Positions 1 through 64,000 of a DNA stretch of 64,000 nt are shown here, piece by piece. Location: the NCBI GenBank assembly GCA_963281255.1, contig OY725503.1, positions 3,162,001-3,226,000 on the forward strand. Direction: 5' to 3'. The notes under the pieces are model-generated. The model had not been told where the DNA came from and ran no database searches. It saw only the letters and a program-made list of their open reading frames with translations. A program made the position numbers and the translations under genes. The stretch's first letter is position 1, and each line of letters starts with the position of its first letter. This stretch comes from Aphrocallistes beatrix (Eukaryota > Porifera > Hexactinellida > Sceptrulophora > Aphrocallistidae).

Positions 1-134
1 ACACAATTTGATGGCACGCGACACAATTTACTATGGTAGAACCCCATATGGACCATGGATTAAGTATATGTTTCATTCATGGTCCATATGGGGTTCTACC
101 ATAGTAAATTGTGTCGCGTGCCATCAAATTGTGT
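1..134. repeat. Long inverted repeat (hairpin) at the window edge
   Basis: Positions 1-57 are the reverse complement of 78-134, separated by a 20-base loop. The arms look perfect. The left arm starts at base 1, so the structure may extend outside the window. It is probably the end or core of a foldback MITE. No coding potential is apparent. Confidence 0.85.
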
Positions 135-547
135 CATGTTCCACAATTTTGTGGCGGTGGTTATCAGGTTGCGATGAAACCGATTGAACCACAAGGCCAT
201 TTGAGTAAGCGAAACAAAATCTCAGAATACTACGATATATCTCAAAATACCACGCAACAGTACTCACATATTTTTTTCTATTTGTATTGTATGTCCTGAA
301 TAATGAGACGAATAAACATATTATTTAATAAGCATTCAGGTCATGAAGCACAATACACTATTTAGAGCAGGGAAAACATACAAGTATCACTCTCAAATGG
401 AAAGTCATTGTCTAAATTAGAACTATGTAAATGATCGCATCATGATCACAGGTTGGTGTTGCCTCAGAATACCACGCAAGTTGAATATCCATGGTTAATT
501 TCCCTTTTTATTACCAATTTTCTAAGATTAATTCCTTCCTGAATTAG

Positions 548-740
548 GAATTTCAAGAATTTCACCGAAAATTAGCAGTCGATGATCGTAGGACTGCTGC
601 CTACCATCCACAGAGCAATGGGCTTGTTGAAGCTCATAACAAAATAATCAAAACGTAAGTATAACATGCTACCAGTAAAGAACAACTAGATCTCATTACT
701 ATTTAGTTCCTCATTCATTAGAAACTACACAGAATGGTTA
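548..740 (+). pseudogene. Integrase-like (rve) gene fragment: one exon, a 52-base intron and part of the next exon
   Basis: After a splice acceptor (TTAG, ending at 547), frame 548-654 reads EFQEFHRKLAV, then AAYHPQSNGLVEAHNKIIK. This is the signature around the third catalytic acidic residue (Glu) of retroviral-type integrases, as in Ty3/gypsy or Ginger elements. A consensus donor GTAAGT follows at 655 and an ATTTAG acceptor ends at 706. Splicing these keeps the frame open (TSSFIRNYTEWL) up to the N gap at 741. Retroelement integrases normally lack introns, so this could be an intron-bearing Ginger-type DNA transposon or a domesticated integrase. The upstream integrase core (zinc finger, first two Asp) is not seen in 1-547. 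It may be a real partial gene rather than a pseudogene. Its continuation is hidden by the gap. Confidence 0.5.
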
Positions 741-940
741 NNNNNNNNNNNNNNNNNNNNNNNNNNNNNNNNNNNNNNNNNNNNNNNNNNNNNNNNNNNN
801 NNNNNNNNNNNNNNNNNNNNNNNNNNNNNNNNNNNNNNNNNNNNNNNNNNNNNNNNNNNNNNNNNNNNNNNNNNNNNNNNNNNNNNNNNNNNNNNNNNNN
901 NNNNNNNNNNNNNNNNNNNNNNNNNNNNNNNNNNNNNNNN
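741..940. other. Assembly gap (200 N)
   Basis: Exactly 200 Ns, the same size as the second gap. It is therefore a placeholder of unknown true length, and it interrupts the integrase-like fragment. Confidence 0.99.
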
Positions 941-1054
941 CTTCCTAAAAGAATAAACGTAACGTGCAGTCAATTGACACTTAAAATTCATCCTTACTAT
1001 TAAATTTGGATTAATGTTTGTATATACGTATATATGTATATATATATATATATA

Positions 1055-1646
1055 TAGGGTGTCTCAAAAGTTCTGCAACAACCAATTTTATTTTGTTAAT
1101 TTGACTAAGATCACTTGATTGTATTCCAAATTAGCCTCCATGAATGAAATCTAGCACCCTTCTAGCATAGAAATATGCTCAACTCATTACGCAAAAAACA
1201 TTTCTTATAGAATTTTAAATAATTACATACCAATTACTCCAAAATTTGGAGCTCAAAAGTGTTAAGTTTGAAGATCACTATTTTTCTGATGAAATATCAC
1301 TTTAATAACTTCTATATTCTGTAATTGATTCATAATACTAAAATAATATTATTACTTTTGATTTATGTAACGGAAATCTTCTATAAGAACGCGAGTATTT
1401 TAAGTATAGACGTCAAATGTACCATAGGTATGAGTTTTTTATTGAGATAAAAAATATTCTTTACTAGACAATGATATATATGATCCAGCATTGCAAATAA
1501 ATTGAGAAAAGCAGGCAATTGGAATGCAAACTAATTAAGATAATCCTCCCTATTTTTTGATTAAAAAGAGATACCGGATATTCGATCTATTTATCTATGT
1601 ATAATGCATCAGCAACATTTGTTGCAGAACTTTGAGACACCCTGTA
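1055..1646. mobile_element. Mariner-type MITE
   Basis: The left end AGGGTGTCTCAAAAGTTCTG mirrors the right end ...CAGAACTTTGAGACACCCTG. The element sits in TA-rich sequence compatible with TA target duplication. There is no ORF. The terminal sequence (CAGGGTGTCxCAAAAG type) is typical of mariner/Tc1-derived MITEs. A partial relative of the inner end lies near 4490-4510. Confidence 0.75.
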
Positions 1647-1720
1647 TATATATGTAGTCATCATTACTCATCAAAAGTTGAAAACTCGACAATTGTTTGT
1701 GTATGTGTGTTTGTATATAC

Positions 1721-2548
1721 CAGCGGTGTGCAACCTGGGGCCCCGCGGGCCATTTGGGACCCACGAGACTAAATTTGATGGCCCGCGACTCTTCCAAAAC
1801 ACTCTATTATGGGGCCTGCGTGTTAGCGATTGTAATACAAAATGGGCCCGCCTAATTTTGGTGTGAAATTGATGCTGAATATCAATATATTTATACTATT
1901 ACTATCAATATATATACGACTATCAATATATATACTATTAACTCGATTAATGTTTATATATGTGTGTATATATATACAGTCGACTCCGCTTAATAGGGTC
2001 ACATCGGTCAGAGGACATTTTGACCCGATTAAGCGGAGAACTGCCAGTCACAGAAAGCTGATTTTTGGAATGCGGGAGTCTTTTGACTATGGCTCCACTA
2101 AGTTCTGAGCTGACGAAAATGTCGACTCATCATGGAATTATGACGTCATTGTCACCTTTTTTTTTAGTTAGAAATTTCAGTTTTTCGACCATAACTCAGC
2201 CGTTTTATAACAGTAGGACAGACATATTTAGAGATGTTATCCCCTTTATAATTAATCATTGTGACCCCAGGCGACCGAAGGGAGGCCTCCGGCGTACATA
2301 AAGTGTCGGCAAGCCGCGCAGCGCAAGCAGGCGAATAATCATTATATAATCATTCAATTTATTTTACTTATTTTTGCTTTTTAAGTATAATTTTAGTTAT
2401 TACATTGCTTCCATATAGGTTTCTAATGTCAGTTCTTGCTACGGGCATGGTGATGTGACCGTAACAAGAACTGACAGATTTGGGGCCTGCGAGACCCCTG
2501 GTGGGCCCCAATTCTGGCCCACTTAAGGATTAAGGTTGCCCGCCACTG
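1721..2548. mobile_element. hAT-type MITE with perfect 8-bp target duplication
   Basis: The ends CAGCGGTGTGCAACC and GGTTGCCCGCCACTG are inverted relative to each other and match the CAGxGGT...CAACC ends common in hAT families. GTATATAC flanks both sides (1713-1720 and 2549-2556), giving a perfect 8-bp duplication as expected of hAT. The interior carries a nested copy of the bZIP-motif repeat (about 2041-2332) and a partial pogo-like end (about 1979-2040). Confidence 0.88.
2041..2332. repeat. bZIP-motif repeat family, truncated copy nested in the hAT MITE
   Basis: Shares the family blocks ACAGAAAGCTGATTTTTGG, CATCATGGAATTATGACGTC and GACCCCAGGCGACCGAAGGG with the fuller copies at 13300-13842 and 23129-23668. 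It ends in the GC-rich tract AAGCCGCGCAGCGCAAGC. Confidence 0.8.
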
Positions 2549-2558
2549 GTATATACGA

Positions 2559-2748
2559 ACAGTAGAACTCGGTTAGTACGTACTCGGATAATACGTTCTT
2601 CGGTTTAGTACGTACTTATTTCTCAGAACCAAAATCCATCTATAATATAGATTTCTATGTAGTACAAACTTGGCTAGTACGTACTTACGGATAGTACGTG
2701 ATAATAATTCCTTCCCGAAGGGGTATCTCTTATCCGAGTTCTACTGTA
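2559..2748. mobile_element. Small pogo-like MITE
   Basis: The ends ACAGTAGAACTCGG and CCGAGTTCTACTGTA are inverted. The interior repeats AGTACGTACT. A truncated relative starts at about 4115 (ACAGTAGAACTCGGTTAGTA) without a matching right end. Confidence 0.75.
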
Positions 2749-2757
2749 TATGTATCT

Positions 2758-3222
2758 GTAACGAAATGATTGAAGAAACTACCTGGCACAGAAAGCTGAT
2801 TTTTGGCATGTGGGAGTCTTTTGGCGATGGCTCCACTAAGTTCTGACCTCAGACGAAAATGTCGACTCATCATCAAATTATGACGTCATTGTCACTTTAT
2901 TTATAATTAGAAATTCAGTTTTTCGAGTATAACTCGGTCATTTTAGGTGATAGAAGGCTGAAATTTTAAAATAATGTATATATTAATATTTTAAACATAT
3001 GATAGAACAATCATCAAAAAATGATGACTCATCACTCTGTTGTGACGTCATCATTACGCATCAAATTAACAAATCGACAAATTTTGTGATTTTTGAGTGA
3101 TATCGATTATAACAGTAAATCAGATGGAAGTACAAAAATTTAGATATGTTATCTACTTTAATCAATGTGAGCATAGGCGCCCAAAGGCCAGCCGCGGAGC
3201 GAAAGCAAGCGAAGCGCGCTTG
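2758..3222. repeat. bZIP-motif repeat family, near-complete diverged copy
   Basis: Begins GTAACGAAATGATTGAAGAA and runs through the TGACGTCA-containing blocks to GCGAAGCGCGCTTGTTG, in the same order as the copy at 23129-23668. No ORF. Confidence 0.8.
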
Positions 3223-3239
3223 TTGTATAGGAAAGGTGT

Positions 3240-4555
3240 GAAAAATGTTTTTCAATTTTTTAGAGGTGTGAAAAATTCGTTTTGATCTTCCAATTTAATC
3301 GTAGACTCATCATTTGACAACCACATGCCAATTTTCATATATTTACGACTTGCCAACTCTTCAATCAATTCAGATAAACATCCAAACAAACGAAAACAAA
3401 AATCTAGCATATTAATATATAAGATTTTCACGATATCCACTGTCCTATTTCCGGATGTAGGTAACTATTCCTCAGATCATGTAAATTGGAAACCTGTTCC
3501 AGTAGTCAGACGAGATTTTATATTTGAACAACTTGATGATTTTGAGTACAGTTGGGATGGGACAGGACATCTCATTCAAGAAAGCATTGAGATTGGAGCG
3601 GGCCCCGGGGGGTTAATCCTCTTCGATCCTGTTGCTAGTTCACACTTTTGAAAATTTAAAAAAGTGTGAGTTTTGTAAAGCCTGCCTCCTGTGACAATGA
3701 ATGTAAGCTACAAAAATAGCTTGGAAACCACGAAAGAATTTACTTCTCGAAGATTGTGCCTGGTGAAGTCATAGCAATTGATGATAAAATTTCTATGAGA
3801 AGATGAATACGATATCTTGTATATTTCAATTGTCTACAGGTTGATAAGAAGGTAAAGGTCTTAGTAAAGCATGTTTGCAAGGTCTCTAACACTTGGAATA
3901 TAGTTAAAGGACTCATTACCAAATTTCACTAGAGTCTTGCCACCAATTTTTCTAATAGAAATGAGCTCCAAGCATTATTCAGAAGACTTTTCTTATAAAA
4001 TTTTAAAATTATATGACTAAGGACTCCAAAATTGGGATTCAAAAAGTTTGTTGTGACATTTTATCTTGATTACATTCATATACAGTTTCTAATATTCTGT
4101 AATTAATTCATAATACAGTAGAACTCGGTTAGTACGCACTCGGGATACAACGTACTTCGGCTTAGTACGTACTCATTTCTCTGAACCAGAATTCATTTAT
4201 TATATAGATTCCTATGTAATATCAACTACGGATAGTACGTACTTTTTCCATATTATAATAAAAGAAACTTTTCATTTTATGGCCGCCATTAAATGTACTT
4301 GGGATCTGAGATTTTTTATCAACAAAAAAATTTTAAAACACGAAAAATATCTGATCCATCATAGAAAGTAAATTCAGAAATACAGGCCATTAGAATACAA
4401 AAAATTAAGATAATATTCCTTATTTCTAAATAAAAAGAGATATTGGATGTTAGATCTAATTGTCTAAGTACAATTCATTAACAAAATTTGGTTGCAGAAC
4501 TTTTCATGAGTTTCTGTAGAAGACGAGAATTTTCGTTTTAGTTCGCCTCTTCATT
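3240..4555. other. Gene-free stretch with dispersed-repeat fragments
   Basis: Positions 3260-3430 match the family seen at 24430-24590 and 63390-63570 (AGGTGTGAAAA...GATCTTCxAA...AATATATAAGAT). Positions 3440-3500 match part of 26025-26110 (CGGATGTAG...CAGATC). A 108-codon frame at 3325-3651 spans this repeat and shows no recognisable domain. A truncated pogo-like end lies at 4115-4260. I see no gene. Confidence 0.5.
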
Positions 4556-4747
4556 TTGGGAATGAAATCCCTGGATGTTATTTTTTTTAAAATTTTAATG
4601 ACTAAATTAGCATGAATCAATAGACAGTTAAAATTTCGAAATTCGCGATCCAGGGAATTTCTTGGATTTTAAATAAAGGTCGAATATATGTAATTAAAGA
4701 TTTCGAAATGGACAAGTAAACTATTTAAAGAAAGGTACATTATATCT

Positions 4748-5026
4748 AAGTTGACTAATTCACGAATTATGAATTATTCGATTAATTCTTAATTCATCAA
4801 GCCTGAAAATAATTATTCAAAATTGAAGTTTTTTACAAGAAAATATCATAAATTATATGAATGAATTTTCGAATAATTCATAATTCAGGATTCTGAATTA
4901 TTCGAATAATTCATATTTCAGGAATTATGATTATTCGAATTATTCATTAATTCATGCTTGAATTATGAATTATTCAAATAATTCATAATTCTTTGCCATT
5001 TTCTATGAATTAGTCAACTTAGCATC
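4748..5026. mobile_element. AT-rich palindromic MITE (nested)
   Basis: The ends TAAGTTGACTAATTCA and TGAATTAGTCAACTTA are inverted repeats. The interior is many reversed runs of GAATTATTCGAATAATTC, strongly self-complementary. It is absent from the related outer element at 28205-28688. Confidence 0.75.
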
Positions 5027-5067
5027 ATATTAAATGTTACCTTACGCGTTCGAAATTCGTGAGTCCA

Positions 5068-5423
5068 GGCAAGGCTGGATTCGGTTAACCGGCTAACCGC
5101 CGTCAATCACGGTTAAGAAAATCTTGAATCGGTTAGCCGATCTGCTTTATTTTCTAAATATTAAGACTAATTTCATTGCTTTTCGATGGAGATTCATGAA
5201 TATTACTTCTAAAATTTTGATAATACAATATTATTTCTATTTTTCTAACCAAATAGTATATTTCGAGACCACTGAAAATTTTAAAATTTTCAATATCAGG
5301 TTAAATATTAGTCGACAAATCCATATTTATACTAATTAATAGACATCGGTTAACCGGTTAACCGCCCTGGAGGAAACCAAAATAACCGACCCCGAACATC
5401 GGTTAACCAACCCCAGCCCTGGT
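5068..5423. mobile_element. hAT-like MITE (nested)
   Basis: The ends CAAGGCTGGATTCGGTTAACC and GGTTAACCAACCCCAGCCCTG are inverted. GTCCAGG occurs on both flanks and is probably the target duplication (7 bases seen, 8 expected). The related outer element at 28205 is uninterrupted here, confirming insertion. Confidence 0.7.
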
Positions 5424-5605
5424 CCAGGAAATTTTCCAGGATCCCTAAAGACTCGCTAAATAATGAGGAACATAAAATTACTCAATAAACTATATTACAT
5501 TAATGGAAATTATTATAGGATAGTTAAAAGCTCTCAAAATTCCTGGATTTTTCATTAAATCCCTGGATCCCTGGATCATAAGTCATTTCCCTGGAGGGTT
5601 GGTAA

Positions 5606-6770
5606 GTATGCCTCTTTCTAATTTAGTGTATTGAATTTTAAAAGAATTAATAATGAGATAAATTGGATAGAAATTATTGATCCATAGAGGGCTATAGAAT
5701 AGCTGAGATCGATATTTCAGCGTCTAAGATTTGAAAATTTTCTGGGGACACCCCCCAGACCCCCTTATTTGCTCGCTTCGCTCGCTCAGGACCCCCAATC
5801 CAAATCCTGGCTACACGACTGATTTTCCAATAAATAACGTCTTCTAAGAAGAATGGAATGACCCTAGGCGGCATGAAAATTTTGTGTGTAATTTACATGT
5901 TATGAGAAACTAGTAATAATAAAATCTTGTTACAGTCGAAATCGTTTTTTTTTGTTCATTTGATTACACATCCTAGGCGACAAAAAGCGATAGACAAAAA
6001 TATCCAAATATTTTATAATGGAATTACATGTATAAACAATTTATACTACCAAGATTGGATGACAAAAAAAAACACGATAAGACAAAAAAAATGTCAGTCG
6101 ACAGACTGATATTTCAGCCAATCAAATTTCAAGTTTAGTGTGATTCTAACTTGTTTATGTGCAATAAGTGAGGGTTAATCTCAATTGGTCAATAAAATCA
6201 AAGCCAATTGTGATATTAAAACACTGCAATTTCATTGGTCAGCAGAGTTATGTTTCGTCATCGTTGAGGCAAGGTGTGAAAATACCGTTACATTAGGCTA
6301 GAGAGTGATTCTAACTTGTACATGTTCATTGAGTTATGTCTAATCTCTATTAATCGATAAAATCAAAGCCATTGTAGTTGTAAATCCCTCGATTCTGATT
6401 GGCTAATACATTTTGGCACTTTTTGTGGAAAGGTGTGAAAATATTTCAGAATTTGGACCCAGGTTCAAATCTCCACCATATAAGGAATATATGCCCCAAA
6501 TTTGGATAAATTTGGTCCAATAGAATTTCTAGGAGCGAGCAGACGTAAGTACATACAGATGGACGGACGTTCGACACCGATCATGACATAAGGCATCTCT
6601 TATGCTAGGAGCTGCACTAAGAACCCGATTTCGACTGTAGTTGTAAACATTCTAAATCTATACATACAATACCCTCTCTTAACACATTATAAACCCATGT
6701 TTACTCAATCAAATATTAAAATGAAACCATAGTGAGAACTTAATATAATTGATTCAAAACCTATCTAATG
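5606..6770. other. Gene-free stretch downstream of Nup85, with a local tandem duplication
   Basis: No gene is recognised. Two diverged repeats of about 165 bases lie head to tail at about 6139-6285 and 6303-6445. Both start GTGATTCTAACTTGT and end AAGGTGTGAAAATA, and both contain AAAATCAAAGCCA and ATTGG-type boxes. Positions 5740-5800 include CGAGCGAGCAAAT-type GC-rich sequence also seen at 10585-10610. Confidence 0.5.
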
Positions 6771-8720
6771 TTAATCAAGTTCGGAGAAGAGGTGCCTCGA
6801 AAGGTTGCGAGTAAGCGACATACGCAGAACATTAAATTTGGTGTCTAGAGATTCGGAATAAAGATCGCTAGAAAAGGTATCATAGAGAAGGTTTCTAGGA
6901 TTTACATAGGACGAAGTAATATCCTGCAGGTACCTCATCAGATCGTACGTGTCTTCTTCTGTAAATAAATATTCATCTAATTCGAGTAGCGGTAATGCAT
7001 CGAATAATAAAGTAATGTAGAATGCTTTCGGTGCGAGTCCGGAGCGTAAAATATTCATCAAAAGTTTAGCAGAACTCCAAACATCTCCAGAAGCATAGAG
7101 AGAATGAAAATCTGAATATTTCCCGATAAAAGTAATCTCTTCACTCTGGAATATGTCTGCCCCGATCTTATCCAAATTACAGAGATCTTCAATAGACCCG
7201 TTTTGCATATACTCCCATATGTACTTCTGTACGACATACCGACTGAATATGTTGTCTCCGGAGAGTAAACACCAGTTGAACGCTTTAGGCAGTTTTCTCT
7301 CTCTCAAGCATAGTCGGGCCTGAACCTTACAGATAGTGGAGAGGGTAGATCTCTGATTGTAGCGTTCACAGATCTCAACCACTGAAGTTATCTTATCTTC
7401 ATCAAAGCTAGCCCCAATTCTCTCCAGGAAAGTGGCCAAAGTCCTTTCTCCCAATTGCGGACAAGCGAGCATGAGATAGTCAGCTCCGTAGACCCAGAAT
7501 TCAGGATGCGACATGAGAGAATTTGCGTACCCTAGCACCAGGAACTCATTTAAATTGATGTTTTCATCCCTGCTGGAGGGGTAGACTGGATGTGCTAGAT
7601 CCTGGTACCCTGCCATGGTCAAAAGGTCGGAAAGATGTGCAACTATGCACCAGTTAGGCTCCAAATCACAGAGTTGTTGGAAGAAATCAAGCAGAGAGCT
7701 GGTGAAGAGATTGAGTATAATTTTATCTATGATATTGGAGGCATTGAAGAATACGTAGGCATGACGTACTCGCTCCATTAGCTCCGTTGAAAACGCTTCT
7801 GCAAAAGGATTACAGTACAAGAGCAATCCAACCAACATGTCTATCCATCGAGGACAAGCAATCAGAGGAATGGAATCGAATGCGTCTCTATCTCCGTTTA
7901 GTAATTTCCCTATTTCTTCTATTTCCCTTAGAGATTGCAATTCCCCGCAATTAACCGACTCACTGATCAGCTGCTTCCAAGAAACCCATTTCATATACAT
8001 TTCATTGAGAGAGACATTCTCCGCATACAACGGGAATGACTTAAGGAGTTCGGATAGAGTCTTGATGCAGAGTATATCCTGTTTTCCGTACATGCCCTTA
8101 CCATCTTGTTCTAGCAACGGAGCAAGTAGATTCACACAGTCGTATATCCGACCTTGAAGGATTAGAGCGTAAACTGCATTCCAGAATTCATCACGTTGTT
8201 CAGTTCTTGCAGCAGTTTCCAACAATCTGTTAGCATGATCGCCATGAGATTGAATCCAATGAGCTAATTGGAGAGATATCATTTGATGCTTGATTGGAGT
8301 GTCTGATCTCTTACTGGGGGGAGTGAGGTAGAGGATTTCTGACAGGTGCCAGATCAACTCTTGCATCGCAAATGCATCACTTGAATATTCTTGACATGTC
8401 TTCTCAATCGCAGCTCGATACTTGAGGCTGTACTCTATGAGAATATTGTGTTTTGTAACTGTAGCCTTCTTATCCGCTGATTCCAGTAATGAATTCAATT
8501 CGCAGTGCATCTCATTAAATATAACGTGAAACAACTTATACCTATAGCCATCAGGTCCTGTTGGCTGTAAATCTGGAGGAGAGAGATAGGTTATCTGAGA
8601 CCTGTCAGATCCTTGGTGAGTATAGAGAAGAAAGGTGTCAAACGGTCCAGGAGTGCATCTAATAACGTTGTGTTGCTTCACACTTCTCAGAGGGATGATT
8701 GGATGAGAAAGGTGACTCAT
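6771..8720 (-). CDS. NUP85: Nucleoporin Nup85 (NPC Y-complex scaffold subunit)
   Basis: Encodes 649 residues from the ATG at 8718-8720; the frame is open three codons further to a TTG. Human Nup85 is about 656 residues, so this is full length in a single exon. I recognise the family by the C-terminal half: SHPEFWVYGADYL (about residue 403), ICERYNQRSTLSTICKV, FIGKYSDFHSLYASG (about 533), APKAFYITLLFDALPLLE (about 560), a TYDLMRYLQDLTS-like block and the closing LRMSLTRNLSRHLF. The protein is predicted to be an all-helical alpha-solenoid (ancestral coatomer element 1 fold). In the family it binds Seh1 by donating a blade and forms an arm of the Nup107-160 Y complex on both faces of the nuclear pore. 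No lesion is seen. It is the best-supported host gene here and lies outside the duplicated interval. Confidence 0.95.
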   Translation of the reverse strand: MSHLSHPIIPLRSVKQHNVIRCTPGPFDTFLLYTHQGSDRSQITYLSPPDLQPTGPDGYRYKLFHVIFNEMHCELNSLLESADKKATVTKHNILIEYSLKYRAAIEKTCQEYSSDAFAMQELIWHLSEILYLTPPSKRSDTPIKHQMISLQLAHWIQSHGDHANRLLETAARTEQRDEFWNAVYALILQGRIYDCVNLLAPLLEQDGKGMYGKQDILCIKTLSELLKSFPLYAENVSLNEMYMKWVSWKQLISESVNCGELQSLREIEEIGKLLNGDRDAFDSIPLIACPRWIDMLVGLLLYCNPFAEAFSTELMERVRHAYVFFNASNIIDKIILNLFTSSLLDFFQQLCDLEPNWCIVAHLSDLLTMAGYQDLAHPVYPSSRDENINLNEFLVLGYANSLMSHPEFWVYGADYLMLACPQLGERTLATFLERIGASFDEDKITSVVEICERYNQRSTLSTICKVQARLCLRERKLPKAFNWCLLSGDNIFSRYVVQKYIWEYMQNGSIEDLCNLDKIGADIFQSEEITFIGKYSDFHSLYASGDVWSSAKLLMNILRSGLAPKAFYITLLFDALPLLELDEYLFTEEDTYDLMRYLQDITSSYVNPRNLLYDTFSSDLYSESLDTKFNVLRMSLTRNLSRHLFSELD

Positions 8721-8936
8721 CTCAAACAATACTAAATGTAATGGAATAATAACATTTGAGACCTGATTCTAGATAGAAGAATTTTATTCTAAAATAGCTT
8801 TAATAATTAATACAGTCAGAAAGATTCGGTGAGAGAGATAGTATTGAATATTTTCATGAATATCAGAAAGTGAAAAAAATTATAATTTACACACAACGTA
8901 CGTACGTATATTTAGTGGGATATATACACTACCCGC

Positions 8937-9404
8937 ACAAAAGTATTTGCACACTTCATTATCTGTAGGGCATTTAATACTGAAATGGGTCTATTCATGA
9001 AGATTAAAAATCCGAAACAGTAAGTGATAACTAACCGGGTTTCAAATTCGAAATATTCGCATTCGAATTAGTTATTGCAGGATATTTCTAATCAATTATT
9101 AATTCCCAATGTTTTCAAATCATCAATCATTGTCACCTTGTGCCACGTATGTTCCTTTTTATCACTATACATGATGGTGATGTACTACTTCTTGTGCCAC
9201 AGGTTGATAATTTTAACTCATTGGGTTTAGCAATTTATTAGAAATCTTCAACTATTACTAATTCGAATGTGAAGATTTCGAATCTTAAATCAGACTCTTA
9301 ATAGCGCTTAGAGTTTGAATACTTTTCCCTTCATGAAAAGATCCAATTTAGTACTATTTGTATGGGGAATAATATAGTATACGAATACTTTTGTCCGGTT
9401 AGTG
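8937..9404. mobile_element. Tc1/mariner-type MITE
   Basis: The left end CACTACCCGCACAAAAGTAT and right end ATACTTTTGTCCGGTTAGTG are inverted, each flanked by TA. The interior has no ORF. The ACAAAAGTATTxG terminus is typical of Tc1-like MITEs. It sits about 200 bases upstream of the Nup85 start codon, so it may lie in that gene's promoter region. Confidence 0.75.
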
Positions 9405-9431
9405 TATATATATATATATATACGTACTTGT

Positions 9432-9532
9432 CATAGGCGCCAAGTTTTGGAAAATAGAATAAAACCTATAGCCTCTCCCAGGGTCCAGACCTGTGAGGCC
9501 CCCCCCCCAGGTACCCACACTTGGCGCCTATG
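9432..9532. repeat. Short inverted repeat (about 100 bp)
   Basis: CATAGGCGCCAAG at the left and CTTGGCGCCTATG at the right enclose a C-rich centre. A partial relative starts at about 10548 (CATAGGCGCCAAGTTTTGGA) and is followed by different sequence. Confidence 0.65.
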
Positions 9533-10985
9533 GTATTTGTAACATGGGCCAATTCTGAAATGATACGTTACCCCCCAAAATGGTCCTAGTTGCGCCTAGA
9601 TTAGATATATGAATATAATGAGTAGTGAATTTGATCAAACTTGTATATATTAATTTACTCACAACCACACTATCAGGTTTTTTCGTTCGAAGAGTTTTGT
9701 GATCTCGGAAAATGATCGAAAAGAGGGGATTGAGATTTGATGAAGAAGATTCATTTACAATCAGCTTTCGACATAAAAAAACCTTTCGAATAAATTTCCA
9801 CAACCAAATTTCAAATAAAAGCATTTCTGATCATTTTCCAATACGTGTATTACAAAACATTTCAAACAAATGGAGTGTCGAAACATCGATCACGTGAACA
9901 TTTGCTGGCGTGGATGGTTTGATAATTGATGTAGTTTAATAAGATATTTTAAGCGAATGGGAGACAGGGGGCACGGTCTCCCATTTAAAAAGGATGGGTG
10001 GAATTCAGGAGACCCAAAATCCACGGGCCAGCGGCCCATATATAAAAATATCCGATTAGAAAGATAAATGTTAAATATATAGTCATGAATCCATAATTTT
10101 TTAAATGATTTGTTTTACCATGGCCTACTATACATAATGCCTCACAGTAACCTGCGGATTTTGGCCTAGGGATGCGGTAGAAGACAGGCCCGGCTGAAGC
10201 AACTTTTTATTGGTCCGGTAAAAAGCAAATTTGCATATGAAAATAAGCCATAATGGCATAAAATTGGTCCGGCCAAAGCCGGACCTGTTCCGCCGGCCTA
10301 GGTACACTGAGGGTGTCAACCATAGGCGGCGCGTTCCAAATGAGGAGGCTATTTAATAATAATAATAATTTGAATAATATTATTGAATAATTTTATTCCT
10401 GAAAGTTAGAGAATATTCTTGAGACAATGGAACAATTGTTAAATAATTGAGTATATAAAAAGTATGTCATTATAGAAATAATTTGGAGAATACTTATATG
10501 GAAATAACAAGTTGTTAACAAGTTGTTAGTTTTTATATAAACCCAATCATAGGCGCCAAGTTTTGGAAAACAGAATAAAACCTGGGGGGGCCAAGAGCGA
10601 GCGAAACGAGCGACGGTAAGGGGGGTCTGGGAAATTTTTTTAAATCTTAGATGCTCAAATATTGATACACAGCTATTGTTGTTACCTAGGGAAAAGAAAA
10701 ATGTAATTGGGATATATATTTAGACTCAATTAACATAATTTTGGGGTTTAGTTTTAACCTATAAGTTTGTGTCCTGCCATACCACAGCTTCCTCCACTGC
10801 TCCATTCCCCAGCACCACGGCCCCCACAGGCTCCAAACCTGGGGGATTATTATCACCATATCTTCGATTAACTTAGTGGAAAGCCCCTCAGTTAGAAACC
10901 AATAAGATTAAATTTTGGGGAGGCTGAGCCTCACCAAGTCTCCATTACTCACCGCCCATGGTGTCAACATAGTTTAATTAAATCT
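9533..10985. other. Gene-free stretch between MITEs
   Basis: Frames of 60-98 codons exist on both strands at 9528-9897 but show no domain and overlap antisense. Positions 10120-10320 hold AATGCCTCACAGTA, the terminal motif of the palindromic element at 26343-27702, so a degenerate member may be here. No gene is recognised. Confidence 0.45.
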
Positions 10986-10986
10986 A

Positions 10987-11945
10987 CAGGGTATCCCGAA
11001 AGTCTTGGCCGGTATATTTCTTTTGCATTTATTTTTAAACCATTATAGTTCATTTTATCTACTTTGTTTACTGAATTCATTGTTACTATTCGTAATTTTT
11101 CCTACTCTAACTACTTGATTCTACTTTCTATTTCAGTTTTATCGGTTATTTTCCATCGTCTAGAATCTAGATTATCCTCCCAAAATGAATGTGCCAGATC
11201 ATGGGATTTCAGTTCGCTCTCAGGTAATTGAAATGATTGAAGGGGGTTTGGAGCAAAAAGAAGTTGCCTTGAGGTTGGAAGTTGGAGAACGTCCGGTTCG
11301 AAGATGGTGGTACAACCATAGAACTGGCACTTCAATGGAAACCAAGCCCCGGTCTGGGCGTCCGAAAAGTTAATCTGCGTCCATAAACTGATTATTTACA
11401 AATCAATGGGAAAACAATAGCAATCTACAAGAAGGATCTCTAGAAGATACAAGAATGAGAGTTAATCTATATCAAAATCTACTATACATCGGCATTTAAC
11501 TGAAAGTCTTGGTGCCCACCCTTATAAATGCCGCAAATCCCCCTAATTACAGATCGAATCAGATAAACCGTCTTCGATTCGCCCATGAACATAGGAATTG
11601 GACATTTGAGGAGTGGTAAAAGGTTCTCAGGGCGGATGAATCCTCTTTCGAGTTATTCGCATCGCCTAACCGCCAAAATGATCGAAAATGGGCAAGAAAT
11701 TCTGATTCAATAAACCCGGTCAATCCCATGATCTGGCACATTCATTTTGGGAGGATAATTCAGACGATGGAAAATAGCCGGTAAAACTGAAATAGAAAGT
11801 AGAATCAAATAGTAAGAGTAGGAAAAATTATGAATAGCAACAATGAATTCAGTAAACAAAGTAGATGCAATGAAACGATAATGATTTAAAGTAAATGCAA
11901 AATAACCAATCGAAAAATAACGGCCAAGTCTTTTGGGACACCCTG
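10987..11945 (+). mobile_element. Decayed mariner/Tc1-type transposon with long inverted ends
   Basis: TA-flanked ends CAGGGTATCCCGAAAGTCTT and AAGTCTTTTGGGACACCCTG are inverted. The inverted repeats are about 220 bases (10987-11208 and 11723-11945), so long that the right copy contains the reverse complement of the transposase start codon region (NVPDHGIS). The centre carries the transposase remnant. Confidence 0.85.
11185..11700 (+). pseudogene. Mariner/Tc1 transposase remnant
   Basis: An intact 62-codon start (11185-11373) has the N-terminal helix-turn-helix of this family: SQVIEMIEGGLEQKEVALRL, then RWWYNHRTGTS and SGRPKS. After a stop, further pieces appear in shifted frames, including RADESSFELFASPNRQN (about 11630-11685). 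This matches the catalytic DES block of mariner/Tc1 transposases. The linker and C-terminal catalytic region are missing or unreadable. Roughly 170 codons remain of a usual 340, with several frameshifts, so it is inactive. Confidence 0.75.
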
Positions 11946-12025
11946 TATAGTTTCCCACCTTTTCTTGCAGCTATGCTTTACTGAATGAGTGCAACTAATA
12001 GTGTGACAGACTGTACCAGCATATA

Positions 12026-12482
12026 CAGTACACCCTCGCTAATCCGAACAGCCCTGTACCAAGGAGAGAAAAAATCATTCCGATTACTGAATTTGTTCCG
12101 ATTAGTGAAGAACTTATTTTTATAACCCAGAATATTGAGATATACGGTTATATTGTTTCATACATATTGCTATACATAATGTAATGCGTTAAGACTAGAA
12201 AAAGATATTCAAGTTCATTTGCTTTATATTGCTTATCCTCTTTTTCGCTGCCAGTTCCCTTAGTTCGTGGAGAATAGTTAGGTTAATCGGAACCCTCGCT
12301 ATTCAGAACCTCGCTAATCCGAACCCTTGCTAATCCGAAACCCTCGCTGTTCGGAACCTCGCTAATCGGAACCCTCACTAATCGGAACCCTCACTAATCG
12401 GAACCCTCGCTAATCCGAACCCTCGCTGTTCGGATTAGCGAGGGTACGAACTAGCGAGGTTCCGATTAGCGAGGGTGTACTG
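12026..12482. mobile_element. pogo/Tigger-like MITE with internal tandem repeats
   Basis: The ends CAGTACACCCTCGCTAATCC and GCGAGGGTGTACTG are inverted and flanked by TA. The right third is a tandem run of CCCTCGCTAATCCGAA-like units. Its right part (12413-12482) reappears at 32293-32362, where copy B starts. Confidence 0.85.
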
Positions 12483-12839
12483 TATAAATATGGTGTCAAA
12501 GTACTCATATCCGTTACTAAATTTTGATCAGTAATTATATGATTGCGCAACAGGTTATATTTGTGACGAATTTAGTGATTTTCAGAGCCGGTTTAAGGAA
12601 ATTTCTGAGTGTTTTTAATATAACATTTTTGCATACAACTGAGTTGTGAAAGGGCTGATGCCAGGGATTTCAGAACTGGCAATAAAAAAGTTGTATTCTC
12701 TAACTTTCACTCCAAAAAAGGCAGTATGTAGCGAGTATAAAAAATATTAACAAGTAAATTCCTGGTGATGCGAAAAAGTTGGATTTTTTCCATAGAATGT
12801 TGCAATATTCCAGCGTTGCTATAGAAACAGATTTTGATA

Positions 12840-13290
12840 TATACAAGCGCGCTTCGCTTGCTTGCGCTTCGCGGCTGGCGGACACTTTGTGTCCGTCGGA
12901 AGCGCCCTTTAGGCGCCTGGGGTCACCATTGATTAATTATATGGGAGACAACATCTCTTGTTAAGCAATACAGTTATTCGAGCATAACTCAGCCATTATA
13001 GGAGATAGAAGGCTGAAATTTTAATAGAATATGTATACTGACATGCCTCACATATGATACAACTCTCATCCAAATATAATGACGTCATCATTACGCATCA
13101 AAATTTTAAAAACTGAAAAATTTGGTGATTTTTCGTGCGATATCTATTATAACAGTAAGACAGACGTATTTAAAGATGTTATCTCCGATATAACTAAATA
13201 ATGGTGACCCCATGCGCCCACAGGGCGCCTCCGGCAGACACAAGGTGTCCGCCAGCCGCGCAGCACAAGCAAGCGAAGCGCGCTTGTATT
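12840..13290. repeat. bZIP-motif repeat family copy
   Basis: Runs from the GC-rich tract CAAGCGCGCTTCGCTTGC to GCAAGCAAGCGAAGCGCGC. It contains hairpins such as GGACACTTTGTGTCC and GCGCCCTTTAGGCGC, and one TGACGTCA. The copy B equivalent is at 32720-33170. Confidence 0.8.
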
Positions 13291-13299
13291 ACATAATCC

Positions 13300-13842
13300 T
13301 TACTATTAAAACTCGATTAATATTTATTTGTATATATATATATATCTCTGTAACGAATTGATTGAAGAAACTGCCGGTCATAGAAAGCTAATTTTTGGCA
13401 TGTGGGAGTATTTTGGCTATGGCTCCAGTAAGTTCTGAGCTCAGAGCAAAATGTCGAATCATCATGGAATTATGACGTCATTGTCACATTTTTAAAAGTT
13501 AAGTAATAGAGTTATTCGAGCATAACTCAGCCATTATAGGAGATAGAAGGCTGAAATTTTAATAGAATATGTATACTAACATACCTCACATATGATGCAA
13601 CTATCATCAAAAAATGATGACTCATCACTTTGCTATGACGTCATCATTACGCATCAAAAATTTTAAAATTGACAAATTTGGTGATTTTTCGAGTAATATC
13701 GATTATCACAGTAGGACAGACATATTTAGAGATGCTATTTCCCTTATAATTAACCAATGTGACCCCAGGCGACCGAAGGGAGCCTCCGGTGGACACAAAG
13801 TGTCAGCCAGCCGCGCAGCCCAAGCAAGCGAAGCGCGCTTGT
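13300..13842. repeat. bZIP-motif repeat family, full-length copy
   Basis: A representative copy. It starts CCTTACTATTAAAACTCGAT, followed by a TA microsatellite, CTGTAACGAATTGATTGAAG, CATAACTCAGCCATTATAGG and the GC-rich end. It holds TGACGTCA at 13473-13480 and 13636-13643 and TGACTCA at 13618-13624, which are CRE and AP-1 consensus sequences. No ORF. The copy B equivalent is 33180-33722. Confidence 0.8.
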
Positions 13843-14121
13843 AGAAAGGTTAAAATGGCAATATAAAAGATCTTCACAATACTTTTCTGCTTTCTTTCTT
13901 TCTCCTACTCGCTCCCTCTGTACACACATGGTGTGAATAGTAAAATATGAATACGTCCGTTTCAATATTTCAAAATATGAGATTTGATAGCTCGAAACAG
14001 ACATCACACGAAAAGTCCAAAATGATGTTCCAAGGGTCTGTTTCTAGAAAAGAAGTCAACAAGTAATAATATCTACAAAATTGAATTAAATGGTTAATAA
14101 TTTCAAACGTCAGATAACAAT

Positions 14122-14814
14122 AGGGTGCGTCAATTGGGGTCAATTACATTTGTTCAATTACAATTACGAATCAATTTTAAGGCAAGTAAAATTTTCAATT
14201 ACAATTACACTTCAACTACAGTGTAATTGTAATTAATTACCAATAACACAATTATAATTGTAATTGACCCCAACCCTGAGTGATGCAACTATTTTTGCGC
14301 CAGGGTCTTTGTTGTATTGATACAAATGCATTTATACCGAAGAAATTCCTTAGATATAATTTTCATGACTCATGAATAATATTGGATATTTTATATTCCA
14401 TTAGGTTACAAAAAATAGCAGGGCCGGCGCCATTGAGGTGTTCTGGGTGTCTGGACACCCACTGCCTTTCCATTTATCTAAATTGTACTGTATACAGTCG
14501 ACTCCGCCTAATTGGGACACATCGGACCCCGAATTTTGTCGCGATTAATCGGAGTTAACTGTATATCCATTCCTACATGGACACTCACTTTCAGACAAAT
14601 CACTCTTAGGACACCCACTGTCCATACAACTTAGCGCCGGCCATGATCATAGTAAACTATTACTCGATAATCTTCTGAATTTAAACTGAATTAAAATGTT
14701 TTGCTTATTTATTGAAAGCTGTGAGATACAATTAACTTTTACTTTGCAGATTAGATCTCTCGTAGAACAATTTTCAATAATAAAAATTATTCCTTGTTGC
14801 TTTTGACGCACCCT
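14122..14814. mobile_element. MITE with TIR AGGGTGCGTCAA, carrying nested pieces
   Basis: AGGGTGCGTCAA at the left and TTGACGCACCCT at the right are perfect inverted ends. Inside is a palindromic CAATTACAATTAC region (14140-14275) and a small pogo-like MITE (14495-14561, CAGTCGACTCCG...CGGAGTTAACTG, TA-flanked). In copy B only the left part remains, because the 2.2-kb deletion starts inside it. Confidence 0.7.
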
Positions 14815-15172
14815 CTACATATGCAGATAAAATGACTATTTCAGGATAAACGAGAAAACATCATAGACGCCGAAGGTCGGGGCGCTCTCCCACTGTGTTT
14901 ACTGAAATAAATGCTTCATTGAAATTCATATATAATTATCAGTATTGATATTGCTATGGCCAAGCGACCAACATGTGAAAATATAACCCAGAATTTTTCC
15001 CACAAATTTTAAACAATTATTAAGTATCAGCCCCTTGGGGATAGGACCCGTTTGCTGTCTATGACATCCTCCGAGATGTTTTTAAGATTTGCCAGAATAT
15101 AATAATTCGGATACAATTGTTAGATGGAACAAATACAATTTGCTAGTATTAATTGAAAGCAAATATACTTAC

Positions 15173-15266
15173 CTTTTAGATCTTGCAAATTCTTGACAAG
15201 GTACTTCTCTTTCTCCTCAATCTCATATTTCAAGCTAGGAGTCTCCTTTGTTAAGCAATATTCTTC
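15173..15266 (-). other. Possible exon of an unknown gene
   Basis: On the minus strand this 94-base stretch is open and reads EEYCLTKETPSLKYE, then IEEKEKYLVKNLQDLK, a charged heptad-like segment. It is followed by a strong donor, G|GTAAGTATA. The acceptor choice (AG at 15267-15268) is uncertain because an in-frame TAA lies just upstream. I do not recognise the protein. It lies wholly in the A-only segment, so if real it is lost from copy B. Confidence 0.25.
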
Positions 15267-15689
15267 CTTTTACTCTAGAGAACAGAGTCTGTTTATTTTA
15301 GATAATTAAGAGAACACCATTAAAGGCAATATGGTTTAGCGCCAGTCCCCACTATTGGTTTTATATGTATCCCCTTCAACAGGATCCTTTGGATGGAGAA
15401 CGGGAATAGAAACGTCGGTCAAATGTCTCTTCTGAGTTCTTGCATCTTAAAATGGTAAGTGATCTGCTGCAAAGAAGGATTATGGAGGCTAGGTTAAATA
15501 TTTGTGATGGAGAATATGGGGAAACAACTTCACATAATGTATTCCCATTGATTAAAATAGCGATAAAATCATAATTAAAAGTTGTGGTTAATTATAATAA
15601 TCGTCCTCTAGTGCATCCCTAGTCCAGATTGTTCAAGTAGATGGCAGGCCTTATATACAGTAGGCTATGGTCTAGGCTATGGTCTGACT

Positions 15690-16080
15690 GTTATAATCGA
15701 AATCGCACGAAAAATCACCAAATTTGTCAATGTTTTAAATTTTTAATGCGTAATGATAACGTCATAACAGAGTGATGGGTCATCATTTTTTCATGAAAGT
15801 TGCATCATATGTGAGATATAATAATATACATATTCTATTAAAATTTCAGCCTTCTATCACTTAAAACGGCTGAGTTATGGTCGAAAAACTGAAATTTCTA
15901 ATTATTAAAAAAAAGGTGACAATGACGTCATAATTCCATGATAAGTCGACATTTTCGTCTGAGCTCAGAACTAAGTGGAGCCATAGCTAAAAGACTCCCA
16001 CATGCCAAAAATCAGCTTTCTACGCCTGGCAGTTTCTTCAATCAATTCGTTAAAGATATATATATATATATTAATCGAGT
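15690..16080. repeat. bZIP-motif repeat family, reversed copy
   Basis: Reverse orientation relative to 13300-13842: AAATCACCAAATTTGTCAAT, CATCATTTTTTCATGA, TTAAAACGGCTGAGTTATGG, TGACGTCATAATTCCATGAT, CAATTCGTTAAAGATATATA. It lacks the GC-rich end. Present in copy A only. Confidence 0.75.
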
Positions 16081-16135
16081 TCTAATAGTAAGGATATATA
16101 CACATATATATTAATTGAGTTTTAATAGTAAGGGT

Positions 16136-16510
16136 ATCTTATATATTAAAACGCTTGGATTTTTTTGTTTGTTTGTTTGTCCGAATTGATTGAAGAATTG
16201 GAAGTCATGGAGATATGAAAATTGGCATGTAGGATTCAAATGATGAATATACGATTAAGTCCGAAGATCTAAGCGAAATTTTCACACCTCTGCAAAAAAA
16301 TGGGGAAACAAATTTCCACATTTTCTATACATTACTATGTATGGCTTCACTCTCACAATAGAAATCATTGTACGACACTACGTATATTGTTAGCTGTCTT
16401 TGTTATTAATACTTCAGTTAAAAGCAATAACTTATAAAGATGTCTCAACTATATTATAGTGTATAGCAATAAAAGAGGCCTTGTGTATATTTTCACACCT
16501 TTATATACGG
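16136..16510. repeat. Dispersed repeat starting TATATTAAAACGCTTGGATT
   Basis: Includes (TTTG)n, GTCCGAATTGATTGAAGAAT, GGCATGTAGGATTCAAATGATG and AGATCTAAGCGAAATTTTCAC. The reverse-complement family is found at 24170-24590, 41850-42249, 63390-63570 and partly at 3260-3430. The TTTGTTTGTTTG tract of the copy B member is the target of the 6.8-kb transposon. Confidence 0.7.
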
Positions 16511-17054
16511 TACATATTTTCCCGGATTAAGTAAAATAAAATTCCCACAATAGCAGTGGTTTAAAAACACAGTTAGTAAAAAATCGGTATATAGATGCAC
16601 GTTAGCCCTATCAAATGTATTATATGCATATAGGTTATCAACCCTTGGGAAACGATTGGCATAATAAAAAATTTTATATGGCTTCAGCTGTGCAAGATAT
16701 GGCTTCCCAGCATTTTGACGAATTTTGTTCTTTTGCTCATATTTCTTTCAGATTTGCTATTAGCTCCATGAAATGTATTAGATTCATATAGGTTATCAAC
16801 CCCTAGAAAGCCATAGGTGCACTCAGAATTGTTATATGTCTTCGCTTTTTCGAGATATGGTTTACCTAGAATTTGGTTGCATTTTTAAAAAAGTTTTCCA
16901 TATCTCAGAAAATCGTGGAAATATTATGATAAACTGTACATCAAGAGTGAGAAAACCTGCAAGTACACGATAAAAAGATTGTCAAATGAAGGCACAATGG
17001 TTCTTAATGATGATGACAACACACACATACAAATATTGTACTAATCCTATAAAT

Positions 17055-18642
17055 CTAAGTGTTAATTATGAGTGTATCGACAATTGTATCTATTGATGAA
17101 AGTAATGAACTATTTCTGCAGCACTTACCTCTTTTTGTGTGGCCGTGTTCTCCACATCTTTCGCAAACTAACTTTGATCGGAATAGATTTAGCATGGAGT
17201 CACTGTCAGAAGCCAATCTCACAAAAATGTCGACCACATTGTCTTCAAATGACACTTCCTAGCGAGATTATCCCTGTACTTTATTATTAGCTTGTTACAA
17301 GCCTCGGAACCTTCCTCAGAGAAACATTTCAAGGCGTGTCCGAAATGCAAGTCTTTCAAAATTTCTTTTGAGTGAGCTAATACCCAATGCAATGTCGGTG
17401 CAATGCCTGTCTAAGGAAACGAGTCCTGCAGAATTAAGAGATAGGTGTTTGTGCATTACTGCATAGATCGCCAAATTATTCGGTATGTATCTGAATTTAT
17501 TATTCTAAGAATAGCTGACAATCGTGTATGTAGTAATTGTGAAAGTGTCTCCTTGTACTCAATCGCAACAGATGACGAAACGCAATCAATAAATTTTGAC
17601 TCGGAGGAAAAAGCTCGACGCGCAACACCACCAGTAGAGGTAGTACCCCCCTTAGGATCAGGCTGGTCTATCTTCAAACCAGTCTTCTCTTGTTTGAGAG
17701 TTCTGACAAAGAACATCGAATTTTTGACTGCAGTTGATGTTGGTGATCATGTAAGTTCACCGCAGCTCAAATGATAAACTAGCAGAGTAAACCACTTGAA
17801 TATACAAGTGTATGAGTGTAGAGGAGATGCTGGAAGGATATTTATAGTGGAAGTTGGTTCGTGGGTGAGGTTATAACGTTCGTTTGAGGGTAGAGAAAAG
17901 AAAGAATCGTTATCTTCGATTTCTCCAAATAGTAGAATGACGTCAGTGATGTGTCTATTGATAAGAAATCCCTGTAGTATTATCAATTCACGATCTTTCA
18001 GTTCATCGTGAGTAGCGGTACATAATTGGCAACTTGCCCCACCTGCTCCAGATAGAATTGCTGACATTTTCCCATCAAACATTGACCGAACAATGTCGAT
18101 ATGCGCTTGTTGATTATCCCCAGGAGATAATCCTTCACTCTTCATTAGCTCAGTTTCCGGATTGATTAAATCGGTCATGAACTGCTTGATATTATTTTCA
18201 TTTTCTTTCGCAGCGAGAAGGAAAATGGGTCGCTGGGTGAAGGGAGAGTTCGGACTGGTGTTTTTCCAGAGTTCTCGACCGCTGAAGGTTGTAAAACAGA
18301 ATAGGATGTATGCTTTAGTCTCTGTATTCGTGTGAGACTGGTTGTAAAGTATGTGACTTCCGGATCCATCTAGTCCATCTGCAATCTGAAATCGCAGAGG
18401 AAAGTCTTGAACTGCAGGAGGCGGTATGGTGAACAAGATTCGGTCGAGTGTATGACGGACGTACTGTGCATATGGTACGTGCGCACCAACTGGAATAATT
18501 GAATAATATTTCGTAAAATAATGCTGTTCCTTTGTTCCACAACCTTATGATATGCAGGGAAATAAATATCGCTAGATAGCAAGTGAAGCATCGCCTGACA
18601 TTTAAAAAAATGGTGAAATTTTTTATTGCTAATTCCATCGGA
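17055..18642 (-). pseudogene. RAG1-like (RAG1L/ProtoRAG) transposase pseudogene, copy A
   Basis: Read on the minus strand, the pieces follow the RAG1 core in order. (1) 18642-18489: MLHLLSSDIYFPAYHKVVEQ, the pre-RNase-H region. (2) After a frameshift near 18488: YVRHTLDRILFTIPPPAVQD, then ADGLDGSGSHILYNQ around the first catalytic Asp, then LLAAKENENNIKQFMTDLI and SCQLCTATHDE (CxxC zinc ligands), ending PLHSYTCIFKWF. (3) TGA at 17747, same frame: LKIDQPDPKGGTTSTG and RLSAILRIINSD. (4) TAA at 17456, then TAG at 17411, same frame: APTLHWVLAHSKEIL (HxxxxH zinc ligands) and CFSEEGSEACNKLI...DNLARK, matching the catalytic-Glu block. (5) After a frameshift near 17258: a tail with CERCGEHGHTKRGKC. 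About 520 residues remain of a usual 900 or more. The N-terminal DNA-binding region is not found. Family assignment is from memory of RAG1 and is strong across five blocks. It is inactive. Confidence 0.85.
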
Positions 18643-19119
18643 TTATTGAGTAGTCTACCATCTAATCGTACTTGTTGGACGGTATTTATTTTGATATTCT
18701 AGAACTGAGCACCTAAAGCTCAGTTGTACTAAAAATCGGAAAGTTATTCGTGGTTTTGCGGTGCATTCATCAATTATTTTCTAACTTATCTGATATTTTT
18801 TCAATTATATGAACCTCAAAATGGTTTTGGCCCCTTTAAATATTATAAAACAGATGAATTTAGAAAAAGAAGCATTAAATCCAATCAAAAATATCTTTAT
18901 GAGGGACTTCATTTCTAAAATGCTCGGGAAATGGCCGTTGTGATATTAGCTATTGTGTATAGAAAAGAATTCTGAACAGTTAAAAAAAAAATTTGTTCAG
19001 ATCCGACCATTAGTTCGTAAGTTATAGTATATTGTAGATAAAGTTCGGACATCAAACCTCTCTATGGCCCCGGAAGTGCTCGATGTCAATGCTTAAAAAC
19101 TATTGAAGATATATAATCT
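18643..19119. other. Gene-free stretch upstream of the RAG1-like remnant
   Basis: Where the N-terminal half of a RAG1-like protein should continue, the minus strand has stops in all frames. A short hairpin CTGAGCACCTAAAGCTCAG lies at about 18705-18724. No RAG2-like frame and no recognisable CAC-type terminal repeat was seen. Confidence 0.5.
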
Positions 19120-21670
19120 ATTATAATCTTAAATGAAAGGATATATATGATAATATATAGGTTCCTCAAACATCTCTTTGTCAAAAAGTAAATATTTCTT
19201 GACTTATCATCGATTTTATTGTAATACTAATTCTATGGAGAACTTTGAATATATTAGAAAATGGCGAATCTTGTCATGAAATAAGTTGCCAAAAGTAGCT
19301 ATTATACTCAAAAAACAATGCAATAGTCACTAGCAATGTATACAGAAATTTTGAAGCACTCAACATGATTATTTTGGAAGTTCAAAGCATTTATCTCCAA
19401 AATTCGGTCAAAGCCCCTCATTTATGATCCAAAAACAGATTCCTCCATATCTCGGAAATATACACCCAAATTCTTAGCTCTCAATTCCTAATATACTTTT
19501 CAAGACGGTATATATCTGATTCTTAAATAATAAGTGTACTACATAAAATGGAATGCTAAGTTTTTAAATTTTTATCACGTGATGACGTAGCATTTTTCGA
19601 AAATCCTAACTTGAAAACTAAAAGTCGTAGACTCTCGCTCTAACTTCCTAATATACTTTTTAGAAGCTCTTTATTCATTCTAAACCGATGAATTATACTT
19701 TGTAGTGCTAGGAATATGAATTATATTCCCTAATTGGTTCAAAATATTCTGGGTTAGAGGCCTCAAGGTAATTTGTGAATTTTCAGTATAATTTTGCTAT
19801 TTTCACCAAAATCTGTGGAATACATCTAATTCATTAGTATACATGCGATTAAATCCCCATGGATGCTTTTATTTATTGTTAATAGCTCATTTTACATCGT
19901 TCTTAACATCAAAACGTCAAATCCCTATATCTCGGGGCTTTAAAATTCCAAAATTGACCGTCTTTCAAAAATTTTAACTCAAAATTGCTTTGAGATAGAG
20001 GTTTGAAAATTTAAGGAGTTGTTCCATATCATTAGGCGATGAGCGTAGGATCACTCGATTTTCGATATCTTATAAATTTGTGATTTTATTGCTGATTTCC
20101 AAAGAAAATCGGGCATTTATGCGATTACAAATTTTATAGACTATATATGAATACATTTTCGAAGCATTTGATCCAAACATGTGTTTCAAAAAAATCACAG
20201 AGTGGAGGAGGGCTTACCATTAAGATGTGCTAGGAAAAAACGGAAAAAACCGACTTTGAGACGCTGTAACTCAAAAACTAGAAATGCGAACCAAAAACTG
20301 TTTGGCATGTCTCAATATTTTTTAATTGCACTACCTGCCCACGCTTAACATCTTATATATCTCTATTCTTGATATATGCTGTAAGCCAAACCTATGGATT
20401 TTTCACGGGCGGTATCCTTAACTAAAAGGATATATGCGAAAATATATAGGTTCCTCGAACATTCCTTTGTCAAAAAATAAATAATTCTCGACTTATCATT
20501 GATTTAATTGTAATACAAATTCTATGGAGAACTTTGAATATATTAGAAAATGGCGAATCTAATCATTAAATATGTGTCCAAATGTGGCTATTATGCTAAA
20601 TAATGACTACAATTGTCGTTAATAATGTGTATAGAAAAATTGGAGAACTTTGATAATTATTTTGAAAGTACTGGCCTTGGACTTCGCAGATTCGGTCAAA
20701 AACCCCCATTTAGGGTCCAAAAAGAGATATCTCTCTATCTCTGTAAATATAAGTCCAAATTCTTAGTTCTCACTTCCTAATATACTTTTTATGAGTGTAC
20801 ATATATGATTCTTTGATAATAATGGCACTACACCCTATGGAATGATAAGTGTTTGTTGTTTTTTGTTTTTTGTTTTAGATTTTTGTTATATGATGACGTA
20901 GCATTTTTCAAAATCCTAACTTGGAAACTAAAAGTCGTAGACTTTCGTTCTAACTTCCTAATATACTTTTCGGAAGCTCTTTAGCCATTCTAAACTGATA
21001 GATTATATATATTTGGTTCAAATATACCTAAATCAGCAGTATAAATGAGAATAAATTTCTGTGAATGCTTTTGTTCATTATTAATAACTCATTCTACATT
21101 CTTCTTAACATCTAAACTTAAAATCTCTATATCTCGGGACTTTAATATTTCAAAATTGACCGTATTTACAGAATTTTAACAAATTGGTTTGAGATAGAGG
21201 TTTGAAAATTTCAAGAGTTGTTCCATATTATTTGGCGATGAACGTAGGACCACCATTTTTTCGATATCCTCTAACTTGGTGATTTTATTCCTGATTTCCA
21301 AAAAAAAAGACATTTTTCGGACACCGATAAAATTTACAATTTTTGTCATTCTAACTTTCTTTTGGTCCTATGAAGTTGCAAATATGGTAGACTATCTATG
21401 ATTCGATTTTGGAAGCATTTTATTCCTTGGTATGTCCTAAACAATTCCTTGAGTGCCCGAATTTCTACCATTAATATGTGCTAGCGTAAAACGAAAAAAA
21501 CAGACTTTGAGACACTGTATCTCAAAAACTAGAAATGAGAATCAAAAACGGTTTGGAATGTGCCAGTATTTCTTGATGGAGATACCTCCCCACGCTTAAC
21601 ATCTCTTATAGCTCTACTTTCATCGTATGCTATAAGCCAAATCATATGTTTTTTCGAGGGCGGTATCCTT
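19120..21670. repeat. Diverged direct tandem repeat, two units of about 1.3 kb (copy A)
   Basis: Unit 1 (about 19125-20415) and unit 2 (about 20420-21665) share, in order: GGATATATxxGATAATATATAGGTTCCTC (variant bases), GAGAACTTTGAATATATTAG, CACTTCCTAATATACTTTT-type blocks, GATGACGTAGCATTTTTC, CCTAACTTGxAAACTAAAAGTCG, ATCTCGGGxCTTTAAxAT, and the ending CCACGCTTAACATCT...GGGCGGTATCCTTAA. Short frames (such as 72 codons at 21529) run through it without domain signal. It is non-coding, of unknown origin. Confidence 0.8.
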
Positions 21671-22434
21671 AAGATACAATAGTTATTTTCTTTTGAGATT
21701 CTTGCAAATTCAATACGGGACTTTGGGAAAGATAACTTCTCAGCCATGAGGAATGTGTCAATGAATAATTATTAAGAGATTCAAATACTCAAGCTTTTTA
21801 CATCATCAGACATTTATTTATAATATCGGTATAGTGTTTGTACTTTGAGTTGAAATACGATGAGTGTGGTTGTAAGAATAATATCTTATTTTGGACATAG
21901 TTACAATATTTGACTATGGAATTTGCCTAACAACAAAAATATGACAATGGAATTCAATATAAAATCTTAATTTTCGCACTGTTTCGGGGCGCATCCGTTT
22001 AAACTATGAATTTAGATCTAGTTAGGGGTATATTGTATCAATATCTAATTGAAGTTTTGTGAAGTTTACTTTTGCAAGCACTTAAATTTTTATCAAATAA
22101 ATTTTGATGCTAATATAGCAACATGTATAGAATTCAATTTCTCAACTGAAATATTGAAAATATTTGAATGAAAACAGGTTATTCGGTTTCAGCATACTTG
22201 AAATGTATAAACTAAACTGAATGATCTTGCTTATATTTGAATTGAGGTTAATTTTAGAAATCCCCGGAACGACAATTTTAGCTAAAATGAACATGCATAT
22301 TTGTTAGTGTAATTGTACTGCTTCTAGGCACTCAATTGCTTAGAAAAATGAAACAAGTTTTATTCAAACAATAAGTAATCGAATAAAACCATTGGATAGG
22401 AGATCTATTTTTTCCTATTCTTTGGTTCTAAACC
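21671..22434. other. Gene-free AT-rich stretch
   Basis: No ORF of substance, no recognisable repeat boundaries and no RNA gene seen. Copy B carries the same sequence at 39338-40101. Confidence 0.4.
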
Positions 22435-22600
22435 ACTGCGCGCGGACACTTTGTGTCCGCAGAGTCGCCCTGCGGCGCCTGGAGTTACTCAATCTAGCCT
22501 ATTAAGATTGAGTAACTCCAGGCGCGCGCAGGGCGACTCTGCGGACACAGTGTCCGCAAGCCACGCAGCGCAAGCAAACGAAGTGCGCTTGTTTTAATAT
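22435..22600. repeat. GC-rich palindrome related to the bZIP-motif repeat ends
   Basis: GCGGACACTTTGTGTCCGCA through GGAGTTACTCAATCT is mirrored by AGATTGAGTAACTCC through GCGGACACAGTGTCCGC. The arms are about 53 bases with a short AT loop, followed by CGCAGCGCAAGCAAACGAAG. A related fragment lies at 23945-24050. Confidence 0.8.
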
Positions 22601-23128
22601 AACCGGCCAAGACTTTTGTTACATCCTGTACATTCTCCTTTAGTGTCATTTTCTAATTTAAATTTAACCTAATTGAATTTCAGTAGGAAACGTTGAGAAA
22701 ATTGTTAAATATCAGGGGGAATTGTGAAAACAAACTTTATTAAATGAGTGCGATCCTCAAAAACAAAAACGCTGCTCCGGCTTCCGCTCCTGCGTTCCAA
22801 AAGGAGCGCGCTCCAGCTCAGCTCCCTGAATCCTCAGGACATTACATAAAAGATTATTTTTAAGACACAATCGTATCACAGGTCTCTCAACCTGACAGAG
22901 TTCGAAAATCGTGAGATTTGATAGAAGCGTCGTGATATTTTGAGACAAGTCGTGAGATTTGGGGGTCTGTCGTGAGATCGTGACATTTTACCCGAAATCA
23001 AGTGATACACGACAAGAGAATTGAGAGACCTGGAAGAATGATTTGTAAAACTTTACAACAAGGTAGCAAATAAATATACAATTAATGTTGTTTGAATTTG
23101 AAACAATACAAGTAAGTAGTATGTTAAT
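22601..23128. other. Gene-free stretch
   Basis: Contains a short run of TCGTGAGAT repeats (about 22907-22985). A 63-codon minus-strand frame at 22757-22948 has no domain signal. No gene is recognised. Confidence 0.4.
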
Positions 23129-23668
23129 CCTTACTATTAAAACTCGATGATTGTATATATATATATATATCTGTAACGAATTGATTGAAGAAACTGCCGG
23201 GCGCAGAAGGCTGATTTTTGGCATGTGGGAGTCTTTTGGCTATGGCTCCAGTAAGTTCTGAGTTCAGAGCAAAATGTCGACTCATCATGGTATTATGACG
23301 TCATTGTCACATTTTTTAAAAGTTAAGCAACACAGTTATTCGGGCATAACTCAGCCATTATAGGAGATAGAAGGCTGAAATTTTAATAGAATATGTATAC
23401 TAACATGTCTCACATATGATGTAACTATCATCAAAAAATGATGACTCATCACTTTGTTATGACGTCATCATTACGCATCAAAAATTTTTAAACTCACAAA
23501 TTTGGTGATTTTTCGAGTGATATCGATTAGCACAGTAGGACAGACATATTTAGAGATGTTATCTCCCTTATAATTAACCAATGTGACTCCAGGCGACCGA
23601 AGGGAGCCTCCGGCGGACACAAAGTGTCCTCCAGCCGCGCAGCGCAAGCAAGCGCGAAGCGCGCTTGT
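23129..23668. repeat. bZIP-motif repeat family, full-length copy
   Basis: Same architecture as 13300-13842, with a (TA)n after CTCGATGATTG, TGACGTCA twice and TGACTCA once. The copy B equivalent (40796-41362) has a longer TA run and an extra AAAAAATGATGACTCATC unit, giving it a second TGACTCA. Confidence 0.8.
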
Positions 23669-24706
23669 ATATTAGTAATATGGTTGGTTAAAATTAATTT
23701 AACCACAAATTCTATACAGTGCGATCCTCAAACCGTTTTGATGAAAATCGATGTAGAATTAATGAAAACGATCATTATATAGAATGTGCGATGCTATACA
23801 GCATAATCTAACCATTTTCAGAAAATCAATTTTACTGGTTTAACCAATCTCTAGTCCAAGTCCACTCATCAGCACAATTGGCTTCGTGTGCTAGAATGCT
23901 ATGGGGAGACCTTTAAAAGTTATAATGTTACTATTTTATTAATTACAAGAGCGCTTCGCTTATTTGCACTGCGAGGCTTGTGGACACGTGTCCGCGTTCG
24001 CATTGAGTAACTCCAGTCGCCCTGCGGGTGCCTGGAGTTACTCAATCTAGCCTATTGTGGGAATTTGTTTACTTTATATAAATATTGTAAACAAAAGTTA
24101 ACAAATAATTTCTCATATAGATCTGGAAATATAATATTCTAACTCTACACCTCTGAAAACCCCAGATCAACCGTTGGAAGCTAGTCTCTAGCGGGTTTTT
24201 AAAAATTCATCAAATGGTGTTAAAATATGTATATAAAGGTGTTAAAATATACACAAAACCTTTTTTATTGCAATATACAATAATATAATTGAGACATCTA
24301 TATAATTTATTGCTTTGAAGTATTAATAACAATGACAGCCTACAATAGTGTCGTACAATGATTTCTATTGTGAGAGTGAAGCCGTACATAGTATTGTATA
24401 GAAAAGGAGTGAAAATTTGTTTTCCATTTTTTTTGCAGAGGTGTGAAAATTTCGCTTAGATCTTCGAAGTTAATCGTAGATTCATCATTTGACACCTACA
24501 TGCCAATTTTTGAATATCTATAACTTGCCAATTCAATCAATACGGACAAACAAACAAACAAATCCTAGCGTTTTAATATACAAGATTAATATGATATTGC
24601 ATGCATACAAAACATATCTATTTTCACATCTCTTATATCTGGATTCTTTGCATGCTATGGAAATAACTTGATTGCAGTACGATATGAATCAATATGATCG
24701 TCGATA
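23669..24706. other. Gene-free stretch with dispersed-repeat pieces
   Basis: Includes a GC-rich inverted fragment (23945-24050) and the reverse-orientation dispersed repeat at 24170-24590, ending in ACAAACAAACAAACAAATCC. This CAAA tract is the empty site of the copy B transposon. No gene is recognised. Confidence 0.5.
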
Positions 24707-25588
24707 CTAATCAGAAAATAATTGTAAACTGTTACTACTCAGAGAGACTACACCTAATTTGAATGTATTCGTAAGGGCCAATCCTTGTGGAAATTGAAAC
24801 ATTCCTGCTTTAATTCCTTGTCCTCCCAGTACGTGTAGGAGTCTACCATCTTTAGAGAAAAATTTAATTTGGTGTGCTCTCCAATCACTAATGATTAAAT
24901 TCGAATGAGCATCTAGACAAAAGAAAAGAGCGTAACCAATCTGCATTCCATCACCACTTGTGATCAGCGAGCGTATTTTCTCCCCAGAATGATAAAACAC
25001 ATGTATACATGGAGAGTCAGTCTTGCTGAGTATGTACACTTCAACTTGCGTCAGTTTAACGTCACAAGGGAGCTTCATGGAGTGGTGTGCGATGTGTCTT
25101 TGATAATTTAAGTCTCTATCCAGGATTTGAAGACGGTGGTTACTGCAGTCAGTGATGAAGATATCTCCATCTGCAGAGACGGTGAGTTGGTGAGGTTCAA
25201 TGAACCTTCCGATGCCAGATCCTCTACTACCGAGCCTATTGACGAGAGGGATATCTGCTTCCAATTTAAAATGGAATATGCAATGCTCTTCAATGTCAGT
25301 GATGTAGATGTTGGATTTATGAATTGCAATACCCCATGGATGCTTCATGTGTCGATCTGTGAAAGAGCTGACGTATATTCCAGACTCTAAAAATATTGAC
25401 ACACGTGGAAAGCGGGGTAAACTGTACGTTCCTTCTGTAACATAGATGTTGTTAGTATCTAAATCTATGGCGACGCCCTTGGGGCAATTAAGCCTTCCGA
25501 GTCGTTTTCCATTCTTCGCTATAACTACTAAAGATATGATTGCTTCGCTTTTTATGGATTCTTGATCTTCTAGGATTCGATTTGTCAT
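24707..25588 (-). CDS. NHL-repeat beta-propeller protein, copy A
   Basis: Encodes 293 residues from the ATG at 25586-25588. The frame is open nine more codons to a TTG, and a splice acceptor-like TATTTTTAG sits at about 25626, so an upstream exon is possible. At least five or six NHL repeats are visible: GVAIDLDTNNIYVTE, WGIAIHKSNIYITD, PHQLTVSADGDIFITDCSNH, PCDVKLTQVEVYIL, FFCLDAHSNLIISDW and FPQGLALTNTFKLGVV. Several are followed by the typical R/H-x-x-IxxF/L strand. This predicts a six-bladed propeller of the TRIM/NHL type used for protein or RNA binding. No RING, B-box or coiled coil is found in the exon. It is either an NHL-only protein or the last exon of a longer one. The specific partner is unknown. 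Confidence 0.8.
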   Translation of the reverse strand: MTNRILEDQESIKSEAIISLVVIAKNGKRLGRLNCPKGVAIDLDTNNIYVTEGTYSLPRFPRVSIFLESGIYVSSFTDRHMKHPWGIAIHKSNIYITDIEEHCIFHFKLEADIPLVNRLGSRGSGIGRFIEPHQLTVSADGDIFITDCSNHRLQILDRDLNYQRHIAHHSMKLPCDVKLTQVEVYILSKTDSPCIHVFYHSGEKIRSLITSGDGMQIGYALFFCLDAHSNLIISDWRAHQIKFFSKDGRLLHVLGGQGIKAGMFQFPQGLALTNTFKLGVVSLSSNSLQLFSD

Positions 25589-25704
25589 GTTTAGTAGACA
25601 ATCGTTTATTTTCAAACAAAAGTTTCTAAAAATATATTAAATAATAGAGTATATTATGCCAAACTTTTTTATCGTGTCCCCTATATATATACTATTGTTA
25701 GGTA

Positions 25705-25795
25705 CAGTAGATATTGGATATAGTGATATATTGGATATAATGATATATTGGATATAGGGATATATTGGATATAGGAATATATTGGATATAGCATA
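25705..25795. repeat. Minisatellite upstream of the NHL gene
   Basis: Five tandem units of about 17-18 bases, consensus ATATTGGATATAGxGAT, 120-210 bases upstream of the NHL start codon. The copy B equivalent is at about 50240-50330. Confidence 0.85.
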
Positions 25796-26342
25796 GCCTA
25801 CCTAATATAAGGAAGGCATGGTATATCAACCTCAAAATTTTGGACTAGGGATAAAGTACTGGATTGGAATTATTAGTAAACCACAACTATTTAGTATGAA
25901 ATTTTGCACGGTAAGTCTAAGCTCCACCAACTTTCAATCAACCTTTTGCTTAATATTTGGTTATTTCTTTCATAAATATAATAATAATGATAATAATAAT
26001 GATGATAATAATAATAATAATCTATTTTCACGACATCAACCATTCTGTGTTCCGGATGTAGTGGAACTATTCCCCAGATCGTGTAAATTGTAAAACTATT
26101 CCAGTGATGATTTGGCGAAAGGAATACCGACATTTCACTACTAATTTGAGTGGCTAATAACTTTATTATTAATTTACGTGTGTCATATTACATTTAATTA
26201 ACCTGATAACATATTCAACTTATCAAATTTTACTTCTGATTCGAAAAAGCTTTCTATCCACACATTGAATTGGAAAGATTTTCCGATTTGGCTTGTACTT
26301 ATTGGAATTAGAATTTTCATTACTTCTCAGTAACGTGGCTGA
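25796..26342. other. Gene-free stretch with an AAT/GAT microsatellite
   Basis: The trinucleotide run at 25976-26022 is longer than in copy B (50515-50548). Positions 26025-26110 match part of 3430-3500, a dispersed repeat. No gene is recognised. Confidence 0.5.
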
Positions 26343-27702
26343 TAGCCTACTCTAATAATGCCTCACAGTAGATTGAAAATTATGGACTAGGGATGAAGTA
26401 GTAGCCGAATGGCTTAATACACGATTAGCGGGGCGCCTGCATTAGTTCGAATTTGGACAGTTGGCATTAGTTCGACAATAATTTCAGACAGTTGGCATTA
26501 GTTCGACAGTAATTTCAGACAGTTTACATTAGTTCGACAGTAATTTCAGACAGTTGGCATTAGTTCGACAGTAATTTCAGACAGTTGGCATTAGTTCGAA
26601 TTCTGTATGTAGTCGTTAGTTCTATATGATCAATTCTTGATTTTTTGTTCATTGTTATGCTTCCAAACCTCACAAAATTAAAATGCCACTTTCACGGTCA
26701 ATTTGACATTGTTTCAAACTTAAAATGCCTACTTTCACTTTCTGCGATTATTTTCTCCACAACCATATTTCTGTTAACGAATGTCTACTCTCTATAAAAT
26801 AGAGTAGAACTAATGACAGGTCTCCTAATTATGAGTAGAACTAATGCCAACTGTCTGAAATTATTGTCGAACTAATGCCAACTGTCCAAATTCGAACTAA
26901 TGCAGCGGCCACTTCTAAATGGTATTAAGGTGTGATTTTTGTGTAGAACCAATATTAGTACGAGTTGATTTGAAAAATTTAGAATTTTTCAATGGAATCT
27001 TGTTACATTCTTGTGTTGCTATGGGAAAGCATTTTGGTCAGTTTGGGCCATTTCGTGCAAACTGTAGTAACTAGATCTTCAAATTTGATCGTGTTTGATA
27101 GGCAATGGACAACTTCCTATTAGGTGATAATACAACTTGAACTTCTAAATTCAACGAGTTTTGAGTTATGGGTTGATTTTAAGAATGTGACCAAAACACT
27201 AAATTGTCGCATAACTCTATAGTCTGTGAATTTAGAAGTTTAAATTGTATTATTACCTAATAGGAAGTAGCCAATTGCCTATCAAATGCGACCAAATTTG
27301 AAGACCTAGTTCTTACAGTTTGCAGGATATGGCTCAAACTGATCTAAATGCTCTACCATAGCAACGTAGGAATGCAACAACATTCCATTGAAAAATTATA
27401 AATGTTTCAAATCAACTCGTTCGACACAAAAATTCTACCTTAATAACATTTAGAAGTAGGCTTAAAACAGCTTAGAAAATTGCCAAAATCGTGCTTAAAA
27501 TGACCTGTTGCAATGATATGATGAATAATCGAAATTTTGACAACGGATATATGTACTTTGATGCCATGTTTATATATGCTGGTAATACATTTGTAATGCC
27601 TATCCTACATGGTTAACGATTTTAGGCTAATCGTGTATTAATTCATTCGGTTATTACCGCATCCTTGGTTATTTTACTGTGAGGCATTATTAGAGTAGGC
27701 TA
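26343..27702. mobile_element. Palindromic foldback element with a nested MITE (copy A)
   Basis: The ends TAGCCTACTCTAATAATGCC and GGCATTATTAGAGTAGGCTA are inverted and close with CTCACAGTA. The inner part 26930-27440 is one large palindrome around about 27185. A second element is inserted at 26437-26912. No ORF. The arms carry GTTGCTATGGGAAA (27015-27028), an RFX X-box-like motif. Confidence 0.85.
26437..26912. mobile_element. Nested MITE with internal 36-bp tandem repeats (copy A)
   Basis: CTGCATTAGTTCGAATTTGG at the left is inverted at the right (CCAAATTCGAACTAATGCAG). The left arm holds four to five tandem units of about 36 bases built on GGCATTAGTTCGACAGTAAT. The right arm has about two. 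Confidence 0.8.
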
Positions 27703-27883
27703 TGCGTGGCTATATTTGTTACATCAATGACTCTAAAATAAGAATAGCATGATCGAAGTATTACGTGTAATTGAATCAAGTAAGCTGTCCATCTCACACT
27801 GCCTATTGGTATCTAAAGTTTGATAAATAGGACAAAATTAGGAACGTTCCATTTTTTTGCTAAGTAGGTTTAATCAAAACAAT

Positions 27884-28195
27884 CGCACTTCGCTTGCTTG
27901 CGCTGCGCGGCTGGCAGACACAAAGTGTCCGCCAGGGGGGCGTTCTTCGAGCGCCTAAGTTCACATTGATGAATTATAAGGTAATAACATCTCTAAATAC
28001 GTCTGTCTTAACCCTCGCCTGGCTAGGTCTCAAAAGTATAAATAGAGAAAACCCCACTTTCATTTTCACTTTCAACATTCCTAGCCAACCGCGGGTTAAT
28101 AGCTAAAATGGTCAAATTTTACTTTTGATGAGTAATGATGACGTCATAACAATGATGAGTCGACATTTTCGTCTGAGGTCAGAATATAGTGGAGC
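27884..28195. repeat. bZIP-motif repeat family, internally deleted copy
   Basis: Starts in the GC-rich end (CGCACTTCGCTTGCTTGCGC), contains GGGGGGCG and an insertion at about 28012-28095, then resumes at GATGACGTCATAAC and GTCGACATTTTCGTCTGAG. The copy B equivalent is at 52410-52721. Confidence 0.7.
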
Positions 28196-28204
28196 CATAG
28201 CATA

Positions 28205-28688
28205 CCTACCAACCCCTCTCGAAAATTTCCCTGGATTTCAATGGTAATCCCTGGATGTTATCAAATTTTTAATTTTAATGACTAAATTAGCATGAATCAA
28301 TAGACAGGTTAAATTTCGAATTTCGCGAATCCCTGGATATCTAGGGAATTTCCTGGATTTTAAATAAAGGCCGAATATATGTAATTAAAAATTTCGAAAA
28401 GGACAAGACAACTATTAATAGAAAGGTACATTGTATACAATGTTATCTTATGCGTTCGAAATTCGTGATTCCAGGAAATTTTCTAGGATCCCTGAAGACT
28501 TGCTAAACAGTGCGGAACATTAAATTACAATAAATTCCATAAACCTTATTCCATTAATGGAAATTATTATAGGCTAGTTGAAAGCTCAAAATCCCTGGAT
28601 TTTTCATTAAATCCCTGGATCCCTGGATCATAAGTCATTTCCCTGGATAATCCAGGGATCCCTGGAGGGTTGGTAAGTATGCATAGCC
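28205..28688. mobile_element. CCCTGGAT-family MITE (copy A)
   Basis: The ends CATACCTACCAACCC and GGGTTGGTAAGTATG are inverted. The interior repeats TCCCTGGAT. It is an uninterrupted relative of the composite at 4556-5605, used there to define the nested insertions. Confidence 0.75.
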
Positions 28689-28737
28689 AGACTCCCAAAT
28701 TCATAGAAGGAGGAGGATTCATTTACGGGATGTGAGA

Positions 28738-30054
28738 ACGAGTGTTATCTTATCAGCGGATTCGAAGTCGCACTTAATCGCTTATAACTCGAAAAGTATT
28801 CGTCCTAGATCAAAAATAATTATACCAGTGGAAAGAAGAGAGCTGGTGTATTTCATTTTTAAGTTTAAAATTTTAAATTTTCACAAAATGAGTTAGCAGT
28901 GACACATCAAATTTAGGTCTCAGTTTTTGGTTAATATCTCATGAAATATTTATGATAAAAACTTCCTTTAAACTACGTTTATTTCAGCCTTGGTGTATTT
29001 TGTATTTCAAATTTCAAAATTAAATATTAATTTTGAACGAATTATTAATATTTGAATTTTACATTATAATAATGTGATATCACCGGGATTGTATCTATCA
29101 AAATATCTTCTTTTGATTACACCAGATCATATTTTGATTGCTGAATTCGTGACCAGCACTAAATTTCCAGCAATTTGATATATATATTGACCATATTTGG
29201 AGAATTATTTTGGTTGCCCGTTCCTAGCAACGGCCAGGAATGTTGAAACATTCCGATCTCCAAATTTTGGAGTAACCATATCGAGTGACCCCTTGTTCTT
29301 CTCGGCTAGGTTCAGCGAGTACGAATATGCTAATTAGAACACTCTGCCATATCATATGTGGAATATATGAAGGTTTACCACATTCAAATATACCTGCCAC
29401 AAAGGCATGGCACATAACTTTCATATATTCCACATATGATGTCAGAGTGTTCTAATTAGCATATTCGTACTCGCTGAACCTAGCCGAGAAGAACAAGGGG
29501 TCACTCGATATGATTACTCCAAAATTTGGAGATCGGAATGTTTTAACATTCCTGGCCGTTGCTAGGAACGGGCAACCAAAATAATTCTCCAAATATGGTC
29601 AATATATATATCAAATTGCTGGAAATTTAGTGCTCGACACGAATTCAGCAATCAAAATATGATCTGGTGTAATCAAAAGAAGATATTTTGATAGATTCAA
29701 TCCCGGTGATATCACACTATTATAATGTAAAATTCAAATATTAATAATTCGTTCAAAAACTAATATTTCAATTTGAAATTTGAAATACAAAATACACCAA
29801 GGCTGAAATAAACGTAGTTTAAAGGAAAAGTTTTTATCATAAATATTTCATGAGATATTAACCAAAAACTGAGACCTAAATTTGATGTGTCACTGCTAAC
29901 TCATTTTGTGAAAATTTAAAATTTTAAACTTAAAAATGAAATACACCAACTCTCTTCTTTCCACTGGTATAATTATTTTTGATCTAGGACGAATACTTTT
30001 CGAGTTATAAGCGATTAAGTGCGACTTCGAATCCGCTGCTAAGATAACACTCGT
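28738..30054. mobile_element. 1.3-kb foldback, non-autonomous relative of the 6.8-kb Mutator-like element (copy A)
   Basis: The whole element is one inverted repeat centred near 29390. Its ends ACGAGTGTTATCTT and AAGATAACACTCGT differ by one base from those of the 6.8-kb transposon at 42250 (ACGAGCGTTATCTT). The subterminal sequence also matches: CGAAAAGTAT, TTATACCAGTG, TTAGCAGTG. GATGTGAGA flanks both sides (28729-28737 and 30055-30063), a perfect 9-bp target duplication. No transposase. A 69-codon frame at its centre is a palindrome artefact. Confidence 0.9.
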
Positions 30055-30291
30055 GATGTGAGAGGAACATTATATCTACTGTATTATACAAACATTTGAA
30101 AATCATCACTTTTGAAATACCATGGCAAGGGGATAGGAATATGATTTTAGATGGGTGGGCACCATTGGGACTCTTATATAAGTTTATATATATAATTGCG
30201 CCACCCGGGATCTCTGAAAAAAGTGGGGGCGAGCGCCCCCGCTTTCTACCCCCTGCATGGATAATTTCGACTACTACTTGCATCTTGTTAG

Positions 30292-30530
30292 TCCGCTAGT
30301 TGCAAACCTTAATAAAGCCCTTCAGGCTAAGAATCTTGATTTATCTGCTGTTTCATGTCTTGCAAATGCCACGCTATTGACAATTAGCGAATGTGTACAG
30401 CCTTCCAAGTGGCTGTTGAAGGCTGTACACATTCGCTAATTGTCAGAAGTGTGGCATTTACTAGACATGAAATACAGAGAAATCAAGATTCTTAGCCTGA
30501 AGGGCTTTACTAAGGTTTGCAACTGGCGGA
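30292..30530. repeat. Hairpin formed by inverted hAT-coding fragments (copy A)
   Basis: The left arm 30292-30406 and right arm 30419-30530 are inverted copies with scattered mismatches. Both arms, read on opposite strands, encode the same transposase piece (VANLxKALQAKNLD). The plus-strand arm is the less decayed (NATLLTISECVQPSKWLL). Confidence 0.8.
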
Positions 30531-32074
30531 AGTACATTAATTAAGAGATAAACTGATTATATGATGTTTGCCTTTTACAAAGGGCCTTAGAGATGCCAAG
30601 TGCTTCTAGTTCGTGTTTCTTCGTAGATATGAGTAAGAACAATGGCAGGATATAGCTGATTTCACTGCCTTCACGAATATTTAATGTGCCAGCAAGTGTG
30701 TATCTGAACCAAATGCAAGAGATGACAGTGATAGTATACGTACAAGGATTTAGATGGCATTTTCAGACGAGCCTTACACCACTTTTCTTTCCTGAAAAAG
30801 TCACCGCACCATCAAGCCCATACCGATAAATCGGGTGAATGGGATCTGTTTTTTTTCAAACAGACAATTAAAGCTCCTGTGATTGTTTCTGCATTAGCTT
30901 TCTTGGTAGGGAGAATATCTAAGAAAATCTCAACTGGTAGGCCATTCTCCACCCAACGACAAAAGATGGAGAATTCCTCCAATGTAAAACATTGGTATAT
31001 TCGTCTGCCAATATGCTGTAAAATTGCACTGCCTGATTCGTCAACCCACTTTCCACGTGCATGCACGAATTCAACTACAGTGAACTTCGAAAGGTAAGTG
31101 GCATTCTCTGTAAAACGCTTGAGATATTGTGTTCCACAATTTGAAATGAGCTGGACCAGATACCAGGGTTACCATACGTCCTTTTTTAGAAAGGACAGTC
31201 CTTCTTTTTTGCTACCTGTCCTTTTTAAAATATGCTGTCCTTTTTGTCCTTTTTTTTCGCTTTTTGTCCTTATTGTCCTTTTTTTTCGCTTTTTGTCCTT
31301 TTTGTTCTTATAAACTCATTCTTGTCCTTTTACGTTTTACTTGTAGATTATATACTAGAATGGCTATCATAAATGATTTAGCATATTTTGGAAATCGAAA
31401 CCCTAGGTGAGAATTTACATTTATGTCCGCAGCTTCACAAAAAATTCAAACCGATATCTCTTAAACTCAGGTCTGTACACCACATACGGCCGGACACCAG
31501 CACTCATTTTAGAACTGTGCTACTATAACATTATATTGGATCAGAGATCCAATATAATGATATACCTAGAAGCACACTAAAAACATTCAAAACAATTCCT
31601 TGGGGTGCTAGCACCCAGACAGCCATTATTGTCGTTCGATACGCTCTCTCTTTACATCGTTTTTCTAAATCTTCGATCTATCCCTGAGTGTCCTTTTTTT
31701 TATGAATGAGGAGATGGCAACCCTGCCAGATACTAATAAACCGTAGTATGAGGGATGTGGTGGCGTACAAGAAAATGTGTACAGCGAATTAGTACTTTTA
31801 TGATAATCTTGTTCTTTACCCCCACACCTTCTCCTATCTGCTGAAGCTACTGTATGATAGTCCCTTGAACTTGAGCTTCACTACCAGCCATCTCAATTTG
31901 ACATGCACCTTTGTGTTGGTCACTTTGTGCATGTATTTTCATCTTCACCAGTGCGTTCTTCCAGTTATTGAATGGTATTGTAACACATACGCCTTCTGCC
32001 TTTTGCCTATGTGTCCTGCTCCATGTATTGCATATTCTGCAAAAGGCACCCTGATACTCTTCCATACTTGCCAA
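30430..32074 (-). pseudogene. hAT-family (ZMYM1-like, DUF4371) transposase pseudogene, copy A
   Basis: Minus-strand pieces appear in the order of this family. First a zinc-finger N-terminus (FCRICNTWSRTHRQKAEGVC, FNNWKNALVKMKIHAQSDQH) at 32074-31847. Then, after an inserted MITE, ISNCGTQYLKRF, VHARGKWVDESGSAIL and FSIFCRWVENGLPVEIFLDI at about 31160-30812. Then GLDGAVTFSGKKSGV (about 30815-30770), then YILPLFLLISTKKHELEALG and VANLSKALQAKNLD near the end. The middle of the catalytic domain is deleted, and there are stops and frameshifts. The family is known from hAT transposons and from host ZMYM1-like genes. This copy is non-functional. Confidence 0.75.
31164..31725. mobile_element. hAT MITE with perfect 8-bp duplication, inserted in the hAT pseudogene (copy A)
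   Basis: The ends CAGGGTTACCATACGTCC and GGCAACCCTG are inverted. CCAGATAC flanks both sides (31156-31163 and 31726-31733). The interior is runs of TGTCCTTTTT. No ORF. The copy B equivalent is 55682-56243. Confidence 0.88.
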
Positions 32075-32092
32075 CTGTCCCGTTTTTGGCGG

Positions 32093-32292
32093 NNNNNNNN
32101 NNNNNNNNNNNNNNNNNNNNNNNNNNNNNNNNNNNNNNNNNNNNNNNNNNNNNNNNNNNNNNNNNNNNNNNNNNNNNNNNNNNNNNNNNNNNNNNNNNNN
32201 NNNNNNNNNNNNNNNNNNNNNNNNNNNNNNNNNNNNNNNNNNNNNNNNNNNNNNNNNNNNNNNNNNNNNNNNNNNNNNNNNNNNNNNNNNNN
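32093..32292. other. Assembly gap (200 N) between copies A and B
   Basis: 200 Ns lying exactly where copy A ends and copy B begins. Left flank TTTTGGCGG equals 56602-56610; right flank ATCCGAACCC equals 12413 onward. The gap is a scaffold join between overlapping contigs. Confidence 0.97.
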
Positions 32293-34717
32293 ATCCGAAC
32301 CCTCGCTGTTCGGATTAGCGAGGGTACGAACTAGCGAGGTTCCGATTAGCGAGGGTGTACTGTATAAATATGGTGTCAAAGTACTCATATCCGTTACTAA
32401 ATTTTGATCAGTAATTATATGATTGCGCAACAGGTTATATTTGTGACGAATTTAGTGATTTTCAGAGCCGGTTTAAGGAAATTTCTGAGTGTTTTTAATA
32501 TAACATTTTTGCATACAACTGAGTTGTGAAAGGGCTGATGCCAGGGATTTCAGAACTGGCAATAAAAAAGTTGTATTCTCTAACTTTCACTCCAAAAAAG
32601 GCAGTATGTAGCGAGTATAAAAAATATTAACAAGTAAATTCCTGGTGATGCGAAAAAGTTGGATTTTTTCCATAGAATGTTGCAATATTCCAGCGTTGCT
32701 ATAGAAACAGATTTTGATATATACAAGCGCGCTTCGCTTGCTTGCGCTTCGCGGCTGGCGGACACTTTGTGTCCGTCGGAAGCGCCCTTTAGGCGCCTGG
32801 GGTCACCATTGATTAATTATATGGGAGACAACATCTCTTGTTAAGCAATACAGTTATTCGAGCATAACTCAGCCATTATAGGAGATAGAAGGCTGAAATT
32901 TTAATAGAATATGTATACTGACATGCCTCACATATGATACAACTCTCATCCAAATATAATGACGTCATCATTACGCATCAAAATTTTAAAAACTGAAAAA
33001 TTTGGTGATTTTTCGTGCGATATCTATTATAACAGTAAGACAGACGTATTTAAAGATGTTATCTCCGATATAACTAAATAATGGTGACCCCATGCGCCCA
33101 CAGGGCGCCTCCGGCAGACACAAGGTGTCCGCCAGCCGCGCAGCACAAGCAAGCGAAGCGCGCTTGTATTACATAATCCTTACTATTAAAACTCGATTAA
33201 TATTTATTTGTATATATATATATATCTCTGTAACGAATTGATTGAAGAAACTGCCGGTCATAGAAAGCTAATTTTTGGCATGTGGGAGTATTTTGGCTAT
33301 GGCTCCAGTAAGTTCTGAGCTCAGAGCAAAATGTCGACTCATCATGGAATTATGACGTCATTGTCACATTTTTAAAAGTTAAGTAATAGAGTTATTCGAG
33401 CATAACTCAGCCATTATAGGAGATAGAAGGCTGAAATTTTAATAGAATATGTATACTAACATACCTCACATATGATGCAACTATCATCAAAAAATGATGA
33501 CTCATCACTTTGCTATGACGTCATCATTACGCATCAAAAATTTTAAAATTGACAAATTTGGTGATTTTTCGAGTAATATCGATTATTACAGTAGGACAGA
33601 CATATTTAGAGATGCTATTTCCCTTATAATTAACCAATGTGACCCCAGGCGACCGAAGGGAGCCTCCGGTGGACACAAAGTGTCAGCCAGCCGCGCAGCC
33701 CAAGCAAGCGAAGCGCGCTTGTAGAAAGGTTAAAATGGCAATATAAAAGATCTTCACAATACTTTTCTGCTTTCTTTCTTTCTCCTACTCGCTCCCTCTG
33801 TACACACATGGTGTGAATAGTAAAATATGAATACGTCCGTTTCAATATTTCAAAATATGAGATTTGATAGCTCGAAACAGACATCACACGAAAAGTCCAA
33901 AATGATGTTCCAAGGGTCTGTTTCTAGAAAAGAAGTCAACAAGTAATAATATCTACAAAATTGAATTAAATGGTTAATAATTTCAAACGTCAGATAACAA
34001 TAGGGTGCGTCAATTGGGGTCAATTACATTTGTTCAATTACAATTACGAATCAATTTTAAGGCAAGTAAAATTTTCAATTACAATTACACTCCAACTACA
34101 GTGTAATTGTAATTAATTACCAATAACACAATTATAATTGTAATTGACCCCAACCCTGAGTGATGCAACTATTTTTGCGCCAGGGTCTTTGTTGTATTGA
34201 TACAAATGCATTTATACCGAAGAAATTCCTTAGATATAATTTTCATGACTCATGAATAATATTGGATATTTTATATTCCATTAGGTTACAAAAAATAGCA
34301 GGGCCGGCGCCATTGAGGTGTTCTGGGTGTCTGGACACCCACTGCCTTTCCATTTATCTAAATTGTACTGTATACAGTCGACTCCGCCTAATTGGGACAC
34401 ATCGGACCCCGAATTTTGTCGCGATTAATCGTGAAATGTATTAGATTCATATAGGTTATCAACCCCTAGAAAGCCATAGGTGCACTCAGAATTGTTATAT
34501 GTCTTCGCTTTTTCGAGATATGGTTTACCTAGAATTTGGTTGCATTTTTACAAATGTTTTCCATATCTCAGAAAATCGTGGAAATATTATGATAAACTGT
34601 ACATCAAGAGTGAGAAAACCTGCAAGTACACGATAAAAAGATTGTCAAATGAAGGCACAATGGTTCTTAATGATGATGACAACACACACATACAAATATT
34701 GTACTAATCCTATAAAT

Positions 34718-36305
34718 CTAAGTGTTAATTATGAGTGTATCGACAATTGTATCTATTGATGAAAGTAATGAACTATTTCTGCAGCACTTACCTCTTTTTG
34801 TGTGGCCGTGTTCTCCACATCTTTCGCAAACTAACTTTGATCGGAATAGATTTAGCATGGAGTCACTGTCAGAAGCCAATCTCACAAAAATGTCGACCAC
34901 ATTGTCTTCAAATGACACTTCCTAGCGAGATTATCCCTGTACTTTATTATTAGCTTGTTACAAGCCTCGGAACCTTCCTCAGAGAAACATTTCAAGGCGT
35001 GTCCGAAATGCAAGTCTTTCAAAATTTCTTTTGAGTGAGCTAATACCCAATGCAATGTCGGTGCAATGCCTGTCTAAGGAAACGAGTCCTGCAGAATTAA
35101 GAGATAGGTGTTTGTGCATTACTGCATAGATCGCCAAATTATTCGGTATGTATCTGAATTTATTATTCTAAGAATAGCTGACAATCGTGTATGTAGTAAT
35201 TGTGAAAGTGTCTCCTTGTACTCAATCGCAACAGATGACGAAACGCAATCAATAAATTTTGACTCGGAGGAAAAAGCTCGACGCGCAACACCACCAGTAG
35301 AGGTAGTACCCCCCTTAGGATCAGGCTGGTCTATCTTCAAACCAGTCTTCTCTTGTTTGAGAGTTCTGACAAAGAACATCGAATTTTTGACTGCAGTTGA
35401 TGTTGGTGATCATGTAAGTTCACCGCAGCTCAAATGATAAACTAGCAGAGTAAACCACTTGAATATACAAGTGTATGAGTGTAGAGGAGATGCTGGAAGG
35501 ATATTTATAGTGGAAGTTGGTTCGTGGGTGAGGTTATAACGTTCGTTTGAGGGTAGAGAAAAGAAAGAATCGTTATCTTCGATTTCTCCAAATAGTAGAA
35601 TGACGTCAGTGATGTGTCTATTGATAAGAAATCCCTGTAGTATTATCAATTCACGATCTTTCAGTTCATCGTGAGTAGCGGTACATAATTGGCAACTTGC
35701 CCCACCTGCTCCAGATAGAATTGCTGACATTTTCCCATCAAACATTGACCGAACAATGTCGATATGCGCTTGTTGATTATCCCCAAGAGATAATCCTTCA
35801 CTCTTCATTAGCTCAGTTTCCGGATTGATTAAATCGGTCATGAACTGCTTGATATTATTTTCATTTTCTTTCGCAGCGAGAAGGAAAATGGGTCGCTGGG
35901 TGAAGGGAGAGTTCGGACTGGTGTTTTTCCAGAGTTCTCGACCGCTGAAGGTTGTAAAACAGAATAGGATGTATGCTTTAGTCTCTGTATTCGTGTGAGA
36001 CTGGTTGTAAATTATGTGACTTCCGGATCCATCTAGTCCATCTGCAATCTGAAATCGCAGAGGAAAGTCTTGAACTGCAGGAGGCGGTATGGTGAACAAG
36101 ATTCGGTCGAGTGTATGACGGACGTACTGTGCATATGGTACGTGCGCACCAACTGGAATAATTGAATAATATTTCGTAAAATAATGCTGTTCCTTTGTTC
36201 CACAACCTTATGATATGCAGGGAAATAAATATCGCTAGATAGCAAGTGAAGCATCGCCTGACATTTAAAAAAATGGTGAAATTTTTTATTGCTAATTCCA
36301 TCGGA
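34718..36305 (-). pseudogene. RAG1-like transposase pseudogene, copy B
   Basis: The same sequence as the 17055-18642 copy with a few substitutions (SHIIYNQ for SHILYNQ, SLGDN for SPGDN). All lesions are shared: the frameshift near 36151, the TGA at 35410, the TAA at 35119, the TAG at 35074 and the frameshift near 34921. So decay predates the A/B split. The catalytic-Glu block CFSEEGSEACNKLI and the zinc-knuckle-like tail are retained. Not functional. Confidence 0.85.
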
Positions 36306-36783
36306 TTATTGAGTAGTCTACCATCTAATCGTACTTGTTGGACGGTATTTATTTTGATATTCTAGAACTGAGCACCTAAAGCTCAGTCGTACTAAAAATC
36401 GGAAAGTTATTCGTGGTTTTGCGGTGCATTCATCAATTATTTTCTAACTTATCTGATATTTTTTCAATTATATGAACCTCAAAATGGTTTTGGCCCCTTT
36501 AAATATTATAAAACAGATGAATTTAGAAAAAGAAGCATTAAAATCCAATCAAAAATATCTTTATGAGGGACTTCATTTCTAAAATGCTCGGGAAATGCCC
36601 GTTGTGATATTATCTATTGTGTATAGAAAAGAATTCTGAACAGTTAAAAAAAAAATTTGTTCAGATCCGACCATTAGTTCGTAAGTTATAGTATATTGTA
36701 GATAAAGTTCGGACATCAAACCTCTCTATGGCCCCGGAAGTGCTCGATGTCAATGCTTAAAAACTATTGAAGATATATAATCT

Positions 36784-39338
36784 ATTATAATCTTAAATGA
36801 AAGGATATATATGATAATATATAGGTTCCTCAAACATCTCTTTGTCAAAAAGTAAATATTTCTTGACTTATCATCGATTTTATTGTAATACTAATTCTAT
36901 GGAGAACTTTGAATATATTAGAAAATGGCGAATCTTGTCATGAAATAAGTTGCCAAAAGTAGCTATTATACTCAAAAAACAATGCAATAGTCACTAGCAA
37001 TGTATACAGAAATTTTGAAGCACTCAACATGATTATTTTGGAAGTTCAAAGCATTTATCTCCAAAATTCGGTCAAAGCCCCTCATTTATGATCCAAAAAC
37101 AGATTCCTCCATATCTCGGAAATATACACCCAAATTCTTAGCTCTCAATTCCTAATATACTTTTCAAGACGGTATATATCTGATTCTTAAATAATAAGTG
37201 TACTACATAAAATGGAATGCTAAGTTTTAAATTTTTATCACGTGATGACGTAGCATTTTTCGAAAATCCTAACTTGAAAACTAAAAGTCGTAGACTCTCG
37301 CTCTAACTTCCTAATATACTTTTTAGAAGCTCTTTATTCATTCTAAACCGATGAATTATACTTTGTAGTGCTAGGAATATGAATTATATTCCCTAATTGG
37401 TTCAAAATATTCGGGGTTAGAGGCCTCAAGGTAATTTGTGAATTTTCAGTATAATTTTGCTATTTTCACCAAAATCTGTGGAATACATCTAATTCATTAG
37501 TATACATGCGATTAAATCCCCATGGATGCTTTTATTTATTGTTAATAGCTCATTTTACATCGTTCTTAACATCAAAACGTCAAATCCCTATATCTCGGGG
37601 CTTTAAAATTCCAAAATTGACCGTCTTTCAAAAATTTTAACTCAAAATTGCTTTGAGATAGAGGTTTGAAAATTTAAGGAGTTGTTCCATATCATTAGGC
37701 GATGAGCGTAGGATCACTCGATTTTCGATATCTTATAAATTTGTGATTTTATTGCTGATTTCCAAAGAAAATCGGGCATTTATGCGATTACAAATTTTAT
37801 AGACTATATATGAATAAATTTTCGAAGCATTTGATCCAAACATGTGTTTCAAAAAAATCACAGAGTGGAGAAGGGCTTACCATTAAGATGTGCTAGGAAA
37901 AAACGGAAAAACCGACTTTGAGACGCTGTAACTCAAAAACTAGAAATGCGAACCAAAAACTGTTTGGCATGCCTCAATATTTTTTAATTGCACTACCTGC
38001 CCACGCTTAACATCTTATATATCTCTATTCTTGATATATGCTGTAAGCCAAACCTATGGATTTTTCACGGGCGGTATCCTTAACTAAAAGGATATATGCG
38101 AAAATATATAGGTTCCTCGAACATTCCTTTGTCAAAAAATAAATAATTCTCGACTTATCATTGATTTAATTGTAATACAAATTCTATGGAGAACTTTGAA
38201 TATATTAGAAAATGGCGAATCTAATCATTAAATATGTGTCCAAATGTGGCTATTATGCTAAATAATGACTACAATTGTCGTTAATAATGTGTATAGAAAA
38301 ATTGGAGAACTTTGATAATTATTTTGAAAGTACTGGCCTTGGACTTCGCAGATTCGGTCAAAAACCCCCATTTAGGGTCCAAAAAGAGATATCTCTCTAT
38401 CTCTGTAAATATAAGTCCAAATTCTTAGTTCTCACTTCCTAATATACTTTTTATGAGTGTACATATATGATTCTTTGATAATAATGGCACTACACCCTAT
38501 GGAATGTTAAGTGTTTGTTGTTTTTTGTTTTTTTTTAGATTTTTGTCATATGATGACGTAGCATTTTTCAAAATCCTAACTTGGAAACTAAAAGTCGTAG
38601 ACTTTCGTTCTAACTTCCTAATATACTTTTCGGAAGCTCTTTAGCCATTCTAAACTGATAGATTATATATATTTGGTTCAAATATACCTAAATCAGCAGT
38701 ATAAATGAGAATAAATTTCTGTGAATGCTTTTGTTCATTATTAATAACTCATTCTACATTCTTCTTAACATCTAAACTTAAAATCTCTATATCTCGGGAC
38801 TTTAATATTTCAAAATTGACCGTATTTACAGAATTTTAACAAATTGGTTTGAGATAGAGGTTTGAAAATTTCAAGAGTTGTTCCATATTATTTGGCGATG
38901 AACGTAGGACCACCATTTTTTCGATATCCTCTAACTTGGTGATTTTATTCCTGATTTCCAAAAAAAAAGACATTTTTCGGACACCGATAAAATTTACAAT
39001 TTTTGTTCTAACTTATTCTAACTTTCTTTTGGTCCTATGAAGTTGCAAATATGGTAGACTATCTATGATTCGATTTTGGAAGCATTTTATTCCTTGGTAT
39101 GTCCTAAACAATTCCTTGAGTGCCCGAATTTCTACCATTAATATGTGCTAGCGTAAAACGAAAAAAACAGACTTTGAGACACTGTATCTCAAAAACTAGA
39201 AATGAGAATCAAAAACGGTTTGGAATGTGCCAGTATTTCTTGATGGAGATACCTCCCCACGCTTAACATCTCTTATAGCTCTACTTTCATCGTATGCTAT
39301 AAGCCAAATCATATGTTTTTTCGAGGGCGGTATCCTTA
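36784..39338. repeat. Diverged direct tandem repeat, two units of about 1.3 kb (copy B)
   Basis: Equivalent of 19120-21670 with a few indels (for example in the TTTTTGTTTTT tract near 38520 and an extra TTCTAACTTA near 39007). Both units are retained. Confidence 0.8.
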
Positions 39339-40816
39339 AGATACAATAGTTATTTTCTTTTGAGATTCTTGCAAATTCAATACGGGGCTTTGGGAAAGAT
39401 AACTTCTCAGCCATGAGGAATGTGTCAATGAATAATTATTAAGAGATTCAAATACTCAAGCTTTTTACATCATCAGACATTTATTTATAATATCGGTATA
39501 GTGTTTGTACTTTGAGTTGAAATACGATGAGTGTGGTTGTAAGAATAATATCTTATTTTGGACATAGTTACAATATTTGACTATGGAATTTGCCTAACAA
39601 CAAAAATATGACAATGGAATTCAATATAAAATCTTAATTTTCGCACTGTTTCGGGGCGCATCCGTTTAAACTATGAATTTAGATCTAGTTAGGGGTATAT
39701 TGTATCAATATCTAATTGAAGTTTTGTGAAGTTTACTTTTGCAAGCACTTAAATTTTTATCAAATAAATTTTGATGCTAATATAGCAACATGTATAGAAT
39801 TCAATTTCTCAACTGAAATATTGAAAATATTTGAATGAAAACAGGTTATTCGGTTTCAGCATACTTGAAATGTATAAACTAAACTGAATGATCTTGCTTA
39901 TATTTGAATTGAGGTTAATTTTAGAAATCCCCGGAACGACAATTTTAGCTAAAATGAACATGCATATTTGTTAGTGTAATTGTACTGCTTCTAGGCACTC
40001 AATTGCTTAGAAAAATGAAACAAGTTTTATTCAAACAATAAGTAATCGAATAAAACCATTGGATAGGAGATCTATTTTTTCCTATTCTTCGGTTCTAAAC
40101 CACTGCGCGCGGACACTTTGTGTCCGCAGAGTCGCCCTGCGGCGCCTGGAGTTACTCAATCTAGCCTATTAAGATTGAGTAACTCCAGGCGCGCGCAGGG
40201 CGACTCTGCGGACACAGTGTCCGCAAGCCACGCAGCGCAAGCAAGCGAAGTGCGCTTGTTTTAATATAACCGGCCAAGACTTTTGTTACATCCTGTACAT
40301 TCTCCTTTAGTGTCATTTTCTAATTTAAATTTAACCTAATTGAATTTCAGTAGGAAACGTTGAGAAAATTGTTAAATATCAGGGGGAATTGTGAAAACAA
40401 ACTTTATTAAATGAGTGCGATCCTCAAAAACAAAAACGCTGCTCCGGCTTCCGCTCCTGCGTTCCAAAAGGAGCGCGCTCCAGCTCAGCTCCCTGAATCC
40501 TCAGGACATTACATAAAAGATTATTTTTAAGACACAATCGTATCACAGGTCTCTCAACCTGACAGAGTTCGAAAATCGTGAGATTTGATAGAAGCGTCGT
40601 GATATTTTGAGACAAGTCGTGAGATTTGGGGGTCTGTCGTGAGATCGTGACATTTTACCCGAAATCAAGTGATACACGACAAGAGAATTGAGAGACCTGG
40701 AAGAATGATTTGTAAAACTTTACAACAAGGTAGCAAATAAATATACAATTAATGTTGTTTGAATTTGAAACAATACAAGTAAGTAGTATGTTAATCCTTA
40801 CTATTAAAACTCGATG

Positions 40817-40848
<32 letters not shown>

Positions 40849-42249
40849 TGTAACGAATTGATTGAAGAAACTGCCGGGCGCAGAAGGCTGATTTTTGGCA
40901 TGTGGGAGTCTTTTGGCTATGGCTCCAGTAAGTTCTGAGTTCAGAGCAAAATGTCGACTCATCATGGAATTATGACGTCATTGTCACATTTTTAAAAGTT
41001 AAGCAACACAGTTATTCGGGCATAACTCAGCCATTATAGGAGATAGAAGGCTGAAATTTTAATAGAATATGTATACTAACATGTCTCACATATGATGTAA
41101 CTATCATCAAAAAATGATGACTCATCAAAAAATGATGACTCATCACTTTGTTATGACGTCATCATTACGCATCAAAAATTTTTAAACTCACAAATTTGGT
41201 GATTTTTCGAGTGATATCGATTAGCACAATAGGACAGACATATTTAGAGATGTTATCTCCCTTATAATTAACCAATGTCACTCCAGGCGACCGAAGGGAG
41301 CCTCCGGCGGACACAAAGTGTCCTCCAGCCGCGCAGCGCAAGCAAGCGCGAAGCGCGCTTGTATATTAGTAATATGGTTGGTTAAAATTAATTTAACCAC
41401 AAATTCTATACAGTGCGATCCTCAAACCGTTTTGATGAAAATCGATGTAGAATTAATGAAAACGATCATTATATAGAATGTGCGATGCTATACAGCATAA
41501 TCTAACCATTTTCAGAAAATCAATTTTACTGGTTTAACCAATCTCTAGTCCAAGTCCACTCATCAGCACAATTGGCTTCGTGTGCTAGAATGCTATGGGG
41601 AGACCTTTAAAAGTTATAATGTTACTATTTTATTAATTACAAGAGCGCTTCGCTTATTTGCACTGCGAGGCTTGTGGACACGTGTCCGCGTTCGCATTGA
41701 GTAACTCCAGTCGCCCTGCGGGTGCCTGGAGTTACTCAATCTAGCCTATTGTGGGAATTTGTTTACTTTATATAAATATTGTAAACAAAAGTTAACAAAT
41801 AATTTCTCATATAGATCTGGAAATATAATATTCTAACTCTACACCTCTGAAAACCCCAGATCAACCGTTGGAAGCTAGTCTCTAGCGGGTTTTTAAAAAT
41901 TCATCAAATGGTGTTAAAATATGTATATAAAGGTGTTAAAATATACACAAAACCTTTTTTATTGCAATATACAATAATATAATTGAGACATCTATATAAT
42001 TTATTGCTTTGAAGTATTAATAACAATGACAGCCTACAATAGTGTCGTACAATGATTTCTATTGTGAGAGTGAAGCCGTACATAGTATTGTATAGAAAAG
42101 GAGTGAAAATTTGTTTTCCATTTTTTTTGCAGAGGTGTGAAAATTTCGCTTAGATCTTCGAAGTTAATCGTAGATTCATCATTTGACACCTACATGCCAA
42201 TTTTTGAATATCTATAACTTGCCAATTCAATCAATACGGACAAACAAAC
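39339..42249. other. Gene-free stretch of copy B up to the transposon
   Basis: Holds the same material as 21671-24545: the GC-rich palindrome (about 40100-40262), a full bZIP-motif repeat (40796-41362) and the reverse dispersed repeat whose CAAACAAAC tract (42241-42249) is the transposon's left target duplication. No gene is recognised. Confidence 0.5.
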
Positions 42250-42686
42250 ACGAGCGTTATCTTAGCAGCCGATTCAGCAGCCGATTCGCATGTCATACTT
42301 AAACTTGAATATCTCGAAAAGTATAAGCACTAGAGTTAAAATAATGATACCAGTGTGTAGAAGAGCGTTTTGTCACTCACATGACATGTTCAAAATTTCA
42401 AATTTCCCCAAGATGACTTAGCAGTGGGACATTAATTTTTTGTCACAGGTTTTAATTAATAACTCAAAAAATATTGGGAATTTTCATTATATATTGTTAC
42501 CAGCGTGTGTAGAATAATTTTGTCACTCTATTAATATCAAAATATTTCTTAAATACTAAAAATTAAAAAAATTATCCCACTTTACATTTTCCCAATTTTC
42601 CTAGAGTGATTCGCTAGTGACTATTTTAGTCAATAGCTGAATGCATTTATCCATAGTAGCAGCGTTGAACATGTCTGTTTTGAAGA
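42250..42686 (+). repeat. Left terminal inverted repeat of the Mutator-like element
   Basis: About 437 bases matching the reverse complement of 48641-49081, with a handful of mismatches. Near the tip it carries a doubled AGCAGCCGATTC unit and the subterminal block ATCTCGAAAAGTATAAGCAC (from about 42310). Confidence 0.92.
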
Positions 42687-42965
42687 GTTAGTTGATGTGT
42701 TTATCCTTTGTCTTGTTCTGGAAAATGATTAAAGGTACGTATTTATGTTGTATTTAGTTATCATAATTAGATTTCATTTTTTTCCAAACATTTCACGACT
42801 TTTTACATTTCATTTCATATTTTCCTCTCAAACGCCAGTATCTTCAATCTATCCAGATTCTTATCGCAAGTAAGTAGTTGTCTATTATACAATAAATAAT
42901 TAATTGATTTACGAATTGATCTTTGTAATTATTATTGGAATCTTTATGACGTACTGATTTTAGGT

Positions 42966-43469
42966 ATGACAGGAGACGGCAAAGTCAGTTTCATCGAAGC
43001 GTTGCAGTCATTAGGACACAATGACTTCGATACTTTGAAGGCTAAACTTGATTCGGAAAGGTCAAAATGTCCGAAATCATTATGGGGGAAACTGGCTCTT
43101 ATGGTCTACGGCAAAAACCGCGATAACAAGCGAAGCTCCCTGAATTGCAGGTGGAGACTAAATAGAGGAAACATTCAGCACATCCTAAGGGAGCGAATGG
43201 AGCGAAAGCATAGCACTAAACAGACAGAGAAGACGGAGCAGGAGCGAACAGAAAGGACGAATCAGTTGGAACAGATGGAGGAGTTGGAACAGACAGAGCA
43301 GCCAGAAAATACGGGACAATTCGAACAGACAGAGCAGCCAGAACAGTTAGAGCAGATAGAACCAACGAAATTGACAGAGTTGACAGAAGAGAGATGCATC
43401 ATGTGGAGCCAACAGTTGATGTCTCATGTAAGTTGTGTGATCTGGGCAAAAAAGCTATTCTACTATTGA
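42966..43469 (+). CDS. Mutator-like element, first coding segment (E/Q-rich)
   Basis: 167 codons from the ATG at 42966. Just upstream, TGATTTTAG|GTATG is a good splice acceptor, and GTAAGT donors lie at about 42869, so 5' introns are likely. Residues 1-80 are basic and helical (SFIEALQSLGHNDFDTLKAK, SLWGKLALMVYGKN, CRWRLNRGNIQHILRERMER). Residues 85-145 are a low-complexity run of TEQ/EQPE/LEQ repeats. The last 30 codons (beyond about 43385) probably belong to the next segment's frame (PTVDVSCKLCDL), so a frameshift or splice joins the two. I do not recognise a catalytic domain. It is probably the N-terminal DNA-binding or oligomerisation part of the transposase. Confidence 0.55.
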   Translation: MTGDGKVSFIEALQSLGHNDFDTLKAKLDSERSKCPKSLWGKLALMVYGKNRDNKRSSLNCRWRLNRGNIQHILRERMERKHSTKQTEKTEQERTERTNQLEQMEELEQTEQPENTGQFEQTEQPEQLEQIEPTKLTELTEERCIMWSQQLMSHVSCVIWAKKLFYY

Positions 43470-44941
43470 AAAGTAAGGTAAGAAATTTGATAGATTTAGA
43501 TAGTGTAGGTTACCTTAGGAATTGTAATAGTAGTAATAGTTTGATTAGTAGAATTGGTAGTAGGGCCCCTAATGAAATTAGTTGTAGTATTAATAGCATG
43601 AAGAGAGAATTGTCGGATGAAAACTTTCTAAGTGTAATAGTTTCAGGTTGTGAAGACTTAGACTTGTATAGGGAACTTCTATCCAGGGCTAAGCCGTCTG
43701 AATCTGAGATTCCTGATGATTACTTCTGGCATTATAGCAATTGTGATTGTGTTGTGTGGCTCGACGCTCTAAAATGTTTCCATGCTAATCCTCCCCAAAC
43801 AAAAGATGGATTTATTTTAGTTAACTGGGAAATCTTAAAAGAGTGCAATTCTTTTGTCGATTTTATGCTTACAGATTTAAGAGATTTTAAGTTGATTAAA
43901 AATAATAGTTCTTTGTTAGAGGTATGGATCATTTTAGAAAGTGTTGAGTGTAAGGTTTTAACTGGGGTGTTTGGAATCACATATCTAGTATTTAGTCCTT
44001 TGCAACTTAATTATTTTCAATTATTTATCAAAACATTATGCGAAGATTCTGAATTATTATATGAATGCTATGATACTTACCTTAGTAAAGTAAGTGAAAT
44101 ATCGAAAAATATCCCCAATAATTCCGTTTTGGAATCTAAATTACTTATTTCTGAGGAATCATCAAAACATCAGTCTTCCCAGAGCATAGTTTTGGATTTA
44201 GCATCAGATGATCGGGTAAGTAATGATGATAGCAATTGTATAGTGCCAATACCACGTGAGGAAGTAGTTGAACTTAGAACATGTGTGCATGATACCAACG
44301 GGACGTTTAGCATTAGTTTTGAAGAATGGAGTAACATCACTATGACGGATGGAGATAAAATTAGCTTTAGGAATGATTGGACCCATTTGTTTAGTTCCAA
44401 ATTGGAGGATACATTTGTGTGTGTTTTATGTTTTAAATACAAAAAAATTAAGAAAATGTGTAGTAGAAAGTGTAGTAATTTTTTCAGAGCTAAGGCTGTA
44501 TGTAAGTTTAATAATTGTCTGGTATTTTATTTTATAATAAAGAATTACCCAATTTTATCCAATGCTAATGCTACTATTGAAGTCGAGTACAAAGTTTCTG
44601 GAACATTGTCTGCAGAGCATACAGATGGTAGAACTGTTCATTCAAGACATTTGTCATATAGTAGAAGGTTGCACGTTGCCACTGAGCTGACAGAAAAATC
44701 TATTTCTAATTATTTTTATAATCAATTCCCTGCATCTGACAGCCCAAACAATGAATTGGACTATGGTAATTTTAATAAAATCAAAAGTTCTGCAACATTA
44801 CGTAAAGCGAAATTTGACTTGTCTAGTTTACAGAGGTATTCCAATGAAAATTGGAGTGAGTTATCTGGGTTGCAAGAGTATTATCGTAATATAATTTTAG
44901 GAAATCAGATAAGAGGCTACATTCAAATCACTCTCTCATGA
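43394..44941 (+). CDS. Mutator-like element, transposase N-terminal region
   Basis: 515 codons, ending in TGA. It overlaps the previous frame by 76 bases in a different phase. A CxxC pair sits at the start (SCKLCDL). The C-terminal half has a second Cys-rich patch (FVCVLCFKYKKIKKMCSRKC) followed by FFRAKAVCKFNNC, then RGYIQITLS at the end. This reads directly into the next segment. A zinc-containing DNA-binding region before the DDE core is expected in these transposases. The stop is caused by a one-base shift: in the next frame the same bases read SHDPFIIHMYTEEQ, which continues the protein. Confidence 0.7.
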   Translation: MHHVEPTVDVSCKLCDLGKKAILLLKSKVRNLIDLDSVGYLRNCNSSNSLISRIGSRAPNEISCSINSMKRELSDENFLSVIVSGCEDLDLYRELLSRAKPSESEIPDDYFWHYSNCDCVVWLDALKCFHANPPQTKDGFILVNWEILKECNSFVDFMLTDLRDFKLIKNNSSLLEVWIILESVECKVLTGVFGITYLVFSPLQLNYFQLFIKTLCEDSELLYECYDTYLSKVSEISKNIPNNSVLESKLLISEESSKHQSSQSIVLDLASDDRVSNDDSNCIVPIPREEVVELRTCVHDTNGTFSISFEEWSNITMTDGDKISFRNDWTHLFSSKLEDTFVCVLCFKYKKIKKMCSRKCSNFFRAKAVCKFNNCLVFYFIIKNYPILSNANATIEVEYKVSGTLSAEHTDGRTVHSRHLSYSRRLHVATELTEKSISNYFYNQFPASDSPNNELDYGNFNKIKSSATLRKAKFDLSSLQRYSNENWSELSGLQEYYRNIILGNQIRGYIQITLS

Positions 44942-44957
44942 TCCTTTTATTATACAC

Positions 44958-46967
44958 ATGTATACAGAGGAGCAAATTAATGTGTTAAAATTATTTAAAA
45001 ATACAAGTGTAGTACTACACTTAGATGCTACTGGTTCAATTGTACGGAAGATAGATCTATCCCAGAAAAAGGTTTTTTATTACGCTTTAACCGTTCGGCA
45101 TCCTGAATTTAGTACTAGTCCGATTCCACTTTCTGAAATGATTAGTGCCAGCCATTCTGCTGCAGAAATTACATATTTCTTGCATAAGTGGAGTCTAGAT
45201 GCTAAGAGAGTGTTAGGAGGTGAGCTTAATATAGGGCAGATTGAAATCGATTTTAGTTGGGCACTAATACACAGTGTGTGCAATGCTTTTCTTAAGTCGG
45301 ATTTAGACACCTATTTAGACAAATGTTGGAATGCGGTAAGACAGCCAGAGGAACGGGTAATTGATCTTAAGGTTATTCTTCATTTATGTTCAGCACATCT
45401 TATTCATGGAATTAGTTTTAATCTAAATAAAAAATTCAAAATTGACAAGAATGTTCGAAAGTTAATTCTCCATTCTATTGGATTTATAGTTAAGTCTACG
45501 GATTTGTCTAAAATAAACAATGTTTTTGATTCATTATGTTTTGTATTTTGTAGTAAAGTTAGAAATACAAAGACAAATTTTCATATTTCAAAATTAGAAT
45601 CATTTATTTTTAACAATAATCCTGAAATATCAGATTTTTCTGAGCCTGAGTGCATGGATGATATCCCAATTTCGAACAGCAAAGCAAATTCCACTTATAG
45701 GCAGAAATCTCCATTCGGGAAACATTTTGTTCGAATTTTGGAATGTTGTCAAGAGGAACTTAACGATGTAGACCATTTTAGCAATTCATCTGAATCTAAT
45801 CCGTGCTATAATCCAGAGATTATTGAATATTTGCTGACATATTATCTACCTATTTTGCCTTTGTGGAGTGGAATAATTTTAGGTAATCGTAATATCGAAT
45901 CTAAATATAATATGACACATTATAGTAATGCTATTGTAGAGAATTGGATGAGGATAGTTAAATTAGATATTTTACATTCCAAGACAAATTTGAGACCCGG
46001 TGATTTCATCAGAAATTTATATCCGAATATTGTCAATCGTTTGTCAGCATTTAAATTTGCTTTTCATCCAAGAGCTAGCAAAGTATTTAATCGGCATAAA
46101 CGGTCAAGAGACACCTCTGAAGAATATTGCAACGAGGAGTGGGATAGGAGGAAGAAGATTTTCTCAGGTTATCTACATCCTATTTCATCAGATAAAAATT
46201 CTTTTCAGGGGTTGGAACAGTTAAATGTATCTAAAAAATCTAAAAGTGTTCATAGGAAACGTCAGAAGCTATCAGAACTACGAAATAATCCTAAATCCTT
46301 AATTGTAAGTATAGCCATTAGTGAGGTAGTCGGTAAGTCAATAATAACAGATTCTGATTTAGTTGAAATAAGTTTAATGCGATATTCCCTACCAGGGTTC
46401 CGACCTCCTGACATGGCTTGGCAGGTTAATATGTGTAAAAAATGGAATTTGACCTTCTCCAAAGAAATATTATATCCTAACAACGCATTTTTACAAGATG
46501 ACTTGATGAAATGTGATCCAGATGCACTAGAAACAGTTGTTGGCGATGGAAATTGTTATTTTTCGACGCTTTCCTTTATTCTGACAGGTAGTAAAGACAA
46601 TCATGCAAAAGTTAGGGCGTTGGTGGTTGAAAATATGTTAGGTAAATTAAAATTTAATTGTGAAAAGTTTTTATCAACGAAATATGTATATCAACAAAGT
46701 AATTTTAGAAATGTGCAGGATTGGGTAAATAAAACAGGAATGAATAAAATCGGGAAATGGGCTACAGATTTGGAAGTCTTTGCCACAGCTTTATTGTTAA
46801 AAACAGATATTTGGTGTTTTTTGGGACCATATGGAACTCGATGGGCTGGATTTTCAGGGAAAGGATTGGATTTAGATACATTTTTGAAAAATCCGACTTC
46901 AAATGGTATATATATTCAGAATTTAGGGTCTCATTACGAGCCCATATTGTCGGTTAAAAAGCGCTAA
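44958..46967 (+). CDS. Mutator-like DDE transposase core fused to an OTU cysteine protease domain
   Basis: 669 codons; the frame is open from 44913. DDE core: VVLHLDATGS (first Asp, residue 23), GQIEIDFSWALI (second Asp, 98), HLCSAHLIHG (CxxH motif, 144-147) and SNAIVENWMRIVK (Glu, 328). This arrangement, with CxxH between the second Asp and the Glu, is typical of Mutator-like transposases. OTU domain, residues about 525-663: VVGDGNCYFSTLSF with catalytic Cys 533, WATDLEVFATALLL, and GSHYEPIL with His 659. All OTU catalytic residues look intact, so deubiquitinase-like or protease activity is plausible. The fusion resembles the vertebrate vertnin/OTU-transposase group, from memory. The start ATG is arbitrary, since the true protein continues from the 43394-44941 frame. 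Codon usage is AT-rich like the flanks. No internal stops. Confidence 0.85.
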   Translation: MYTEEQINVLKLFKNTSVVLHLDATGSIVRKIDLSQKKVFYYALTVRHPEFSTSPIPLSEMISASHSAAEITYFLHKWSLDAKRVLGGELNIGQIEIDFSWALIHSVCNAFLKSDLDTYLDKCWNAVRQPEERVIDLKVILHLCSAHLIHGISFNLNKKFKIDKNVRKLILHSIGFIVKSTDLSKINNVFDSLCFVFCSKVRNTKTNFHISKLESFIFNNNPEISDFSEPECMDDIPISNSKANSTYRQKSPFGKHFVRILECCQEELNDVDHFSNSSESNPCYNPEIIEYLLTYYLPILPLWSGIILGNRNIESKYNMTHYSNAIVENWMRIVKLDILHSKTNLRPGDFIRNLYPNIVNRLSAFKFAFHPRASKVFNRHKRSRDTSEEYCNEEWDRRKKIFSGYLHPISSDKNSFQGLEQLNVSKKSKSVHRKRQKLSELRNNPKSLIVSIAISEVVGKSIITDSDLVEISLMRYSLPGFRPPDMAWQVNMCKKWNLTFSKEILYPNNAFLQDDLMKCDPDALETVVGDGNCYFSTLSFILTGSKDNHAKVRALVVENMLGKLKFNCEKFLSTKYVYQQSNFRNVQDWVNKTGMNKIGKWATDLEVFATALLLKTDIWCFLGPYGTRWAGFSGKGLDLDTFLKNPTSNGIYIQNLGSHYEPILSVKKR

Positions 46968-48640
46968 TTTATATGCGAATGTGTATTATTTTCATTAATA
47001 TAATAGTGTATTGAAAAATTTTGTACTTTACCAAGCTAGTTAGTATTTGAGATATGTTCATATTTGTATTCAATAATTAATTAACTAATGGCATCTATAC
47101 TTTTCGTTATTCAATCCACATATACTTTCAATATGCCTCAATAATTACTAAATATTTTTATTTTACCAATAATATTTGTTATTAAAGAGATTTTGAATAT
47201 ATTTCTTTTCCTTTTCTATTTAGTAGTTTTAAATTTATAAAAACCCTAGAGAAATAGAACAATAATTAAGAAAATCCGTATTTATACATCGTCTATAAAA
47301 CGCCATAGTAGCTAGCTAATACAAATTTATAGACTGTCAATAATGCAAACAAAACGGTCAGTTGAATTGAAGTAATTTTATATTTGTATGACTTAGGAAT
47401 ACTTTAGTACTTTTGTAAATTGAAATTAATTTAACCTGCTCACTTATGTTTATTTCTTTTTTCATTTTGCGTTCATTGTTCATTAATTTTTCCTGTTTGT
47501 TTTATATCTTTTTTATTATTTTACTCTCCTACCTGTTGAATTGTTTCCATGTTAGGTGCTTTCCATTTATTTTTATTTTACTCTCCTACCAATGTATGTT
47601 TTGCAATTATTTTCTTGGTATTTGATGACTTGTTTTTAACCTCTTCATAGATATCTAAAATTAGAGTAAAATAAGCTGATAACGTTATATTCTGATCCAG
47701 TCCAGTAAACAAGTCATTGAAGCGAGAATTTGTGTGTGGTAAATCTTGGGTGCCTGAGTGAGTGAAGATGATTTGATGCTGAGAGAACAAATTCTTTAAA
47801 GAGATTGAACATTTTGCTTACTGGTGGAACACATCAAGAATCTAATTCGCTTTTTCCCTCCTTACAAACCAAGCTGGAAGGAATTGAGAAATCATATTAT
47901 TATTATCTGATTTCATTAATTTGACATTTGCAGTATTCCCGCATTAAACTGATTTTAATGTAGTAGAATATTTATCAACATATGTGATATATTTTTGTAC
48001 TGTTTTCAATAAGTATTATTATATTAAATTGCTCGAGTTCTTCAAATAATAGTTATACACCTCTTAATTAATTAATTATCATAACAACTTGGGCAAAATT
48101 TTGTATGATACATTAATAATATGATTATCAGTGAAAATGCAAACTAGAATAATTGGGAAATCGTAGGAGCAAAATTACTTTAATCTACTATCGCCTTAAC
48201 AAAATCAACTTGAAATAGGTTTGCATATAACCGAAATAGAATGCTGACAAGTTATATGACCATTGGTAAGTCTCTTCTTTCAAATACCTCGGCGCACCTT
48301 GAAATCTCCCGCATAGGAAATTACAGATAAAAAAGGTTAACTCGAATTCAGGACAAGGCATATAAATTGAGACGGTCCCCTGAAGTTTGTATTATCAGGA
48401 GGCGGTTGTGTTATCAATTGGATTTTTAGAAAGTCTAGCAATGCGCCCTTTAGAAGTGTAAATTCGAAACTGAATTTTCAAAAATTTTCTTGCCCCTTGC
48501 TTGTGTTTTATTTGCTCATTTTCATGTACAAATCAATCGGGGGCTTTTTGCCTCCCCGCAAAGCGAATTATAGAACGTGTTTTCTTAATTAATTAATTAA
48601 GTAAGCAGGCAAACAATGGATATAATAAGTTATATCGATC
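46968..48640. other. 3' non-coding part of the Mutator-like element
   Basis: AT-rich with T-rich tracts at 47440-47600. No frame above 70 codons and no domain recognised. It may hold the transposase 3' UTR and spacer. A second gene is not apparent. Confidence 0.6.
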
Positions 48641-49081
48641 CTCTTCAAAACAGAGATATTTTAGTCAACGCTGCTACTATGGATAAATGAATTCAGCTAT
48701 TGACTAAAATAGTCACTAGCGAACCACTCTAGGAAAATTGGGAAAATGTAAAGTGGGATAATTTTTTTAATTTTTAGTATTAAAGAAATATTTTGATATT
48801 AATAGTGACAAAATTATTCTACACACGCTGGTAACAATATATAATGAAAATTCCCAATATTTTTTGAGTTATTAATTAAAACCTGTGACAAAAAATTAAT
48901 GTCCCACTGCTAAGTCATTTTGGGGAAATTTGAAATTTTGAACATGTCATGTGAGTGACAAAACGCTCCTCTACACACTGGTATCATTATTTTAACTCTA
49001 GTGCTTATACTTTTCGAGATATTCAAGTTTAAGTGTGACATGCGAATCGGCTGCTGAATCGGCTGCTAAGATAACGCTCGT
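48641..49081 (-). repeat. Right terminal inverted repeat of the Mutator-like element
   Basis: Mirror of 42250-42686, ending ...GCTGCTAAGATAACGCTCGT. Mismatches are few: single substitutions and one or two small indels near the inner edge. Confidence 0.92.
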
Positions 49082-49241
49082 CAAACAAACAAACAAATCC
49101 TAGCGTTTTAATATACAAGATTAATATGATATTGCATGCATACAAAACATATCTATTTTCACATCTCTTATATCTGGATTCTTTGCATGCTATGGAAATA
49201 ACTTGATTGCAGTACGATATGAATCAATATGATCGTCGATA

Positions 49242-50123
49242 CTAATCAGAAAATAATTGTAAACTGTTACTACTCAGAGAGACTACACCTAATTTGAATG
49301 TATTCGTAAGGGCCAATCCTTGTGGAAATTGAAACATTCCTGCTTTAATTCCTTGTCCTCCCAGTACGTGTAGGAGTCTACCATCTTTAGAGAAAAATTT
49401 AATTTGGTGTGCTCTCCAATCACTAATGATTAAATTCGAATGAGCATCTAGACAAAAGAAAAGAGCGTAACCAATCTGCATCCCATCACCACTTGTGATC
49501 AGCGAGCGTATTTTCTCCCCAGAATGAGAAAACACATGTATACATGGAGAGTCAGTCTTGCTGAGTATGTACACTTCAACTTGCGTCAGTTTAACGTCAC
49601 AAGGGAGCTTCATGGAGTGGTGTGCGATGTGTCTTTGATAATTTAAGTCTCTATCCAGGATTTGAAGACGGTGGTTACTGCAGTCAGTGATGAAGATATC
49701 TCCATCTGCAGAGACGGTGAGTTGGTGAGGTTCAATGAACCTTCCGATGCCAGATCCTCTACTACCGAGCCTATTGACGAGAGGGATATCTGCTTCCAAT
49801 TTAAAATGGAATATGCAATGCTCTTCAATGTCAGTGATGTAGATGTTGGATTTATGAATTGCAATACCCCATGGATGCTTCATGTGTCGATCTGTGAAAG
49901 AGCTGACGTATATTCCAGACTCTAAAAATATTGACACACGTGGAAAGCGGGGTAAACTGTACGTTCCTTCTGTAACATAGATGTTGTTAGTATCTAAATC
50001 TATGGCGACGCCCTTGGGGCAATTAAGCCTTCCGAGTCGTTTTCCATTCTTCGCTATAACTACTAAAGATATGATTGCTTCGCTTTTTATGGATTCTTGA
50101 TCTTCTAGGATTCGATTTGTCAT
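49242..50123 (-). CDS. NHL-repeat beta-propeller protein, copy B
   Basis: 293 residues from the ATG at 50121-50123, identical to the 24707-25588 copy except for one substitution: HVFSHSGEK here against HVFYHSGEK in copy A. The reading frame is intact. Upstream are the same TTTTTAG acceptor-like site and ATTGGATATA minisatellite. The Mutator-like element ends 160 bases past the stop codon, so it could affect the 3' UTR or polyadenylation of this copy only. If A and B are haplotypes, this is an allele rather than a paralogue. Confidence 0.8.
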   Translation of the reverse strand: MTNRILEDQESIKSEAIISLVVIAKNGKRLGRLNCPKGVAIDLDTNNIYVTEGTYSLPRFPRVSIFLESGIYVSSFTDRHMKHPWGIAIHKSNIYITDIEEHCIFHFKLEADIPLVNRLGSRGSGIGRFIEPHQLTVSADGDIFITDCSNHRLQILDRDLNYQRHIAHHSMKLPCDVKLTQVEVYILSKTDSPCIHVFSHSGEKIRSLITSGDGMQIGYALFFCLDAHSNLIISDWRAHQIKFFSKDGRLLHVLGGQGIKAGMFQFPQGLALTNTFKLGVVSLSSNSLQLFSD

Positions 50124-50868
50124 GTTTAGTAGACAATCGTTTATTTTCAAACAAAAGTTTCTAAAAATATATTAAATAATAGAGTATATTATGCCAAACT
50201 TTTTTATCGTGTCCCCTATATATATACTATTGTTAGGTACAGTAGATATTGGATATAGTGATATATTGGATATAATGATATATTGGATATAGGGATATAT
50301 TGGATATAGGAATATATTGGATATAGCATAGCCTACCTAATATAAGGAAGGCATGGTATATCAACCTCAAAATTTTGGACTAGGGATAAAGTACTGGATT
50401 GGAATTATTAGTAAACCACAACTATTTAGTATGAAATTTTGCACGGTAAGTCTAAGCTGCTCCACCAACTTTCAATCAACCTTTTGCTTAATATTTGGTT
50501 ATTTCTTTCATAAATATAATAATAATGATGATAATAATAATAATAATCTATTTTCACGACATCAACCATTCTGTGTTCCGGATGTAGTGGAACTATTCCC
50601 CAGATCGTGTAAATTGTAAAACTATTCCAGTGATGATTTGGCGAAAGGAATACCGACATTTCACTACTAATTTGAGTGGCTAATAACTTTATTATTAATT
50701 TACGTGTGTCATATTACATTTAATTAACCTGATAACATATTCAACTTATCAAATTTTACTTCTGATTCGAAAAAGCTTTCTATCCACACATTGAATTGGA
50801 AAGATTTTCCGATTTGGCTTGTACTTATTGGAATTAGAATTTTCATTACTTCTCAGTAACGTGGCTGA

Positions 50869-52228
50869 TAGCCTACTCTAATAATGCCTCACAGTAGATT
50901 GAAAATTATGGACTAGGGATGAAGTAGTAGCCGAATGGCTTAATACACGATTAGCGGGGCGCCTGCATTAGTTCGAATTTGGACAGTTGGCATTAGTTCG
51001 ACAATAATTTCAGACAGTTGGCATTAGTTCGACAGTAATTTCAGACAGTTTACATTAGTTCGACAGTAATTTCAGACAGTTGGCATTAGTTCGACAGTAA
51101 TTTCAGACAGTTGGCATTAGTTCGAATTCTGTATGTAGTCGTTAGTTCTATATGATCAATTCTTGATTTTTTGTTCATTGTTATGCTTCCAAACCTCACA
51201 AAATTAAAATGCCACTTTCACGGTCAATTTGACATTGTTTCAAACTTAAAATGCCTACTTTCACTTTCTGCGATTATTTTCTCCACAACCATATTTCTGT
51301 TAACGAATGTCTACTCTCTATAAAATAGAGTAGAACTAATGACAGGTCTCCTAATTATGAGTAGAACTAATGCCAACTGTCTGAAATTATTGTCGAACTA
51401 ATGCCAACTGTCCAAATTCGAACTAATGCAGCGGCCACTTCTAAATGGTATTAAGGTGTGATTTTTGTGTAGAACCAATATTAGTACGAGTTGATTTGAA
51501 AAATTTAGAATTTTTCAATGGAATCTTGTTACATTCTTGTGTTGCTATGGGAAAGCATTTTGGTCAGTTTGGGCCATTTCGTGCAAACTGTAGTAACTAG
51601 ATCTTCAAATTTGATCGTGTTTGATAGGCAATGGACAACTTCCTATTAGGTGATAATACAACTTGAACTTCTAAATTCAACAAGTTTTGAGTTATGGGTT
51701 GATTTTAAGAATGTGACCAAAACACTAAATTGTCGCATAACTCTATAGTCTGTGAATTTAGAAGTTTAAATTGTATTATTACCTAATAGGAAGTAGCCAA
51801 TTGCCTATCAAATGCGACCAAATTTGAAGACCTAGTTCTTACAGTTTGCAGGATATGGCTCAAACTGATCTAAATGCTCTACCATAGCAACGTAGGAATG
51901 CAACAACATTCCATTGAAAAATTATAAATGTTTCAAATCAACTCGTTCGACACAAAAATTCTACCTTAATAACATTTAGAAGTAGGCTTAAAACAGCTTA
52001 GAAAATTGCCAAAATCGTGCTTAAAATGACCTGTTGCAATGATATGATGAATAATCGAAATTTTGACAACGGATATATGTACTTTGATGCCATGTTTATA
52101 TATGCTGGTAATACATTTGTAATGCCTATCCTACATGGTTAACGATTTTAGGCTAATCGTGTATTAATTCATTCGGTTATTACCGCATCCTTGGTTATTT
52201 TACTGTGAGGCATTATTAGAGTAGGCTA
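50869..52228. mobile_element. Palindromic foldback element with nested MITE (copy B)
   Basis: Equivalent of 26343-27702 with the same ends (TAGCCTACTCTAATAATGCC). The nested tandem-repeat MITE is at 50963-51438. Confidence 0.85.
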
Positions 52229-52730
52229 TGCGTGGCTATATTTGTTACATCAATGACTCTAAAATAAGAATAGCATGATCGAAGTATTACGTGTAATTGA
52301 ATCAAGTAAGCTGTCCATCTCACACTGCCTATTGGTATCTAAAGTTTGATAAATAGGACAAAATTAGGAACGTTCCATTTTTTTGCTAAGTAGGTTTAAT
52401 CAAAACAATCGCACTTCGCTTGCTTGCGCTGCGCGGCTGGCAGACACAAAGTGTCCGCCAGGGGGGCGTTCTTCGAGCGCCTAAGTTCACATTGATGAAT
52501 TATAAGGTAATAACATCTCTAAATACGTCTGTCTTAACCCTCGCCTGGCTAGGTCTCAAAAGTATAAATAGAGAAAACCCCACTTTCATTTTCACTTTCA
52601 ACATTCCTAGCCAACCGCGGGTTAATAGCTAAAATGGTCAAATTTTACTTTTGATGAGTAATGATGACGTCATAACAGTGATGAGTCGACATTTTCGTCT
52701 GAGGTCAGAATATAGTGGAGCCATAGCATA

Positions 52731-53195
52731 CCTATCAACCCCTCTCGAAAATTTCCCTGGATTTCAATGGTAATCCCTGGATGTTATCAAATTTTTAATT
52801 TTAATGACTAAATTAGCATGAATCAATAGACAGGTTAAATTTCGAATTTCGCGAATCCCTGGATATCTAGGGAATTTCCTGGATTTTAAATAAAGGCCGA
52901 ATATATGTAATTAAAAATTTCGAAAAGGACAAGTAAACTATTAATAGAAAGGTATATTGTATACAATGTTATCTTATGCGTTCGAAATTCGTGATTCCAG
53001 GAAATTTTCCAGGATCCCTGAAGACTTGCTAAACAGTGCGGAACATTAAATTACAATAAATTCCATAAACCTTATTCCATTAATGGAAATTATTATAGGC
53101 TAGTTGAAAGCTCAAAATCCCTGGATCCCTGGATCATAAGTCATTTCCCTGGATAATCCAGGGATCCCTGGAGGGTTGGTAAGTATGCATAGCCA
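52731..53195. mobile_element. CCCTGGAT-family MITE (copy B)
   Basis: Equivalent of 28205-28688, but one repeat unit (about 19 bases, TTTTTCATTAAATCCCTGGA) is missing near 53120. Confidence 0.75.
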
Positions 53196-53243
53196 GACTC
53201 CCAAATTCATAGAAGGAGGAGGATTCATTTACGGGATGTGAGA

Positions 53244-54572
53244 ACGAGTGTTATCTTATCAGCGGATTCGAAGTCGCACTTAATCGCTTATAACTCGAAA
53301 AGTATTCGTCCTAGATCAAAAATAATTATACCAGTGGAAAGAAGAGAGTTGGTGTATTTCATTTTTAAGTTTAAAATTTTAAATTTTCACAAAATGAGTT
53401 AGCAGTGACACATCAAATTTAGGTCTCAGTTTTTGGTTAATATCTCATGAAATATTTATGATAAAAACTTCCTTTAAACTACGTTTATTTCAGCCTTGGT
53501 GTATTTTGTATTTCAAATTTCAAAATTAAATATTAATTTTGAACGAATTATTAATATTTGAATTTTACATTATAATAATGTGATATCACCGGGATTGTAT
53601 CTATCAAAATATCTTCTTTTGATTACACCAGATCATATTTTGATTGCTGAATTCGTGACCAGCACTAAATTTCCAGCAATTTGATATATATATTGACCAT
53701 ATTTGGAGAATTATTTTGGTTGCCCGTTCCTAGCAACGGCCAGGAATGTTAAAACATTCCGATCTCCAAATTTTGGAGTAACCATATCGAGTGACCCCTT
53801 GTTCTTCTCGGCTAGGTTCAGCGAGTACGAATATGCTAATTAGAACACTCTGCCATATCATATGTGGAATATATGAAGGTTTACCACATTCAAATATACC
53901 TGCCACAAAGGCATGGCACATAACTTTCATATATTCCACATATGATGTCAGAGTGTTCTAATTAGCATATTCGTACTCGCTGAACCTAGCCGAGAAGAAC
54001 AAGGGGTCACTCGATATGATTACTCCAAAATTTGGAGATCGGAATGTTTTAACATTCCTGGCCGTTGCTAGGAACGGGCAACCAAAATAATTCTCCAAAT
54101 ATGGTCAATATATATATCAAATTGCTGGAAATTTAGTGCTCGACACGAATTCAGCAATCAAAATATGATCTGGTGTAATCAAAAGAAGATATTTTGATAG
54201 ATTCAATCCCGGTGATATCACACTATTATAATGTAAAATTCAAATATTAATAATTCGTTCAAAAATTAATATTTCAATTTGAAATTTGAAATACAAAATA
54301 CACCAAGGCTGAAATAAACGTAGTTTAAAGGAAAAGTTTTTATCATAAATATTTCATGAGATATTAACCAAAAACTGAGACCTAAATTTGATGTGTCACT
54401 GCTAACTCATTTTGTGAAAATTTAAAATTTTAAACTTAAAAATGAAATACACCAACTCTCTTCTTTCCACTGGTATAATTATTTTTGATCTAGGACGAAT
54501 ACTTTTCGAGTTATAAGCGATTAAGTGCGACTTCGAATCCGCTGCTGAATCCGCTGCTAAGATAACACTCGT
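53244..54572. mobile_element. Foldback relative of the Mutator-like element (copy B)
   Basis: Equivalent of 28738-30054 with the same GATGTGAGA target duplication. It is 12 bases longer because the right end has a doubled GAATCCGCTGCT unit. The 6.8-kb element shows the same kind of doubling (AGCAGCCGATTC) at its tips. Confidence 0.9.
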
Positions 54573-54809
54573 GATGTGAGAGGAACATTATATCTACTGT
54601 ATTATACAAACATTTGAAAATCATCACTTTTGAAATACCATGGCAAGGGGATAGGAAGATGATTTTAGATGGGTGGGCACCATTGGGACTCTTATATAAG
54701 TTTATATATATAATTGCGCCACCCGGGATCTCTGAAAAAAGTGGGGGCGAGCGCCCCCGCTTTCTACCCCCTGCATGGATAATTTCGACTACTACTTGCA
54801 TCTTGTTAG

Positions 54810-55048
54810 TCCGCTAGTTGCAAACCTTAATAAAGCCCTTCAGGCTAAGAATCTTGATTTATCTGCTGTTTCATGTCTTGCAAATGCCACGCTATTGACA
54901 ATTAGCGAATGTGTACAGCCTTCCAAGTGGCTGTTGAAGGCTGTACACATTCGCTAATTGTCAGAAGTGTGGCATTTACTAGACATGAAATACAGAGAAA
55001 TCAAGATTCTTAGCCTGAAGGGCTTTACTAAGGTTTGCAACTGGCGGA
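54810..55048. repeat. Hairpin of inverted hAT-coding fragments (copy B)
   Basis: Equivalent of 30292-30530, essentially unchanged. Confidence 0.8.
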
Positions 55049-56592
55049 AGTACATTAATTAAGAGATAAACTGATTATATGATGTTTGCCTTTTACAAAG
55101 GGCCTTAGAGATGCCAAGTGCTTCTAGTTCGTGTTTCTTCGTAGATATGAGTAAGAACAATGGCAGGATATAGCTGATTTCACTGCCTTCACGAATATTT
55201 AATGTGCCAGCAAGTGTGTATCTGAACCAAATGCAAGAGATGACAGTGATAGTATACGTACAAGGATTTAGATGGCATTTTCAGACGAGCCTTACACCAC
55301 TTTTCTTTCCTGAAAAAGTCACCGCACCATCAAGCCCATACCGATAAATCGGGTGAATGGGATCTGTTTTTTTTCAAACAGACAATTAAAGCTCCTGTGA
55401 TTGTTTCTGCATTAGCTTTCTTGGTAGGGAGAATATCTAAGAAAATCTCAACTGGTAGGCCATTCTCCACCCAACGACAAAAGATGGAGAATTCCTCCAA
55501 TGTAAAACATTGGTATATTCGTCTGCCAATATGCTGTAAAATTGCACTGCCTGATTCGTCAACCCACTTTCCACGTGCATGCACGAATTCAACTACAGTG
55601 AACTTCGAAAGGTAAGTGGCATTCTCTGTAAAACGCTTGAGATATTGTGTTCCACAATTTGAAATGAGCTGGACCAGATACCAGGGTTACCATACGTCCT
55701 TTTTTAGAAAGGACAGTCCTTCTTTTTTGCTACCTGTCCTTTTTAAAATATGCTGTCCTTTTTGTCCTTTTTTTTCGCTTTTTGTCCTTATTGTCCTTTT
55801 TTTTCGCTTTTTGTCCTTTTTGTTCTTATAAACTCATTCTTGTCCTTTTACGTTTTACTTGTAGATTATATACTAGAATGGCTATCATAAATGATTTAGC
55901 ATATTTTGGAAATCGAAACCCTAGGTGAGAATTTACATTTATGTCCGCAGCTTCACAAAAAATTCAAACCGATATCTCTTAAACTCAGGTCTGTACACCA
56001 CATACGGCCGGACACCAGCACTCATTTTAGAACTGTGCTACTATAACATTATATTGGATCAGAGATCCAATATAATGATATACCTAGAAGCACACTAAAA
56101 ACATTCAAAACAATTCCTTGGGGTGCTAGCACCCAGACAGCCATTATTGTCGTTCGATACGCTCTCTCTTTACATCGTTTTTCTAAATCTTCGATCTATC
56201 CCTGAGTGTCCTTTTTTTTATGAATGAGGAGATGGCAACCCTGCCAGATACTAATAAACCGTAGTATGAGGGATGTGGTGGCGTACAAGAAAATGTGTAC
56301 AGCGAATTAGTACTTTTATGATAATCTTGTTCTTTACCCCCACACCTTCTCCTATCTGCTGAAGCTACTGTATGATAGTCCCTTGAACTTGAGCTTCACT
56401 ACCAGCCATCTCAATTTGACATGCACCTTTGTGTTGGTCACTTTGTGCATGTATTTTCATCTTCACCAGTGCGTTCTTCCAGTTATTGAATGGTATTGTA
56501 ACACATACGCCTTCTGCCTTTTGCCTATGTGTCCTGCTCCATGTATTGCATATTCTGCAAAAGGCACCCTGATACTCTTCCATACTTGCCAA
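54948..56592 (-). pseudogene. hAT-family (ZMYM1-like) transposase pseudogene, copy B
   Basis: Same remnants and lesions as 30430-32074, including the MITE inserted with CCAGATAC duplication (55682-56243). Not functional. Confidence 0.75.
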
Positions 56593-56796
56593 CTGTCCCG
56601 TTTTTGGCGGGACGTCCCGCTTTTTTCACTCTTCTATTGAGCTAATTTTTACGAGTGTCCCGCTTTTACATGAAATTTCCCCATTATGTCCCGCTTTTTT
56701 AATTCTATGTATAGTACATTTCTATTGCGTCCCGCCATGTCCCGCTATATTCAACGCTGAGTCCCGCTTTTACCATGGCTCAGGTTGGCATGTATG
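56581..56796. mobile_element. Short MITE with repeated GTCCCGC
   Basis: The ends CATACTTGCCAAC and GTTGGCATGTATG are inverted. The interior repeats TGTCCCGCTTTTT several times. Copy A is cut off inside this element by the N gap (32063-32092), so the contig end may be due to this repeat. Confidence 0.75.
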
Positions 56797-57094
56797 AGTC
56801 TTCACTATACTCCAGCTATCTATACATATATCTTATCCCACTGTTTACTGTAGTACTTCCTTATTGCCTTTCTATGTGCACTGTTATTTCTGAACATTTC
56901 ATTCAGGAAATATTTAACAAATCCCCTGAATTCATTATCAGAAATGAGAAAAAGTTATTCATTCGCAGTTCAAATTACGTACATTTTGCAAAATAACCCA
57001 AAATGGCTTTTATTCACATCACAAAAAAATATGATCCACATGGTTCTCAATATGCACTGATCTGAAGCATTGCAATGCCCAAACTGTCGTACCA

Positions 57095-57600
57095 GAAGCT
57101 GAGGTCATCATCCTTGATGTAGTTGCTATTGTCAATATGGTCAGACCCACTGCAGCATTTGATGACTATGATTAAAGGTGTTTGTTCCATATATTCAGAG
57201 CCAACTTCACAGAGCTAGTCGAGTGGATATTGTATGGGACCAGTATATTGAGAACAGCTTAAAATCACTGACCAGCCAGAATCGAGGAAAGGGTATTAGA
57301 ATAAAGGTGCAAGGGCCAACTTGTCTACCAACAAACTGACAATAAGTTTCTTCGGGTCGATGAAAATAAGTCTGAACTTTTTATATATCTCGCAAAGTAT
57401 GTTGCACATATTGTAACTAACAAACAGGGAATTACAACATATGGCCTCAATGTATTGTCCATACACCCTCAAGATACAAGTTTGCTTGCTCAATGTACCC
57501 ATGAAGACACAAACACCATCATACTTCTGCACGCAGCTGATGCAGTAGCCAGGGGTATTAAAAAGTTACTCGAACAGTGGACACTTTTGCTTATTTTTAT
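57095..57600 (+). pseudogene. Remnant of a transposon-associated protein of unknown activity
   Basis: Pieces in shifting frames read VIILDVVAIVNMVRPT, then YIQSQLHRASRVDIVWDQYI, ENSLKSLTSQNRGKGIR, FFGSMK, and CTHEDTNTIILLHAADAVAR. I recognise this order from a large family of animal 'uncharacterized' proteins that multiply with transposable elements (typical wording DIVWDxY..SLK...RGKG and CTHEEADTRxLLH). Several frameshifts and stops interrupt it. The molecular role is not known to me. Confidence 0.5.
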
Positions 57601-57640
57601 AAATATATTGTCAACAAAAAATATCAATATAAGTTCGAAA

Positions 57641-58352
57641 CAGGGTTGGGTTTTGTCCTGTCCAAAACTGGTTTTGGACGGACAGTGGGAAAAACCCGGT
57701 TTTACTGGTCAAAACCGGTCAATACTGGTCAATACTATATCCTTGAATAATAAAAAACTGAAAACATATAAAACTTGTTAAGATATCTTATTTTGAGTTG
57801 GTAATATATTATTGACTACATACAGTCAGGGTCGCTTATTGTGAACCACCAGGGGACCAAGAAATATGTTCATAATAAAGATATTTCATATTAAGCGAAC
57901 TTGATTCAATACAAATCCTATCTAAAAAATGAAATTGGGACCAGGAGGTTAGTTCATAATAAACGAATGTTCATATTAAGCGGGTTCATAATAAGCGACC
58001 CTGATACAATGAAACAGTAAGTGATAAAATGTGTGGTTCAACCAATTAAATTCTAATAAAGTATACGTACATATGCTCTTTCTAAAGGGGTATAATTATT
58101 GAAAGCATTTGTGATATTATTTAAATTGAATACTATCGTGCAGATTGTTTATCTTATTTGAATTGACCAATTTGAAATGACACAAGGAGGAAGGCCCATT
58201 GATTCAATTATGTATTCAGCATATTTATATACATCTTATTAAAATATACAAGTAAGAAGTAACATGCATTAGTATTATAATTAGGTTTTGACCAGTTTTG
58301 TCCAGTCAGGAGGTTTTGGTTTTTACCACATGGACAAAACCTGCCAACCCTG
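57641..58352. mobile_element. hAT MITE with perfect 8-bp duplication
   Basis: The ends CAGGGTTGGGTTTTGTCC and CCTGCCAACCCTG are inverted. GTTCGAAA flanks both sides (57633-57640 and 58353-58360). A pogo-like MITE (57821-58006) is nested inside. Confidence 0.88.
57821..58006. mobile_element. pogo-like MITE (nested)
   Basis: TA-flanked CAGTCAGGGTCGCTTATT... with right end AATAAGCGACCCTGA, lacking the final CTG. Strongly similar to 62682-62870. Confidence 0.8.
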
Positions 58353-58712
58353 GTTCGAAAATACGATATTTGGAATCTGCACTCTTAATAACAACAGGTC
58401 AATGGTTGAAAGCTAGTTTTAATTATATTTTGAAGATAAGTTTTTATTTTATGTATCTATTGTAAACAAAAGTAAACAAATACTTAGTCTGTTGGAAGTA
58501 TTTTTTTAATTTTTGGAATTTGTTCACTTTGTTTAACTATTGTCAAGAAAAGTAAACAAATAATTTATCGTATAGATTTGAAAATATGATATTCGAAATC
58601 TACACCCCTAAAACCCTATGCCAATCGTAGCCATGGCCTACTTAATATATGGTTATATATGTCACCGAGAAGGCCATAAAACGAAGAGGCCAGTTTTAAC
58701 AAAGTCAAAATT

Positions 58713-59634
58713 TAATCAGACCGATAAATCAAAAACCTTCCGATAGACATTTGAAATGTATTATTACCATATATGTATAAACATTATATCAGAGTATCCA
58801 ATTCCGCTGTCAAAAATTTGATATGTCATCATGTGATTGCGCAATAGGCTCTTTTTAGAGTATTGTTCTACCTCATTTAAAACATCGCTATCTGCATTTT
58901 TAATGCTTGATTTTTTTATAGAACAACACTAGGAAGGCCTTAATCCAAAAATTTTGAAAATTTTAGTTGGAATGTCTATGCATTCCTCAGTTGCTATGGA
59001 AACAAAAATTACACGTTTAAGCCATAACTCGAAAAGTATAGATCGTAGATACTAAGAAATTATACCATTTAATCCATAAACTATTACTTTCTATATGAGA
59101 ATAATACTATTCACATGTCTATTTTCAATAAGTTCTGAGTTATCTAGGATTTTATCACGATCTATAGAGAAGTAATGAGATGTGACAAAATCCTAGATAA
59201 CTCAGAACTTATTGAGAATAGACATGTGAATAGTATTATTCTCATATAGAAAGTAATAGTTTACGGATTAAATGGTATAATTTATTAGTGTCTACGATCT
59301 ATACTTTTCGAGTTATGGCTTAAACGTGTAATTTTTTGTTTCCATAGCAACGGAGGACTACATAGACATTCCAACTAAAATTTTCAGATTTTTGGCTTGA
59401 GGTCTTCCTATTGTTGCTCTATCAAAAAATCAAGCATTAGAAATGCAGATAACGATGTTTAATATGAACTGGAACAGCAACATTTTCCGCTCTAAAAAGA
59501 GCCTATTGCGCAATCATATGATGACATATCAAATCTTTGACAGCGGAATTGGATACTCTGATATAATGTTTGTATATGGCAATAATACATTTCAAATATC
59601 TATCGGAAGCGGTTTTCGATTTATCGGTCTAATT
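58713..59634. mobile_element. 0.9-kb palindromic foldback element
   Basis: Symmetric about about 59173. The ends TAATCAGACCGATAAATC and GATTTATCGGTCTAATTA are inverted and the arms pair along their length. It contains ACTCGAAAAGTATAGATCG...TTATACCA, as in the Mutator-like ends, and GTTGCTATGGAAAC / GTTTCCATAGCAAC (58990-59003, 59338-59351). No ORF; a 96-codon frame at 59443 is a by-product. It abuts the LINE. Confidence 0.85.
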
Positions 59635-59859
59635 ACTTGCGACTTGCGAATCCTAATTCTCCTCTTCTTCCTACTCCACCACAACCACCAACCATTCCTC
59701 AATATAGGCCTACACCCCTCCTCCCCCGAGTGAGCGCAGCGAGCGAGGGGGAGACAGGTGCTCCGCACCTGAGCCACTTTCCTCTTCCTATTCCTTCTCT
59801 ACTTCCTCCTCATTCTTATTCTCATCATTCTCTTTCCCTCTTGCCTAACGCCATGCGTA

Positions 59860-60780
59860 TTTCTTCGGGTCGAAATCCATCCAATCTTATTACTATCAAG
59901 CCGATTACATCTTCCCCGCGTGGTTATCCTCATCTTATATCCATCTTATCAACGCTCGGAATCTTAGGACAAAATCCTCTCGTTTTCTTGACTATGTATC
60001 TGACCACCATCCTGACGTTGTTGCCGTTACTGAGACCTGGTTCACGTCAAGGGATGCGGCGGTGAGAGCTGAATGCACTCCATCCGGCTACCAACTCCTT
60101 GATCGTGCTAGGTCAGCACATCGTCAGGGTGGAGGCACTGCACTTCTCTGTCGTGATTCCTTCACGCTGAAGTACAATGCATCTGGTGAGGTATCATCTT
60201 TTGAGTTCTCGGATTGGACTATCTCTTCTTCTGAAATCTCCCTTCGTATTATCCTAATTTATCGGCCTCCCTACTCAAGGAATCATCCTATTTCTATTTC
60301 TACCTTCCTTGATCAGTTTTCTTCTCTCCTCGAACCCATCCTCTTATGCAAGGAGCCCCTAATAATAACTGGAGACTTCAATATCCATGTTGACATCCCG
60401 TCTGAGTCTTTACAGTTCTCCGAGCTCCTGCGTTCTCTATCTTTGATCCAGCATGTGAATCAGCCAACTCATGAGAAGGGTCACATTCTCGATCTGATAA
60501 TATCCCGTTCTGCAGACATCATCCTCTCTGATCCATCTCCTGTCCATCTATTCTCTGACCAAATCTCCATCTCTTGTAGTCTCTCGCTTTCCAAACCTTC
60601 TCTTTCCTCTCAGTTTCCTATCGTTCCAAATCCATCAACCTCCCAATCTTTCTTGCTGATCTCGCTTCCTCAGATCTATGTGCTAGCCCACCTGATCATA
60701 TTGAGGAACTTATTGTATCATATAACAGCACCCTATCCTATATCTATGATCAGCATGCTCCTCCGCGATCCAAAACCATA
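59860..60780 (+). pseudogene. LINE ORF2, endonuclease domain remnant
   Basis: ISSGRNPSNLITIKPITSS, then FLDYVSDHHPDVVAVTETWF (after a frameshift), CTPSGYQLLDRARS, GGGTALLCRDS, ILIYRPPYS and IITGDFNIHVD give the APE-type endonuclease fold. The usual SDH catalytic-histidine motif reads SDQ here (HLFSDQISISC), so even a repaired frame would lack that His. Frame changes occur at about 60060 and 60650. Confidence 0.8.
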
Positions 60781-61965
60781 GTCACCCGTCCCCATGTCAC
60801 TTGGTTCACCAGTAGCATCAAGCAGGCCAAGCGAGCGAGAAGGAAAGCTGAACGGAAGTGGCGCCAGTCTAATGACTCTGACCATTTGGCTGAATTCAAG
60901 CATCAGAGGAATCTTGTGACTGACCAGATGAACAGGGAACGTCGCAGTTTATATTCTGATTGGATCAGTCAGTCCTGTCATGACCAGCGCTCACTCTTCC
61001 GTAAGGCTAACACACTTCTCGGCTTACGCCAGCAACAGATCCTACCACCTCATGCTGATAAGGCTGCTCTTTCTCAGGAACTCGCCAACACCTCCCCGAC
61101 ATGCACTGCTATGCCGACGATACTCAGGTCTATCTTTCTTTTAAACCCGGTTCCATCTGAAGAATCTGCTTTCTCCGCCATCCAATCTTGCATCTCCGCG
61201 ATCCGTTCCTGGCTCCTCACCAACAAGTTGCTTGTCAATGACACCAAGACTGAGTTCCTTATAATAGGGACTCGTCAACAACTATATAAGGTTCGAACTG
61301 ATAGCATCTCTGTTGGTGAGTCGAGAATCTCTTCTTCCAAAGAAGTACGGAATCTTGGAACTTGGCTCGACAATACCCTCTCAATGTCTACTCAGGTCAG
61401 CAAAGTTGCCTCCTCCTGCTTCTATTACATCTATAACATCCGGCGTATTAGAAAGTATCTCTCTAGGGAAGTCTGTGAAACTCTTGTTAATTCTCTTATC
61501 ACATCTCGTCTTGATTATTGTAACAGTCTCTTGTATGGTTGCCCCTCATCCCTCTTAGCTCGACTCCCAGCGAGTCCAGAACAGTGCAGCCAGGCTTATC
61601 TACAATGTCTCTCGTACCTTTTCGTCATCTCCTCTTCTTATCAACCTCCACTGGCTGCCTGTTAAACACCGCATCCTCTTCAAAATCCTCCTCATAACTT
61701 ACAAAGCCATCCATTCTCTTGCTCCGGACTATATCATCCAGCTCATACAGGTTAAGTCATCCAATCGTACTCTACGATCATCCAACGCCATCCTCCTTGA
61801 GCATCCTACTATCAAATCTTCCAAAACTCTGGGTGATCGTGCATTCACTTTAGCTACGCCTGTTGAGTGGAATCTTCTGCCTCCGAGCATTCGGAATGCC
61901 CCCTCACTTCTTCTCTTCAAAAAACTCTTGAAAACTCCTCTTTTCCGTATCGCGCACGACACATC
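60781..61965 (+). pseudogene. LINE ORF2, reverse transcriptase remnant
   Basis: Runs from TWFTSSIKQAKRARRK through NRERRSLYSDWISQS to ALSQELAN, then jumps directly to DMHCYADDTQVYLSF (the catalytic YADD, about 61098-61142). The fingers and first palm motifs are deleted near 61085. The C-terminal part follows: RSWLLTNKLLVNDTKTEFLI, LGTWLDNTLSM, SRLDYCNSLLYG, HWLPVKHRILFKILL and WNLLPPSIR. Frameshifts at about 61090 and 61575. Inactive. Confidence 0.85.
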
Positions 61966-61989
61966 TTAAATAAATACTCATTAAATTAA

Positions 61990-62090
61990 TTTCACATACA
62001 TACACATACATACGCATACATACACATACATACATACATACATACATGCATACACATACATACATACATACATACATACATACATGCATA
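61990..62090. repeat. (CATA)n microsatellite
   Basis: About 100 bases of CATA units with occasional CACA and CATG variants, at the LINE 3' end just after its stop codon. Confidence 0.9.
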
Positions 62091-62289
62091 ACACACACCT
62101 ACTTTTATTGAATTGTACAGCGCACTTGAACATCTTAATATGGAATCTGCGCTATATAAATGTATATTATTAATTAAATGTATATTATTATTATTATAAT
62201 AAATTAAAATATTTATATAAGTTATTGCTTTTAAGTATTAATAACAATGAGCCTATTGTGGTGCCGTACAATGATTTCTATTGTGAGAG

Positions 62290-63359
62290 TAGGGTTGCAA
62301 AATTCCCGGAATTTTCAAATGTGGAAACTTTCCAGGAAACTTTCCGGGAATATTCCCGGGAATTTAAAAGACCTGGAAATTTCTGTATAGTGTTTAAATA
62401 AATCTGATTGTTTCCGAGGCATTTCTCTGAGGTAAATAAATTGAATTCAATTAAAACCTTTCTTTATTTGCCTCTAAATACTCAAAAAATAAAGGAAAAA
62501 TGTAAAAAAAATGTAAATTATACCAGTGCCGAACTGATTCAAGATGGATCAATAATAAATGTAATACAAAATCTAATACTAGTTGTAAGTATAAGTTATC
62601 CAATTCTTCTTATACTTGTACGTACATATAACAATCGGGAAACCTATCAAATAGTCTAACAATACGTTTCTGACTAGTCATTACAGTCAGGATCGCTTAT
62701 TATGAACCACCAGAGGACCAAAAAATATGTTCATAATTGAGATATTTCATATTAAGCGAACTTGGTTCAATACAAATCCTATCTAGAAAATGAAATTGGG
62801 AGCAGGAGGTTAGTTCATAATAAACGAATGTTCATATTAAGCGAGTTCACAATAAGCGACCCTGACTGTATTAAGTTAAACCTGATATGAGATAAACAGA
62901 AGCTTATAGCTTATAATCATATATTGGCTACAGCTCTAATCAATAAATATCTGACAAATTTTAACCAAGTTTTATTTAAACTCATTGAAATGAAAAGTAT
63001 ATTAGCTATAATTGTTCTGAATCTTGTGATTCTCGTGAATGACATTACAATTCAAAATATTGAACACAAAAAATGTGGCTGGTTGGAAAATCCGAGATGC
63101 AAATTTGATGGACTTTTCATATATACTTGCCAAATTTAATGAATAATGGTGTAGCCAGGACAGGTCTATTGACAAATACAAACAAACAAACAAAATAATG
63201 CATTTTAGAACTGGGCCACTATACAATATTATAGTCGGCACAGTAAAATCTATATTTCATAATATTTCTCATTATTAAAGAAAAACGAAAATTCCAAAAT
63301 TCCCGAAAATTTCCAGGTCTTATAAATTCCAGGAAAGTTTCCCACCCTTTACAACCTTA
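62290..63359. mobile_element. 1.07-kb hAT-type element with perfect 8-bp duplication
   Basis: The ends TAGGGTTGCAAAATTCCCGG and TTTACAACCTTA are inverted. TGTGAGAG flanks both sides (62282-62289 and 63360-63367). The sub-ends repeat AATTCCCGG and CCAGGAAA. No transposase; 70-80-codon frames inside have no domain. A pogo-like MITE is nested. Confidence 0.85.
62682..62870. mobile_element. pogo-like MITE (nested, complete)
   Basis: TACAGTCAGGATCGCTTATT at the left and AATAAGCGACCCTGACTGTA at the right, TA-flanked, 189 bases. The inner halves (TTCATATTAAGCGA) are also inverted. Confidence 0.88.
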
Positions 63360-63367
63360 TGTGAGAG

Positions 63368-63665
63368 TGAAGCCATATATATTTTATGAAAAAGTGTGCT
63401 ACATTTTTTGAAGGTATGAAAATTTCGCTTAGATCTTCGAACTTAATCATAGACTCATCCTTTGACACCTACATGCTAATTTTCATACCCTTACGACTTG
63501 CCAGTTCTTTAATTCGGACAAACAAAAAACAAGCAAACAAACTAATCCTAGCGGTTTTAATATATAAGATAATAATCATGTCATTTAATTGCCAAATATT
63601 AAGTCAGCCAAATCAGAAAATGGCTTGAAATATAGGCACAAAATAATCTTGTATTAGAATACAAA
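63368..63665. repeat. Dispersed-repeat remnant before the GalNAc-transferase exon
   Basis: Reverse-orientation member of the family at 24430-24590 (TTCGCTTAGATCTTCGAA, CATTTTGACACCTACATG-like, CTAGCGGTTTTAATATATAA). The last 100 bases probably contain the 3' UTR of the minus-strand gene. Confidence 0.6.
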
Positions 63666-64000
63666 TCAAGGCATTGCCTTTCTCTTCTTTGGAGTTTGGT
63701 AAGTTCTAAAGCTCCACTGCTGAGAGATAGCCCCACTACAAGCCTGCATGCTCAGTGAGTTGCCATCCCTAACCTCCAGACAGTGTCCTGACACCGCATG
63801 TTTCAACTGTTTAGATTTGTTATATTCCCATTTCTGGTTTCCGCCCATTGCATGACAGCTGTATAACGTAACCTTGGCACCAATACTATAATCAGACACA
63901 TCCAGACAGAAGTCAGAATCGTACTGGAGTTCATCGATATCAGTCAAGCCGATATCCTGGTTCATGGAGTGGTCAATACATGTGTACGCGCCAATTTCTC
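63666..64000 (-). CDS. Polypeptide N-acetylgalactosaminyltransferase, C-terminal ricin-B lectin exon (partial)
   Basis: Open from the window edge (phase: 64000 is mid-codon) to TGA at 63666-63668, about 111 codons. The sequence shows two ricin-B (beta-trefoil) repeats: FCLDVSDYSIGAKVTLYSCH followed by GGNQKWEY, and GHCLEVRDGNSLSMQACSG followed by SQQWSF. The CLD/CLE and QxW motifs and the xxGGNQKWEY wording match GALNT-family C-termini. The protein ends KKRKAMP. Family members are Golgi type-II membrane enzymes that start mucin-type O-glycosylation, and the lectin domain binds GalNAc on prior sites. The catalytic domain lies beyond the window. EIGAYTCIDHS at the edge may be an alpha-repeat remnant or run into an intron. 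The GALNT subtype cannot be set. Confidence 0.85.
   Translation of the reverse strand, partial: EIGAYTCIDHSMNQDIGLTDIDELQYDSDFCLDVSDYSIGAKVTLYSCHAMGGNQKWEYNKSKQLKHAVSGHCLEVRDGNSLSMQACSGAISQQWSFRTYQTPKKRKAMP

Follow-up and report, generated by a model that had tools for sequence, protein, structure and literature searches.

The window is a stretch of 64,000 nucleotides from the glass sponge Aphrocallistes beatrix (contig OY725503.1, positions 3,162,001 to 3,226,000). On its minus strand, 17055-18642 is the RNase-H core of a RAG1/Transib-type transposase, as found by translation and protein search. This remnant carries three in-frame stops and at least two frame changes. The features of the locus, counted from the first base of the window, are:

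16552-22440, minus strand: decayed Transib-type DNA transposon, full extent including a nested insertion (blastn with the intact sister copy L005; both decayed terminal repeats located)
22424-22440, minus strand: 5' terminal inverted repeat with decayed heptamer CGCAGTG (CACAGTG in the family), one mismatch to the family pattern
21671-22438, minus strand: 5' part of the element, with terminal repeat, leader and first transposase codons (90.7% identity to L005 60-845)
18587-21670, no strand given: insertion splitting the element, the gap between both L005 matches
17055-18586, minus strand: transposase gene remnant with RNase-H core, ZnC2/ZnH2, catalytic Asp, Asp and Glu, and zinc tail (alignment, translation)
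18517-18552, minus strand: YHKVVEQRNSII, portion of the pre-RNase-H stretch (translation)
18353-18382, minus strand: ADGLDGSGSH, where the second D is the first catalytic Asp (alignment)
within 18200-18256, minus strand: PNSPFTQRP block (translation)
18008-18085, minus strand: SMFDGKM (second catalytic Asp) through SCQLCTATH, in which CQLC holds the ZnC2 ligands (alignment)
17357-17392, minus strand: LHWVLAHSKEIL, HxxxxH block containing LHWVLAHS (alignment)
17285-17326, minus strand: CFSEEGSEACNKLI, catalytic Glu block (alignment; weak Pfam RAG1 match below the cut-off)
17118-17165, minus strand: CERCGEHGHTKRGKCC, CCGHC-type C-terminal zinc motif (translation)
16552-16568, plus strand: 3' terminal inverted repeat with decayed heptamer AGCAGTG, two mismatches to the family pattern
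34432-40107, minus strand: second copy of the same fossil, with 5' part 40107-39338 and 3' part 36249-34432, lacking the 3' end

The initial annotation had described 17055-18642 as a fossil RAG1-like gene with five motif blocks. All five are on the minus strand in the order it gave, from 18552 down to 17285. Three more had been overlooked: the second catalytic Asp in SMFDGKM, PNSPFTQRP and the C-terminal zinc motif. Its extent holds for the 3' part of the element and falls short of the whole, which spans 22440-16552. It was also right that this is a decayed copy with RAG1 kinship in an invertebrate.

From ADGLDGSGSH through CFSEEGSEACNKLI a single frame is used, which contains the three stops. 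The YHKVVEQ block upstream lies in a second frame, and the C-terminal tail in a third. Introns, suggested by acceptor- and donor-like sites seen by eye, were considered for the window copy and dropped, as the intact sisters have a single uninterrupted frame.

Among PDB sequences, a 265-residue open piece at 17747-18544 finds HzTransib with E 2.4e-6 and amphioxus RAG1L with E 0.027. Searched against the 100.5-Mb assembly, this piece is found in at least 142 places at E<=0.001 (144 of 159 candidates were scored). Given the HzTransib match and this many relatives in the same genome, the motif similarity is not due to chance.

The two alignments to L005 cover 22438-21671 at 90.7% and 18586-16554 at 92.2%. 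The insert between them measures 3084 bp (~3.1 kb) and replaces about 549 bp of the element, roughly codons 27-209. The window copy is dead. Inspection by eye revealed no recognisable target duplication around it.

The 701 bp of the insert that were tested are a very abundant, little-diverged repeat. This query gave 1366 genome candidates; among 40 scored, 40 rows match at 96-100%, including the two window copies, and one further, shorter row matches at 84%.

The copy at 34432-40107 most likely represents this locus on the other haplotype, placed across an assembly gap. The gap is a run of N's at 32093-32292, and the sequences on its two sides (12413-32092 and 32293-56610) share long stretches that are 99.2-99.9% identical. 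An independent second insertion was rejected on the same grounds. The assembly around this gap most likely contains uncollapsed haplotypes.

Within the genome, the window copies match the 265-residue piece at 100 and 99%, and seven further copies do so at 93-94% over nearly its full length. These seven have open frames of 529-734 residues, one of them with a stop. The closest family, F1, has five full-length elements (L004, L005, L006, L008 and L015) of 3412-3425 bp. A 726-residue frame is uninterrupted in three of the five: L004 (3424 bp), L005 (3412 bp) and L015 (3425 bp). L006 and L008 are also full-length, with frames shortened to 521 and 370 residues. In L004 and L005, the 726-residue frame is the sole ATG ORF of at least 300 residues; no second ORF of that size was found in them.

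Over their first 200 bp, L004, L006 and L008 are identical, L015 differs by one base, and L005 is at 94%. Over shared stretches L004 is 99.3-99.8% identical to L003, L005, L006 and L008, and 98.6% to L007. This near-identity indicates that the F1 family moved recently, on a relative scale only.

These copies bear on three statements of the initial annotation. Its proposed search for intact copies finds them, in L004, L005 and L015. Its wording that the lineage 'once carried' RAG-type transposons is too weak for a genome with three full 726-residue frames and three copies identical over 200 bp. The RAG2-like kelch partner for which it proposed a search does not appear as a second ORF of at least 300 residues in the intact L004 and L005.

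A protein search with an intact sister gave 73 hits. For 13 of these a source is named, and all 13 come from another hexactinellid, Oopsacas minuta, with identities of at most 72%. Most database homologues are annotated with Pfam PF26100, which was not returned by the Pfam scans done here. Scans of prokaryote genomes and viral contigs with the profile gave 61 and 73 pattern matches and no confirmed relatives, so there is no bacterial outgroup.

The ends of F1 were placed where identity between copies stops. They read CACAGTGGTTTAGAACC... at one end and CACAGTGGTTTAAAAAC... at the other. The terminal inverted repeats of the intact sisters start with CACAGTG, which is given in PMC8289069 as the consensus RSS heptamer. 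Four of the five F1 elements are flanked by an exact 5-bp target duplication (L004 CAAAT, L006 TAATT, L008 CCATT, L015 GAAAA), and that of L005 is inexact. For L009, L010, L011, L013, L017 and L025, a target duplication was built into the search criterion. For 11 elements, an empty site was searched for among the collected loci and the window, and one of the 11 gave a site. This one is L008, whose flanks, once joined, align with a continuous repeat inside the window (19591-19402, 94.2% over 191 bp), a paralogous empty site.

A domesticated host gene of Transib origin can hardly be what lies here. In favour of one, the catalytic acids are still legible in the decayed copy. The window copy is nevertheless a pseudogene: stops and frame changes break it up, a large insert splits it and its ends have decayed. 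Its sister copies sit at different sites with target duplications.

The two ends of an F1 element are not alike. The inner block AAAGAATAGG is present at both, preceded by 17 bp at the 5' end and by 26 bp at the 3' end. The inner block varies among subfamilies, and it agrees between both ends of one element. This pattern argues for recognition rather than for shared descent of the letters alone.

The asymmetry was quantified twice. In six subfamilies, the sum was 44 at an offset of +9 and at most 30 at other offsets (0 of 3000 shuffles). The second test added L014 and L024, for a total of eight subfamilies. Comparing 5' positions 18-27 with 3' positions 27-36, 52 of 80 bases match at +9, and at the 13 other offsets between 0 and 13 the matches number 20-28 of 80. 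The best-window sum of 59 was reached at any offset by 0 of 5000 shuffles, and the next best observed sum was 39. Among permutations of the partners, 37 of 40320 reached 52. The +9 peak is present in six of the eight subfamilies, with L014 tied with -2, and not in L009 and L025.

Left out of the test were L011 (of the same subfamily as L010), L012 and L029 (of that of L024), and loci for which a single end was found. L013, L014 and L017 are related, so not fully independent. L014 has no matching target duplication at its ends; in L024 and L025 the duplications agree at four of five bases.

As a side observation, the zinc-tail subfamilies F1 (L005), L009 and L010 have GTTT after the 5' heptamer, and the tail-less loci with a 5' end (L012, L013, L014, L017, L024 and L025) have other bases there. 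This correlation amounts to two independent contrasts only, both in the same direction (p 0.5).

Sequence scores place the element nearer to HzTransib than to RAG1L. In a single-sequence search of solved structures, HzTransib scores 88.7 bits, BbRAG1L 42.1 and vertebrate RAG1 no more than 22.2. With a profile, HzTransib scores 165.9 bits, BbRAG1L (from amphioxus) 68.6, and vertebrate RAG1 at most 59.9. The profile search named in the initial annotation therefore supports the Transib/RAG1 family, and not RAG1L as nearest. Conversely, BbRAG1L as a query in the PDB finds vertebrate RAG1 at up to 234.1 bits and HzTransib at 20, and its top match in the sponge genome has 38.2 bits, within the element frame of L013. 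HzTransib as a query gives 56 matches in the sponge genome, the best of which (63.8 bits) is L010, an element of the sponge clade.

Pfam, run on the window copy and the intact proteins, gave only sub-threshold RAG1 matches. In the two intact 726-residue proteins it found no domain for a RAG1-type N-terminal zinc/RING region at E<=10. The profile has a weak match (E 0.0077) to the structure of the RAG1 nonamer-binding domain (NBD), 3gna. Genome-wide Pfam searches for RAG2 and RAG2_PHD returned nothing over the cut-off, with uninformative controls.

A tree was made of 27 proteins: 15 sponge rows, nine relatives out of P0119-P0135, HzTransib, BbRAG1L and mouse RAG1. The relatives are unnamed sequences, and named Subgroup I references are absent from this sample. 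A split with 100/100 support divides BbRAG1L and mouse RAG1 from the remaining 25 proteins. The 15 sponge rows form one clade, also at 100/100, with many diverged subfamilies. When the window piece is added, it is the sister of L005 at 100/100. A constraint that unites the sponge rows with BbRAG1L while leaving RAG1 out carries a penalty of 111.7 log units and is rejected (AU p 3.7e-43).

The deep order is less clear. AU tests reject neither sponge plus RAG (p 0.308) nor sponge plus HzTransib/P0135 (p 0.181). The same goes for sponge plus the CCGHC-bearing relatives (p 0.27) and for sponge plus these relatives plus RAG (p 0.325). The statement 'closer to RAG1L than Subgroup II' therefore has alternatives that the AU tests leave unseparated (p 0.181-0.325). 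The program used for the tree flagged long branches that meet (BbRAG1L and a second protein with P0135 and another one), as well as an unusual letter composition in P0131 and BbRAG1L.

These results bear on the idea that the locus preserves, as a fossil, the RAG1-like gene from a ProtoRAG/RAGL transposon that lost its RAG2L partner. The initial annotation had made this identification and had called the motif set specific to RAG1 and RAG1L. The five motif blocks are indeed those of RAG1L, and the same blocks are also carried by HzTransib, so the set is not specific. A length of the RAG2-facing segment as in RAG1, a CCGHC tail like that of RAG1L, and the consensus RSS heptamer of the intact sisters also speak for ProtoRAG. 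So does naming in databases, where several Oopsacas homologues have source names starting with 'V(D)J recombination-activating protei'. Yet BbRAG1L groups with RAG1 at 100/100 and not with the sponge rows, and from this separation and the AU result it follows that the sponge element is not RAG1L. The intact elements have one long gene, RAG1L-like matches in the genome do not exceed 38.2 bits, and the two RAG2 searches, whose controls were uninformative, were empty over the cut-off. The RAG1L/ProtoRAG identity was rejected for the window element, and a partner-less ProtoRAG fossil is accordingly a highly improbable account.

Published descriptions offer two kinds of Transib to compare with. According to Tao 2022 (PMC9435367), the ends of Subgroup I Transibs are asymmetric, their alpha11-alpha12 region is retained and their tail is CTT1. 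For Subgroup II, the same paper reports no alpha11-alpha12 region, a different tail, and ends of both the asymmetric and the symmetric kind.

The RAG2-facing alpha11-alpha12 region is present in the sponge proteins, judged by segment length and alignment. The segment was measured from the ZnC2 cysteines to the conserved His downstream. It has 62-64 residues in all 15 sponge rows, 61 in RAG1 and 57 in BbRAG1L. Seven of the nine other relatives have 66-69. P0135 and HzTransib have 27, which for HzTransib is made up of 14 counted residues plus 13 that had been left out. P0130 reads as 92, because the pattern caught an earlier CxxC.

The zinc-tail count is based on 135 collected proteins, of which 26 have short tails and 65 fall outside the core pattern. 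P0119, P0123 and P0125 are among these 65, yet carry the CCGHC motif. With a loose pattern, the motif is found in 20 of the 44 proteins whose C-terminus is complete. Of the 24 without it, six still have CxxC and H but no G. All five ligands are present in F1 and the window copy, with spacing GHx5C versus the published GHx4C (Cx2Cx3GHx4C). The strict GHx4C spacing occurs in three of the 20 motif bearers, and the sisters P0003 and P0009 have it. The CCGHC motif is described for the RAG1L CTT* in PMC7204232.

The subfamilies L013, L014 and L017 and the proteins P0031, P0035 and P0037 are without a CCGHC tail. The RAG2-facing segment is kept in L013, P0031, P0035 and P0037, the four tail-less cases that were measured. 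A segment kept without zinc tail is a mix outside both published subgroup descriptions.

An ordinary insect-type (Subgroup II) Transib, horizontally transferred into the sponge, is very unlikely. HzTransib is the best match among solved structures, and a clade of sponge rows, HzTransib and P0135 is not rejected (AU p 0.181). The long RAG2-facing segment, absent in HzTransib and P0135, is however kept in the sponge proteins, and the zinc tail is present. The sponge rows are moreover a single 100/100 clade of many diverged subfamilies, and the best of the 56 HzTransib matches in the genome reaches only 63.8 bits, in an element of that very clade.

The window element is very probably a dead and interrupted cut-and-paste DNA transposon with one gene, a glass-sponge member of the Transib superfamily that is of the RAG1L-like 'Subgroup I' sort. 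Its gene content, ends and target duplications, one paralogous empty site and the near-identical copies are all observed in this genome. The placement within Subgroup I is a resemblance in shared features, read from sequence, while the AU tests allow sponge plus RAG, sponge plus HzTransib/P0135 and sponge plus the CCGHC set alike. Asymmetric ends alone are not diagnostic of Subgroup I, given that some Subgroup II and insect Transibs are asymmetric too, by the accounts in PMC9435367 and PMC8355894.

With Subgroup I Transibs as in PMC9435367, the element shares one transposase gene, asymmetric ends, the RAG2-facing segment, a zinc tail like CTT1 but with spacing one residue longer, and an NBD-like region (by a weak match). 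It differs in that some sponge subfamilies keep the segment without the zinc tail, and in its host, as the words 'sponge' and 'porifera' are absent from the main text of that paper. Both words are likewise absent from PMC7204232 and PMC8355894, and 'sponge' from PMC4411706. Neither 'transib' nor 'rag1' occurs in the main text of the Oopsacas genome paper or of its Aphrocallistes counterpart (PMC10280926, PMC10282587). No report of a sponge Transib was found in a literature search that covered mostly titles and the openings of abstracts. The element would be a Subgroup-I-like Transib, a known kind, in a host group without a report in that search. Noteworthy are the presence of intact copies, the measured asymmetry of the ends and the subfamilies that keep the RAG2-facing segment without zinc tail.

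HzTransib (PDB 6pqn and related) has a homologous DDE transposase and is the best solved match by sequence, but is without most of the RAG2-facing segment, and its repeats are reported as symmetric in PMC8289069. Insect Transibs with 12/23-type ends, as described in PMC8355894, also have a single gene and unequal spacers at the two ends. Compared by description, their spacers are near 12 and 23 bp, whereas the sponge inner block comes after 17 and 26 bp. In the alga Aureococcus anophagefferens, AanRAGL (PMC9435367) has a 13-bp outer block, a 10-bp inner block, 4/13-bp spacers and a 5-bp target duplication, all like the sponge element. It differs in having RAG1L and RAG2L where the sponge element has one gene, and in the sequences of its blocks.

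ProtoRAG/BbRAG1L (PDB 6b40) shares the catalytic core, the segment length, the CCGHC tail and the 5-bp target duplication. It has a RAG2L partner, belongs to the RAG1L clade, and its spacers are 27 and 31 bp by the account in PMC8289069. With vertebrate RAG1 and the 12/23 RSS, the intact sponge sisters have in common the CACAGTG heptamer and unequal spacers at the two ends. The spacers differ by 11 bp there versus 9 bp in the sponge, and RAG1 reaches at most 59.9 profile bits.

An intact sister consists of one 726-residue DDE transposase between asymmetric bipartite ends, each a CACAGTG heptamer block followed by an inner block that lies 9 bp deeper at the 3' end. The likely mechanism, by analogy with RAG and HzTransib, is as follows. 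The transposase core would read the heptamer, and the zinc tail and NBD-like region may read the inner bases. The zinc tail of BbRAG1L reads the bases following the heptamer, as reported in PMC7204232 and PMC8289069. Synapsis by a dimer would pair one short-spaced with one long-spaced end. Excision would go via nick-hairpin cleavage, and reinsertion would take place with a 5-bp stagger. Cleavage and strand transfer by the sponge transposase are predictions.

A further-reaching reading is doubtful, and on balance unlikely. It holds that glass sponges contain a large, possibly still mobile clade of transposons without RAG2, which is the sister of the RAG1/RAG1L lineage. RAG2 would then be younger than asymmetric bipartite ends, which combine a heptamer with an inner block shifted by roughly one turn of DNA. 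The zinc tail and the heptamer-adjacent bases would have been lost together within one genome, which would show what the tail targets.

The origin of V(D)J recombination hinges on the Transib-like elements nearest to RAG1L, and on the timing of unequal recombination signals. The glass-sponge set, with its intact single-gene elements, consensus heptamers, asymmetric ends, and zinc tail present or absent, is a natural comparison outside bilaterians. The intact elements are candidates for biochemical tests.

The window also contains other features. A tRNA scan of it came back empty. At 42251-49080 there is a 6.8-kb element with long inverted ends (CGAGCGTTATCTTAGCAGCC...), found in the right-hand haplotype copy only. 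It sits in a CAAA run, with a target duplication of about 9-10 bp, of uncertain length. It has ORFs of 573 and 684 residues, the latter with a sub-threshold OTU match. This is perhaps a heterozygous, Mutator-like insertion.

A piece of the Nup85 nucleoporin gene lies at 6771-8768 on the minus strand (Pfam E 7.8e-91). An NHL-repeat protein is found once per haplotype side, at 24707-25636 and 49242-50171, both on the minus strand (Pfam was run on the first). At 59849-60781 on the plus strand Pfam finds an Exo_endo_phos domain (E 2.2e-11) of the kind seen in non-LTR retrotransposons. Finally, the stretches at 28738-30054 and 53260-54544, of ~1.3 kb each, match their own reverse complement at 95-96%.
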